IMG/VR virus record: IMGVR_UViG_3300036800_000147
Location: 1 to 39,614 of that record
DNA length: 39,614 nt
Reading direction: 5' to 3' (one strand)
Source of the DNA: a virus
Shown here in pieces: positions 1 to 39,614 of this stretch. The translations under genes and the position numbers were made by a program. Under the pieces are notes generated by a model. That model had not been told where the DNA came from, searched no databases, and saw only the letters and a list, made by a program, of their open reading frames with translations. Each line of letters starts with the position of its first letter. Position 1 is the stretch's first letter.

Positions 1-9
1 GTCTCGATA

Positions 10-84
10 TGGCAGCGCCGCCGTGAGTCGAACACGGTCTACGAGGTCCGGGACCTCGCGTGCGATCCGGCACACTCCGGCGCT
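10..84 (-). tRNA. tRNA-Arg (anticodon CCG), atypical
   Basis: Read on the minus strand, a full cloverleaf can be drawn: acceptor AGCGCCG/CGGCGCT, a short D stem (GTG/CAC), anticodon arm CGAGG-TCCCGGA-CCTCG, variable TAGA, T arm CCGTG-TTCGACT-CACGG, discriminator G and an encoded CCA. The anticodon reads CCG, so it should decode CGG (Arg). The D loop has A after GG, a position used by ArgRS. Odd: the base before the anticodon is C instead of the near-universal U33, and position 8 is not U. It may be poorly functional or decaying. The drawing was done by eye. Confidence 0.75.
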
Positions 85-88
85 GAAT

Positions 89-163
89 TGGCAGCCCGTG
101 CAGGAATTGAACCTGCACCTCTACGTTCGTAGCGTAGCGGTCTGTCCGTTAGCCTAACGGGCT
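89..163 (-). tRNA. tRNA-Arg (anticodon ACG)
   Basis: Minus-strand cloverleaf with acceptor AGCCCGT/ACGGGCT, anticodon arm CTACG-CTACGAA-CGTAG, T arm GCAGG-TTCAATT-CCTGC, discriminator G and encoded CCA. Anticodon ACG (read as ICG after deamination) decodes CGU, CGC and CGA. The D stem has a mismatch at its third pair. It sits four bases from the Arg-CCG gene, in the same orientation, so the tRNAs are probably cut from one transcript that starts to the right. Confidence 0.9.
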
Positions 164-171
164 GTAGGGAA

Positions 172-245
172 TGGCACGAGTCCAGTGAATCGAACACTGC
201 TCGCCGGGGTTGGAAGCCGGTGCATCACCACAATGCTTGACTCGC
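172..245 (-). tRNA. tRNA-Trp (anticodon CCA)
   Basis: Minus-strand cloverleaf: acceptor GCGAGTC/GACTCGT (first pair G-U), D arm GCAT/ATGC, anticodon arm CCGGC-TTCCAAC-CCCGG, T arm CAGTG-TTCGATT-CACTG, discriminator G, encoded CCA. In this register the anticodon is CCA. The surrounding stem resembles the CCGG/CCGG stem of bacterial tRNA-Trp, and G73 is the Trp discriminator. The pair closing the loop (31-39) is C-C. A Gly-TCC reading is possible only with a badly mismatched stem. Confidence 0.8.
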
Positions 246-498
246 AAGCGGCGACGCGGCGAAACGCTAGGCGCGTCTCAGCCTTCGCCGTCGTTCGGCG
301 AGCGACCATCGAAGGTGCGCGGCGGGTTCCATAGCGCGGTGCTGATAGCACGGTCCCAGACCTATTGGCAACGGCTTGCAAGCTTGGCGACTCTGGGCTT
401 AGATTGACGCTTGTCGCCGGGGGCGGCGGATCGAAAGGCTGGGAACCTTCCGATGCCGCCTAAGCTCCGGGCCACCTTCGGACAGGAAGGAGCGATTG

Positions 499-567
499 GT
501 GCCTGGGGCTAAAATAGCGAAACCACTATTTGGTTGCAAGCCTTCGCGCGGCGCGTGCCGCCCATGA
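499..567 (+). CDS. possible 22-residue leader peptide before the HNH gene
   Basis: A short frame starts at GTG 499, six bases after a strong AGGAAGGAG ribosome site (484-492). It ends in a TGA that overlaps the ATG at 564 of the next gene (ATGA). The same frame could start at TTG 496. The peptide has two cysteines and no known domain. A small inverted repeat (AAATAG 512-517, CTATTT 526-531) lies inside it. It may only carry ribosomes to the HNH gene, which has no ribosome site of its own. From 246 to 498 I see nothing else. Confidence 0.3.
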   Translation: MPGAKIAKPLFGCKPSRGACRP

Positions 568-1163
568 GGGACAAGTACGTTCGCGCCGGTTCGCTGGGGT
601 CGCCGCAATGGGGTTACGACGGTAAGGAGCATTTCGCTCAGCGACGCCTGAACGTCTCTCCTTACTATATGACCGGCGGAGCGAGATTTAGTCTCGTGGC
701 GAGAGGGCTACTTCTCGAAATCTTTTGCTCTTACTGGTCTACCAATAAGCCGGTCGATCCGGAGGACTTGCGCTTTGTGTTCCGCCTCAAGAAACAGAAG
801 CTCGATCAGCTTATAAATCTCCTCGTCCTAGATAGAGTGGTGGAAATCACCGCCGACGGACTGGTTCCGGTTAACGCTTTCGGTCCTGGACCAGATCACG
901 GGCCTTTGAACCGACGAAGATCGCGTTCCATCCCGAAAGACTGGGCTGAAATACGTGACTTCGTTTTCGCGCGCGACGGCTTCGGGTGTGTGTATTGTGG
1001 CTCCGGTCGCGATCTTCACTGCGACCACGTGAAGCCGATCTGCAAGGGCGGAACGAACGACATCGACAACCTTGCGACGGCTTGCGCTACATGCAACCTT
1101 AGCAAAGCCGGAAAGACGCTTGCGGAGTGGCGTCCGGATATCGCTAGGGCGTTCGAGCAATGA
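564..1163 (+). CDS. HNH endonuclease-domain protein with helical N-terminus
   Basis: This 199-residue protein has two parts. The N-terminal half is a helical segment that resembles a winged-helix or DUF1376-like fold (weak call). The C-terminal third is a clear HNH nuclease: CVYCG, then CDHVKP, then NLATACATCN, giving the zinc-type Cys pairs and the catalytic His of the beta-beta-alpha-metal fold. The ATG at 564 is chosen because it overlaps the stop of a small upstream frame. An upstream TTG at 534 in the same frame lacks a ribosome site. Its stop overlaps the next start by ATGA, so it belongs to the replication operon. It could be a free-standing homing nuclease or a nuclease used in replication. 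Confidence 0.8.
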   Translation: MRDKYVRAGSLGSPQWGYDGKEHFAQRRLNVSPYYMTGGARFSLVARGLLLEIFCSYWSTNKPVDPEDLRFVFRLKKQKLDQLINLLVLDRVVEITADGLVPVNAFGPGPDHGPLNRRRSRSIPKDWAEIRDFVFARDGFGCVYCGSGRDLHCDHVKPICKGGTNDIDNLATACATCNLSKAGKTLAEWRPDIARAFEQ

Positions 1164-1642
1164 GGCTGGAGCGCCCTGATCCGCTTACCGCGCCGGACTC
1201 GAAGGTCGCCAGTTTCGATTGGTTCCCACTCTACTATCGCCAGCTCGTCAATTCCGCCTTTTGGCGCAACGCCACCGGGGATGTCTGCAAAATCAGCGTG
1301 GAGCTGTGGGCGGAGGCATGGCAACAAACGCCGGCCGCAAGCTTGCCCAACGACGACGAGCGGCTTGCTCAGATGGCGGGCTTTGGACGCCGGTCGATAG
1401 GAGATTGGAAGGCGATCAAGAAGCACGTCATGAAGGCGTGGATTCTCTGCGCAGACAATCGTTGGTATCACAAAACACTCGCCAGAGTCGCGAACGAGCA
1501 GATCGAGAAGCGCGATGAGAAGCGCGTGCAGTGGCGAGCGAAAAAGGCGGCTCAGCGGGCCGGAAATGTCTCGGAGGACAACTGGAATGTCCCCGAGGAC
1601 ATGCCCTTCCGTCCCCGAGTTGTCCCCGGGGACAAACCTTAA
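1160..1642 (+). CDS. DUF1376-like replication protein
   Basis: A 160-residue protein. Residues about 20-100 carry the DUF1376 signature: W-F-P-L-Y tract, Leu-rich helix, then an L-P-N-D-D-E-R-L-A-Q-x-A-G motif followed by a second helix. DUF1376 proteins are winged-helix proteins found in phage replication blocks, often beside helicases and primases, and are thought to act at initiation. The C-terminal third is charged and degenerates into a Pro/Asp-rich tail encoded by palindromic repeats (1566-1635). The start is coupled to the HNH gene by ATGA. The stop overlaps the next ATG (TAATG). Confidence 0.75.
   Translation: MRLERPDPLTAPDSKVASFDWFPLYYRQLVNSAFWRNATGDVCKISVELWAEAWQQTPAASLPNDDERLAQMAGFGRRSIGDWKAIKKHVMKAWILCADNRWYHKTLARVANEQIEKRDEKRVQWRAKKAAQRAGNVSEDNWNVPEDMPFRPRVVPGDKP
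1566..1635. repeat. three near-palindromic 16-mers
   Basis: Three related sites with core TGTCCCCGRGGACA lie at 1566-1581, 1587-1602 and 1620-1635. The last is a perfect 16-base palindrome (TTGTCCCCGGGGACAA). A half copy (GTCCCCGAGT) lies at 1611-1620. They sit in the 3' end of the DUF1376-like gene. Several phage initiator genes contain their own origin repeats, so these are candidate initiator or repressor binding sites. No binding is shown. Confidence 0.55.
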
Positions 1643-1785
1643 TGACTCGCGCGCGCGCGTTTCCTCTCATCTCAGACTCAGTTGTAGCTGAGAGTCACCA
1701 TCTTTCCAGGAAAGAAGATTCAGACTCTCAGGTAGAGCTACCACGCGAGACCGGCTTAACCGTATTCAAAGGCGGCAAGCCATGA
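1642..1785 (+). CDS. small protein of unknown function (47 aa)
   Basis: This frame starts at an ATG that overlaps the DUF1376 stop (TAATG) and ends in a TGA that overlaps the next ATG (ATGA at 1782). Coupling at both ends is the main support. The product is polar, with no membrane segment and no motif I recognise. A compound inverted repeat (1688-1731) lies inside it, so this stretch may instead be a regulatory or origin segment that happens to stay open. Confidence 0.4.
   Translation: MTRARAFPLISDSVVAESHHLSRKEDSDSQVELPRETGLTVFKGGKP
1688..1731. repeat. nested inverted repeat
   Basis: Outer arms CTGAGAGTC (1688-1696) and GACTCTCAG (1723-1731) pair perfectly over nine bases. Inner arms TCTTTCC (1701-1707) and GGAAAGA (1709-1715) pair over seven with a one-base centre. 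An extra ACTCAG at 1675-1680 can pair with the left arm as an alternative. A palindrome this ordered within 44 bases is unlikely to be chance. It could be an origin hairpin, a processing site or an operator. Confidence 0.6.
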
Positions 1786-2036
1786 GTGCCCCATTCCCCC
1801 GCATCGCGTGCTGTGTGCCGTTCTGCGGTCGCGGCTCGACTCGCTGGCCGCCTGGGACGGAGATCATCTGCTCGCGGCACTACGTCCTGGTCGACCGCGA
1901 GCTGAGGGCCCGGCGTCGGCGGTATCGGGCTGCATTCCGGCGGAACGGGCAAGAGCACACCGAGAATGCGGATCGGGTCGATGCGCTGCTATGGCGCTGG
2001 ATCAAATCTCAGGCTATCGAACGAGCGGCAGCGTAG
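1782..2036 (+). CDS. hypothetical small basic protein with N-terminal cysteines
   Basis: This 84-residue protein has Cys residues near the N-terminus (CCVPFC, then C about 20 residues later next to SRHY), possibly a zinc site, followed by an Arg-rich helix. It is coupled by ATGA to the small frame before it and lies 12 bases before the helicase gene. Small Cys-containing proteins of this shape are frequent in phage replication blocks. The function is unknown. Confidence 0.7.
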   Translation: MSAPFPRIACCVPFCGRGSTRWPPGTEIICSRHYVLVDRELRARRRRYRAAFRRNGQEHTENADRVDALLWRWIKSQAIERAAA

Positions 2037-2048
2037 GGAGAACGCGGC

Positions 2049-3539
2049 ATGAAGGAACTCTACCCCCACCAAGCGAGATGCCTGGAGCTGTTGCGGGACA
2101 GCATGCGGGTGAAGAAAACTCGTCCGATCCTGATGGCTCCCACTGGATTCGGAAAAACGCTCCTTGCGGCCAAGATCATCGAAAGCGCGAGGGCCAAGGG
2201 CAACAGGGTTTGGTTCCTGGTCCCGGCGATCTCCCTGGTCGACCAATCGGTTCGCGCCTTCTGGGACGAGGGGTTGCGGGACATCGGCGTGCTTCAGGCG
2301 AGCCATGCAATGACCGACTATGGCGCCCCGATCCAGGTTGTCTCGCCGCTGACGCTGGAGAAGCGAAACCTGGACGAGATCGAGCGGCCGAATATCGTGA
2401 TCGTTGACGAGTGCCATCGATCCTACGAGATCGTGAAGCGGCTGATCGAGGAATGGCCCGAGGTCGTGTTCATCGGTTTGTCGGCGACGCCCTGGAGCAA
2501 GGGGCTCGGCAGGTTCTGGAATAACCTGATCGTCAGCGCGACCACGGCCGATCTGATCCGACTGGGCGTTCTGTCGCCGTTCAAGGTCTACGCGCCCAGC
2601 CATCCCGACACCTCGAAGGTCAAGATCACCACGACGGCCAATGGGCGCGACTTCGCCGAGGGCGAACTATCCGAGGTGATGCAGGACGCGACGCTGACGG
2701 CCGATATCGTCGCGACGTGGCTCCAGCGCGGGAAGGGCCGTCCGACGCTGTGCTTCGGGGTAGACCGGGCGCACGCGCTCTCGCTGCATCAGCAGTTCGA
2801 ACGGGCTGGCGTCCGGAGCGCCTATCAAGATTCTCAGACGCCAGATCACGAGAGAGAGAATATCCGGAAAGGTTTCGCGAGCGGAGAAATCGAGATAGTG
2901 TGTAACATAGCCACGCTCACGACGGGTGTCGACTGGGATGTTCGTTGTATAGTTCTGGCGAGGCCCACAAGGAGCCCCATCCTTTACACACAGATCGTGG
3001 GGAGGGGCCTGAGGAACGCGCCGGGGAAAGATCATTTACTTCTGCTCGATCACTCAAATTCGACGCTTGAGCTTGGCTTCGTCACTGATATCGGGTTCAC
3101 ATCGCTGGATGACGGAGCGCCGGCCAAGGCTTCGGAGAAGCGCCCGGCGAAGGCCCCTCGTGAGTGTGCGTCCTGCGGCGTCCTCATGCCGAAGTTCGCA
3201 AGGGTCTGCCCTGACTGCAAATTTGAAGCTGCTCCACAGGGCCGGGACGTCGAGACGGTCGATGGCGATCTGGTCGAGCTTGACGGCAAGCGTAAGGGCA
3301 AAGCTCCGTCAGCGGCGGAGAAGCGACAATTTTATGCCGAACTGTTGGGAGCCGGAGAGCAGCGGGGTAAGACGGTTGGCTGGGCACTTGCCAACTTCAG
3401 AGAAAGATATTCGGAATGGCCGCATGGCAAAAGCTCAATCGCGGCTTGTGACCCATCCCCCGCCACGCTGTCATGGCTGAAGTCACGGGCGATTCGGTAC
3501 GCCAAGCGGATGGAAAAAGAGCGGAGCGCGGTCGCCTAG
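2049..3539 (+). CDS. superfamily 2 DNA/RNA helicase with zinc ribbon
   Basis: A 496-residue DEAD/DEAH-type helicase. Visible motifs: Walker A APTGFGKT (about residues 30-37), DECH box (about 120-123), LSATPW motif III (about 143), and QIVGRGLR motif VI (about 315). A four-cysteine zinc ribbon (CASCG...CPDC, about 374-391) follows, then a C-terminal helical part. It should unwind DNA with ATP during replication or recombination. The start has GGGAG eight bases upstream. From about 2820 to 3075 codon use shifts to AGG, AGA and ATA with lower GC, unlike the first half, which may mark exchange linked to the endonuclease gene that starts one base after its stop. Confidence 0.9.
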   Translation: MKELYPHQARCLELLRDSMRVKKTRPILMAPTGFGKTLLAAKIIESARAKGNRVWFLVPAISLVDQSVRAFWDEGLRDIGVLQASHAMTDYGAPIQVVSPLTLEKRNLDEIERPNIVIVDECHRSYEIVKRLIEEWPEVVFIGLSATPWSKGLGRFWNNLIVSATTADLIRLGVLSPFKVYAPSHPDTSKVKITTTANGRDFAEGELSEVMQDATLTADIVATWLQRGKGRPTLCFGVDRAHALSLHQQFERAGVRSAYQDSQTPDHERENIRKGFASGEIEIVCNIATLTTGVDWDVRCIVLARPTRSPILYTQIVGRGLRNAPGKDHLLLLDHSNSTLELGFVTDIGFTSLDDGAPAKASEKRPAKAPRECASCGVLMPKFARVCPDCKFEAAPQGRDVETVDGDLVELDGKRKGKAPSAAEKRQFYAELLGAGEQRGKTVGWALANFRERYSEWPHGKSSIAACDPSPATLSWLKSRAIRYAKRMEKERSAVA

Positions 3540-4424
3540 ATGCCTTACGTTTCACCGATCTGCGGAATATACGAGATCGAGACTCCGCGCGGATCGAAAT
3601 ACATCGGCTCTAGCCACAACATAAAACAGAGATGGTCCGGTCATAAGTGCAAACTCAGGCGCGGACGGCATGAAAATCATATTCTTCAGCTCGCCTACAA
3701 TAAGTACAAAGCCGAGTTGGTATTCCGGATAGTCGAGTTGTGCGCGACTGATCAATTGGTGGAGCGCGAACAATACTATCTGTCGCGGGTGCGGCGCTCG
3801 ATGAACGTGGCAAAAACGGTCAACAACGCTTGGACAGACCGAGGATATCGCGAGCGAATGCGCAGATTGCATCAAAGCGCCGAATGGAAATCCGCCCGTA
3901 GCGAGATTGCGAAGCGCATAGGCGCAAAGCGAGCGGTCGCAATCGAAACGGACGACGGAAGAGAGTTCGCCAGTCTGGCAGTGGCCGCCGAAGCCTTGGG
4001 CTTGCGGCCTTCCGGCGTTCGCGCGCTGGCACTGACACAGCGCGCTCATAGACGTCTCAGGATTCGCCTCAAGCGAAAGGCCGATCCCTGGTTTGCGCCG
4101 ACTTCGGCCGCTGAGCAGCAAACCGCGACTCGCCGAGCGCGCGGGGTCCTGCGGCACTCGGAGGAAACGCGCGCAAAGATGCGAGTTAACCGACGAGATC
4201 GTCGCCTCAGTGAGGAAGCGCTTAGGAGGGCGATAGAAGCCAATAAGCGTGCTGTGATTGCGGTTAGCGCTACGACCGGAGCGCAATGCGAGTTTCAGTC
4301 GATCAAAGCAGCGGTGGTGGGCCTCGCTCTTGCCGACCGTCACTCGGCCGGCCCGCAAATCACCAAGGCCTGCCGGGGCATAAAGAAGACGGCCTATGGA
4401 TACCGATGGAGATACGCGGCATGA
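3540..4424 (+). CDS. GIY-YIG homing endonuclease
   Basis: A 294-residue protein. The N-terminus has the GIY-YIG nuclease core: GIYEIET, then KYIGSS and a following IKQRWSGH segment with the catalytic Arg. After a charged linker there are two segments like the modular DNA-binding repeats of homing endonucleases (residues about 130-180 and 235-290, the latter ending KKTAYGYRWRY). The gene starts directly after the helicase stop without a clear ribosome site. Its GC is lower than its neighbours', as expected for a mobile gene. It probably cuts the helicase region of genomes that lack it. Confidence 0.9.
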   Translation: MPYVSPICGIYEIETPRGSKYIGSSHNIKQRWSGHKCKLRRGRHENHILQLAYNKYKAELVFRIVELCATDQLVEREQYYLSRVRRSMNVAKTVNNAWTDRGYRERMRRLHQSAEWKSARSEIAKRIGAKRAVAIETDDGREFASLAVAAEALGLRPSGVRALALTQRAHRRLRIRLKRKADPWFAPTSAAEQQTATRRARGVLRHSEETRAKMRVNRRDRRLSEEALRRAIEANKRAVIAVSATTGAQCEFQSIKAAVVGLALADRHSAGPQITKACRGIKKTAYGYRWRYAA

Positions 4425-4759
4425 ACTTAGCGGACCAATACGCCCAGCTGCGGAACGACGGCTACGACGAACGCGGCGCTGGCATCCAGATGGCGCTGTC
4501 GCTGGACGTTCAGCGGGCGCTGGAGCGCTCGTACCATGGGCGCAAGGCGTCGCTGGAGAAGGTCGATCACATAGCGGCGCTGCGGCCGAGCTACGGCGCT
4601 GAATCGTCCGTCTCGCACGAGATGGACTTCAACGAGACGCTCGATCAGAAGCACGTCGCGCTGATCATGGCGAAAGGCGGCTATCCGCGCGCCACGATCC
4701 GGAAGGGCAAGGGCTTCTGGGTCGGGCCGGATGATCGGCGCTGGAGGCCGGCGGCATGA
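4421..4759 (+). CDS. hypothetical protein (112 aa)
   Basis: The ATG at 4421 overlaps the stop of the GIY-YIG gene (ATGA), and an in-frame upstream start at 4286 would lie inside that gene. The product is soluble and mixed-charge, with a C-terminal K-G-x-G-F-W-V-G-P-D-D segment. I recognise no family. Since the endonuclease gene looks inserted, this gene was probably next to the helicase originally. Confidence 0.7.
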   Translation: MNLADQYAQLRNDGYDERGAGIQMALSLDVQRALERSYHGRKASLEKVDHIAALRPSYGAESSVSHEMDFNETLDQKHVALIMAKGGYPRATIRKGKGFWVGPDDRRWRPAA

Positions 4760-4935
4760 AGCCGGGCTGCGGGTGCGAACTGTGCGTGCGGCCCTTGCTG
4801 GAGCCGGCGATGACCCAGGCTGAGGCGTTGCGGCGCAATCGGGCCTACGAGGAACACCGCCGGCGCCTTCGGACTGACAGGCCGCCGATCACGCGCGATC
4901 AGCTTGTGGTGCTGGAGATGGAGCATGGTCGATGA
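4756..4935 (+). CDS. small Cys-rich hypothetical protein (59 aa)
   Basis: The frame runs from ATG 4756 to TGA 4933-4935 and is coupled by ATGA to genes on both sides. The N-terminus has Cys at residues 5, 7 and 10 (GCGCELC), which may hold zinc. The rest is an Arg-rich helix. No family recognised. It is too short for many gene finders. Confidence 0.6.
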   Translation: MKPGCGCELCVRPLLEPAMTQAEALRRNRAYEEHRRRLRTDRPPITRDQLVVLEMEHGR

Positions 4936-5177
4936 GCGAGCAACTTGCCCTCGAACTGGACAGCCCACCGACGCCGCCTGCCACGGATGCCTCATCCGTC
5001 GGGGACGCGAGTGGTTCTTCGTCTGCCGACACCGTGGAAAAGCTTCGGTATTTCCTGACCCGGATCGCCGAGGAAACGGACGTTCCGGAGGCTAGGCGCG
5101 GGGACTTGGACACGTGGCGTGCGGCGGGAAGCATGGCCCGGAGCTACGCGCTCGCGGCGCTGCGGTGTGTGCCATGA
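4932..5177 (+). CDS. hypothetical protein (81 aa)
   Basis: It starts at an ATG overlapping the previous stop and ends in a TGA overlapping the next ATG. The N-terminal third is low complexity (Pro, Thr, Ser, Asp) and looks disordered. The C-terminal part is helical. A competing frame at 4904-5095 encodes a Cys-containing peptide, but it lacks the coupling pattern, so this frame is preferred. Confidence 0.6.
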   Translation: MSEQLALELDSPPTPPATDASSVGDASGSSSADTVEKLRYFLTRIAEETDVPEARRGDLDTWRAAGSMARSYALAALRCVP

Positions 5178-5428
5178 GCTGTCGGATGACGCGGCTGTTC
5201 GAAGAGCCCTCACCCGTGATCAGGCAAGTCGCTGAGCGGATGTACACGAAAGACGGTCGCCGGATCGACGTCTTCGTCTACCAAAATCCCGGCGCGCCGC
5301 TCTACATCGCGTTTGCCACCGAGACCGGGAGCATGTGCGGTATCCCGGTTTGGTGGTCGCCAGAGCGGATCAAGCAGACCATCTACGAGACGTTCGGCCT
5401 CGATCCGTTGTTGAGGCGCTCGAAATGA
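5174..5428 (+). CDS. hypothetical protein (84 aa)
   Basis: The ATG at 5174 overlaps the previous stop (ATGA), and the TGA at 5426-5428 overlaps the primase start. The product is a small alpha/beta protein with a beta strand region (R-I-D-V-F-V-Y, P-L-Y-I-A-F-A) and no motif I know. It lies in an unbroken chain of coupled genes, which supports it as real. Confidence 0.65.
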   Translation: MSCRMTRLFEEPSPVIRQVAERMYTKDGRRIDVFVYQNPGAPLYIAFATETGSMCGIPVWWSPERIKQTIYETFGLDPLLRRSK

Positions 5429-6363
5429 CCCCGATAGCCGAGCAAGCCAAAGGGCGTTGGCGGTCGATCCTTCCCTCGTTCGGGGTGGGGGCTGAGTTCT
5501 TGAGCGGGAAGCACGGGCCATGTCCAATGGGATGTGATGGCGGGAAGGACCGCTGGCGCTTCGATGATCGCCAAGGAAGCGGGTCGGCCATTTGCTCGAA
5601 GTGCGGCTCGTTCGGATCAGGTGTCGCCATCGTCATGGCAAAGACGGGGATGGAATTTCGCGAGGCCGCATGCGCCGTCGCCAAGATCGCAGGCACGGCT
5701 CCGGTCGAGGCGGCGAAGAAGGATCGCACCTTCGAGGAAAAGCGCCGGCTGATGGCTCGGGTATGGGAAGAGGGCAAGCCGGTGACGCTCGATATGCCGG
5801 CAGGACGCTACCTAGAGCGCCGTACAGGGCTACAGAGGACATTCCCGAAGGTTTTGAGGGGGACAGACCGGGCAGTTTACCGAGGGGACGCGTCTAATAC
5901 GATTTACCCGGCTATGCTGGCGATGGTGCAGGATAGCGAGGGGACGCCGGTCAACGTCCACAGGACCTTCCTCAGCCGTGACGGACACAAGGCCCCGGTC
6001 GAGGACGCCAAGCGGCTGATGCCCGGCCCGCTGCCTCCGGGATCGGCGATCCGGCTGGCGAAGCCGGCAGAGCACATGGGCGTGGGCGAGGGGATCGAAA
6101 CGGCGCTCGCGGCCATGATCCTGTTCGAGGTCCCGACGTGGGCGACGATCAACTCCGAGCGGATGGCGACATGGATAGCGCCGCCGGGGGTGAAGCGGGT
6201 GACGATCTTCGCCGACAACGACACCAGCTATGCCGGCCAAGCAGCGGCCTACACGCTCGCCAAGCGGCTGGTAACGAAGAAGATCGAGGTCGAGGTGCAA
6301 ATCCCGGAGATCGTGGATTGGGACTGGGCTGACGTGCTCGCTCGCGTGTCGAGGTCGGCATGA
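5425..6363 (+). CDS. DNA primase with zinc finger and Toprim domain
   Basis: A 312-residue protein. The N-terminus has a CHC2-like zinc finger with Cys at about 33, 37, 57 and 60 (CPMGC...CSKC). The C-terminal half is a Toprim-type catalytic domain: GVGEGIETALA (about 218-228) gives the conserved Glu and ADND (about 263-266) the acidic pair. This layout is like the primase part of P4-alpha and related phage proteins, without the helicase domain. It should make RNA primers for replication with the nearby helicase. The start is ATGA-coupled. A short AT-richer stretch at about 5860-5930 with AGG and TCT codons falls in the conserved middle segment. Confidence 0.85.
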   Translation: MTPIAEQAKGRWRSILPSFGVGAEFLSGKHGPCPMGCDGGKDRWRFDDRQGSGSAICSKCGSFGSGVAIVMAKTGMEFREAACAVAKIAGTAPVEAAKKDRTFEEKRRLMARVWEEGKPVTLDMPAGRYLERRTGLQRTFPKVLRGTDRAVYRGDASNTIYPAMLAMVQDSEGTPVNVHRTFLSRDGHKAPVEDAKRLMPGPLPPGSAIRLAKPAEHMGVGEGIETALAAMILFEVPTWATINSERMATWIAPPGVKRVTIFADNDTSYAGQAAAYTLAKRLVTKKIEVEVQIPEIVDWDWADVLARVSRSA

Positions 6364-7088
6364 GAAAGGAAATCATCGGCGACGCGACGCTCTATCTGGG
6401 CGACTGCCGCGATCTGCTTGAGCTTGTCGGAAGCCCGGACGTCACCATCACCGATCCGCCATACGGCGTCGCCGGAGGGTGGGGGAGCGGGCTTCGGAAG
6501 AACACCGCGCGTGCCGCCAAGAGCAACTACCAAGCCGCTTTCGATGACACGCCAGACTACATCGAGACCGTCGTCGCGCCAACCATCGCCGCGTGCATTG
6601 CTCGCTGGCCGCGCGCGGCTGTCACGCCGGGCATTCGCAATTCGGCGCTGTACCCGCGCCCCTCGCACATCGGCTCGTTCCAATACCCCGGCAGCACCGT
6701 CATGTCGTGCTGGGGCGTCGTCCTTTGGCAGCCCATCCTGTTCTACGGTCGCGACCCCCACCAAGGCCGCCTGCGGCCTGACAGCATGCAGGGCTGCAAC
6801 GACGTCGACCGGTACACGGACCATCCGTGCCCGAAGCCGCTGAAGCAATGGACTTGGCTCGTAGAGCGCGCCTCGCTTCCCGGTGAGACCGTCTTTGATC
6901 CCTTCATGGGTTCCGGCACGACCGGAGTCGCATGCCGCGACTTGGGCCGCGCGTTCGTCGGCGTCGAGCTCGACTCGGCTCACTTCGATACCGCCTGCCG
7001 CCGCATCGAAGAGGCGCACCGTCAACCGCGCCTCTTCGCCGAGCCCGCGCCCAAGATCACCCAGCCCTCCATGTTCGATGCCCTGTAA
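6360..7088 (+). CDS. site-specific DNA methyltransferase (beta type)
   Basis: A 242-residue AdoMet-dependent methyltransferase. Motif IV DPPY is at about residues 31-34 and motif I FDPFMGSGTT at about 178-187. The order IV then I is that of beta-class N6-adenine or N4-cytosine enzymes, and DPPY favours N6-adenine. The length fits a stand-alone phage methylase with no partner nuclease in view, so it probably guards the phage DNA against host restriction. It is ATGA-coupled to the primase. It ends the first coupled operon; a 65-base gap follows. Confidence 0.9.
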   Translation: MRKEIIGDATLYLGDCRDLLELVGSPDVTITDPPYGVAGGWGSGLRKNTARAAKSNYQAAFDDTPDYIETVVAPTIAACIARWPRAAVTPGIRNSALYPRPSHIGSFQYPGSTVMSCWGVVLWQPILFYGRDPHQGRLRPDSMQGCNDVDRYTDHPCPKPLKQWTWLVERASLPGETVFDPFMGSGTTGVACRDLGRAFVGVELDSAHFDTACRRIEEAHRQPRLFAEPAPKITQPSMFDAL

Positions 7089-7153
7089 CCCTTCCTTGAC
7101 GCAAACCCGCGAAACACCCAAGGATTCAAGGCTCGCGTCAGTCGAGGGAACGA

Positions 7154-7909
7154 ATGGGCAAGCGTCGTCGCGGCGGTCGGGGTTCATCGAACGCGGGCCG
7201 TCCGAAGAAGGAGGGCGAGCGCTTCCCGAACGGGCAGTTGAAGGCGCGGGGGGCAGTAGGACCCACGGCCGAGATGGTCGCCAAGCGCAAGGTGCTCGCG
7301 GCGGATGGAACGAAGTCGACGTGCCCGCTCGATGCGGCGGTGGCGCAGGGGTGGCTCACCGAAGATCAGCAGAAGGCGGGAAGGCTGTTCGCCAGCCTCT
7401 ACCGCAAGGCGGACACCCAGGGTCCCAGACTGGCGCGAGTGATGCTCCCGGAGACGGTGACGAGCGTCGACGTGCGGGACCTGAAGTTCGCTCAGCTGTC
7501 GGACGAAGAGATCGTCGCGATCTGGGACGCGGTGTTCACCGGCAACGGCGGGGCGCCGATGACGCGGGAGCAGATGGCGGTCAACGCCTCGAAGCTCTGG
7601 CAGCGGCTGGCCTGGGCGATGCGCCCGAAGATACTCGCCGAGCTGCACGCGGTCTGCATCCAGGAGCAATGGCCCAGCTGGCTGCTGCGCCGGATCGAGA
7701 CCAAGGCGAAGCGCGAGGCGATCATCAACCTCGCCACGGCCGAGAAGCGCGCGGTCACGGAGGCGGAGTTGGCGGAGCTGCGCCGCCCCATGCCAGACGC
7801 GGACCAGATGCGGCTCGCCCTGCTGCGCGAAGGGCTGGCGCTGATCAGCGAGGGTCAGTGGCGGCGCGATCCAACCGAGCGAGCGGAGCGCCAAGCGGCC
7901 GTAGCTTGA
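7154..7909 (+). CDS. basic hypothetical protein, possible DNA binder
   Basis: This 251-residue protein has a very basic N-terminus (GKRRRGG...GRPKK, residues 1-20) with a G-R-P-K-K segment like an AT-hook or the start of many phage HTH proteins. A helical body rich in Ala, Glu and Arg follows. A ribosome site GAGGG precedes the ATG. I do not recognise the family. Its position between the replication genes and the packaging genes would suit a regulator. A frame of 471 codons that overlaps it in another phase is judged a shadow. Confidence 0.7.
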   Translation: MGKRRRGGRGSSNAGRPKKEGERFPNGQLKARGAVGPTAEMVAKRKVLAADGTKSTCPLDAAVAQGWLTEDQQKAGRLFASLYRKADTQGPRLARVMLPETVTSVDVRDLKFAQLSDEEIVAIWDAVFTGNGGAPMTREQMAVNASKLWQRLAWAMRPKILAELHAVCIQEQWPSWLLRRIETKAKREAIINLATAEKRAVTEAELAELRRPMPDADQMRLALLREGLALISEGQWRRDPTERAERQAAVA

Positions 7910-7969
7910 CGGAATGCCTGAAAAGGCTGAGTTTTCCGGCTCACGTAATGTCAGGGAAGGGAACTGCGC

Positions 7970-8167
7970 ATGTCGCCAGCCGAACAGCAGCGCCGGGGTC
8001 GTGCGGCTCAACGACTCGCCAGACAGCAAGCGCCGCGTCAGATCACCGTGAGCGACATGCGCCGGGTCGAGGATGCCGTCTTCAAGCGGCGTCGGAAGGC
8101 CGAAAAGCTTCAAAGGCTTGCCGGCCGAGCGCAAACAGCAGTTCGCCCAGCGACCACGCCAGCCTGA
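7970..8167 (+). CDS. small Arg-rich protein (65 aa)
   Basis: The ATG has an excellent ribosome site (AGGGAAGGGA ending about eight bases upstream). The product is helical and strongly basic (many Arg and Gln), which suits nucleic acid binding. Its 3' 86 bases overlap the end of a minus-strand gene (8082-8243), so the two are convergent. The C-terminal end is low complexity (Ala, Thr, Pro). Confidence 0.5.
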   Translation: MSPAEQQRRGRAAQRLARQQAPRQITVSDMRRVEDAVFKRRRKAEKLQRLAGRAQTAVRPATTPA

Positions 8168-8243
8168 TCGCGGAGACGACGAGCCCGCAGATCGCGAACA
8201 GCACGAAGAACGCGATGATGAGGAAGACGGCGATGAACCTCAC
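8082..8243 (-). CDS. small single-pass membrane protein (53 aa)
   Basis: A GTG start at 8243-8241 overlaps the stop of the upstream minus-strand gene (GTGA). Residues about 3-25 form one strongly hydrophobic helix (F-I-A-V-F-L-I-I-A-F-F-V-L-F). An amphipathic, partly aromatic C-terminal segment follows. A role at the host membrane is inferred, with no homologue recognised. It overlaps the 3' end of the plus-strand gene at 7970-8167. Confidence 0.55.
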   Translation of the reverse strand: MRFIAVFLIIAFFVLFAICGLVVSAIRLAWSLGELLFALGRQAFEAFRPSDAA

Positions 8244-8482
8244 GGGACCATCGCCTTCAGCTTGCGAGGGAGCGGGCGATCAAGGTTCGTATCGATGATC
8301 TCGCCCTCCTCGAACCAGCCCTTCGTCTCCCAGATCATCATGAGCCCGCACCGGCAGGCGCCCACGTCGATCTGCCCGGACCACGGCGTGACGATGATCG
8401 AGTTGACTCCCCGCCCTTGCAGCGCCTGGCACACCGTGTGACGATGCACCCAGTACAGGGACAGTGCGAGCCAACGGGGCAT
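8240..8482 (-). CDS. hypothetical protein (80 aa)
   Basis: The ATG at 8482 has GGAG about nine bases upstream on the minus strand and lies 28 bases after a promoter-like element (8510-8537). The N-terminus is aromatic and moderately hydrophobic. A C-R-C-G pair lies in the middle, and the end is acidic then basic. Together with the small membrane protein that follows, it forms a two-gene leftward operon inside the rightward block. The function is unknown. Confidence 0.65.
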   Translation of the reverse strand: MPRWLALSLYWVHRHTVCQALQGRGVNSIIVTPWSGQIDVGACRCGLMMIWETKGWFEEGEIIDTNLDRPLPRKLKAMVP

Positions 8483-8509
8483 CTTTATTCTCCAATGCGA
8501 GGTAAAGAC

Positions 8510-8537
8510 GATATCCACACAATCGGCGGACTGTAAA
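8510..8537 (-). promoter_or_regulatory. minus-strand promoter, TTTACA-N16-GATATC
   Basis: On the minus strand the -35-like TTTACA (8537-8532) and the -10-like GATATC (8515-8510) are 16 bases apart, just upstream of the gene at 8482. It resembles the promoters at 23208, 24264 and 25205. It lies within 35 bases of the GTG start of the divergent ParB-methyltransferase gene (8541). Confidence 0.5.
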
Positions 8538-8540
8538 GAC

Positions 8541-9899
8541 GTGCAGATCGAAACCCGCACCATTGCATCGCTCCGTCTTTACCCCGGAAACGCACGCACC
8601 CATTCGGAAGAACAGGTCGCGCAGATCGCCGCGTCGATCACCGAGTTCGGATTCACAAACCCGGTTCTGATCGCGGAGGACGGCGAGATCATCGCTGGAC
8701 ATGGGCGCGTCATGGCGGCGCAGAGCCTGGGTCTGACCGAAGTTCCGACAATCGCCCTGGGCCACCTGACGGCCGATCAGCGCCGAGCCTACATGATCGC
8801 GGACAACAAACTCGCGCTCAACGCCGGATGGGACGAGGAGTTGCTGCGAGCCGAGCTAGAAGCGCTCGAAGCAGCCAACTTCGACCTTGGCGTCACCGGC
8901 TTCTCCGACGAGGAACTGCGCGTCCTCATGGCCGTGCCGAATGAACGCGACCCTGACGAGACGCCGCCAGTCGAGGCCGAGGCGGTCTCGCGGATCGGTG
9001 ATGTCTGGCTGCTCGGCGAGCATCGGCTGATGTGCGGCGACTCAACGGGTGCGGATGATGTGGCGAGGCTGCTGGACGGCAAGCGCGCGGATTGTGTGTT
9101 CACGTCGCCGCCCTACGGCGTAGGCGTCGATTACGGCGCCACGTACAGCGACACGCTCGACAACCTGCGCGGCATGCTTCCGAAGATGGCGGCCTTGTGG
9201 ATAGACGCCGTGCAGCCGGGCGGCTTCGCAGTGGTGAACTTCGGCGATATCGTAGCCGGCGCGGTCGCGGGCGCAGAGCCGTGCGAATACCCGATGGCGC
9301 TAGAATACTGGGGACCATTCAGAGACGCGGGCTGGCGGCTTTGGTCGCGGCGCGTCTGGTGCAAACCGAACGCTCGCACTCACTCGCCGTGGGCTATTCA
9401 GTCCAATCGCGCCGCGTCTGACTGGGAACACGTTTGGACATGGAAAGCGCCCGGTCGCGCGGTGCTGGGTCGGGTCAATGGTGAGCACCAGAGCGCGAAC
9501 GGATGGTTCGACACGACATCCGAGCATGGCGTTGATCTCGGCAAAGACACGCATGGTGCTGGGATGGCTGTCGCGCTCCCCGTCAGGATGTTGGCGATCC
9601 ATGTGCGCGCAGGGCACGGCGTCCTGGAACCGTTCAGTGGAACCGGCACGACAATCACGGCGGCCGAGATGACGGGGCGGCGCTGCTACGCGATGGAGAT
9701 ATCGCCGCAGTACGTCGATGTCTCCGTCCGCCGCTGGGAGCAGTTCACCGGCCGCGAGGCGACGCTGGAGGCCGATGGCCGCACCTTCGCCGATGTGGCT
9801 GATGCAAGGATCGCCGAGAAGCGCCTAGCCGAGATCGCCGCAGACCCTATGACGCTGGTCTCTGGCGCTGAACTTGAACAACGGCTGGCTGCGCTATGA
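8541..9899 (+). CDS. ParB-domain/DNA methyltransferase fusion
   Basis: A 452-residue protein. Residues about 5-95 form a ParB/Srx-like domain (N-A-R-T-H, then IIAGHGRVMA, the phosphate-binding GHGR region). Residues about 150-400 form a beta-type methyltransferase: SPPYGVG (about 189-195, motif IV) and FSGTGTT (about 364-370, motif I). SPPY is often seen in N4-cytosine enzymes, but N6-adenine is possible. ParB-methylase fusions are common in phages and prophages. The start is a GTG with no strong ribosome site. It is the second methylase in the window. It is coupled to the small terminase by ATGA. Confidence 0.9.
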   Translation: MQIETRTIASLRLYPGNARTHSEEQVAQIAASITEFGFTNPVLIAEDGEIIAGHGRVMAAQSLGLTEVPTIALGHLTADQRRAYMIADNKLALNAGWDEELLRAELEALEAANFDLGVTGFSDEELRVLMAVPNERDPDETPPVEAEAVSRIGDVWLLGEHRLMCGDSTGADDVARLLDGKRADCVFTSPPYGVGVDYGATYSDTLDNLRGMLPKMAALWIDAVQPGGFAVVNFGDIVAGAVAGAEPCEYPMALEYWGPFRDAGWRLWSRRVWCKPNARTHSPWAIQSNRAASDWEHVWTWKAPGRAVLGRVNGEHQSANGWFDTTSEHGVDLGKDTHGAGMAVALPVRMLAIHVRAGHGVLEPFSGTGTTITAAEMTGRRCYAMEISPQYVDVSVRRWEQFTGREATLEADGRTFADVADARIAEKRLAEIAADPMTLVSGAELEQRLAAL

Positions 9900-10387
9900 G
9901 CGACTTGGGTCAACGCCGGCCGCAGCCGGAAGACATCCCTGGCATCCTGGACGACATTGCGAAGGGCTCGTCTTTACGCCAAGCTTGCATCGCGCGGGGC
10001 ATGCACGTCCCAAACACGTATGACTTCCTCAAGGACGATCCGCGCCTATGGGAAAAATACACACGCGCGAAGGAGCTACGCAGCGGCGTCCAAGAGGATC
10101 AGGCATTGGCGCTCACCTTGGCGGCGGCGACCGGTCGCAAGTTCGAGGGCCAGACGATCAAGCCCGAGGGCGTGCGCGTCCACCTCGACGCGGTTAAGTG
10201 GTCAGCAGGACGGATGGCCGACAAGACGGTGAATGTGAAGCACTCTGGCAATGTCGGAATCTTTGACCCCTCCACGCTCTCAGACGAGCGACTCGCTGCG
10301 CTCCAATCCGCTTTGGGAGACGCTCCCGCCGGCGGACGAGCTGCGGAGGATAGTGAACGCGGAGATATCGAAGAGGGCGGCGAATAA
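9896..10387 (+). CDS. terminase small subunit
   Basis: A 163-residue protein with an N-terminal helix-turn-helix (residues about 12-50, including G-S-S-L-R-Q-A-C and T-Y-D-F-L) that fits the DNA-recognition domain of small terminases. A helical oligomerisation part follows, then an acidic, Gly-rich tail. Its place directly before the large terminase and its size agree. It would bind the packaging site and control the large subunit. Its 3' 137 bases overlap the start assigned to the large subunit. Confidence 0.75.
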   Translation: MSDLGQRRPQPEDIPGILDDIAKGSSLRQACIARGMHVPNTYDFLKDDPRLWEKYTRAKELRSGVQEDQALALTLAAATGRKFEGQTIKPEGVRVHLDAVKWSAGRMADKTVNVKHSGNVGIFDPSTLSDERLAALQSALGDAPAGGRAAEDSERGDIEEGGE

Positions 10388-12956
10388 GCTGCTGCGGGAG
10401 TTGGGGGATCGGGCGCTCACTCCGCAGCCTGGGCCTCAGCAGAGCTTCCTCGAAAGCGTTGCCGACATTGCGATATATGGCGGGGCCGCAGGTAGTGGGA
10501 AGGCGCTGAGCCTCGAAACGCCGCTCGCCACCGCCGATGGCTGGACCACCATGGGCGCCGTGAAGGAGGGAGACTGCCTCTTCGATGAAGGGGGTCGCAC
10601 CTGCAAGGTCACGGCGGTGCATGACGTGATCGAGCGCCCGGACAGCTACCGGGTGACATTCAGCGACGGGACGTGGTTGGATGCATGCGCTGATCACCAA
10701 TGGCACACGTTCGACGCCAAGGACCTCGCGAGCCTTACGAGACGGAACCCCGAATGGCGCGCGGCGCGGCGGGCGAAACGGAAAAGTCGAGCGACGGGAA
10801 ATAACTCGGCAAAGTTCGTCGCCGCGATAGCCGTGGCAAATGCTGAGAGAGGCCGACGTGCAGCCCAAGCGCTCCCTAGCGGCGCTATCCGAACTACGGC
10901 TGAGATCGCCGTTAGCGTGCGGACCGCCTCCGGACGGGCGAACCATGCGATCCCACTAGCTAAGGCGCTTGATTTGCCCGGGGGGGCGTTGCCACTTGAT
11001 CCATACGTCCTGGGCGCGTGGCTGGGCGACGGCGTGACGATCACCGGGCGGATGTCTGCTGCTGATACCGATGTCATCGGGGAGATTGAAAAAGCGGGAT
11101 TTGAGACGCGGAAAGTCCCATCGGCGAAGTATGGCTATCGTATAATCGGGCTGACGGCCGTGCTGAGAGATGTCGGCTTGCTCGGTCATAAGCATGTCCC
11201 GCAGGCATATCTCCGCGCCTCCGCTGAGCAGCGGTTCGCGCTGCTGCAAGGCCTAATGGACACCGACGGAACGTGTGCCAAGAGTGGGGCGTGCGAGTTC
11301 ACGACAACGAGTCCTGCCCTTAGGGACGGGATGGCCGAGCTGCTGGCCACGCTGGGCATCAAGTCTAACTGGAACGAAAGCCGCGCTTTGCTTTACGGCA
11401 AGGACTGTGGGCCACGTTGGCGCTTCACCTACACGACTCCGACGCCCGTGTTCAGGCTGCCGCGAAAGCTTGCAAGGCAGTGTCGTGATGGACGTCGAAC
11501 GGCTCAGTTCCGTTATATCGTGAGGTGCGAACGCATCGCGCCAGTTCGAATGCGCTGTATCAGCGTCGACTCGCCAAGCCACCTGTATCTGGCTGGGCCG
11601 CATATGGTCCCCACGCACAACAGCTTTGCGCTACTATTGGAGCCTCTTAAGCACATCGATAACGCGGGCTTTGGCGCGGTCTACTTCCGGCGGTCCAGTG
11701 TTCAGATCAGGAATGAAGGCGGCTTGTGGGATGAGAGCGTAAAGCTCTATCCGATACGCGAGGGAATACCGAATAGCCGGCTGTTCTGGAAGTTCCCCAC
11801 CGGCGCGACAATATCGTTTGCTCACCTGGAGTACGATAAGACCGTGCTGGACTGGCATGGTTCGCAGATTTGCTTGATCTGCATGGATGAATTGACCCAC
11901 TTTAGTGCATATCAGTTCTGGTACATGGTATCGCGCAACCGCTCTACTTGCGGGATCAGGCCGTATATGCGGTCTACTTGTAACCCGGATGCGGATAGCT
12001 GGGTCGCTGACCTCATAAGCTGGTGGATCGACCAAGATACGGGCTATCCGATCCTGAGCCGGGCGGGCGTGCTGCGGTGGTTCGTGCGCGTGGGGGACAA
12101 GCTGATCTGGGCCGATCACCCCGAGGAACTGGTCGGCTACACGATGCCGCTGACGGGCGATCCGATCCCCCCCACGAGCCTGACCTTCATCCCTGGCCGG
12201 TTGAGCGACAACCAAGCGCTGATCCGCGCGAACCCCAGCTATGAGGCGCGCCTGCTCTCGCTCCCACCGGTCGAGCGCGAACGCCTGCTCTATGGCAACT
12301 GGAAGATCAGGCACACAGGCCGGGCGTTCTTCGATCTTCAGGCGCTGCTGGTCGACGGCCAGCCTGTCCAGCCGCCGAAGCGCTGCGATGAGATATTCGC
12401 GGTCATCGACTCGGCGACCAAGACCGGCAAGGCGAACGACGCGACCGCCGTCGTGTGGTGCGCTCGCACGAAGGCGGGGGCATATCCGCACCCGGTCGCG
12501 GTGCTCGATTGGGACACGATACAGCTGGAAGGGTCGCTGCTCGAAGCATGGCTCCCCTCTGTCCTGCAACGAGGCCAGGAACTGGCCCGCCAGTGCGGCG
12601 CCCGTCGCGGCTTCGTCGGCGTTTGGATCGAGGACAAGGACAGCGGCCAAATCCTCTTGCAGCAGGCGAGGCGGAAGGAGCTGCCAGCCTACGCCATCGA
12701 CTCCAAGGTCACTGGCAAGGGCAAAGACGAGCGGGCGCTAGGTGTCTCGGGCTACGTCTACAACGGGCAGGTCAAACTCACCGAGCACGCGTTCCACAAG
12801 ACGGTCGATCTGAAGGGCGTGAGCAAGAACCACATGATCTCGCAGATCGAGAACTTCCAGATCGCCGATCCGGCGGCGGCCAAGCGCGCTGACGACTTGT
12901 TAGATGCCTGGGTGTATGCAATCGTGGTCGCCCTTGAGACCGGGAGGATCGAGTGA
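10251..12956 (+). CDS. terL: terminase large subunit interrupted by an intein
   Basis: A 901-codon frame. Residues 1-84 and 458-901 are the terminase. The ATPase Walker A GGAAGSGK-S (77-84 plus 458) is split by an intein, and Walker B LICMDE falls at about 542-547. The nuclease domain follows, with VIDSATKTG (about 716-724) giving the first Asp and IEDKDS further on. The mature protein would be about 528 residues, normal for the family. It cuts and pumps DNA into proheads. The ATG at 10251 gives a long overlap with the small subunit; GTG 10353 (before N-A-E-I-S) is an alternative. The first 400 bases after the intein have lower GC than the rest of the gene. Confidence 0.9.
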   Translation: MSESLTPPRSQTSDSLRSNPLWETLPPADELRRIVNAEISKRAANKLLRELGDRALTPQPGPQQSFLESVADIAIYGGAAGSGKALSLETPLATADGWTTMGAVKEGDCLFDEGGRTCKVTAVHDVIERPDSYRVTFSDGTWLDACADHQWHTFDAKDLASLTRRNPEWRAARRAKRKSRATGNNSAKFVAAIAVANAERGRRAAQALPSGAIRTTAEIAVSVRTASGRANHAIPLAKALDLPGGALPLDPYVLGAWLGDGVTITGRMSAADTDVIGEIEKAGFETRKVPSAKYGYRIIGLTAVLRDVGLLGHKHVPQAYLRASAEQRFALLQGLMDTDGTCAKSGACEFTTTSPALRDGMAELLATLGIKSNWNESRALLYGKDCGPRWRFTYTTPTPVFRLPRKLARQCRDGRRTAQFRYIVRCERIAPVRMRCISVDSPSHLYLAGPHMVPTHNSFALLLEPLKHIDNAGFGAVYFRRSSVQIRNEGGLWDESVKLYPIREGIPNSRLFWKFPTGATISFAHLEYDKTVLDWHGSQICLICMDELTHFSAYQFWYMVSRNRSTCGIRPYMRSTCNPDADSWVADLISWWIDQDTGYPILSRAGVLRWFVRVGDKLIWADHPEELVGYTMPLTGDPIPPTSLTFIPGRLSDNQALIRANPSYEARLLSLPPVERERLLYGNWKIRHTGRAFFDLQALLVDGQPVQPPKRCDEIFAVIDSATKTGKANDATAVVWCARTKAGAYPHPVAVLDWDTIQLEGSLLEAWLPSVLQRGQELARQCGARRGFVGVWIEDKDSGQILLQQARRKELPAYAIDSKVTGKGKDERALGVSGYVYNGQVKLTEHAFHKTVDLKGVSKNHMISQIENFQIADPAAAKRADDLLDAWVYAIVVALETGRIE
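10503..11621 (+). mobile_element. class 3-type intein with LAGLIDADG endonuclease
   Basis: In-frame insertion of 373 residues inside the terminase Walker A, between GSGK and Ser. It starts with Ala1 (not Cys or Ser) and ends His372-Asn373 before Ser+1. Block B carries D-H-Q-W with Trp67, block F R-C-I-S-V-D with Cys352, and block G V-P-T-H-N with Thr371: the Trp-Cys-Thr triplet that defines class 3 inteins, in which Cys of block F starts splicing. Between them lie LGAWLGDG and LLQGLMDTDG, two LAGLIDADG motifs of a homing nuclease. All key residues look intact, so both splicing and homing may be active. Confidence 0.9.
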
Positions 12957-13216
12957 TGCGAGTTCTGATCGTCGCCATGCTGATCGCGGCGGGAGTGGGC
13001 GTTGCGGCTGCGGACTCGGCTCGCCCGGCGGTTCGCTGTCACTTCCGCGACGGGGAAATCCTATCGGCGGCCAAGCTCAATCGGGCTTGTCATACGCACT
13101 CTTTCTACGGGGGGGAGCAGATCACGGCGGCCGATCTAAACAGCTTCTGCCACACGACGAAGTTCAGGCCGGGCCGACTCACGGCTGCTGAGCTGAACGC
13201 GGCGCTGTGCCGATGA
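12956..13216 (+). CDS. exported small protein with three Cys-containing repeats
   Basis: The start is ATG 12956 (GTG 12953 is possible), overlapping the terminase stop. Residues 1-20 are a signal peptide (basic, then V-L-I-V-A-M-L-I-A-A, then A-A-A cut site). The rest has three repeats of about 20 residues with the pattern F-x-x-G-x-x-[LI]-[ST]-A-A-x-L-N, each with a Cys nearby (Cys before F or after N). Similar T-A-A-D-L-N units occur in phage tail fibre proteins. Here they are exported alone, so a role in the periplasm or in superinfection exclusion is possible. Weak inference. Confidence 0.7.
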   Translation: MRVLIVAMLIAAGVGVAAADSARPAVRCHFRDGEILSAAKLNRACHTHSFYGGEQITAADLNSFCHTTKFRPGRLTAAELNAALCR

Positions 13217-13395
13217 TCTTCGTCTCCCGCCTTGATCGCCCGTTCCCGGCCGCGACCTCGCGCTATTGGCGGGCCAAGTGTGCGTGGACCGACTTCTGGA
13301 CGCATCGGAAGGTGTGTGTGGCGCACGTCGGCTGCATCGTTGGCCGGCATCACGTCGTGGTCAGCGTGCCGCTGATCGGCTGGAAACCGGCTTGA
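13213..13395 (+). CDS. hypothetical protein (60 aa)
   Basis: Starts at ATG 13213 overlapping the previous stop (ATGA). The product is basic and rich in Trp, His and Cys (W-R-A-K-C-A-W, K-V-C-V-A-H-V-G-C). The Cys/His set may bind metal. No family recognised. Confidence 0.5.
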   Translation: MIFVSRLDRPFPAATSRYWRAKCAWTDFWTHRKVCVAHVGCIVGRHHVVVSVPLIGWKPA

Positions 13396-13461
13396 CGCCG
13401 CGAGCGAACGGCGCGTAGATCAGCCGGATCGCCGCGCAAAGGCCAAAAGGAGGGCTTCGAC

Positions 13462-13731
13462 ATGGCTCATATGGGTTATCTCTACGGCTTCGTCGCCCTG
13501 ATCGTGGTGCTGACCGCTCCGTTCTTCTGGTTCGGGGAACGCGCCCGGCTCTTCTTCAAGAGCATCTGGGACATCTCCTTCCAGCTGACGGAGCCGATCT
13601 GGCGGCTCGCCGTCACCTTCGTGGTCGACCCGTGGGCCGTGCTTCAGTCTCGAATGCGGGCCTTCTCCGCGCGCCTGATGTCCACCGAGACCGTGATCTC
13701 CGCCGGCTGCGGGCTCCGTCTGGCGACCTAA
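13462..13731 (+). CDS. membrane-anchored hypothetical protein (89 aa)
   Basis: The ATG follows a strong AGGAGG site. Residues about 5-27 form one membrane helix (L-Y-G-F-V-A-L-I-V-V-L-T-A-P-F-F-W-F). An aromatic, amphipathic segment with several Trp and Phe follows. It lies just before a transcription terminator, so it closes the packaging operon. A lysis-related role (holin-like) is possible but not shown, since it has only one clear membrane helix. Confidence 0.65.
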   Translation: MAHMGYLYGFVALIVVLTAPFFWFGERARLFFKSIWDISFQLTEPIWRLAVTFVVDPWAVLQSRMRAFSARLMSTETVISAGCGLRLAT

Positions 13732-13769
13732 GTTACTCCCCAGGGGGACGAGCGGCCAAGCCGCTGTGT

Positions 13770-13808
13770 GGGCCGATCCTTCCAACGAGGGGTCGGCCCT
13801 TTTGTTTT
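13770..13808 (+). terminator. rho-independent terminator
   Basis: Stem GGGCCGA (13770-13776) pairs with TCGGCCC (13793-13799), followed directly by TTTTGTTTT. This is the clearest terminator in the window. It ends the terminase operon after the gene at 13462-13731. Confidence 0.85.
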
Positions 13809-13851
13809 CCGCAAAGCTGGGCCATCCTCACCCGATCCAGGGGAGGCTGTC

Positions 13852-14226
13852 ATGCCTGAAAAGATCGATCATCGAGTGGTGCGCGCGATGGAGCGCTATG
13901 GCGTCGAGTTGACGCCGATGGACGTGCGCGAGATCGCCAAGCTGGCGACGGTGCAGAACATCGGCCGGCGGATGGAAGATGGGACCGCCGTGCATGTGAT
14001 CTGCTGGCGCGGCACGACGTTCGCCGCCTTGATCGCACAAGGGGATCACGGCCCGGTCGTCTGCACGTTCATGCCGGCGGACTACTTCACGCCGATGCGC
14101 CGCCGTAACGGTGAGAGCGTGGTGTTCAAGAAGGCTGGGAAGCTGCGCAGCCACGCGAAGACCAAGCGGTTCGCGCGGCGCATCGGACACCGGATCGCAG
14201 CTGACCCGGTGTCCGGCGAGGCTTAG
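13852..14226 (+). CDS. hypothetical protein (124 aa)
   Basis: The ATG at 13852 has GGGAGG seven bases upstream; a longer frame from 13768 would start inside the terminator. The product is basic with a conserved-looking core (A-V-H-V-I-C-W-R-G-T-T-F-A-A-L-I) of beta strands and a very basic C-terminus. No family recognised. Confidence 0.65.
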   Translation: MPEKIDHRVVRAMERYGVELTPMDVREIAKLATVQNIGRRMEDGTAVHVICWRGTTFAALIAQGDHGPVVCTFMPADYFTPMRRRNGESVVFKKAGKLRSHAKTKRFARRIGHRIAADPVSGEA

Positions 14227-14360
14227 ACGGTCGCGCGTTCGTAGATCGTGAACTTGCCGCTGGCGTGCTGCCAGACGAGCACGACGCTGGGCGCGCGGGT
14301 TTCGGGGTCGTGGATCAGGAAGCCGACGATCTCGCCGCCGACGCCCTTCGGGGTCTTCAC
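14223..14360 (-). CDS. possible minus-strand small protein without a normal start
   Basis: Minus-strand translation ending at 14223 gives a protein-like sequence (G-G-E-I-V-G-F-L-I-H-D-P-E-T-R, then V-V-L-V-W-Q-H-A-S-G-K-F-T-I-Y-E-R). The sense continues upstream to about 14425, but the only usual start in the frame is GTG at 14360, which would drop about 22 plausible residues. Either the start is a rare codon (ATT near 14425), or the 5' end has been lost or shifted. It converges with the gene at 13852, sharing four bases. Confidence 0.4.
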   Translation of the reverse strand: MKTPKGVGGEIVGFLIHDPETRAPSVVLVWQHASGKFTIYERATV

Positions 14361-14415
14361 GCGCCAGAGTCGGGTTCTCCCGGTGGCTGGTGCGCCAACA
14401 CTCGCTTCGTAGCGC

Positions 14416-14444
14416 TTGACGTAAATAGAATAAAGCGAATAAAG
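14416..14444 (+). promoter_or_regulatory. AT-rich promoter-like island
   Basis: TTGACG (14416-14421) is followed 17 bases later by ATAAAG (14439-14444), in a short AT-rich tract with a repeated AATAAAG. It stands out in a GC-rich genome. It lies directly before the gene at 14453. The -10 match is poor and the start would be almost leaderless, so the call is tentative. Confidence 0.35.
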
Positions 14445-14452
14445 ACGTCGCC

Positions 14453-14737
14453 ATGACGCGCAAGCTGATCAATTTCAACATCGACTTAGAGGCGCTTGCG
14501 CGGATCGATGCCGAGGCCCATCGGCACGGCATGAACCGCACGACCTACTTCCTCCACTGCTGCGATCCTGGGAAGGGCGAGCGAACGACCGTGGAGCGCA
14601 GCGGTCCCAAGCGCGGCGACGGCGGCGCACGGGTCAAGCGCGGACTGGAAGAAGCGATTGCGGGCAACGTGACGAGAACCACCGTTCAGGTCGGTCCCCG
14701 CACGTTCCGCCCAGGCGAGAGGCTGAAGCCGAGATGA
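14453..14737 (+). CDS. ribbon-helix-helix-like small protein
   Basis: The first 45 residues (K-L-I-N-F-N-I-D strand, then two helices with R-I-D-A-E-A-H-R-H and N-R-T-T-Y-F-L) fit a ribbon-helix-helix DNA-binding domain of the CopG/Arc kind. The rest is basic and looks disordered. It may repress genes in this region. It starts a plus-strand run of overlapping genes up to 16235. Confidence 0.6.
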   Translation: MTRKLINFNIDLEALARIDAEAHRHGMNRTTYFLHCCDPGKGERTTVERSGPKRGDGGARVKRGLEEAIAGNVTRTTVQVGPRTFRPGERLKPR

Positions 14738-15195
14738 CGGACTATCGCACCATCCTGCTGTGCATCCCGGAAGGCGGAGGCCAGATCACCGCCGAGCCCG
14801 ATGTCGCCGGCATGACCGACTCGAAGTGGCCAACAACCTTCGTGCTGTGCATCAATCCGATCTTCGAGGACGGCAAGATCAGGGGCTTCCAGCTAGGCCC
14901 CTACGACTACCACTTCATGCGGTTCAAGCGCCCGTCCGGCGAGGTGTTCTACAGCGCGTGCAGCCGTCCGATTGAGGATCGCGAGTGGTTTCCGAACTGG
15001 CCGAAGCCGGAACCGCCGCCATCTGATCGAACGCGCGAACCGTTCGAGGTCGAGAAAATGGAGCGGCCGAGCGGCGTGCGCTGGGCTGTGTGGGACCAAG
15101 ACGGCCAGCAATATCAGGTCTTCAGGACGGAGGCGCTGGCGACCGAGCAACAGAATACGTCGCGCGCATGGAGGGAGCAGCACGGCAATGGCTAG
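14734..15195 (+). CDS. hypothetical protein (153 aa)
   Basis: ATGA-coupled to the previous gene. The N-terminal half is beta-rich (R-T-I-L-L-C-I-P, T-F-V-L-C-I-N-P-I-F). The middle has W-F-P-N-W-P-K-P-E-P-P-P, a flexible linker. The C-terminal part (V-R-W-A-V-W-D) may be a second small domain. No family recognised. Confidence 0.65.
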   Translation: MTDYRTILLCIPEGGGQITAEPDVAGMTDSKWPTTFVLCINPIFEDGKIRGFQLGPYDYHFMRFKRPSGEVFYSACSRPIEDREWFPNWPKPEPPPSDRTREPFEVEKMERPSGVRWAVWDQDGQQYQVFRTEALATEQQNTSRAWREQHGNG

Positions 15196-15511
15196 GCCGC
15201 GTTCCCCGCCCATCGACCTTGAGCGAGCGAAGGAGCTGTACTTCGCGGATGGGCTGACGCTTCGGGAGATCGCGAAGAAACTCGGCGTCCCGCATTGGCG
15301 CGTGCAGTGCGGCTTCAAGGCGCATGGCGTCGTATGCCGGCCGCCGGGTCAACGCACATTCCACCCGCCGAAGCCTCAGAAGATCGGCAAGCGCGACTAC
15401 ACGAAGCCCGCGATCCGCACCGATCTGAAGCCCGGCGTCTCGGTCGAGATGAAGGAGGCGGGCGAGAAGGCGGAGCGCGATCTGATCCGCAGGGGAGTGA
15501 TGCTGCCATGA
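15188..15511 (+). CDS. helix-turn-helix protein (107 aa)
   Basis: The start at ATG 15188 overlaps the previous gene by eight bases; the longer frame from 14972 would run inside it. Residues about 20-45 (G-L-T-L-R-E-I-A-K-K-L-G-V-P-H-W-R-V) form a helix-turn-helix like that of resolvases and small regulators. A basic, Pro-rich linker and a charged helix follow. Likely DNA binding, target unknown. Confidence 0.7.
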   Translation: MARPRSPPIDLERAKELYFADGLTLREIAKKLGVPHWRVQCGFKAHGVVCRPPGQRTFHPPKPQKIGKRDYTKPAIRTDLKPGVSVEMKEAGEKAERDLIRRGVMLP

Positions 15512-15999
15512 GCCTGGACGACGCCGACCTCGTATGCCTCCGCGCAGCCAAGCACGGGCTGATCCGCAAGGAGCCGATCCGCGAGCCTGTCGGGTGGTGG
15601 GCGCTGTCAGCCTACGGATCGAACGCCATCGATCACAGCAAGGGCGGACCCTGGACGGCGGAGCGAGTGGCTCGCCTATGTGAGCTTGGGCTGCTGGGCC
15701 GTGACCACATGCGGCCCACGTGCGCCGAGCTGACGCCAGGGGGGAAGCGGGCGATCAGGCCGAAACCTCAAGAGGCGAAGCCGGCGTCCTTCGACGTACT
15801 CGATAAAGTGAAGATCAGCCGGGCACGCACCGTTGCCGGCAAGGCGATTCCTGACGGCGCTGTTGGGCAGGTGATGGGGAAGCACGTGGTCCCTATGGAT
15901 GACGGCAGCGAGCGCGTCCTGTGCTACGATGTCGACTTCTCGATCTCCGGGAGAGGCTCTCGCGTGCGCTGTCAACCTGACTGGATCGAGCGGGCATGA
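15508..15999 (+). CDS. hypothetical protein (163 aa)
   Basis: Starts at ATG 15508 (ATGA with the previous stop). The N-terminal half looks like a winged-helix segment (W-T-A-E-R-V-A-R-L-C-E-L-G-L-L). The C-terminal half is beta-rich and carries V-P-M-D-D-G-S-E-R-V-L. The function is unknown; a small two-domain regulator is possible. Confidence 0.65.
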   Translation: MSLDDADLVCLRAAKHGLIRKEPIREPVGWWALSAYGSNAIDHSKGGPWTAERVARLCELGLLGRDHMRPTCAELTPGGKRAIRPKPQEAKPASFDVLDKVKISRARTVAGKAIPDGAVGQVMGKHVVPMDDGSERVLCYDVDFSISGRGSRVRCQPDWIERA

Positions 16000-16235
16000 A
16001 AATCTCCCGCCGCGCCATGCTCGCGAGCGCCGCTGCTGCGGCTATTGCGCCGGTCGTTGTGAAGGAGCCGCTGCGCTACAACGCGGCCGGGCTCGCGAGG
16101 GTGCAGTTGCGGGCGACTGAGGCGATTCACGAGACGGTGCATCCGATCCTCAATCCGGAGAACGCGGCGGCGCTCGACATCGTTCGAGCGTGGAGACGCG
16201 AGACCCTTGCGGCCGTGGCTGCGCTACATGCTTGA
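15996..16235 (+). CDS. small protein with Tat-like signal sequence
   Basis: 79 residues, ATGA-coupled. The N-terminus K-I-S-R-R-A-M-L-A-S-A-A-A-A-A-I-A resembles a twin-arginine signal (S-R-R-x-M-L then an Ala-rich hydrophobic run). The remaining 50 residues are helical with no cofactor motif. Most Tat substrates are larger, so it may be an ordinary Sec signal or a membrane anchor. It ends the plus-strand run; 98 bases without a gene follow. Confidence 0.6.
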   Translation: MKISRRAMLASAAAAAIAPVVVKEPLRYNAAGLARVQLRATEAIHETVHPILNPENAAALDIVRAWRRETLAAVAALHA

Positions 16236-16333
16236 TCCCACCCGCGAACGATGAGATAGATACGGCCGACTAAGCCGCGCGCCCAAGGGGCCGGCCTGTC
16301 TCCCCCACTCATTCGTTCGCAGGAGGCTCGCTC

Positions 16334-16597
16334 ATGGCGACCCGGTGCAAGTTCACGTGCAGATCAATCGAGGATTACGGCCAGTCCAAGAAGGTCAACC
16401 TTCACGTCGTCTACGAAGGCGAGATCGGCCCGAGCGAAGAGAACAAGCGGTTCACCAAGGCCACGCCTTCTGGCGAGTGCTGGCTGACTATCGACAACCC
16501 GGCGGCGTCGGTGCAGTTCAAGCCGAACCGGACGTACTACGCGACGTTCGAGGAAGCGCCGGCCGAGAGCTGGAACGCCCACGCCTACGAGGATTGA
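16334..16597 (+). CDS. conserved-looking phage hypothetical protein (87 aa)
   Basis: Strong ribosome site AGGAGG 11 bases upstream. The product has the order F-T-K-A-T-P-S-G-E, W-L-T-I-D-N-P-A-A, and F-K-P-N-R-T-Y-Y-A-T-F, a pattern I associate with a small beta-rich protein found in many tailed phages with no known role. It lies alone between two gaps. Confidence 0.7.
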   Translation: MATRCKFTCRSIEDYGQSKKVNLHVVYEGEIGPSEENKRFTKATPSGECWLTIDNPAASVQFKPNRTYYATFEEAPAESWNAHAYED

Positions 16598-16600
16598 GCC

Positions 16601-16756
16601 ATGGCAGAGATCGAAGCCCAAGTCGCCGCGTTGCTCGCTGCCATGGAGCGGGACGATGAGAAGGCCGGCACGCTGGCGGCTGTAGGGCTCGCTGTGCTGG
16701 CGATCAGGGCTTTGGCGAGGATCGCTGACGCTCTGGAGCGCCCGCCGTCCGTCTAA
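16601..16756 (+). CDS. small hypothetical protein (51 aa)
   Basis: The frame starts three bases after the previous stop and ends at TAA 16754-16756. It is one long helix with an Ala/Leu-rich, partly hydrophobic middle (A-A-V-G-L-A-V-L-A-I-R). It could be a membrane or coiled-coil peptide. It converges with the minus-strand operon, overlapping its last stop by four bases. Confidence 0.5.
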   Translation: MAEIEAQVAALLAAMERDDEKAGTLAAVGLAVLAIRALARIADALERPPSV

Positions 16757-17124
16757 GACGTTTGCGGGACAGCGCGCCAGCGGAAGTTGGCCTCATCGCC
16801 TATGCCTGAGACCGCGTACGTGTCGCTGCCGGCTCGCACCCACTGGTGCCGGGGCAAGAGCATGTAGCCACCATCGGCATGATCGATCCGGTCGACCCAC
16901 CGATAGAAGTCGGTCCAGCCTGAGATGTGGGCGATCTCGATCAGCGAGCCGTCGCGCGGTGCGGTTCGCATGGGCTGGAAGCCGGGTGAGATCAGTTCCC
17001 AGGGATGAATCGGGCGCGGCTCTCTGCGGCCGTGGGCGACCCAGCCGCACACATAGCTCACCACGAACGCGCCCCACATCAGCAGGGCCAGCAGCCACGT
17101 GTGGACGGTGGCGTAATCGCTCAT
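16753..17124 (-). CDS. membrane-anchored protein with DUF551-like tail
   Basis: A 123-residue protein. Residues about 9-29 form one membrane helix (W-L-L-A-L-L-M-W-G-A-F-V-V-S-Y-V). The soluble part has F-Q-P-M-R-T-A-P-R-D-G-S, a short motif seen at the start of many small phage and bacterial proteins with W-x-P-M-x-T-A-P-x-D-G, and ends with W-R-A-V-P. It is the last gene of the leftward operon, ATGA-coupled to the 31-residue peptide upstream. Confidence 0.7.
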   Translation of the reverse strand: MSDYATVHTWLLALLMWGAFVVSYVCGWVAHGRREPRPIHPWELISPGFQPMRTAPRDGSLIEIAHISGWTDFYRWVDRIDHADGGYMLLPRHQWVRAGSDTYAVSGIGDEANFRWRAVPQTS

Positions 17125-17216
17125 GGTCGCTCCTTGGAGATGATCAGCAGTATCGCCACGGCTACCAGTGATCCGGCGAGGACGATCAGGGTATCTAGCG
17201 TGCCGAGTTCAGGCAC
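17121..17216 (-). CDS. 31-residue membrane peptide
   Basis: GTG start at 17216, stop at 17123-17121 overlapping the next ATG. It is nearly all one hydrophobic helix (L-I-V-L-A-G-S-L-V-A-V-A-I-L-L-I-I) with a short basic end. The coupling to genes on both sides supports it despite its size. Likely inserted in the inner membrane. Confidence 0.55.
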   Translation of the reverse strand: MPELGTLDTLIVLAGSLVAVAILLIISKERP

Positions 17217-17415
17217 GGTGACGCCGGGTGTTGTCGACTACGAGCCGGGGCGTGCTGCGCTGGCGCATCCGGGCGATGCTCGCAAGCGCAGCTTCGGTAC
17301 GGGCTCGCTGCCGGCGCATGTCGATCCACGCGATGGGCAGCAGGATCGCGCCCATGCTCAGCAGCGAGATCGCGAGGATGATCGCGGCGCGGAGGTCGAG
17401 CGGGTCGAGGGTCAC
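17209..17415 (-). CDS. small single-pass membrane protein (68 aa)
   Basis: The GTG start at 17415 overlaps the stop of the Rieske-type gene (GTGA). Residues about 8-30 are hydrophobic (A-A-I-I-L-A-I-S-L-L-S-M-G-A-I-L-L-P), followed by a strongly basic Arg-rich tail that would lie in the cytoplasm. It is the second of three consecutive membrane genes in this operon. An in-frame start further upstream would intrude into the Rieske gene. Confidence 0.6.
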   Translation of the reverse strand: MTLDPLDLRAAIILAISLLSMGAILLPIAWIDMRRQRARTEAALASIARMRQRSTPRLVVDNTRRHRA

Positions 17416-17960
17416 ACCACCACCCCATCGCTCGCTCGCACCTTCAGGCCGTGGAGCGGGCACGTGATGATCCCGTCAACGTCGGGCGCCAGTGAGCCCA
17501 TTGGCCAGCGCTGATGCGGGCATTGCCATCCGGAGCGCAGCTTGCGGCATTGCTGGCCGGCGTAGGCGTCGCGGATCGAAGCGACCTCACGAGTTCCACC
17601 GTGGCGATACTCGACATCGAGGCGCTTGCACGTCATGCGTCGCCACACGATGCGCGGGTGAGGAACTATGCCATCGCCCCCCGTATCGCGCCGGCTGACA
17701 GGGACAGCTTGGCACGTCGCTAGGGCGGTACGAAAACCCGACCAATTGTCAGCCCGCTTCCAAAGCGTGTGCGACAGAAAGCGCGGGTCCGCATGGAAAT
17801 GCAGATCGGCGAACTTGAAGAACCGCGAGTCCTCGTGGAGCGTCGGGAACACGGGGATCGGTTGCGGCTGAAGCGACAGCCACGGATAGATCACGGTCGG
17901 CACGAGGTAAAACCTGCCGACAACCGGCGGTTCGCGCAGATCGGTGACGCGCTGGGTCAT
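17412..17960 (-). CDS. Rieske-type [2Fe-2S] domain protein
   Basis: A 182-residue protein. Near the C-terminus it has C-P-H, 17 residues, then C-P-L-H-G: a full match to the Rieske cluster pattern C-x-H-x(15-17)-C-x2-H. A further C-R-K-L-R-S-G-W-Q lies just before the first ligand. The N-terminal 110 residues are beta-rich and aromatic (F-Y-L-V-P-T-V-I-Y-P-W, F-F-K-F-A-D-L-H-F-H), with a pair of His. No oxygenase catalytic domain, signal peptide or membrane helix is visible. So it may bind an iron-sulphur cluster, or zinc at the same ligands. Start ATG 17960 is ATGA-coupled. Confidence 0.7.
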   Translation of the reverse strand: MTQRVTDLREPPVVGRFYLVPTVIYPWLSLQPQPIPVFPTLHEDSRFFKFADLHFHADPRFLSHTLWKRADNWSGFRTALATCQAVPVSRRDTGGDGIVPHPRIVWRRMTCKRLDVEYRHGGTREVASIRDAYAGQQCRKLRSGWQCPHQRWPMGSLAPDVDGIITCPLHGLKVRASDGVVV

Positions 17961-18649
17961 CGCTTGTCCAGTTCTCGCGTATCGAACCACGCGTAGGGAT
18001 CGCGAGTCGCAAGGGCGAGCACTTCGGGCGACGGATCGGCCCAGCCGCCAGTGACGCGCATCTCGCCAGCCGACTCATAGGGCGCATCGACCCGGACGAG
18101 ATATTGCTCGGGCGTGAGGCCGTGTTCGTCGGGCTTGCCGGCCATCCTCATCACCGAGTCGCGGAAGCTGCGTTCGCTCAAGTCGCGCAGCGCAGCCGGG
18201 GCGGCGGGGGCCACGGTGGCGTTGGCGACCAGCTCCTTAGTCCACCTCGCGAGGTCAGCCGCTACGCGATCCAGCGTCAGAACGAACTCACGTGTGCCGG
18301 CGTCGAGGTTCTCGCACGTGGCGTAGGAACATTTCGCGGAGATCGTCTTGCGGCAGAGATCGCAGACGAACTCGCTCTCGCCGGCCAAGACCGGCTCCAG
18401 GTACTTCAGCCTCGCGGCCAGTTCGAGGTGGATCGACTGGCGCAGCGCGGCAGTGGCGGGCGTAGGACCCCATCGGCGCCCGTTGTGATCCACGCTCCCA
18501 GCTGAGGTGAGCGCGACATCCGACGTCTTGAGCCGAGCAATCGCCTCGCCGATGATATCCTCGACGTCTCGGCTATCGTCGGCGATGATCGTTTCGGAGC
18601 CCCACGCTCGCTTCAGGCGGGGGACGAACGAGAGCCAGTGCTGACTCAT
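17957..18649 (-). CDS. hypothetical protein with zinc-like CxxC pair (230 aa)
   Basis: The middle carries C-D-L-C, then C-S-Y-A-T-C about seven residues later: four cysteines that could hold zinc. Around it are long helices rich in Ala, Arg and Glu. The C-terminus has P-D-E-H-G-L-T-P-E-Q-Y and P-Y-A-W-F-D-T. Coupled by ATGA on both sides. The family is not recognised. Confidence 0.65.
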   Translation of the reverse strand: MSQHWLSFVPRLKRAWGSETIIADDSRDVEDIIGEAIARLKTSDVALTSAGSVDHNGRRWGPTPATAALRQSIHLELAARLKYLEPVLAGESEFVCDLCRKTISAKCSYATCENLDAGTREFVLTLDRVAADLARWTKELVANATVAPAAPAALRDLSERSFRDSVMRMAGKPDEHGLTPEQYLVRVDAPYESAGEMRVTGGWADPSPEVLALATRDPYAWFDTRELDKR

Positions 18650-18963
18650 TCGACCGGCTCCAGCACGGGCGCGCGGTTCAGTTCCTCAACGAACCGACGC
18701 ACGGTGTCGGCCTGAGAGCCTCCGACCTTGCGCCATCCGCAAGCGCACCATTGCCACGTTGATCCGTATGCCTCGGGCAGCGGGTATTCCTGGAGCACGA
18801 GCCCAAAGGGGCCATCGCACGGGCAGATCAACCAAGTGCTGCTGCGGACGCGAACTACGGTGGCGCGGTCGCCACGCCGAACCTCAATCCGATGGCCGGC
18901 GACCTCGCCGACGAGGTCGCGCACGGCCTCGACCACATCGTCTTTACCCAGGTCCGCGCTCAT
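18646..18963 (-). CDS. hypothetical protein with CxC pairs (105 aa)
   Basis: ATG 18963 is chosen as it overlaps the stop of the upstream gene (ATGA); a longer frame starts at 19008. It has C-P-C and W-C-A-C-G-W, four cysteines spaced about 30 residues apart, which could form a zinc-binding core between beta strands. Function unknown. Confidence 0.65.
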   Translation of the reverse strand: MSADLGKDDVVEAVRDLVGEVAGHRIEVRRGDRATVVRVRSSTWLICPCDGPFGLVLQEYPLPEAYGSTWQWCACGWRKVGGSQADTVRRFVEELNRAPVLEPVE

Positions 18964-19304
18964 AGGCTGGCCTCCATCACGCTGAGATCGTGCGCCGCCG
19001 CGATGCAAAGGCGTAACAGGTCGCTCCGTACCGAAGCCAGTGTTGCCTTGGTGCTGGCGGCCAGCTTGGCGACCTCGGCATCAGCGTCGCGTTGCGCTCG
19101 CTCGATGATATCGCGCCGAGCGCGGGCCAGTACGTTCGCGCTGTGCTCATCGTTGAAGCCATACTTCAGCTCGATGATCCCGCCAGCACTAAGTACGCTG
19201 TAGGAGAGTTGTTCTTTCCGGAGCCGCAACATGGTGAGCGCCATCCTGGCCGCCGCGACGCGCGCCTCTAGGTTCTCGAATGGACTGAGGTTCTTCGCGG
19301 TCAA
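18960..19304 (-). CDS. coiled-coil hypothetical protein, first gene of the leftward operon
   Basis: Predicted start TTG 19304, with GGGAGAG six bases upstream; a TTG at 19319 is another option but has no ribosome site. The product of about 114 residues is almost entirely charged helix (A-R-A-R-R-D-I-I-E-R-A-Q-R-D-A-D-A-E-V-A-K) and probably forms a coiled coil. It follows a promoter-like element at 19334-19362. Confidence 0.65.
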   Translation of the reverse strand: MTAKNLSPFENLEARVAAARMALTMLRLRKEQLSYSVLSAGGIIELKYGFNDEHSANVLARARRDIIERAQRDADAEVAKLAASTKATLASVRSDLLRLCIAAAHDLSVMEASL

Positions 19305-19333
19305 TTCGATCTCTCCCAAAACCGGTGACTTAA

Positions 19334-19362
19334 GCGTTAGCCGCGATACCGCGATTTGACAA
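19334..19362 (-). promoter_or_regulatory. minus-strand promoter, TTGTCA-N17-TAACGC
   Basis: On the minus strand TTGTCA (19362-19357) and TAACGC (19339-19334) are 17 bases apart, 30 bases before the first gene of the leftward operon. The spacer holds a GGTATC close to the GATATC box seen at other minus-strand promoters. Confidence 0.5.
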
Positions 19363-19372
19363 GAGGCCCCGC

Positions 19373-19516
19373 ATGAAAATCTTCAAGCGTCGAGACCCTG
19401 AGCGAGTGGAGCTGAGCACCAGCCCGCGCGTGAGACCAGCCCCGCGCGTGCTTTGGGCATCCTTCATTCTTACGGCGGTAATCATCCTCGCCGCGATCTT
19501 CGGACATTGGAACTGA
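19373..19516 (+). CDS. small single-pass membrane protein (47 aa)
   Basis: The frame runs from ATG 19373 to TGA 19514-19516. The N-terminal half is basic (K-R-R-D-P-E-R) and the C-terminal half is a membrane helix (L-W-A-S-F-I-L-T-A-V-I-I-L-A-A-I-F-G). It lies five bases before the portal start and divergent from the leftward operon. Role unknown. Confidence 0.5.
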   Translation: MKIFKRRDPERVELSTSPRVRPAPRVLWASFILTAVIILAAIFGHWN

Positions 19517-19520
19517 CCGC

Positions 19521-21062
19521 ATGAGCACCCTTCAGATCAACGGCTCGGAGGTTGGCAACGCCCTTCAGTCGATCCTGATGGCGCCGGATATCACGCCTGG
19601 CGAGTCGGTCTCTTATGAGTTGTGTAAAATACTGCTAAGCTGGCATCCGCTCGGCCAGAAGTTGACTGAGACGCCGATCACCATTGCGCAAAGTCTGCCG
19701 CGAAAGATCACCGTCCCGAAGGGGCCGGAAGAGCGCCTGGTCGAGGTCTTCAATCAGGAATGGGAGAAGCTCGGCGCGGACGAGCACATCCACAACTTCG
19801 GCAAGCTGGCGCGGACCTATGGCGTCTCGACCATCGCGCTGCTGAACGCCGAGACGGCCCAGAACGTCGCGGTCGACTACGACTCGATCTGGAACGCGGA
19901 GATCGCCTTCAACGTCTTCGACCCGCTGAACACGGCGGGCTCGCTGGTGCTGAACCAGCAGCCCAACGCGATGGACTTCCAGAAGATCGCCGGCAAGGGC
20001 GTCCAGGTCCAGGGCCAGAACTACCACCCCTCGCGCACCGTCACGCTGATGCACGAGAAGCCGATCTACATCGAGTACACGACCAGCGCGTTCGGCTACG
20101 TGGGCCGCTCGGTGTTCCAGCGCCCGCTCTATCCGCTGAAGAGCTACATCCTCAGCATGATCACGGACGACATGGTGGCGCTGAAGGCTGGCGTGCTGAT
20201 CGCCAAGCAGAAGCAGCCGGGATCGCCGATGGACGCGATCATGGGCGCCATCGCCGGCCAGAAGCGCAACATGGTCAAGGAGGCGAAGACCTTCAACGTC
20301 ATCTCGATTGGGACCGAGGAAGAGATCGCGGCAATCGATCTGACGAACGTCGCGCAGTCGATGACGGCGGCGCGCAAGAACATCATCGACAACATCGCCA
20401 CGGCGGCCGACATGCCGGCGATCATCATCAATCAGGAGACCTTCGCGGCCGGCTTCGGTGAGGGGACCGAGGACGCCCGCCGAGTCGTCCAGTTCGTCAA
20501 CGGGATCAGGGTTTGGCTGCGTCCCGCCTATGCCTTCTTCGATGAAATCTGCATGCGCCGGGCTTGGAATCCCGAGTTCTACAAGCTGATCCAGAAGGAG
20601 TACCCGGAAGAGTACGGCGCGATGAAGTACGAGGTCGCGCTGTTCACGTGGAAGAACAGCTTCGCGGCCGTGTGGCCATCTCTGATTGAGGAACCGCCGA
20701 GCGAAACCGTGAAGGTCGCTGACGTGAAATTCAAGGCGGCGATTGCCGTCGTGGAGGTCCTCGCACCGCTGCTCGATCCAGATAACAAGGCCCGGCTCGT
20801 GCAATGGGTCGCCGACAACTTCAATGAAAACAAGGACCTGTTCACGTCGCCGCTCATCCTGGACTACGAGGCCCTCGCCGCTTACGTGCCGCCGGTGATG
20901 GCGGCTGGGGGAGAGGACGACGGAGACCAGCCCGTGAAACCGGCGCCGCCGTTCAGCGGCAGGGACTCGGCGCTAAGCAAGTACGACCGCGCGGTGGGCG
21001 AACTGATCAGCCTCGCCGCAGAGCGCAAGCAGTTGCAGCGACGGCGAGATCACGATGCCTGA
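19521..21062 (+). CDS. portal protein, DUF1073-like
   Basis: A 513-residue protein with the features of the DUF1073 portal group: S-Y-E-L-C-K near residue 35 followed by W-H-P-L-G-Q-K, a central portal fold, the Y-P-L-K-S-Y segment, A-D-M-P-A-I-I-I near residue 300, and a low-complexity Gly/Asp/Pro tail near 460. The portal is the dodecameric ring through which DNA enters the head. Pfam relatives of this family include portal proteins fused to anti-CBASS Acb1-like domains; I see no such HxT domain here. Codons at 19612-19650 (TTG, TGT, ATA, CTA) are unlike the rest of the gene. Confidence 0.85.
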   Translation: MSTLQINGSEVGNALQSILMAPDITPGESVSYELCKILLSWHPLGQKLTETPITIAQSLPRKITVPKGPEERLVEVFNQEWEKLGADEHIHNFGKLARTYGVSTIALLNAETAQNVAVDYDSIWNAEIAFNVFDPLNTAGSLVLNQQPNAMDFQKIAGKGVQVQGQNYHPSRTVTLMHEKPIYIEYTTSAFGYVGRSVFQRPLYPLKSYILSMITDDMVALKAGVLIAKQKQPGSPMDAIMGAIAGQKRNMVKEAKTFNVISIGTEEEIAAIDLTNVAQSMTAARKNIIDNIATAADMPAIIINQETFAAGFGEGTEDARRVVQFVNGIRVWLRPAYAFFDEICMRRAWNPEFYKLIQKEYPEEYGAMKYEVALFTWKNSFAAVWPSLIEEPPSETVKVADVKFKAAIAVVEVLAPLLDPDNKARLVQWVADNFNENKDLFTSPLILDYEALAAYVPPVMAAGGEDDGDQPVKPAPPFSGRDSALSKYDRAVGELISLAAERKQLQRRRDHDA

Positions 21063-21273
21063 CGGGCGGACGCCTGACGAGATCGCGGCGTCCGAGCTGC
21101 GGATGGCGGCTGAGGCGCACGAGCACCGTATCCAGCAGCAGACGATCTTCCTGGCTGGACTCGCGGCAAGAGACTGGGCTGGCGCGGAGGCTGCGCGGGA
21201 TCGAGCGGCGGCGTACTATGAAGCGAATCTCGACCACCTGATGCGAGCGCATAAAGGCGTGGAGCGGCGATGA
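21055..21273 (+). CDS. small helical protein (72 aa)
   Basis: Overlaps the portal 3' end by eight bases and the next start by four. It is all helix with an Ala/Arg/Glu pattern that fits a coiled coil. It could be a head-assembly chaperone. No family recognised. Confidence 0.55.
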   Translation: MPDGRTPDEIAASELRMAAEAHEHRIQQQTIFLAGLAARDWAGAEAARDRAAAYYEANLDHLMRAHKGVERR

Positions 21274-22442
21274 CCCTGAACGAAGAAAGGCTGAGCGCCG
21301 CCGCTGCACGGGTCGACGGCCTCAAGCGCCGCCTGGGCGACCTGGAGCGCAGGGACGCCATGACCCGCCTGGACGCTGTGACGCGGGCCATGTTCGCCGA
21401 TGCGGTGCGCGACGACGGGGAGCCGGGCGTCCGCAGCGACAATGACTTCAGGGAAGAGGATCACCCTCGCGATGAGGGCGGCAAGTTCTCCACCGGATCG
21501 GGCGGCGCATCGCTTGGGCACGGGCTGAGCGAGAAGAGCACCAGCGCGGAGCACTACGGCGGCAGCGGCAAGGGCTTCGACGCCTACGCCTACGCCCGGG
21601 CGCACGATGACCCGACCGCATCGGCCGACAAGATCATGGCCTCGCTCTCGCCCGAACAGCGCGCCGAAATCGCCGAACTGCACAAGCAGATCGAGAAGCG
21701 CGGGCAGACCATCGACAAGCACCGCGATGAGAACAAGGCCTATCCGCCCTCGCGCCGGCAGATGCACGAGGACATCCTGTTCCGTGGCCGGATGGGTCGC
21801 GACCCGGACAATCCGGGCGAGCGCAAGTTCTATCCGGGCATCCTCTCGGCCGAGAACCTGGAGCGAGCAAAGCCGGCGGCCGGCGAGAAGCCCACCTTCA
21901 CGATCCTGGGCGGCCGGGGCGGATCGGGCAAGTCGCAGTTCAAGGGCGAGGTCTACGACGAAGACAAGGCCATCGTGCTCGACGCTGACGTGATCAAGCA
22001 CATGATCGAAGAGTTCGAGGGCTGGAACGCCAATGAGGTTCACGAAGAGTCGTCCGACGTGCTCGAAGAGGCGATGCGGGCCGCGCGAGCCCGAGGCCTG
22101 AACGTGGTGTTCGACGCCACCATGAAATCGAGCCCCGCCGCGCTGGAGAAGGTCGCGGAGTTCAAGAAGGCCGGCTACCGGATGGAGGCGCACTACATGC
22201 ACCTTCCGCGTCAAGTAGCGGCCAAGCGGGCGGTTGAGCGCTACTTCAGTCCGTCGAAGAAGGACCCGAAGGCGAGGGGGCGATACGTGCCGGCCCACGT
22301 CGTGCTAGGCAACCAGCTCAACGAGAAGACCTTCAACGAGGTCCGCCAGCACGCGGATCGCTGGAGCTTCAGAGACAACAACGTCGAGCGAGGCCAGAAG
22401 GCGCGGCTCGTTGCCAGAGGCGGCTATGACGAAGAAGACTGA
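21270..22442 (+). CDS. zeta-toxin-like ATPase with phage head-type N-terminus
   Basis: A 390-residue protein. Residues about 45-85 carry F-R-E-E-D-H-P-R-D-E-G-G-K-F-S-T, a short motif (HPRDExGrFs) common in phage head and structural proteins. From about residue 210 a P-loop kinase domain begins: L-G-G-R-G-G-S-G-K-S, then L-D-A-D-V-I-K, then V-F-D-A-T-M-K-S, and a basic R-x-x-x-A-V-E-R-Y lid. This is the zeta toxin/PezT-type fold, which phosphorylates UDP-sugars or other small molecules. No epsilon-like antitoxin was recognised. It is encoded in the structural operon right after the portal, so it may be carried in the virion. Confidence 0.75.
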   Translation: MTLNEERLSAAAARVDGLKRRLGDLERRDAMTRLDAVTRAMFADAVRDDGEPGVRSDNDFREEDHPRDEGGKFSTGSGGASLGHGLSEKSTSAEHYGGSGKGFDAYAYARAHDDPTASADKIMASLSPEQRAEIAELHKQIEKRGQTIDKHRDENKAYPPSRRQMHEDILFRGRMGRDPDNPGERKFYPGILSAENLERAKPAAGEKPTFTILGGRGGSGKSQFKGEVYDEDKAIVLDADVIKHMIEEFEGWNANEVHEESSDVLEEAMRAARARGLNVVFDATMKSSPAALEKVAEFKKAGYRMEAHYMHLPRQVAAKRAVERYFSPSKKDPKARGRYVPAHVVLGNQLNEKTFNEVRQHADRWSFRDNNVERGQKARLVARGGYDEED

Positions 22443-22599
22443 GACCACCGAGAAGCTGATCCAGGATCACCCGGAGCGGTTCGATTACGGGGACTTCACG
22501 GCGTCGGCGGATCACGACTCCGCCTACATGGACAAGTGCCTCGCCGAGACGCTGAAGCGCATGGACGAGGCGTTCAAGGCGTCTTCAGAACGCGCTTGA
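22426..22599 (+). CDS. small protein, plus-strand member of an inverted paralogue pair
   Basis: The start at ATG 22426 overlaps the zeta-like gene by 17 bases; an in-frame start at 22411 is also possible. The 57-residue product has the core P-E-R-F-D-Y-G-D-F-T, S-A-D-H-D, Y-M-D-K, and a charged C-terminal helix. The minus-strand gene at 22574-22744 encodes the same core. No known domain. Confidence 0.7.
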   Translation: MTKKTETTEKLIQDHPERFDYGDFTASADHDSAYMDKCLAETLKRMDEAFKASSERA

Positions 22600-22744
22600 T
22601 CCGGGCGGTGCTCTCGGCCACGCGCTCGTCCATGTACTTGCTGTCGTGGTCGGCGCTCCTGGTGAAGTCGCCGAAGTCGAAGCGCTCCGGATACCGGCGC
22701 ATCATCTCATCGATGGTCATGGCCTTGTCAGGCCGGCGCTTCAT
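22574..22744 (-). CDS. small protein, minus-strand member of an inverted paralogue pair
   Basis: The 56-residue product (ATG 22744, TGA ending at 22574) has P-E-R-F-D-F-G-D-F-T, S-A-D-H-D, Y-M-D-E, aligned without gaps to the plus-strand protein at 22426-22599. GAAGGAG lies upstream of its start, inside the end of the preceding gene. The two genes meet tail to tail and share 26 bases. It is the last gene of the long leftward block. Confidence 0.75.
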   Translation of the reverse strand: MKRRPDKAMTIDEMMRRYPERFDFGDFTRSADHDSKYMDERVAESTARIKRVLKTP

Positions 22745-22910
22745 GGTGGGTCTCCTTCTGTTGCAGTCCTAGGTCGATAAGTTCGGCGATCAGCGACAGC
22801 CGGCTCTGAGCGTCGCGCGCAGCGATGGCGTCGACGCGCTCCAGCCTGTCGGGCTCGAAGCGGACGATGACCGGCTTCAGCTTGATCGCGCGGGGTTTGC
22901 GGCCGGCCAT
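22728..22910 (-). CDS. small ribbon-helix-helix or Arc-like protein (60 aa)
   Basis: After a basic start (G-R-K-P-R-A-I-K-L-K) there is a beta strand (V-I-V-R-F-E-P) and two helices (L-E-R-V-D-A-I-A-A-R-D, then S-L-I-A-E-L-I-D-L-G-L), the layout of a ribbon-helix-helix repressor. The start is ATGA-coupled to the gene upstream. It could be the regulator that binds the repeated boxes in this block, which is inference only. Confidence 0.7.
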   Translation of the reverse strand: MAGRKPRAIKLKPVIVRFEPDRLERVDAIAARDAQSRLSLIAELIDLGLQQKETHHEAPA

Positions 22911-23188
22911 CAGTCGTCCTCGTTGTTTGTGACGGTGAGCGGGAATACCAAGTTACCGAAGGGTTGTTCGAAGTCCCACTTGAAAACGACAGGGACGCCT
23001 TCGGGGAGATCGCCGTCATCGAAAACCGCAATAGCGGTCAGCGAGGCGACGTCAGCCCAGAGGATGCGCGTTGCTGGCTCGCCACAGCGGCAGCAGACCC
23101 GCGTCGTGCGGGCGGCGCAGTAGGCGACCGGCTCGGCGTTTCGGACGTCGAAGCAGTCCTTGCACCAGAAGCGCAGATCGTCGGTCAT
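22910..23188 (-). CDS. hypothetical protein with zinc-like cysteines (92 aa)
   Basis: The ATG at 23188 has GGGAGAT eight bases upstream and lies 20 bases after the promoter at 23208. The N-terminal 45 residues hold W-C-K-D-C-F, Y-C-A-A and C-C-R-C-G-E-P, a zinc-ribbon-like set. The C-terminal half is beta-rich. A much longer frame in the same phase (to 23422) would cross the promoter and is rejected. Confidence 0.7.
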   Translation of the reverse strand: MTDDLRFWCKDCFDVRNAEPVAYCAARTTRVCCRCGEPATRILWADVASLTAIAVFDDGDLPEGVPVVFKWDFEQPFGNLVFPLTVTNNEDD

Positions 23189-23207
23189 GTGCTGATCTCC
23201 CAACTGA

Positions 23208-23236
23208 GATATCGTGTTTTCGAGCGCGATTGTCAA
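23208..23236 (-). promoter_or_regulatory. minus-strand promoter, TTGACA-N17-GATATC
   Basis: A perfect -35 TTGACA (23236-23231) and GATATC (23213-23208) are 17 bases apart, with the start codon 20 bases downstream. Directly upstream is a hairpin (23255-23278) that would end the transcript of the genes before it. Confidence 0.75.
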
Positions 23237-23254
23237 ATGCTGGCGTTCAATGAT

Positions 23255-23278
23255 CCCGCCCCCACGATGGAGGGCGGG
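23255..23278 (-). terminator. hairpin, possible terminator of the upstream leftward genes
   Basis: CCCGCCC (23255-23261) pairs with GGGCGGG (23272-23278) over seven GC pairs with a ten-base loop. There is no T-run, only ATCATT on the minus strand, so its strength is unclear. It lies between a leftward stop (23290) and the promoter at 23236-23208. Confidence 0.45.
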
Positions 23279-23289
23279 AGGGTTGAGCG

Positions 23290-23406
23290 TCAGGCCGCCA
23301 TCTTCAGGACTTTGCCGCCGATCTTCTCGATCTCGACACGCTCGTCCTGATAGTCGATCCCGCGAGCGTAGGCGGTGATCGCGGTGGAGGCGTCCCAGAG
23401 GGTCAG
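23290..23406 (-). CDS. small protein like the C-terminal end of DUF932 (38 aa)
   Basis: The frame is open upstream, but the only coupled start is a CTG at 23406 that overlaps the DUF3560 stop (CTGA). The product T-L-W-D-A-S-T-A-I-T-A-Y-A-R, then R-V-E-I-E-K-I-G-G-K-V-L, resembles the last part of DUF932 proteins, where a T-x-W-D-x-x-x-A-V-T segment and an A-G-K-L-like end are typical. A GTG about 17 codons further up gives a longer product that would overlap DUF3560. It may be a surviving end of a larger gene. Confidence 0.4.
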   Translation of the reverse strand: MTLWDASTAITAYARGIDYQDERVEIEKIGGKVLKMAA

Positions 23407-24239
23407 GCTTGCGGTTGGGCATCCTTCCAGGCTTGCTCCACCGACTCGGCGGCCCACTTGGCGCCGTTGCTCAGGTGGCGCTGCCAGAAGCCGACGCTGG
23501 GAGCCCACCGAAAGCCGCGAGCCTTGAGCACCGCGATCACCGAAGCCGGTGGCTTGCCGGGGAAGCCGAGTTGCAGCCGGTTGGCCTCCAGGTTCTCGAT
23601 GATCTCCAGGCCGGCGACGCTCTCCTTGACGATGATCGGTTCAGGGGCGGCTGCGCGCTGGGCTGCGATCCGTTCCAAGTAGGCGATCCGATCCTTGATC
23701 CGGCTCATGTTGGCCGACCGGTTGCTGAGCGAGTAGGACGGGATGCCGATGGGTCCGCCGGGGTAGGGCGGTTCGAGCAGCTTGCCGGCCAATCCCGCGC
23801 TGAACCCGAGGGCGACGATGGCGGCGATCTGCGCCTCGCGTCCGGCTTTGGCGTTCTTGCGGATCGCGACGTTGATCGCCTTCTCCTTGGCGTGCTGATC
23901 TTCGAGCTTCGCCAGTTCGGCCCTCAGCTTGGCGACAGCGTCCGGATCGTCTGAACTGATCCCTCCGGAGCCGACCGAGGCCGCACGACTGGCCGCTTCG
24001 TTGGCGGCCTTGTTGAGCGCGATGCCCTTGTCCAATGCGCGATTGGCGCGAGCGATGACGGCGCGGTGGCGGCCTTCGCTGTGGTGTCCGACCAAGATCG
24101 GCTGCCCGAACGGGATGCCCGTGGCCGCCTCGCTCAGGTCCGCGCGCTTGAAAGCGCTGCTCGCCTCGCCCCGGAGCCGGTCGGCGCGCGCTTCGAGGCG
24201 TTCTCTGCGCGCCTCCTGCTTGGCCTCGTATGCGTTCAT
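23403..24239 (-). CDS. DUF3560-like protein
   Basis: A 278-residue protein. The N-terminus (N-A-Y-E-A-K-Q-E-A-R-R-E-R, coiled coil, then G-Q-P-I-L-V-G-H-H-S-E-G-R-H-R) is the hallmark of DUF3560, found in plasmids and phages. A long charged helix and a C-terminal region with G-F-R-W-A-P-S-V-G-F-W-Q-R-H follow. Start ATG 24239 has AAGGAGAG upstream; the TTG at 24260 in the same frame is not preferred. It follows the promoter at 24264-24292. Function unknown in the family. Confidence 0.75.
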   Translation of the reverse strand: MNAYEAKQEARRERLEARADRLRGEASSAFKRADLSEAATGIPFGQPILVGHHSEGRHRAVIARANRALDKGIALNKAANEAASRAASVGSGGISSDDPDAVAKLRAELAKLEDQHAKEKAINVAIRKNAKAGREAQIAAIVALGFSAGLAGKLLEPPYPGGPIGIPSYSLSNRSANMSRIKDRIAYLERIAAQRAAAPEPIIVKESVAGLEIIENLEANRLQLGFPGKPPASVIAVLKARGFRWAPSVGFWQRHLSNGAKWAAESVEQAWKDAQPQA

Positions 24240-24263
24240 TCGGTCTCTCCTTCTGCTCAACTA

Positions 24264-24292
24264 GATATCGCGCTTTGCGGGATCGGTGTCAA
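24264..24292 (-). promoter_or_regulatory. minus-strand promoter, TTGACA-N17-GATATC, with upstream box
   Basis: TTGACA (24292-24287) and GATATC (24269-24264) are 17 bases apart and end 25 bases before the DUF3560 start. A second GATATC lies at 24299-24304, exactly 35 bases from the first. The same 35-base spacing is found at the promoter 25205. Confidence 0.75.
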
Positions 24293-24309
24293 TAGGCCGA
24301 TATCGCTAT

Positions 24310-24717
24310 TTATCCTTCGATCCGGTCGTGGATCGCGACGGCGCCATAGAACTTGGCCTGAGCGCCGGGCATGCCGGCCTTTGCCCAGCTATCGGCGAGG
24401 GCCGATTCGCAGATTTCGCGGAACCGGCTATCCGAGCTGTGCAGGAAGTTGCCGCCCATCATCGAGAACTTGACTGGCTGGCCGATGATGGGGATGACGG
24501 GAACGGCCTTGATCGTGCCGGGCGCGTTGCCGGGGACGATGGCGACCAGCGGCCTGCCGTGCGAGCCGTGAGGCCCCTCGGCGTTGACGACGGCCAGTTC
24601 GTCGGCCTGGGAGCTGATCCCGTTGTTCGTGCAGTCGCTGAGCACGTGGGCCGGAAAGTCGCCTTCCGGGTTTTCGACCCTGTAGGACGTGGCGCGAAGA
24701 ACCGAAGCGATGATCAA
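24310..24717 (-). CDS. hypothetical protein (135 aa)
   Basis: Start TTG 24717 is preceded by AAAGGAGACC; the upstream gene's TGA overlaps it (TTGA). The product is beta-rich with H-V-L-S-D-C-T-N, P-G-N-A-P-G-T-I-K and S-M-M-G-G-N-F. No family recognised. It ends near the promoter of the DUF3560 gene. Confidence 0.6.
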   Translation of the reverse strand: MIIASVLRATSYRVENPEGDFPAHVLSDCTNNGISSQADELAVVNAEGPHGSHGRPLVAIVPGNAPGTIKAVPVIPIIGQPVKFSMMGGNFLHSSDSRFREICESALADSWAKAGMPGAQAKFYGAVAIHDRIEG

Positions 24718-24926
24718 GGTAGGTCTCCTTTCGAGAGGTTGATGCGGCGGTCGATCTCCGCCTTGGCCCGCGCGAGCTGGTATTCAGGATCGCGACGGAA
24801 ATCGATGGTGGCGACTCGCTCGCTGTGAGTGCCGCTGGCGCTGACCCGGTAGACGTAGAGCCAGCCCTTCGTGTGCCGGCGGATGTGGTAGTCGCCCTTT
24901 TCGTAGAGGATCGCGGCCTCGTTCAT
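24714..24926 (-). CDS. hypothetical protein (70 aa)
   Basis: ATG 24926 is ATGA-coupled to the gene upstream. It is a small alpha/beta protein with H-I-R-R-H-T-K-G-W-L-Y-V-Y-R-V and a charged C-terminal helix. No known motif. The longer frame to 25199 crosses another gene and is not used. Confidence 0.6.
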   Translation of the reverse strand: MNEAAILYEKGDYHIRRHTKGWLYVYRVSASGTHSERVATIDFRRDPEYQLARAKAEIDRRINLSKGDLP

Positions 24927-25168
24927 GCGGCGATGTCCAGGCCAAGGGCGCTGTTGAGCTTGCCGGGGAACCAGGGGCGCTCCGGAGCATCGGCGGCGCG
25001 CTCGATCTTGGTGACGCCGAAAGCATCGAAGTGATGCCATTCGCTGATCTTGATCGCGGCCTCGCGAGCGGCGGGGACTTGTGCTTCGGCTTCCGCCTTG
25101 CTCTCGAACGGACCCGCGAGCCATGCCACGCGCTGGGCGCGGATCATGGTGACGTAGAACTTCATCAT
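24923..25168 (-). CDS. hypothetical protein (81 aa)
   Basis: First gene after the promoter at 25205-25233. The start is ATG 25168 or 25165 (M-M), with GGAGACCCC upstream. It has M-K-F-Y-V-T-M-I-R, then W-L-A-G-P-F-E-S-K-A-E-A-E, a small fold common in phage proteins of unknown use. It heads an operon of three genes ending at 24310. Confidence 0.65.
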   Translation of the reverse strand: MMKFYVTMIRAQRVAWLAGPFESKAEAEAQVPAAREAAIKISEWHHFDAFGVTKIERAADAPERPWFPGKLNSALGLDIAA

Positions 25169-25204
25169 GTGAGGGGTCTCCAGCGGCTCCCTGCCGCAAA
25201 GCGA

Positions 25205-25233
25205 GATATCGCAGTTTAGAGCGGCCGGGTCAA
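25205..25233 (-). promoter_or_regulatory. minus-strand promoter, TTGACC-N17-GATATC, with upstream box
   Basis: TTGACC (25233-25228) and GATATC (25210-25205) are 17 bases apart. A second GATATC at 25240-25245 lies 35 bases upstream, as at 24264. It drives the genes at 25168 and beyond. Confidence 0.75.
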
Positions 25234-25259
25234 TAGCTAGATATCGAGAAATCGGCCGA

Positions 25260-25508
25260 TCAGGCGTTTTTCTTTTCGATCCAGGTCTCACGCTCTTCGG
25301 CGCGATCTTCTGCCGCCGCGAGCGCCTTTAGCCGCATGCTGATCGTGCCTTGTGAGCGCAGCGTTCCGAGAGCGGACACGTGAGCGGCGATCTCGGTTGT
25401 GCCCATGCCGGCGATCCGCAGTTCGGTCATTAGGGCGTCTTCGGCCAGCGTAAACCGGCGCACGGTCTGCGGCTTGCCGAGACGGACGCGGTCGTAGGAA
25501 GGCCTCAC
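25260..25508 (-). CDS. helix-turn-helix-like protein (82 aa)
   Basis: The GTG at 25508 overlaps the previous stop (GTGA). The middle (L-R-I-A-G-M-G-T-T-E-I-A-A-H-V, then G-T-I-S-M-R-L-K-A-L) looks like a helix-turn-helix of the kind in small phage regulators. It ends near the upstream box of the promoter at 25205. A longer frame from 25601 is rejected as it runs over two other genes. Confidence 0.6.
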   Translation of the reverse strand: MRPSYDRVRLGKPQTVRRFTLAEDALMTELRIAGMGTTEIAAHVSALGTLRSQGTISMRLKALAAAEDRAEERETWIEKKNA

Positions 25509-25624
25509 TCCCAGTCCTCCCGATCCTCGTAGTCCCATCCTTCGAGCGTCCAGACCCAGCGGCGCCAGAAGCCCGTGCCGTCCGACCGTGTTACGCGCCA
25601 CCAGCCGTGGGCGGGGCGGTTCAT
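25505..25624 (-). CDS. 39-residue Trp-rich peptide
   Basis: ATG 25624 is ATGA-coupled to the gene upstream, and the TGA at 25507-25505 overlaps the next GTG. The product has seven Trp (G-W-W-R, F-W-R-R-W-V-W, G-W-D-Y, D-W-E) and an acidic end. Unknown function. It is too short for most annotation. Confidence 0.55.
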   Translation of the reverse strand: MNRPAHGWWRVTRSDGTGFWRRWVWTLEGWDYEDREDWE

Positions 25625-25839
25625 GCGCCCCTCCGCCCGAACGTCTCAGCGACCTGCCTGCCCCGGTAGGACTCGAACACCGGGAAGGCCATGCAGAGCC
25701 TCCAGCGGTTGGTGAGCCGCGCGGCTGCGGCGTTGGCGGTTTCCTCGCTGAGGAAGACCTTGCCGGCCATGACCCGAAGCTGGTCTCGCTTGGGGCCGCG
25801 CATCTCGCGGATCAGCCATGCGACGGGGGGCTGGGTCAT
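25621..25839 (-). CDS. hypothetical protein (72 aa)
   Basis: ATG 25839 has GGAGG eight to nine bases upstream. A small mixed protein with K-V-F-L-S-E-E-T-A-N-A-A-A-A-R-L and F-E-S-Y-R-G-R-Q-V. It is coupled to the 39-residue peptide by ATGA. The upstream 25-residue membrane peptide stops inside its start. Confidence 0.6.
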   Translation of the reverse strand: MTQPPVAWLIREMRGPKRDQLRVMAGKVFLSEETANAAAARLTNRWRLCMAFPVFESYRGRQVAETFGRRGA

Positions 25840-25913
25840 GCGAACCACCTCCTGAAGGTGAGATACCCGGCGACCGCAAAGACGACGCCGAAGATGAGGG
25901 ATGCGAGAATCAC
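25836..25913 (-). CDS. 25-residue membrane peptide
   Basis: GTG start at 25913 overlapping the upstream stop (GTGA), TGA at 25838-25836 overlapping the next ATG. The product is I-L-A-S-L-I-F-G-V-V-F-A-V-A-G-Y-L-T-F then basic-aromatic: one membrane helix. The double coupling is the support. Confidence 0.5.
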   Translation of the reverse strand: MILASLIFGVVFAVAGYLTFRRWFA

Positions 25914-26107
25914 TGGCCTGCGTCCTTGATCGCGACCCGAAGCTGTTCGGCGAGCCGCTTCTCGTGGCCGGCGAACTCGCACCCTTCTTCCAAAATCGCG
26001 CGGCAGAGCCAGTCGGCGCACATGCGCACACGCTCGCCGGCCTGCCACTTGCGATCTGCCTCGGCCGCCATCTGGCGGAACGTCGAAGCGCTGATGAGGT
26101 CTTTCAT
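25910..26107 (-). CDS. hypothetical protein (65 aa)
   Basis: ATG 26107 has AAGGGAGATC nine bases upstream. It is helical, with K-W-Q-A-G-E-R-V-R-M-C-A-D-W-L-C-R-A. No family recognised. It is the first of a coupled run that continues through 25836, 25621, 25505 and 25260. Confidence 0.6.
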   Translation of the reverse strand: MKDLISASTFRQMAAEADRKWQAGERVRMCADWLCRAILEEGCEFAGHEKRLAEQLRVAIKDAGQ

Positions 26108-26135
26108 AGTGATCTCCCTTTGCTGGCACTCAATG

Positions 26136-26159
26136 GGCTCGGCTTCCAAGGTCCGAGCC
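26136..26159 (-). terminator. intergenic hairpin
   Basis: GGCTCGG (26136-26142) and CCGAGCC (26153-26159) form a seven-pair stem with a ten-base loop in the gap between two leftward genes. There is no T-run. It could attenuate transcription or protect the RNA. No gene is seen in 26108-26190. Confidence 0.3.
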
Positions 26160-26190
26160 GGTTGAGGGTCGGCGCGATGTAGAGCGGCGA

Positions 26191-26388
26191 CTAGTGGTCG
26201 TAGCTCCAGAACCCGTCGGTATCCCAAACCGCGATATCTACGTGAAGGCTTTCGCGCTCGTCCGGGTCGTAGTGGGAGCGCACATAATCCTGTGCGTCCA
26301 TCCAATGCGGGAAGTTAGAGGCGATGACGCATTCGCCCTCATAACCGGCGTTCTCGATTACTGCCCACCTGGCGGGTTTGGCTTGCAT
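26191..26388 (-). CDS. hypothetical protein (65 aa)
   Basis: The ATG at 26388 is preceded by GGAGGC. The product has W-A-V-I-E-N-A-G-Y-E-G-E-C-V-I-A-S-N-F-P-H-W, then D-P-D-E-R-E-S-L-H-V-D-I. A small alpha/beta protein. It contains a GCGATATC in its coding sequence near 26230, probably by chance. No family recognised. Confidence 0.65.
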   Translation of the reverse strand: MQAKPARWAVIENAGYEGECVIASNFPHWMDAQDYVRSHYDPDERESLHVDIAVWDTDGFWSYDH

Positions 26389-26407
26389 GGCGTGCCTCCG
26401 GTCGTTC

Positions 26408-26743
26408 TCAGGCCGATCCCAGCCTGACGATGAAATCCCCCTCGACCTCCAGCGCGGGATCGACGTCGTCAACGTCGTCCCCCATCTGTTCGAAGTAGGA
26501 GAAGAAGCCTTCGGGCGCTGGCCCGTCTGGGAAGAGCCGCCAGCAGCTGGCGCCCCTGCACCCAAGGACGTCGACCCAGTGCCGTGCGAGAGCGCCCGCA
26601 TGGCCCTGGTCGTCGGCGTGCAGAGCGTGCCACTCGCCCCGCGCGTTCTCGACAACCACGAAGAAGTGGATGCCGGCCGCGTAGGCTGCGGCGGATTGGT
26701 CCTTGATCTCGGACCAGAGCGAAGGGGAAGAGAGATGGGCCAT
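26408..26743 (-). CDS. hypothetical protein (111 aa), first of the leftward block
   Basis: The ATG at 26743 has AGGAGG seven bases upstream. A mixed alpha/beta protein with acidic C-terminal part (G-D-D-V-D-D-V-D-P-A-L). A promoter with extra boxes lies 84 bases upstream (26827-26855), so this should be the first gene of the leftward block. The 145 bases 26744-26888 hold only regulatory sequence. Confidence 0.65.
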   Translation of the reverse strand: MAHLSSPSLWSEIKDQSAAAYAAGIHFFVVVENARGEWHALHADDQGHAGALARHWVDVLGCRGASCWRLFPDGPAPEGFFSYFEQMGDDVDDVDPALEVEGDFIVRLGSA

Positions 26744-26826
26744 GGTGAGGCCTCCTGGGCAGGTCGCGCGCGGGATTGCGGCGGCGAGCCCTTTCTGTTG
26801 TGATCTCTCTGTGTGGTGACGCATTA

Positions 26827-26855
26827 TCGATAGCAAATCGCGATATCGTCGTCAA
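26827..26855 (-). promoter_or_regulatory. minus-strand promoter, TTGACG-N17-TATCGA, with GATATC boxes
   Basis: TTGACG (26855-26850) and TATCGA (26832-26827) are 17 bases apart on the minus strand. A GATATC lies within the spacer (26842-26847) and another at 26867-26872, next to the start of the divergent head gene at 26889. Box positions inside and above a promoter suggest an operator. The plus-strand promoter for 26889 is not clear. Confidence 0.65.
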
Positions 26856-26888
26856 CGGTAAAGCGCGATATCCCGAAAGAAAAGTGCG

Positions 26889-27710
26889 ATGGCCGAGTCG
26901 TTCTATGACGTGCTCACAGAATCGGTGGCGTGGTTCGCCGAGCATGGCTACACCTCCGCCGAGGAACTGGCCGCGTGGCAGCGCCGCCTCCGCGAAGCAG
27001 CCGCCGCCTCGTTCATCCCCGAGTCCGATATGCTCGACCAGCTTCGTGCGGCGCTCGCGGCGACCTATCGACGGCTAGTCGACCAAGGCCAGATTCTCCA
27101 GCACCACCCCGGCATCCAGGCCTTCACCTATGAGCGGATCAAGCCGCATCTTCGGGCGGAGTTGGATCGCCGGATTTTCGCGTCGGCCGACCTGATCAAG
27201 CTCAATCGCCAGCAGACAATCGAGGACACGATTCGGCGGTTCAGCGGGTGGGTGTCGAGCGTGCCGGCGAGTGGGTCGCGGGTCGTAGATCGCCGGGAGG
27301 AAAAGGCGCGGATCAGGAAGCCGCTGGCGAGCGCGCCCTATGTTGAGCGGCGAGTCCTCATCGATCAGAATGCCAAACTACAGTCAGCCATCCACGACAT
27401 TCTCGCCAAGGACGGCGGAGCAATCGCGGGGCGCTGGCGTGCTGTTCACCGGCCGGGCTACGATAACCGGCCGGAACACTTGGCGCGGGATGGCAAGGTC
27501 TTCGCGATCCGCGATTGCTGGGCGCTCGAAAAGGGTCTGATGAACAAAGGGCCGAACGGCTACACGGACGAGATCGAGCAGCCGGCCGAGTTCGTCTACT
27601 GCTCGTGCAGGTACGTCTACTACTACGGACTCGCGCAGCTTCCGGCCGATATGTTGACGGCGCGCGGGCGTGAAGCGCTAGATGTTGCGAAAACGAAAGC
27701 CCTTGCGTAG
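26889..27710 (+). CDS. Mu F-like head morphogenesis protein
   Basis: A 273-residue protein. The N-terminal two-thirds is long charged helix. The last third contains W-R-A-V-H-R-P-G-Y-D-N-R-P-E-H-L-A-R-D-G-K-V-F and later P-A-E-F-V-Y-C-S-C-R-Y-V, matching the C-terminal motif of the phage Mu F-like minor head proteins (pattern R-P-E-H-x-x-x-D-G-x-x). It should act in capsid assembly beside the portal. Here it is separated from the portal by the leftward block of about 4.3 kb. Confidence 0.75.
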   Translation: MAESFYDVLTESVAWFAEHGYTSAEELAAWQRRLREAAAASFIPESDMLDQLRAALAATYRRLVDQGQILQHHPGIQAFTYERIKPHLRAELDRRIFASADLIKLNRQQTIEDTIRRFSGWVSSVPASGSRVVDRREEKARIRKPLASAPYVERRVLIDQNAKLQSAIHDILAKDGGAIAGRWRAVHRPGYDNRPEHLARDGKVFAIRDCWALEKGLMNKGPNGYTDEIEQPAEFVYCSCRYVYYYGLAQLPADMLTARGREALDVAKTKALA

Positions 27711-27803
27711 CTTCAAAAACGTGGCATAGATCACGAAATGCCGTGGTCGAGCAGTGTGATTCAGCTCCCCGGCGTTCCCTGACATCGCGAGGCTGATTAG
27801 CGG

Positions 27804-28076
27804 ATGACGTGGCTGGTCGCGCTCGCTGGCGCTCTGTTCAACAGCCTGTTCTCTGCGGTCGGTAACTGGTTCGCCGCAGCGCAAGCTCACGCCGATGCGG
27901 TCGCGGTCGGCCAGCAGACCCAAGCCGCCGCCGACCAGAAGCAACAGACGGTCCAGGCAGCCGCCGACGAAACGAAGGTGGCCGATGTCGTCCAAGCTGA
28001 GAATGCTTCTCTGGCTAAGTCCGTGGCTGATCCTTCAAGCCTGCGCAGCGACGCCGATCCCGACTCCCGTGACTAG
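27804..28076 (+). CDS. inner-membrane spanin (Rz-like)
   Basis: A 90-residue protein with an N-terminal membrane helix (L-V-A-L-A-G-A-L-F-N-S-L-F) and a periplasmic coiled-coil part rich in Ala, Gln, Lys and Val. A second frame encoding a lipoprotein starts inside its end, which is the classic Rz/Rz1 arrangement. It helps break the outer membrane at lysis. The endolysin and holin are not in the window or not recognised. Confidence 0.7.
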   Translation: MTWLVALAGALFNSLFSAVGNWFAAAQAHADAVAVGQQTQAAADQKQQTVQAAADETKVADVVQAENASLAKSVADPSSLRSDADPDSRD

Positions 28077-28212
28077 CGCTCCGCCGGTCGATCTGGCGTG
28101 CAGCGAGTTCCCCCGTCTGACGTTCGACCGGGTGTCCGACACGCTTCCGACCATCGCCGAGATCAAGGCGTATGACGCGGGGCGGGACAAACTCTGCGGG
28201 GTTGGAAAGTAA
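27985..28212 (+). CDS. outer-membrane spanin lipoprotein (Rz1-like), embedded
   Basis: Starts at ATG 27985 within the Rz-like gene in another frame and runs past its end. The signal sequence ends in the lipobox L-Q-A-C (cut before Cys), followed by a Pro/Thr-rich stretch. The 75-residue length and Pro content fit Rz1. Its stop overlaps the next start (TAATG). Confidence 0.75.
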   Translation: MSSKLRMLLWLSPWLILQACAATPIPTPVTSAPPVDLACSEFPRLTFDRVSDTLPTIAEIKAYDAGRDKLCGVGK

Positions 28213-28571
28213 TGCCGCTGGCCAAGGGTTCGGGCCGCGAAACCATCGGCAAGAACATTGCCGAGATGGAGGCGAGCGGCCATCCGCGCGCCCAGAGCAT
28301 CGCGGCGGCGCTGAACACGGCTCGCGGCGACGCCGGCCCGCACGTTCTGGACGGCAAGACCAACAACGCCCGCATGATCGCGGTGGCCGAACGCAAGGGC
28401 TCGGATTGGGCCGGATCGGCGACGGCCTCGATGCTGGCGCAGAACGCGGCGCATGACGCCGACACCTATCGCTCGGTGCTCGACTCGTGCGTTGACCGGC
28501 TCGATGGGCTCACCCGGCGTCTCGACGCTTGTGCGCGTAAAGACGCCGAGGAAGCGCTGGACTGCGGCTAG
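28212..28571 (+). CDS. hypothetical phage protein (119 aa)
   Basis: The start overlaps the Rz1 stop (TAATG). The N-terminus (P-L-A-K-G-S-G-R-E-T-I-G-K-N-I-A-E-M) resembles a small family of phage proteins where the motif is followed by a helix with A-I-A-A-A-L-N-T-A-R. The middle has W-A-G-S-A-T-A-S. The C-terminal part is a helix with D-G-L-T-R-R-L-D-A-C-A-R-K-D, like the acidic-basic coil of the scaffold gene at 31864. No known function. Confidence 0.6.
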   Translation: MPLAKGSGRETIGKNIAEMEASGHPRAQSIAAALNTARGDAGPHVLDGKTNNARMIAVAERKGSDWAGSATASMLAQNAAHDADTYRSVLDSCVDRLDGLTRRLDACARKDAEEALDCG

Positions 28572-28897
28572 TTCCGCAGCTTGTTGAGGTCGAGGATCGG
28601 GCCGTTCGGCCCCTGCCGGAGCGCCTGACCGGCATTGGCGATTGACGCGGTGCGCTGCGCGGCGGCGAACAGGTCCGGCTTCATCACCGCGAGCGCGAGG
28701 ATCGCCTGCTGCGGGGTCTTGTTCTGCGGATCAGCTTCGGCGTCGGTTTCCCAGCGAGCCATCGCGCACATGTACATCTCGCCCTGGACGACGATGGGGC
28801 CAGCCGGCGCGGCGGGGAAGTAAGCCCACCCGATGAGGGTTGGCGTCGTATCGGTGAGGGCTTTCAGTTCTTCGATTCTGGTGAGGATGAGGGCCAC
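28568..28897 (-). CDS. hypothetical protein (109 aa)
   Basis: A GTG start at 28897 is preceded by GGGAGAA. The product is helical at the N-terminus and has W-A-Y-F-P-A-A-P-A-G-P-I-V-V-Q-G-E-M-Y-M. Its stop overlaps the gene at 28212-28571 by four bases (convergent). A perfect GCGATATCGC lies just upstream. A lone minus-strand gene in the late plus-strand region. Confidence 0.6.
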   Translation of the reverse strand: MALILTRIEELKALTDTTPTLIGWAYFPAAPAGPIVVQGEMYMCAMARWETDAEADPQNKTPQQAILALAVMKPDLFAAAQRTASIANAGQALRQGPNGPILDLNKLRN

Positions 28898-28912
28898 GTC
28901 GTTCTCCCGGTA

Positions 28913-28922
28913 GCGATATCGC
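28913..28922. promoter_or_regulatory. perfect palindrome GCGATATCGC
   Basis: This ten-base palindrome lies 16 bases upstream of the minus-strand gene at 28897. It matches the -10 and box element of the leftward promoters. No good -35 is visible at the expected distance, so it may be an operator or a weak promoter. Confidence 0.4.
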
Positions 28923-28966
28923 TTCTAACCCGCCTTAACCTATGCGGAAGCGCGGGGGAAGACTGA

Positions 28967-29887
28967 ATGATCCGCGCGGCGCACCGCTATTACGTTTACC
29001 TGCTGGTCCGCCCGTGGAACGAGGTTCCCTGCTACGTCGGAAAGGGTCAGGGACGACGGGTCTACGAGCACTTTTCTGCCGGCGAAGCGCATCCCAACAG
29101 GCATCTCGCGAACGTACTCCGGAAGGCAGGGGGAAGCCTACCATTCGTCTTGCTGCACACTACTGATGACGAGGACGAGGCCTTCCTTTTCGAGATCATG
29201 GCCATAGCGTTCTTCGGGCGATCCGACTGCGACCTTGGCCCCCTGTGCAATGCCACAGACGGCGGCGAGGGTCCGTCCGGCGCAAGATACTCGCGCACAG
29301 CAGAAAATCGCCGCAAGGCGTCCACGGCTCAAAAGGCGTTCCGAGCGGCACCGGAAAACAAAGAACGGATCGCCGAAGGCCTAAGGCGGGGATGGGCAGG
29401 CGACGACGAGCGCCGCGCTCGGGCGCGAGAGACTATAGCGGCGTGGAACGCTACCCCAGAGGCAAAGGCGATCCTCGCGGCTCGAAACGCGGCAGCGATA
29501 GCGCGGCGGCTGGAGCGCGAAGAAGAGCGCCGCGTCACGAAGGCCGCCGCGCCGCCGAGAAAAGTTAGCAACGTGAGCCTCGATAAGAAGCGGCAGGCGC
29601 TGCGTGATTACTGGGCTTCCCCTGCCGGACTGGCGCGAAAAGCGAAGCCTAGGGTAAAGAAGGGTTACGCTGGTGTCGTGGCCGCCAACAAGAGACGCAT
29701 ACACGATGCGGCGGCGCGGGCGCGTTCATCTGAAATTGGTCGCCGCGTTTCTAGTGACCCAGAGCACATGCGGCGCAGGAGAGAAGGCTATCTTGCCTGG
29801 GCCGCAGCAAACCCCGATGAGGTAGCTCGCCACCGAAATCCGAGACGTGGCTCAAGCGGCAGGTTTATAAAACGAGCGACGCTATGA
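28967..29887 (+). CDS. GIY-YIG homing endonuclease
   Basis: A 306-residue protein. Near the N-terminus it has Y-Y-V-Y-L-L-V, then C-Y-V-G-K-G-Q-G-R-R-V-Y-E-H, a GIY-YIG-type core (here Y-V-Y and Y-V-G) with the catalytic Arg. The remainder is a long Arg/Ala-rich region with repeated T/S-A-x-N-R-R-K and K-K-R-Q-A-L motifs like the NUMOD repeats of phage homing proteins. It ends four bases into the next gene (ATGA). Its first codons (M-I-R-A-A) match those of the gene that follows. Confidence 0.85.
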   Translation: MIRAAHRYYVYLLVRPWNEVPCYVGKGQGRRVYEHFSAGEAHPNRHLANVLRKAGGSLPFVLLHTTDDEDEAFLFEIMAIAFFGRSDCDLGPLCNATDGGEGPSGARYSRTAENRRKASTAQKAFRAAPENKERIAEGLRRGWAGDDERRARARETIAAWNATPEAKAILAARNAAAIARRLEREEERRVTKAAAPPRKVSNVSLDKKRQALRDYWASPAGLARKAKPRVKKGYAGVVAANKRRIHDAAARARSSEIGRRVSSDPEHMRRRREGYLAWAAANPDEVARHRNPRRGSSGRFIKRATL

Positions 29888-31032
29888 TCCGGGCCGCCGG
29901 TATAATGTTTGTTGCTCGTGACGGATCGGCGCTGTTTCTCAAAAGAAGCGCCAACAGCGACTCGCATCCGAACGAGTGGGCCTTCGCAGGCGGCCACATC
30001 GAGGACGGCGAAACCGCTGAGGAAGCGGCCATCCGCGAGTGCGAGGAAGAAACGGGTTATACGGTTGCTGCGGCCGACATCCGGCTGCATACCCGTAGCC
30101 TTAACAATGCGGAGGTCGGTAGCGGCCCTGTACCGGCCGCACCGCTGGACCAGGAAATCGCCGAACTGGCGCCTGACACGCCGCCGGGCGAGGCAGTGGT
30201 CGTGCCGGGCGAAGTCGTGGACTTCACGACGTTCATCTGCCGCGTCAAGGAGACCTTCGCTCCGAAGCTGAACGAGGAGTCAGCAGGCTACGCCTGGGCG
30301 CCGGTCGACATGCCGCCAGAGCCGCTGCATCCGGGTTGCAGGATCGCGCTCGACCGCCTGTCGATGAACGAACTGGACGTGGCCCGCGCGATGCGCGACG
30401 GCCGCCTCACCAGCCCCCAGCGCTACATGAACGTGACGCTCTGGGCGATGCGGATCACGGGCACGGGGCGGGCTTATCGCTCCGAACTCAAAGAGCACGT
30501 CTGGCGCGATCCCTCGATCTACATGAACGATGAGTTTCTGGCCCGGTGTAACGGCCTGCCAGTCATCATGGAGCACCCCGAAAAGCGGGCGATCCTGAAC
30601 TCGAAGGAGTTCAATGACCGCATCATCGGCACGGTGTTCCTACCCTACCTGCGGCCTGACATCGAAGAGGTCTGGGGTATCGTCAAAATCTGGGACGATG
30701 CGTCCAACGAGATGTTCGCGAGCCGACAGCTCAGCACGTCGCCGAGTGTGATCCTGGGCACGGCCGAGAACAATCTGAAGCTCAAGAAGGAAGACGGTAG
30801 CACTCTACTTATCGAGGGCGATCCGACGCTCGCTGACCACCTCGCGGCTTGCGCCCTCGGAACTTGGGATAAGGACGGCCCCCCGGTTGGTATCGATACG
30901 CCAGCCGAGAATGATGATGGCGTTCGCCACGACTCTCGGCCACCGCGACACGATTTGAGAATCGACGTGATCGGTCATCGCCTTCAAGGGCTCAACCTTC
31001 GGCTGGCTGCGGCCCGTCTTCGGATGGGGTAA
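29884..31032 (+). CDS. Nudix hydrolase fused to DUF2213-like phage protein
   Basis: 382 residues. Residues about 5-130 form a Nudix domain with the box G-G-H-I-E-D-G-E-T-A-E-E-A-A-I-R-E-C-E-E (then E-T-G-Y), residues about 37-59, all key Glu residues present. From about 195 a DUF2213-like domain follows (R-I-T-G-T-G-R-A-Y-R-S-E-L, G-L-P-V-I-M-E-H-P, I-I-G-T-V-F-L-P-Y-L), seen in phage head proteins as a possible maturation protease or scaffold. The end (last 25 residues, Arg-rich) looks like out-of-frame sequence and overlaps the end of the minus-strand HNH gene by 41 bases. Confidence 0.8.
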   Translation: MIRAAGIMFVARDGSALFLKRSANSDSHPNEWAFAGGHIEDGETAEEAAIRECEEETGYTVAAADIRLHTRSLNNAEVGSGPVPAAPLDQEIAELAPDTPPGEAVVVPGEVVDFTTFICRVKETFAPKLNEESAGYAWAPVDMPPEPLHPGCRIALDRLSMNELDVARAMRDGRLTSPQRYMNVTLWAMRITGTGRAYRSELKEHVWRDPSIYMNDEFLARCNGLPVIMEHPEKRAILNSKEFNDRIIGTVFLPYLRPDIEEVWGIVKIWDDASNEMFASRQLSTSPSVILGTAENNLKLKKEDGSTLLIEGDPTLADHLAACALGTWDKDGPPVGIDTPAENDDGVRHDSRPPRHDLRIDVIGHRLQGLNLRLAAARLRMG

Positions 31033-31795
31033 ATCTGGCGTTCTTCCGCAGGTTATCGGTCGCCCAGAGCGGCTGAAGGTTCGTGTAGTGGAAGGCGATG
31101 CAGCGCTCCGCTTCCTGGGTCATGTCGAACGACACGAGCGGTCGGATGTGGTCGATATGCCACCCGTCAATCGTATGGTTGTCCCAAGACATGCCCGGCA
31201 GGAACTGCGCTTCTAGATGCGCGCGAACCTCCGGGACTGTGCAGCCCAGATAGACGAGCGCAGACTTCGATTTGGTGAGGCCCCGGATAGCCGCCTTGAT
31301 GCGGCAGCGAAGCACCGAGCGAAGATGGCGCTGCACCGTGGAAATCCGATTGGCGCGCGCCTTCTCGCGAGCGAGTTCGATATTCGCGTTTCGCCGACGT
31401 TTTGCGCTAGCTGCGATCTTGGCGCGTCCCTCGGGTTGCGCTTTGTAAGCAGCGCCGCGATCACTCATGCACTTCACGCAAAATCCTGTGCGGGTGTACC
31501 GGTCGGATAGATGACCATGGACGCAGGGGACGCCGGAGAAGTAGCGAACGTTGCCTCGTGCTCTGGCCGCCACACGTGAACTGACTGACGGCATGGCGGA
31601 TCGCATCGCAGCTCGCGCCGCCATGCCGGGCTGACGTTTTATCTTCCGTGAGGCTAGCTCCTTCACGTGCAAACACTTGATGCACGTGTAGTTCACCACG
31701 AGCTTTTCGGAGATATGCCCTTTGGGGCAAATCAGGCCGTCGAAATACCGTTTGAGCCCACGGGCGTGGGCTTCCTTCCGTGAAATCAGTTCCAT
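30992..31795 (-). CDS. HNH homing endonuclease on the opposite strand
   Basis: About 267 residues, from ATG 31795 (M-E-L-I-S-R-K-E-A); ATG 31813 in the same frame is possible. Two zinc-ribbon-like segments (C-P-K-G-H...C-I-K-C and C-V-H-G-H...C-V-K-C) are followed by a basic linker, then the HNH core G-W-H-I-D-H-I-R-P-L, F-H-Y-T-N-L-Q-P-L-W, D-N-L-R-K-N. It is typical of phage homing nucleases. It separates the Nudix-DUF2213 gene from the scaffold-like gene. Confidence 0.85.
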   Translation of the reverse strand: MELISRKEAHARGLKRYFDGLICPKGHISEKLVVNYTCIKCLHVKELASRKIKRQPGMAARAAMRSAMPSVSSRVAARARGNVRYFSGVPCVHGHLSDRYTRTGFCVKCMSDRGAAYKAQPEGRAKIAASAKRRRNANIELAREKARANRISTVQRHLRSVLRCRIKAAIRGLTKSKSALVYLGCTVPEVRAHLEAQFLPGMSWDNHTIDGWHIDHIRPLVSFDMTQEAERCIAFHYTNLQPLWATDNLRKNARFTPSEDGPQPAEG

Positions 31796-31863
31796 TTGTC
31801 CGGCGTAGCACATCGCGTGCGCGGCGTGTGGGACTTTCTGACATCTTGGAGAGGGTCTGACCT

Positions 31864-32796
31864 ATGGCCGACGAAACCGAAGCCGAGAAGAAGGCCCGCG
31901 AGGATCGCGAGCGCGACGACGCGGCCCGCATGGACGCCGATGCGGGGACCAAGCTGGACAAGATTTTGTCCGGACTCGACTCGGCCTGCGCTCGCATGGA
32001 CGCCATGGAGAAGCGCATGGACAGCCGCGAACGCAAGGACGCGGACGCCTCGGCCGAAACCGAGGAAGAGGTCAAGGCGAAGGCCGACAAGGCTCGCAAG
32101 GACGCCGAGGCGGCCGAGGGCGAGACCGAGGACGAGAAGAAGGCGCGCATGGAGCGCGAGGACAAGGCCCGGAAGGACAAGGAGCGCAAGGACGCCGAAG
32201 GTCCGGCCGCCGAGCGCGAGGAGGGCGACCCGATGCCCACCGCCGCCGACAAGCGCAAGGACGCCGAGCGCGCGAAGGAGATGGAAGAGGTCAAGGCCGA
32301 CTCCGCCGCCCTTCGCGCCGACCTCAACGCCCTTCGCGGCGCGATCCGCGACCTGAAGACGCTGGTTCCGAAGCAGCGCAGCGACGCGGACTATCACGAC
32401 GTGACCGCCGCCCAGGCGCGCTTCGACAGCGTGTGCCGTGGCCTGGGTCTCGGCCCGGCGCCCATCCCGATGCCGAGCGAGGATGTGGCGGCCTACAAGC
32501 TGCGCGTCCACTCGGGCACGCTGAAGAAGTTCTCGCCCCGCTGGAAGGACGCGAACCTCTACACCATCGCCGCCGACTCGGCCGCCTTCGGGATCGCCGA
32601 TGACCAAATCTACAACGATGCGGTCCAAGCGATGCGGGTCCCCACCGATCTGGAAGCCGGCACGCTGCGCGAGATCGTGGCCGCCGACGCGACCGGACGC
32701 CGGATCAGCACCTTCGTAGGCGGGGCGGGCCATACCTTCATCGGCGAGATGAAGGGCCGTCGTCGCCGCGTCGGCCGAATCCGCAACGCCGGCTGA
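31864..32796 (+). CDS. scaffold-like charged coiled-coil protein
   Basis: 310 residues. The first 160 are very rich in Lys, Glu, Asp, Arg and Ala, with L-D-K-I-L-S-G-L-D-S-A and repeated R-K-D-A-E patterns: a long coiled coil. The C-terminal part (F-D-S-V-C-R-G-L-G, Y-K-L-R-V-H-S-G, S-P-R-W-K-D-A-N-L) resembles the tail region of DUF2213-type head proteins, ending in R-R-I-S-T-F-V-G-G. It may be the second half of the protease/scaffold unit. GGAGAGGG lies 12 bases upstream of the ATG. Confidence 0.7.
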   Translation: MADETEAEKKAREDRERDDAARMDADAGTKLDKILSGLDSACARMDAMEKRMDSRERKDADASAETEEEVKAKADKARKDAEAAEGETEDEKKARMEREDKARKDKERKDAEGPAAEREEGDPMPTAADKRKDAERAKEMEEVKADSAALRADLNALRGAIRDLKTLVPKQRSDADYHDVTAAQARFDSVCRGLGLGPAPIPMPSEDVAAYKLRVHSGTLKKFSPRWKDANLYTIAADSAAFGIADDQIYNDAVQAMRVPTDLEAGTLREIVAADATGRRISTFVGGAGHTFIGEMKGRRRRVGRIRNAG

Positions 32797-32849
32797 TCTT
32801 CGTCCGCCGTCTCCCACAACATTCGCTTCCTGCCTGAGGACAAGCGCTC

Positions 32850-33767
32850 ATGTCGATTTCGATCAACCCGGTTCTCACCACGAACGCCGCTGGCAGCTTC
32901 GGCATTTCGAGCGCCGGATACATTCAGGGCGTCGCGCAGGACGATCCGGCGGTGCGTTTCCAACTGGCGGGGGGTATCCTCGGCCCGAACGAGACCTATC
33001 CGATGTGGGGCGGCGTGCTGATCTCCGAATCGACGGCTCCGGTCGCGTCGTCGGGCGTGATCCCGCTGCCCAACCTGGGCGGCTACATCACCCGCGCCAC
33101 CAGCTACCCGACCAGCCTCTACGCGCCGTCCGGCACGGCGGGGGTCGCGACGGGCTTCTCGGTGTTCAACCAAGCCCACAACTGGATCAACACGCCGCAG
33201 TCGCAGGTTCCGACCGCGCAGCCGGGCATGGGGGTCAACTTCTTCCGCTTCGGTTCGAACATCCGCATCCCGCTCGCGGCGTCGGCGGAGCTGGTCGACC
33301 TGGACGGCAACGTGATCAGCCAGCAAGTCAGCTGGGACACCACGCTCCAGATGCTGATCCCCTACACGCCGGGCTTCGCGCAGACCACGATCACCGGCGC
33401 GGTGTGGGCGAACACGGCGGGCGGCCAGACCACCTTCACGGTCGGCACGGACCTGACCAGCGACCTAGCGGCCGGCGACCTGATCGAGGTCTCGGGCGTG
33501 GTCAACACCGGCGGCACGTCGACCAGCGCCTACAACGGGCAATGGGAAGTCGTGTCGGTCGGTTCGACCACCGTGGTCGTGACCCAGGCCGCCGCGTCCT
33601 CGCCGGGGACCTATTCGTCGGGCGGGGTCATTCTCGCCCAAGGCGGCGCCCTGCCGGTGCGGCTGCTCGAAGTCGCGCTGGGCAACTCGATGACCGTCAA
33701 CTGGAACGGGACGACGAACAACGCTTCGTGGAATCGCTCCGGGACGACGGCGCTCGTTCTGCTCTAA
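32850..33767 (+). CDS. structural protein with inserted beta domain
   Basis: 305 residues, beta-rich, with aromatic and Gly/Ser-rich stretches. The segment from about residue 185 to 270 (T-F-T-V-G-T-D-L, A-Y-N-G-Q-W-E-V-V, T-Y-S-S-G-G-V-I-L) looks like an added beta domain. A similar unit occurs in the sheath protein at 38160-38390. Its place just before the capsid gene suggests a head decoration or minor capsid protein. Confidence 0.65.
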   Translation: MSISINPVLTTNAAGSFGISSAGYIQGVAQDDPAVRFQLAGGILGPNETYPMWGGVLISESTAPVASSGVIPLPNLGGYITRATSYPTSLYAPSGTAGVATGFSVFNQAHNWINTPQSQVPTAQPGMGVNFFRFGSNIRIPLAASAELVDLDGNVISQQVSWDTTLQMLIPYTPGFAQTTITGAVWANTAGGQTTFTVGTDLTSDLAAGDLIEVSGVVNTGGTSTSAYNGQWEVVSVGSTTVVVTQAAASSPGTYSSGGVILAQGGALPVRLLEVALGNSMTVNWNGTTNNASWNRSGTTALVLL

Positions 33768-33816
33768 GTTCGCCCACTCCCGAAACCTCGCAAACTCCTA
33801 GAAAGGGCGTCCCAAA

Positions 33817-34839
33817 ATGGCGGACCTCGCTTCCTCCTACGTGATGGTGCATCCTAACTATGTGGAGCCCGGCGTCATCCTGCCGTACTTCCAGGCGTCG
33901 GGGGCCTTCGACACGCTTGCCGGCGGCGAACCGCTCGTGCGCCTGGGCGACGGCGACCTCTACGCTTACATCAAGCGCCTGGACATCCGCACGAAGGTCG
34001 CGGCGGGTCAGGCGGCGTACAACGCCATCCCGTCGATCTCCACGACGATGAGCTGGATCAGCACGCCCAGCTATCTGCTGCGGGTGCGGGGCGAGTACGA
34101 CCACCACGACACGGCGGCCATGGGCAACTACGGGCTCTCCATCGTGGAGACCCAGCGCCTGGGCATGCGCCAGGGCCACTTCCAGCTGCTGCGGCAGATG
34201 CTGCTCTACGGGATGAACCCGGCCGGCGGCGAGGGCCTCGTCTACACGGCCGGCGCCACCAACGTGACCCTGCCGGACGACACCTTCGGTCAGGACACGA
34301 TCACGACCTACGACAACGGCCAGTTGGGCATCTTCATCCTGACCCAGATCAGCGCCCTGAAGACCCGGACCAATCAACTGGGCATCGGCCGCGAGTTCGT
34401 GATCCTGGGTCCGCAGCAAGACCTGGGCTCAATGGAATACCAGGACATCGTCCAGCTGGTCTCGTTCCAGCGCGATGGCGCGGGCTCGACCTCCACCGCC
34501 GGCATGGTCAAGGACATGCTGGAGATGAACGAGGACACGATCCTCTGGGTCTACGACGACACGCTGATCGGCAAGGGCCAGGGCGGCACGGACGCCATCC
34601 TGATCGTCATGCCCGAGGTCGAGAAGCCGCAGGGCTCCAAGATCAACACCAACGAGATCGCCAAGCTCGCGCCCGGACTGGACGCCTGCACCCTGATGTA
34701 CATGGACATGTCGGCGCCGCGCGAGATTCCGACGCCGATCCCCGGCGGCGCAATCGACGTGCTGTCCGAGCTGCGAGCGACGTCCGGGTGGGGTATCCGT
34801 CCGGAGGCGGTCACGATCATCTCGGCGCAGTACGAGTAA
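33817..34839 (+). CDS. major capsid protein, DUF2184-like
   Basis: 340 residues. It matches the DUF2184-type capsid layout: Y-V-E-P-G-V-I-L-P-Y-F, then I-P-S-I-S-T-T-M-S-W-I, Y-D-H-H-D-T-A-A-M-G-N-Y, M-L-L-Y-G-M-N-P, and a conserved end with E-I-P-T-P-I-P-G-G. AGAAAGGG precedes the start. It forms the icosahedral shell. Codon use is strongly GC-biased, as expected for a highly expressed late gene. Confidence 0.85.
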   Translation: MADLASSYVMVHPNYVEPGVILPYFQASGAFDTLAGGEPLVRLGDGDLYAYIKRLDIRTKVAAGQAAYNAIPSISTTMSWISTPSYLLRVRGEYDHHDTAAMGNYGLSIVETQRLGMRQGHFQLLRQMLLYGMNPAGGEGLVYTAGATNVTLPDDTFGQDTITTYDNGQLGIFILTQISALKTRTNQLGIGREFVILGPQQDLGSMEYQDIVQLVSFQRDGAGSTSTAGMVKDMLEMNEDTILWVYDDTLIGKGQGGTDAILIVMPEVEKPQGSKINTNEIAKLAPGLDACTLMYMDMSAPREIPTPIPGGAIDVLSELRATSGWGIRPEAVTIISAQYE

Positions 34840-34899
34840 GCCGTCGAGACGCGCGGCACGGCGCGTTCTCGGACAGCGGTCAATTCACGGGAGAAGACC

Positions 34900-35454
34900 A
34901 TGGGCTCCACGACACAGGCGTTTCACATCTTCGTCGCCAATTGCTCCACGCAGCGCTGGGATATCCAGTACACGCTGCCGGGCATCGCCAAGACCCGCAA
35001 GCAGAAGCTGGAGGTGGGCGGCCAGATCAGGCTTTCGGGCGAACTGAACATCGCCCAGGTCGAGGCGTTCGTGAAGCAGTACGAGCGCTATGGGATGCGC
35101 CACGTGGACGAGATCAAGAACGCGAAGACGTTCGTCGGCCTCTGCTACCAGCTGGACAAGCCCATCGACATGGAGCGGTTCGTCCGCCACGCGCTGGAGA
35201 TCAACCAGAACGTCCTGGAGCTGCGCGGCGAACAGCAGCGCATCGAGGCCGGGATCGCGACGGCGGCGCAGATCGAGCAGACCAGCGACTCGACGCTGCG
35301 GAACCTCGAAATCACCATCACCGAGGACGATCACGCGGACGGCACGCCGCCGAAGTTCGCGACCGGCGTCAAGATCACGCAGGACACGGACCCGCACAAG
35401 GTGACGCGTTCGACCCGCCGGGTTCAGTCGGGCTCGCGTCGCGCCGCAGCGTGA
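34900..35454 (+). CDS. hypothetical structural protein (184 aa)
   Basis: Starts at ATG 34900. The N-terminal half is beta-rich (F-H-I-F-V-A-N-C-S, W-D-I-Q-Y-T-L-P-G-I), and the second half is a charged helix with A-L-E-I-N-Q-N-V-L-E-L-R-G-E-Q-Q. The position between capsid and neck genes suggests a head-associated role. No domain recognised. Confidence 0.6.
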   Translation: MGSTTQAFHIFVANCSTQRWDIQYTLPGIAKTRKQKLEVGGQIRLSGELNIAQVEAFVKQYERYGMRHVDEIKNAKTFVGLCYQLDKPIDMERFVRHALEINQNVLELRGEQQRIEAGIATAAQIEQTSDSTLRNLEITITEDDHADGTPPKFATGVKITQDTDPHKVTRSTRRVQSGSRRAAA

Positions 35455-35459
35455 TCTGA

Positions 35460-35945
35460 ATGCTGCCGAACCCCAAGCCGACATTCGCGGGGTTCGTCGC
35501 GTGGTTCCCGGCGATCACGGGCATACCGCTGACGGTCATCCCGGCCGACTCGCAGTGGCTGGCCTGGGGCTACGGGACGTCGATCAACACGGTCAACCCG
35601 CAGATCGCCCAAGTCCCCGGCCCGTTCTACCTTCAGGCGGTCTACAATCTCGCCGCCGACTGGGTGCTCAACTGGGCGCCCGATCCCGACCCGCCGGTCC
35701 CCTATCCGACGAAGAACCGCTACAACCTGCCCTACATGGCGTTCCTGCGGAAGCAGTGGAACCTGGGGGGCTTCACGCCGGGCGTGGTCCAGTCGACGGC
35801 TGACGAGAGCACGAGCGAGAGCTTGGTGGTCCCTGAGCAATTGAAGGGTCTGACCATCGACCAGTTGGGGAACCTCAAGACCCCCTACGGCCGGGCATAC
35901 CTTGGGATCGCGCAGAAGGCGGGGAACATCTGGGGCATCAGCTGA
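35460..35945 (+). CDS. neck or head-completion protein (161 aa)
   Basis: 161 residues with a hydrophobic Trp/Pro-rich first half (W-F-P-A-I-T-G-I-P-L-T-V-I-P, D-W-V-L-N-W-A-P-D) and an ending Q-K-A-G-N-I-W-G-I-S. The size and location suit a head-tail connector. The stop overlaps the next start (TGATG), and the two are probably co-translated. Confidence 0.6.
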   Translation: MLPNPKPTFAGFVAWFPAITGIPLTVIPADSQWLAWGYGTSINTVNPQIAQVPGPFYLQAVYNLAADWVLNWAPDPDPPVPYPTKNRYNLPYMAFLRKQWNLGGFTPGVVQSTADESTSESLVVPEQLKGLTIDQLGNLKTPYGRAYLGIAQKAGNIWGIS

Positions 35946-36454
35946 TGCTGACCCTAGTCCTCGGAGAGGTCGAGGTTCCCTACGACCACCGCCCGCCGGC
36001 TCCCAAGCGGGTAGCCAAGGCGCGGCCCGGCAAGCAGCGTCGGCGCAAGCGGTCGGGCGGTGGCGTCGGCGGCGCGAAGACCACGGCGGACGTGGCTAAG
36101 ATACTTGAACAAAAGTACGGATTATTTCAATTATTCTACACCTTGCACCAAGCCGACATCGCCCAGGCTCTCGCTGACGGGATGGGCGATGCGCTCGCCA
36201 GCATCATGGCTGGAGCGCCGTTGACCATCGATCCGCACGGTGCGGCGATGGAGACAATCCGGGACAAGTTCGTGACCTTCCTGGAGACGGAGGAGGCGGC
36301 GGGCTACATCGCCGGTGTGCCGACCGCAGCGGCGCTGAAGGGTGTCAACCACCGCCTGAAGCGGCCTTACAAGAAGTCTAACCCGCGCCGGCCGAGCTTC
36401 ATCGACTCGTCCCAGATGGAAACGGCGTTCGTCGCCTGGATCACGGGTGGCTGA
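35945..36454 (+). CDS. head-tail connector or hypothetical protein (169 aa)
   Basis: 169 residues. The basic N-terminus (K-Q-R-R-R-K-R-S-G-G-G) is followed by a helical body with L-A-D-G-M-G-D-A-L-A-S-I. The stretch encoded at 36098-36150 (ATA, CTT, GAA, CAA, GGA, TTA, TTT) is far more AT-rich than the rest. It overlaps the next ATG. The function is inferred only from place. Confidence 0.55.
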   Translation: MLTLVLGEVEVPYDHRPPAPKRVAKARPGKQRRRKRSGGGVGGAKTTADVAKILEQKYGLFQLFYTLHQADIAQALADGMGDALASIMAGAPLTIDPHGAAMETIRDKFVTFLETEEAAGYIAGVPTAAALKGVNHRLKRPYKKSNPRRPSFIDSSQMETAFVAWITGG

Positions 36455-37506
36455 TGTCCTCGACTGGCCCATCCGGCAAGAGCGTCGGCGAAACGCTCGA
36501 TGACCAGCGCCCGATCCGCAATGCGCAGATCACGGGCCTGGAGACGCTCGACGCCGAAGCGACGCTCACCTTCACGCTTTACAAGCGGATGGTGCTGCCG
36601 GCGGACGGGTTCGTGTTCTGGGTCCGGGCGGATACGCTCAGCCCCTCAGCGGTGCTGAACCGGAGCGCGCTCAACACCGTCACGCTGAACCAGGGCGCGG
36701 TGATCGTGACGCCGGCTCCGCAGTTCGACGCGCCGGGCTCGCTGCACCACACGACGCTGAACCAGCAGGATGAGGCCGAGAGCTTCAGCTTGCAGAAGAT
36801 GACCTTCACGACGCCGGTCCAGGTCGATGAGTTGACCGAGATCGCGCCGGACGAGCTTTGGATCGCCGATTGGCTGAACCTGAAGTTCGCCTTCAGTTCG
36901 CGGACTGGCTACTATGTCCAGGCGGGGACCTATCACTACCGGGGCGACGCGCTCTATCCATCGCTGGCGACGCAGGTCATCGACTTCCCGTCGCAGCTTC
37001 CGAACGATCAGATCGTTTCGAACTCGCTGCCGCTCTGGCTGACGCTGAACCAGCTGTTCCCGGTCTATCCGAGCTTCCTGGTCCCGGACAACATCACGCC
37101 GCCTTATGCCGCTGTGCATATCGGCGAGGACGACACGTCGGCGCTCCAGCCGGTCGCGTATCACGACGCGAACAGTTCGCGCTGGCAGCTCACGAAAGAT
37201 CGGGTCAAGGTCACGCTCTATGGCGTGCGCAACGACATGATCATGGACTGGCTCGATCTGGTGTCCGAGTTCACGCTGATGAACGACGCCATGGGCCTGA
37301 TGAGTCAGACGCCCCCGGCGCGCGACGCCAAGCGCGGCCAGACGGAGATGAGCATCCTGGCTCAGAAGAAAGTCGTGACCTTCGAGGTCAACTACTACCA
37401 GAGCCGCATCCGGGACATTGCCCGGCAGTACATCACCAGCGTGTTCCTCCATCTCGCGGTCGCACCCGGCGAGTTTCAGGAACTCGGACCCTTTCCCGCT
37501 CCCTAG
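36454..37506 (+). CDS. putative tail or neck protein (350 aa)
   Basis: 350 residues, mostly beta with Asp/Asn/Pro-rich loops: L-N-R-S-A-L-N-T-V-T-L-N, H-Y-R-G-D-A-L-Y-P-S, S-L-P-L-W-L-T-L-N-Q-L-F-P-V-Y-P-S-F. It lies between the neck genes and the sheath, where tail terminator and adaptor proteins are coded in myoviruses. I do not recognise the family. Confidence 0.6.
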   Translation: MSSTGPSGKSVGETLDDQRPIRNAQITGLETLDAEATLTFTLYKRMVLPADGFVFWVRADTLSPSAVLNRSALNTVTLNQGAVIVTPAPQFDAPGSLHHTTLNQQDEAESFSLQKMTFTTPVQVDELTEIAPDELWIADWLNLKFAFSSRTGYYVQAGTYHYRGDALYPSLATQVIDFPSQLPNDQIVSNSLPLWLTLNQLFPVYPSFLVPDNITPPYAAVHIGEDDTSALQPVAYHDANSSRWQLTKDRVKVTLYGVRNDMIMDWLDLVSEFTLMNDAMGLMSQTPPARDAKRGQTEMSILAQKKVVTFEVNYYQSRIRDIARQYITSVFLHLAVAPGEFQELGPFPAP

Positions 37507-37518
37507 GAGGCTTCCCAC

Positions 37519-37947
37519 ATGGGCCGTCAGAACCCGCTTGGCGCCACGACGTTCCGCACGTCCGCCGGCAACCAGACGCAGCCGGAACTCGACGCTTCCG
37601 GCAACCTGCCGGTGGTGCTCGAAGAGGGCGCCGCCGTCACGGTCAACCCGACCGGCCTGCCTTACGTCGCCGTGGCCGCCAGCCAGACCAACGCGGCGCT
37701 CGGCGCGGCCGGGGCCATCGGAGACTACCTGGAGGGCTTCTTGATCATCCCGGCCGTTGCCGCGTGCGGCGCGGTTACGATCAAGGACAACACCACAGCG
37801 GTGATCAGCTTCCCCGGCGGCGGCACGACGGCGCTTCCGACGCTCGCGCCGATCTGGGTTCCCGTGGGGGCCTACAGCGCGCTGGGCGGCTGGACCGTGA
37901 CCACGGGCGCCAGCGTGTCCGTCCTTGCCGTGGGCAAGTTCGCCTAA
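37519..37947 (+). CDS. hypothetical beta-rich structural protein (142 aa)
   Basis: 142 residues, Ala/Gly/Thr/Val-rich with T-V-T-T-G-A-S-V-S and A-V-T-I-K-D-N-T-T-A. It looks like a small beta-sandwich, as in tail or head decoration proteins. AGGAGG precedes the ATG by seven bases. Codon use is strongly GC-biased. Confidence 0.6.
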   Translation: MGRQNPLGATTFRTSAGNQTQPELDASGNLPVVLEEGAAVTVNPTGLPYVAVAASQTNAALGAAGAIGDYLEGFLIIPAVAACGAVTIKDNTTAVISFPGGGTTALPTLAPIWVPVGAYSALGGWTVTTGASVSVLAVGKFA

Positions 37948-37985
37948 GTCCGGCCTTCTCCGTCAGCACACCGTAAGGACGCCCG

Positions 37986-39404
37986 ATGACCGCGACTGTG
38001 CCTATCGTCACGCTGAACGTCTCGGTCACGCAGGCCCCGACTCCGTCGTCGCTGCAACAGAGCGGCGCGTTCGTGACGCAAGGGGGAACGACCGAGACGG
38101 CCGGCTCGCTCACGCCAGTCGCGACCCTGGCGGCGCTCCAGAACATCCTGGCCGCCTCGGTCGCCATCACCTCGATCACGTGGCTCAGCGAAGTCGCCAC
38201 GGTCACGACGACGACAGCGCATGGCTGGACCGATGCGGTTCCGGTATCCGTGACCATCGCTGGCGCGACGCCGAACGGCTACAACGGGACCTTCAGCGCC
38301 ACGCCGACCGGTGCGGACACCTTCACCTATCCGCTGACCGTGAACCCAGGCGGCTCCGCCAGCGCAGGCACTGCTACCCTCGGCGCGGTCGCCGAACTGC
38401 TGGCGATGGGGACGACGTACTTCGCCGGCCTGAACCAGCAATCGGTCAGCGTCCTGGAACTCGGCGAGGGCTCCGTGAACACGGGCGTGACCGCCCTCGG
38501 GACCTGGATCACCGCCAACCCCGGCGAAATCTACGCCTATCTGGTTCCGCGCGAGTGGGACGGCAACAGCGACTTCCTGGCTCTGGTGACGCAGTACGAA
38601 GCGCCGAACAAGCTGACGTACTTCTGGACCACGATGGTCCTCGCCGACATCACCGACAACGCCACGCCCTACACCGGGATCAAATCGGTGCTGGGCGCGG
38701 TCGAGGCGTCGCAGAACACCCAGGCCGTGACCACGATCCCGGCGACGGAGTTCTCGCTGGCGAGCGAGTTCGCCACGGCGCTGTCGATGAATCCGAACTC
38801 GACCAATCGGGCATCCCCGCTTCAGTACACGCCGCTCTATGGCGTGACCGCCTATCCGCAGAAGGGCAACACCGGCACGTTCCAGACGCTGGCCAACGCC
38901 TCGGTGGGCTGGGTCGGCACGGGCGCGCAGGGCGGCCTGCCGAGCACGAACATCGTGTTCCAGGGGCTGATGCAGGACGGCAACCAGTGGCTCTTCTGGT
39001 ACTCGGCCGACTGGTTCCAGATCAACAGCGCCCAGGCGCTGGCGAACGAGGTCATCAACGGCGCGCAGCCGGGCGGCAACCCGCTCTACTACAATCAGGA
39101 CGGCATCAACCGGCTTCAGAACCGGCTCGTGCAGACGGCGCGGCAAGCGGTCTCGGCCGGGCTCGCGAACGGTCAGGTCATCGCGACCCAGCTTCCGTTC
39201 GCGACCTTCCAGGCGAACTACAACGCCGGCGCCTACGAGGGGATGATCCCGATCAACGCCGAGCCGTTCGCGGTCTACAATCAAGAGAACCCGAACGACT
39301 ATCGGATCGGCAAGTACGGCGGCCTCGCGGCTGTGTACACGCCGACGCTGGGGTTCATGAATATAGACTTTGCGCTTAACATAACCAATCTCCTGATCCC
39401 GTAA
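37986..39404 (+). CDS. tail sheath-like protein, DUF3383-type
   Basis: 472 residues. The start (T-A-T-V-P-I-V-T-L-N-V-S-V-T) and middle (G-T-W-I-T-A-N-P-G-E-I-Y-A-Y-L-V-P, Y-G-V-T-A-Y-P-Q-K-G-N) match the DUF3383 sheath-like group of contractile-tailed phages. Residues about 55-140 seem to be an added beta domain like that in the gene at 32850. The last 17 codons are AT-richer with ATA codons. The sheath contracts to inject DNA, and its presence makes this a myovirus-like phage. Confidence 0.8.
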   Translation: MTATVPIVTLNVSVTQAPTPSSLQQSGAFVTQGGTTETAGSLTPVATLAALQNILAASVAITSITWLSEVATVTTTTAHGWTDAVPVSVTIAGATPNGYNGTFSATPTGADTFTYPLTVNPGGSASAGTATLGAVAELLAMGTTYFAGLNQQSVSVLELGEGSVNTGVTALGTWITANPGEIYAYLVPREWDGNSDFLALVTQYEAPNKLTYFWTTMVLADITDNATPYTGIKSVLGAVEASQNTQAVTTIPATEFSLASEFATALSMNPNSTNRASPLQYTPLYGVTAYPQKGNTGTFQTLANASVGWVGTGAQGGLPSTNIVFQGLMQDGNQWLFWYSADWFQINSAQALANEVINGAQPGGNPLYYNQDGINRLQNRLVQTARQAVSAGLANGQVIATQLPFATFQANYNAGAYEGMIPINAEPFAVYNQENPNDYRIGKYGGLAAVYTPTLGFMNIDFALNITNLLIP

Positions 39405-39432
39405 CCGGCAGGAACACTGAGGGAGATAGGTA

Positions 39433-39614
39433 TTGTCGAATCCTTTGATTTCGCTCGGGACCCTCAACAGGCTGTTGGGATCGCTCTCGGTGATCGATCT
39501 GCCGAGTCTGAACGCGACCAGCAGCTACCTGGGGACGGAAGGGATCACGATTGCCCCCGAGGGGCCGACCAGCGACTACTACGAAGCCATGGTCGGCAAC
39601 GTGCCGAGCCCGCG
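39433..39614 (+). CDS. probable tail tube protein, cut by window end
   Basis: A TTG start at 39433 is preceded by GGGAGATAGG at suitable distance, and the frame stays open to the last base (60 codons visible). The visible part (S-N-P-L-I-S-L-G-T-L-N-R-L, then T-S-S-Y-L-G-T-E-G-I-T-I-A-P-E-G-P) is not diagnostic, but in myoviruses the tube gene usually follows the sheath. Confidence 0.6.
   Translation, partial: MSNPLISLGTLNRLLGSLSVIDLPSLNATSSYLGTEGITIAPEGPTSDYYEAMVGNVPSP

Follow-up and report, generated by a model that had tools for sequence, protein, structure and literature searches.

Does the hexamer GATATC, which recurs in front of leftward genes of this virus, belong to one co-controlled set of promoters, or is it simply a serviceable −10 element? 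The window (the whole 39,614-nt stretch of DNA analysed) was scanned on both strands for exact TTGACN-N16–18-GATATC, which gave three sites, at 23208, 24264 and 25205, all on the minus strand, against 0.08 expected; none of 100 shuffles held at least three matches. An earlier note on this DNA had proposed these sites as a family, and all of its coordinates check out, including, at 24264/24299 and 25205/25240, the spacing of exactly 35 bp to a second GATATC, and the looser forms at 8510 and 19334. A consensus σ70 scan with TATAAT found no promoters in the leftward block, and TTGAC/TATAAT pairs are absent from the whole window. The sites are as follows.

8510–8537, minus strand: putative promoter TTTACA-N16-GATATC, upstream of leftward genes 8482 and 8243 and, in the other direction, 26 nt upstream of rightward gene 8541
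19334–19362, minus strand: putative promoter TTGTCA-N17-TAACGC, preceding the leftward genes that start at 19304
19345–19357: variant box AAATCGCGGTATC, a GGTATC form, in the spacer of the 19334 promoter
23208–23236, minus strand: promoter P23208, TTGACA-N17-GATATC, box AAAACACGATATC on the −10; GATATC lies 20 nt from the ATG at 23188, where the genes served begin (ORFs 22910, 22728, encoding a ribbon-helix-helix protein, and 22574)
24264–24292, minus strand: promoter P24264, TTGACA-N17-GATATC, box AAAGCGCGATATC on the −10; 25 nt upstream of the ATG at 24239 of a DUF3560 gene (23403–24239)
24299–24311, minus strand: upstream box AAATAGCGATATC, 35 bp from the −10 box of P24264
25198–25210, plus strand: opposite box AAAGCGAGATATC, overlapping P25205
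25205–25233, minus strand: promoter P25205, TTGACC-N17-GATATC, box AAACTGCGATATC; 37 nt upstream of the ATG at 25168, serving genes 25168 to 24310
25240–25245, unstranded: upstream GATATC box with degenerate flanks, 35 bp from the −10 box of P25205
26226–26238, plus strand: exact box AAACCGCGATATC within leftward gene 26191–26388
26827–26872, minus strand: divergent region between gene 26743 (minus) and MuF-like gene 26889 (plus), with TTGACG-N17-TATCGA
26835–26847, read on the plus strand: box AAATCGCGATATC in the spacer of the 26827 promoter
26860–26872, read on the plus strand: box AAAGCGCGATATC upstream of the 26827 promoter
28915–28920, unstranded: palindrome AGCGATATCGCT, 18 nt before leftward gene 28568–28897, without a clear −35

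GATATC is present 21 times in the window (6.0 expected), and 12 of the copies lie within genes, as the earlier note had cautioned; the AAA flank is missing there except at 26226. The hexamer that the note took as the core is real, but the conserved unit is longer, AAANNNCGATATC, with AAANCGCGATATC as its best form. Exact AAANNNCGATATC occurs seven times in the window against 0.04 expected, a density of seven in 39.6 kb compared with three exact copies of the somewhat stricter AAANNGCGATATC in a 6.9-Mb Rhizobiales MAG. When the 2973 intergenic bases alone were submitted to a de novo motif search, the box came out first with a log-likelihood ratio of 112, against 41–49 in shuffles, and a matrix built from eight of the nine sites scoring above 19 places the next best at 13.7. 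A box repeated this far above chance at several promoters is what a dispersed-operator regulon predicts. The extended unit, the GGTATC variant at 19345 and the box at 28915 before gene 28897 had escaped the first reading.

Boxes of the GATATC type precede seven of the 12 called leftward units, leaving five without, and the best five of the seven boxed leftward groups carry the longer shared box. Among rightward units a box occurs only where the unit is divergently paired with a leftward one (Fisher p = 0.065 for boxes before leftward compared with rightward units). The note's remark that no site precedes the rightward structural genes needs that qualification: 17 nt separate the end of the box at 26867 from the ATG of the rightward MuF-like head gene 26889, whose upstream region also holds a divergent leftward promoter. 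The −35 and −10 hexamers described at 26827 are present, but the two boxes said to flank them do not quite do so, one (26842) lying in the spacer and the other (26867) upstream. The leftward block is as follows:

22574–26743, minus strand: leftward accessory cassette of 13 called ORFs, between the portal gene (19521–21062) and the MuF gene (26889–27710)

This cassette has been inserted into the portal–MuF interval; the two genes lie next to each other in Pantoea phage PdC23. No DNA-level similarity to the window was found among named phages, and no close viral relatives were found for the DUF3560 and ribbon-helix-helix proteins. To judge from the arrangement of their promoters, the backward-facing accessory genes look like one switchable set.

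We propose, with a probability of roughly 65%, that these sites form one set of phage promoter–operators, in which RpoD promoters of leftward accessory genes come under a dispersed operator. According to this model, the accessory genes, set in reverse among rightward structural genes, would be transcribed by the main σ factor of the host, with TTGAC at −35, and a DNA-binding protein, most likely phage-encoded, would recognize AAANCGCGATATC at about 11 places and co-control the promoters. Bound at the −10 hexamer of three promoters it would exclude RNA polymerase, and the promoters would be expected to stay repressed while late transcription runs, or until a signal arrives.

The most serious competitor, though an unlikely one, is that these are plain constitutive alphaproteobacterial σ70 promoters, in which GCGATATC is a good GCTANAWC-like −10 copied along with the genes, without an operator. 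The Caulobacter RpoD −10 consensus is GCTANAWC (PMC8144410), and GCGATATC agrees with this consensus at seven of eight positions at 24264 and 25205 and less well at 23208; the host of the virus is likely an alphaproteobacterium. TTGAC is exact and stands at 17 bp in three sites, and the interval of 14 between the −35 7-mer (TTGaCgS) and the −10 8-mer is an accepted spacing. A scan for TTGAC-N11-AAANNGCGATATC gave nine matches, promoter-like only in contig L126, where a single similar TTGACA-N17-GATATC precedes rightward genes. Against a purely constitutive −10, TTGAC is missing at −35 distance from four of the seven exact boxes, and the AAA seven bases upstream falls outside the σ70 consensus. 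Placement varies as well: the box overlaps the −10 hexamer in three promoters and lies in the spacer in two, and three more boxes lie just upstream of the −35, each beside a promoter with its own box; exact copies face either way with respect to transcription. This changing position with respect to −35 and −10 argues for an operator that doubles as the −10 in three promoters rather than for a −10 alone. Across the three perfect promoters identity is 100% in TTGAC, AAA and CGATATC and, in the 11-nt spacer, 30%, which is chance; the three are thus not a recent duplication, and divergence has spared the box. The box therefore behaves, as far as its letters and positions tell, as an operator and not merely as a −10.

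Less probable still is that the box is the binding site of a partition-type or host ribbon-helix-helix protein. A scan for pairs of boxes gave 17 matches, mostly taken as coding repeats; the lead retained was contig L103, where AAATTGCGATATCGC forms a perfect inverted pair (1532–1573) upstream of a gene for a ParA-like protein (PHROG 164, 4.8e-33; Pfam CbiA). The small gene after that parA has no family match, ParA was not seen among the window genes examined, and the window sites, rather than forming one array, are divided among separate promoters. It is very improbable that GATATC is a methylation-responsive target of a CcrM-like methyltransferase of the window that tunes the promoters: two genes with CcrM-type matches are present (6360–7088 and 8541–9899, the latter 26 nt downstream of the 8510 box), but GATATC contains no GANTC and conservation reaches AAA, past a 6-bp target.

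If a phage protein does bind the box, as the promoter–operator model has it, two genes of the cassette come into consideration.

22728–22910, minus strand: candidate regulator encoded downstream of P23208, an Arc-like ribbon-helix-helix protein
25260–25508, minus strand: 82-aa protein, second candidate regulator, HTH-like by eye, last ORF before P25205

The earlier note had named the proteins at 22728 and 14453. The former weakly matches Arc-like repressor families (PHROG 4738, E = 1.6e-5; PHROG 3431, E = 0.0022) and has no match in Pfam, the latter hardly does so (best PHROG E = 0.0041), and nothing ties either to the box. Family searches with the 25260 protein gave no match, and its single-sequence AlphaFold model (helical, pLDDT 68) is uninformative, as is that of 22728; PDB sequence searches returned nothing useful. 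Our best guess within the window is 22728, which would then be autoregulated through P23208. Searches of the window and of relatives G015, G003 and G006, records that may be partial, yielded neither a tyrosine integrase nor an HTH_3 repressor, and classical lysogeny with CI-like control is therefore unsupported.

Relatives of the virus carry the same layout in other DNA words. Their promoters read TTGAC-N17-TAAAG, with the spacer filled by a palindrome, GTTGAATWATTCAAC or GTGGAATWATTCCAC, and, at similar junctions, run against the direction of the structural genes. Copies of TTGACNNGGTNGAATWATTCNACTAAAGT number four in G015/L071 and two in G003/L067, all leftward, and the dyad changes symmetrically between relatives, from GTTGAA/TTCAAC to GTGGAA/TTCCAC. 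The operator predicted for L071 is GTTGAATTATTCAAC. A scan of the collection gave nine stretches with 12 listed sites, some contigs occurring twice (L185 and L187 come from the contigs of L181 and L180); the symmetric dyad is present in all 12, and terL, portal and MuF homologues lie beside the site in seven of the nine stretches. In the MuF–nudix interval of L013/G006 lie two leftward promoters that are similar but have another sequence, and L035 has a leftward cassette in the portal–MuF gap, as the window does, with no box in front. The exact window motif is absent from the relatives searched, save one in-gene match in G002.

Other leads were set aside. A double-box promoter scan of viral contigs gave 15 matches in two low-GC sequence families, put down to chance coding matches; the contexts in the GATATC-rich relatives L030, L068 and L047 look coding (ORFs are listed for L030 only); motif matches in L024 and L018 are AT-rich or of low complexity; and a KorA-like reading of the small HTH-like protein of L158/L162 has weak PHROG matches only (0.006–0.04).

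The C1 operators of phage P1 are dispersed, asymmetric and overlap many promoters of one regulon; the window has the same dispersed layout, with a different sequence and with the temperate state unsupported. Phage morons are accessory genes inserted among structural genes with their own σ70 promoters, classically as single independent units, whereas the window has many units sharing one operator. Cluster A mycobacteriophage stoperators, bound by the L5 repressor, are likewise a 13-bp asymmetric site dispersed in many copies through one genome, at promoters and between genes (PMC9283540). The box differs from them in sequence and in occurring in both orientations, whereas L5 sites correlate strikingly with the direction of transcription (PMC9283540). 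The cluster K SAS/ESAS is also a repeated 13-bp element; it precedes the start sites of numerous small genes, is in some cases accompanied by inverted repeats, and takes related but distinct forms in related phages (PMC3203893). The SAS, GGGATAGGAGCCC, is tied to start codons (PMC3203893), whereas the window motif differs, overlaps the σ70 −10 or spacer and lies 18–37 nt upstream of starts at single-promoter sites.

Motif, placement and relatives together support the earlier idea of one coordinated leftward set with a box that probably serves as −10 and operator, and the recurrence of this switch type at similar gene borders with different words suggests a general design. It is conceivable, though we hold it only tentatively and think it rather doubtful as a rule, that in a family of tailed phages with neither an integrase nor a CI-type repressor in sight, backward accessory genes stand at constant borders in the structural operon (before portal, portal–MuF, MuF–nudix) and answer to a promoter–operator repeated genome-wide, whose word turns over while the layout persists, as with the immunity specificities of temperate phages; such a switch might serve to shut off opposing transcription while late genes are expressed, or to keep out related phages. 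The finding offers a testable rule by which accessory genes oriented against a phage structural operon could be switched together, and the symmetric operator change between relatives would show such a switch evolving like a repressor–operator pair. For annotators, the promoter could then replace the protein as the means of locating and grouping accessory genes, most such proteins being unknown in this phage family.

The GATATC boxes of the window are real and statistically strong, and constitute a promoter-operator set shared by accessory genes that face backward. TTGACN-N16..18-GATATC has three matches (23208, 24264 and 25205) in the window and hence record-wide, since virus record and window are one and the same sequence of 39,614 bases. 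A scan of both strands placed all three matches on the minus strand, against a mean of 0.08 in shuffled sequence and none of 100 shuffles with three. The earlier note had given these TTGAC-N17-GATATC sites, and a second GATATC 35 bp from the promoter box at two of them, with correct coordinates and spacings (both pairs). GATATC alone is present 21 times, compared with 6.0 expected; 12 copies are intragenic, as that note had also remarked of coding regions. Alignment of the intergenic copies showed GATATC to be the terminal part of a more extended motif, AAANNNCGATATC, with seven exact copies in the window versus 0.04 expected:

23208, minus strand
24264, minus strand
24299, minus strand
25205, minus strand
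26226, plus strand
26835, plus strand
26860, plus strand

Motif discovery confined to the 26 intergenic stretches (2973 bases, both strands, no GATATC prior) returned the same element as top motif, with a log-likelihood ratio of 112 versus 41-49 in shuffles. The weight matrix AAANCGCGATATC gave nine strong sites (score >19; next best 13.7, a gap that is partly by construction as eight of the nine built the matrix), the ninth overlapping 25205 in the opposite sense. Three exact copies of a slightly stricter pattern, AAANNGCGATATC, were found in a 6.9-Mb Rhizobiales MAG. A perfect inverted pair of the box, GCGATATCGCAATTTCA...TGAAATTGCGATATCGC, lies ahead of a parA-like gene on a 71-kb viral contig (L103, 1532-1573) and offers a lead on the regulator from outside the window.

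A rough gene call gave 45 rightward and 24 leftward genes. GATATC-type boxes lie within about 100 nt upstream of 7 of 12 leftward units and of four rightward ones:

8482, minus strand, boxed without the extended motif
19304, minus strand, boxed
23188, minus strand, boxed
24239, minus strand, boxed
25168, minus strand, boxed
26743, minus strand, boxed
28897, minus strand, boxed without the extended motif
8541, 19373, 26889 and 28967, plus strand, all divergent partners of boxed leftward units

The proposal that boxes precede leftward genes only gives way at these divergent partners; the strand bias (Fisher p = 0.065) is suggestive and does not by itself amount to a demonstration.

The main leftward block (22574-26743) sits between the portal gene (19521) and a MuF-like gene (26889; PHROG 324 head morphogenesis match). 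It is an insertion, because portal and MuF genes adjoin in Pantoea phage PdC23 and a search of 77 related loci found relatives for terL, portal, MuF and capsid and none for any of the block proteins. At the cassette edge, two small convergent, overlapping genes (22426-22599, plus; 22574-22744, minus) encode paralogous products (ERFDYGDFTASADHDSAYMD / ERFDFGDFTRSADHDSKYMD) and might mark its entry route. The DUF3560 protein (23403-24239; Pfam 3.8e-27) is 45-48% identical to plasmid proteins, some annotated ArdC, with weak phage relatives only. Elsewhere, two methyltransferases have CcrM-type matches (6360-7088 and 8541-9899, the latter with a ParB-like domain fused at its N terminus), and homing-endonuclease-like (28967-29887; PHROG 314) and endonuclease VII-like (30992-31795; PHROG 1035) genes are inserted near the nudix gene. 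The 867-residue terminase large subunit (10353-12956), whose relatives align over only ~440 residues, seems, from its sequence, to be interrupted by an intein at the Walker A motif (GGAAGSGK/ALSLET...MVPTHN/S).

The idea that GATATC serves both as -10 and as operator is supported by box placement. The box coincides with the -10 in all three perfect promoters, where GCGATATC agrees at seven of eight positions with the Caulobacter RpoD -10 consensus GCTANAWC (PMC8144410) and TTGAC with the Caulobacter -35. Elsewhere it falls within the spacer (26827 and 19334, the latter with a GGTATC variant) or upstream of the -35 (24299, 25240 and 26867); both orientations occur, and four of the seven exact copies lack a TTGAC at promoter distance. 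Such a conserved box in variable position and orientation is the signature of a putative operator doubling as -10 in some promoters. Recent duplication does not explain the match, since the three perfect promoters agree fully in TTGAC, AAA and CGATATC while the intervening spacer is at chance level (30% identity). Anatomy and recurrence in relatives lead us to infer a protein-bound operator, probably acting by repression. The set resembles dispersed phage operator systems; it belongs with neither stoperators (PMC9283540), whose orientation feature it lacks, nor SAS elements (PMC3203893), whose sequence differs. Searches of the window and of relatives G015, G003 and G006, records that may be incomplete, turned up neither a tyrosine integrase nor an HTH_3 repressor, so lambda-type immunity is without support.

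The two ribbon-helix-helix proteins put forward as regulators remain candidates, of unequal strength. 22728 is Arc-like (PHROG 4738, 1.6e-5; no Pfam or NCBIfam match) and, being read from promoter P23208, could therefore regulate itself through it; 14453 is the weaker candidate. 15188 has weak helix-turn-helix matches, and 25260 is helix-turn-helix-like by eye only.

Most of the relatives searched lack the exact box (one intragenic match, in G002). A different element, TTGACNNGGTNGAATWATTCNACTAAAGT, a sigma-70 promoter with a palindrome filling the spacer, occurs four times in L071 (G015, 50 kb; portal 49% identical), preceding portal and in the MuF-nudix interval, and twice in L067 (G003, 52 kb). 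All six copies are leftward, and ORFs start shortly downstream of the sites read. Between these two phages the palindrome arms co-vary (GTTGAA..TTCAAC to GTGGAA..TTCCAC), as expected of a dimer-bound operator. Two of the four repeated promoters (L071 13760 and L162 1462) precede paralogous genes (MACLTNYT..), which suggests promoter-plus-gene duplication. Scanning the viral collection for this promoter type with free arms gave nine stretches and 12 listed sites, some contigs appearing more than once (L185 and L187 share contigs with L181 and L180). Every listed site has a symmetric dyad, and in seven of the nine stretches the site lies next to homologues of terL, portal and MuF. Where direction is readable (L179, L181-L184 and L186), the promoter points against the structural genes and is located at the portal-MuF or MuF-nudix border. 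Two leftward TTGACKATGTACTMCCCTTNNGG promoters in the MuF-nudix interval of L013 (G006) are a third version. The window boxes occupy borders also used in relatives: the one at 19345 precedes portal, those of 26827-26872 lie at MuF, and the one at 28915 falls in the MuF-nudix interval. The predicted promoter-operator design recurs in related phages despite its differing sequence.
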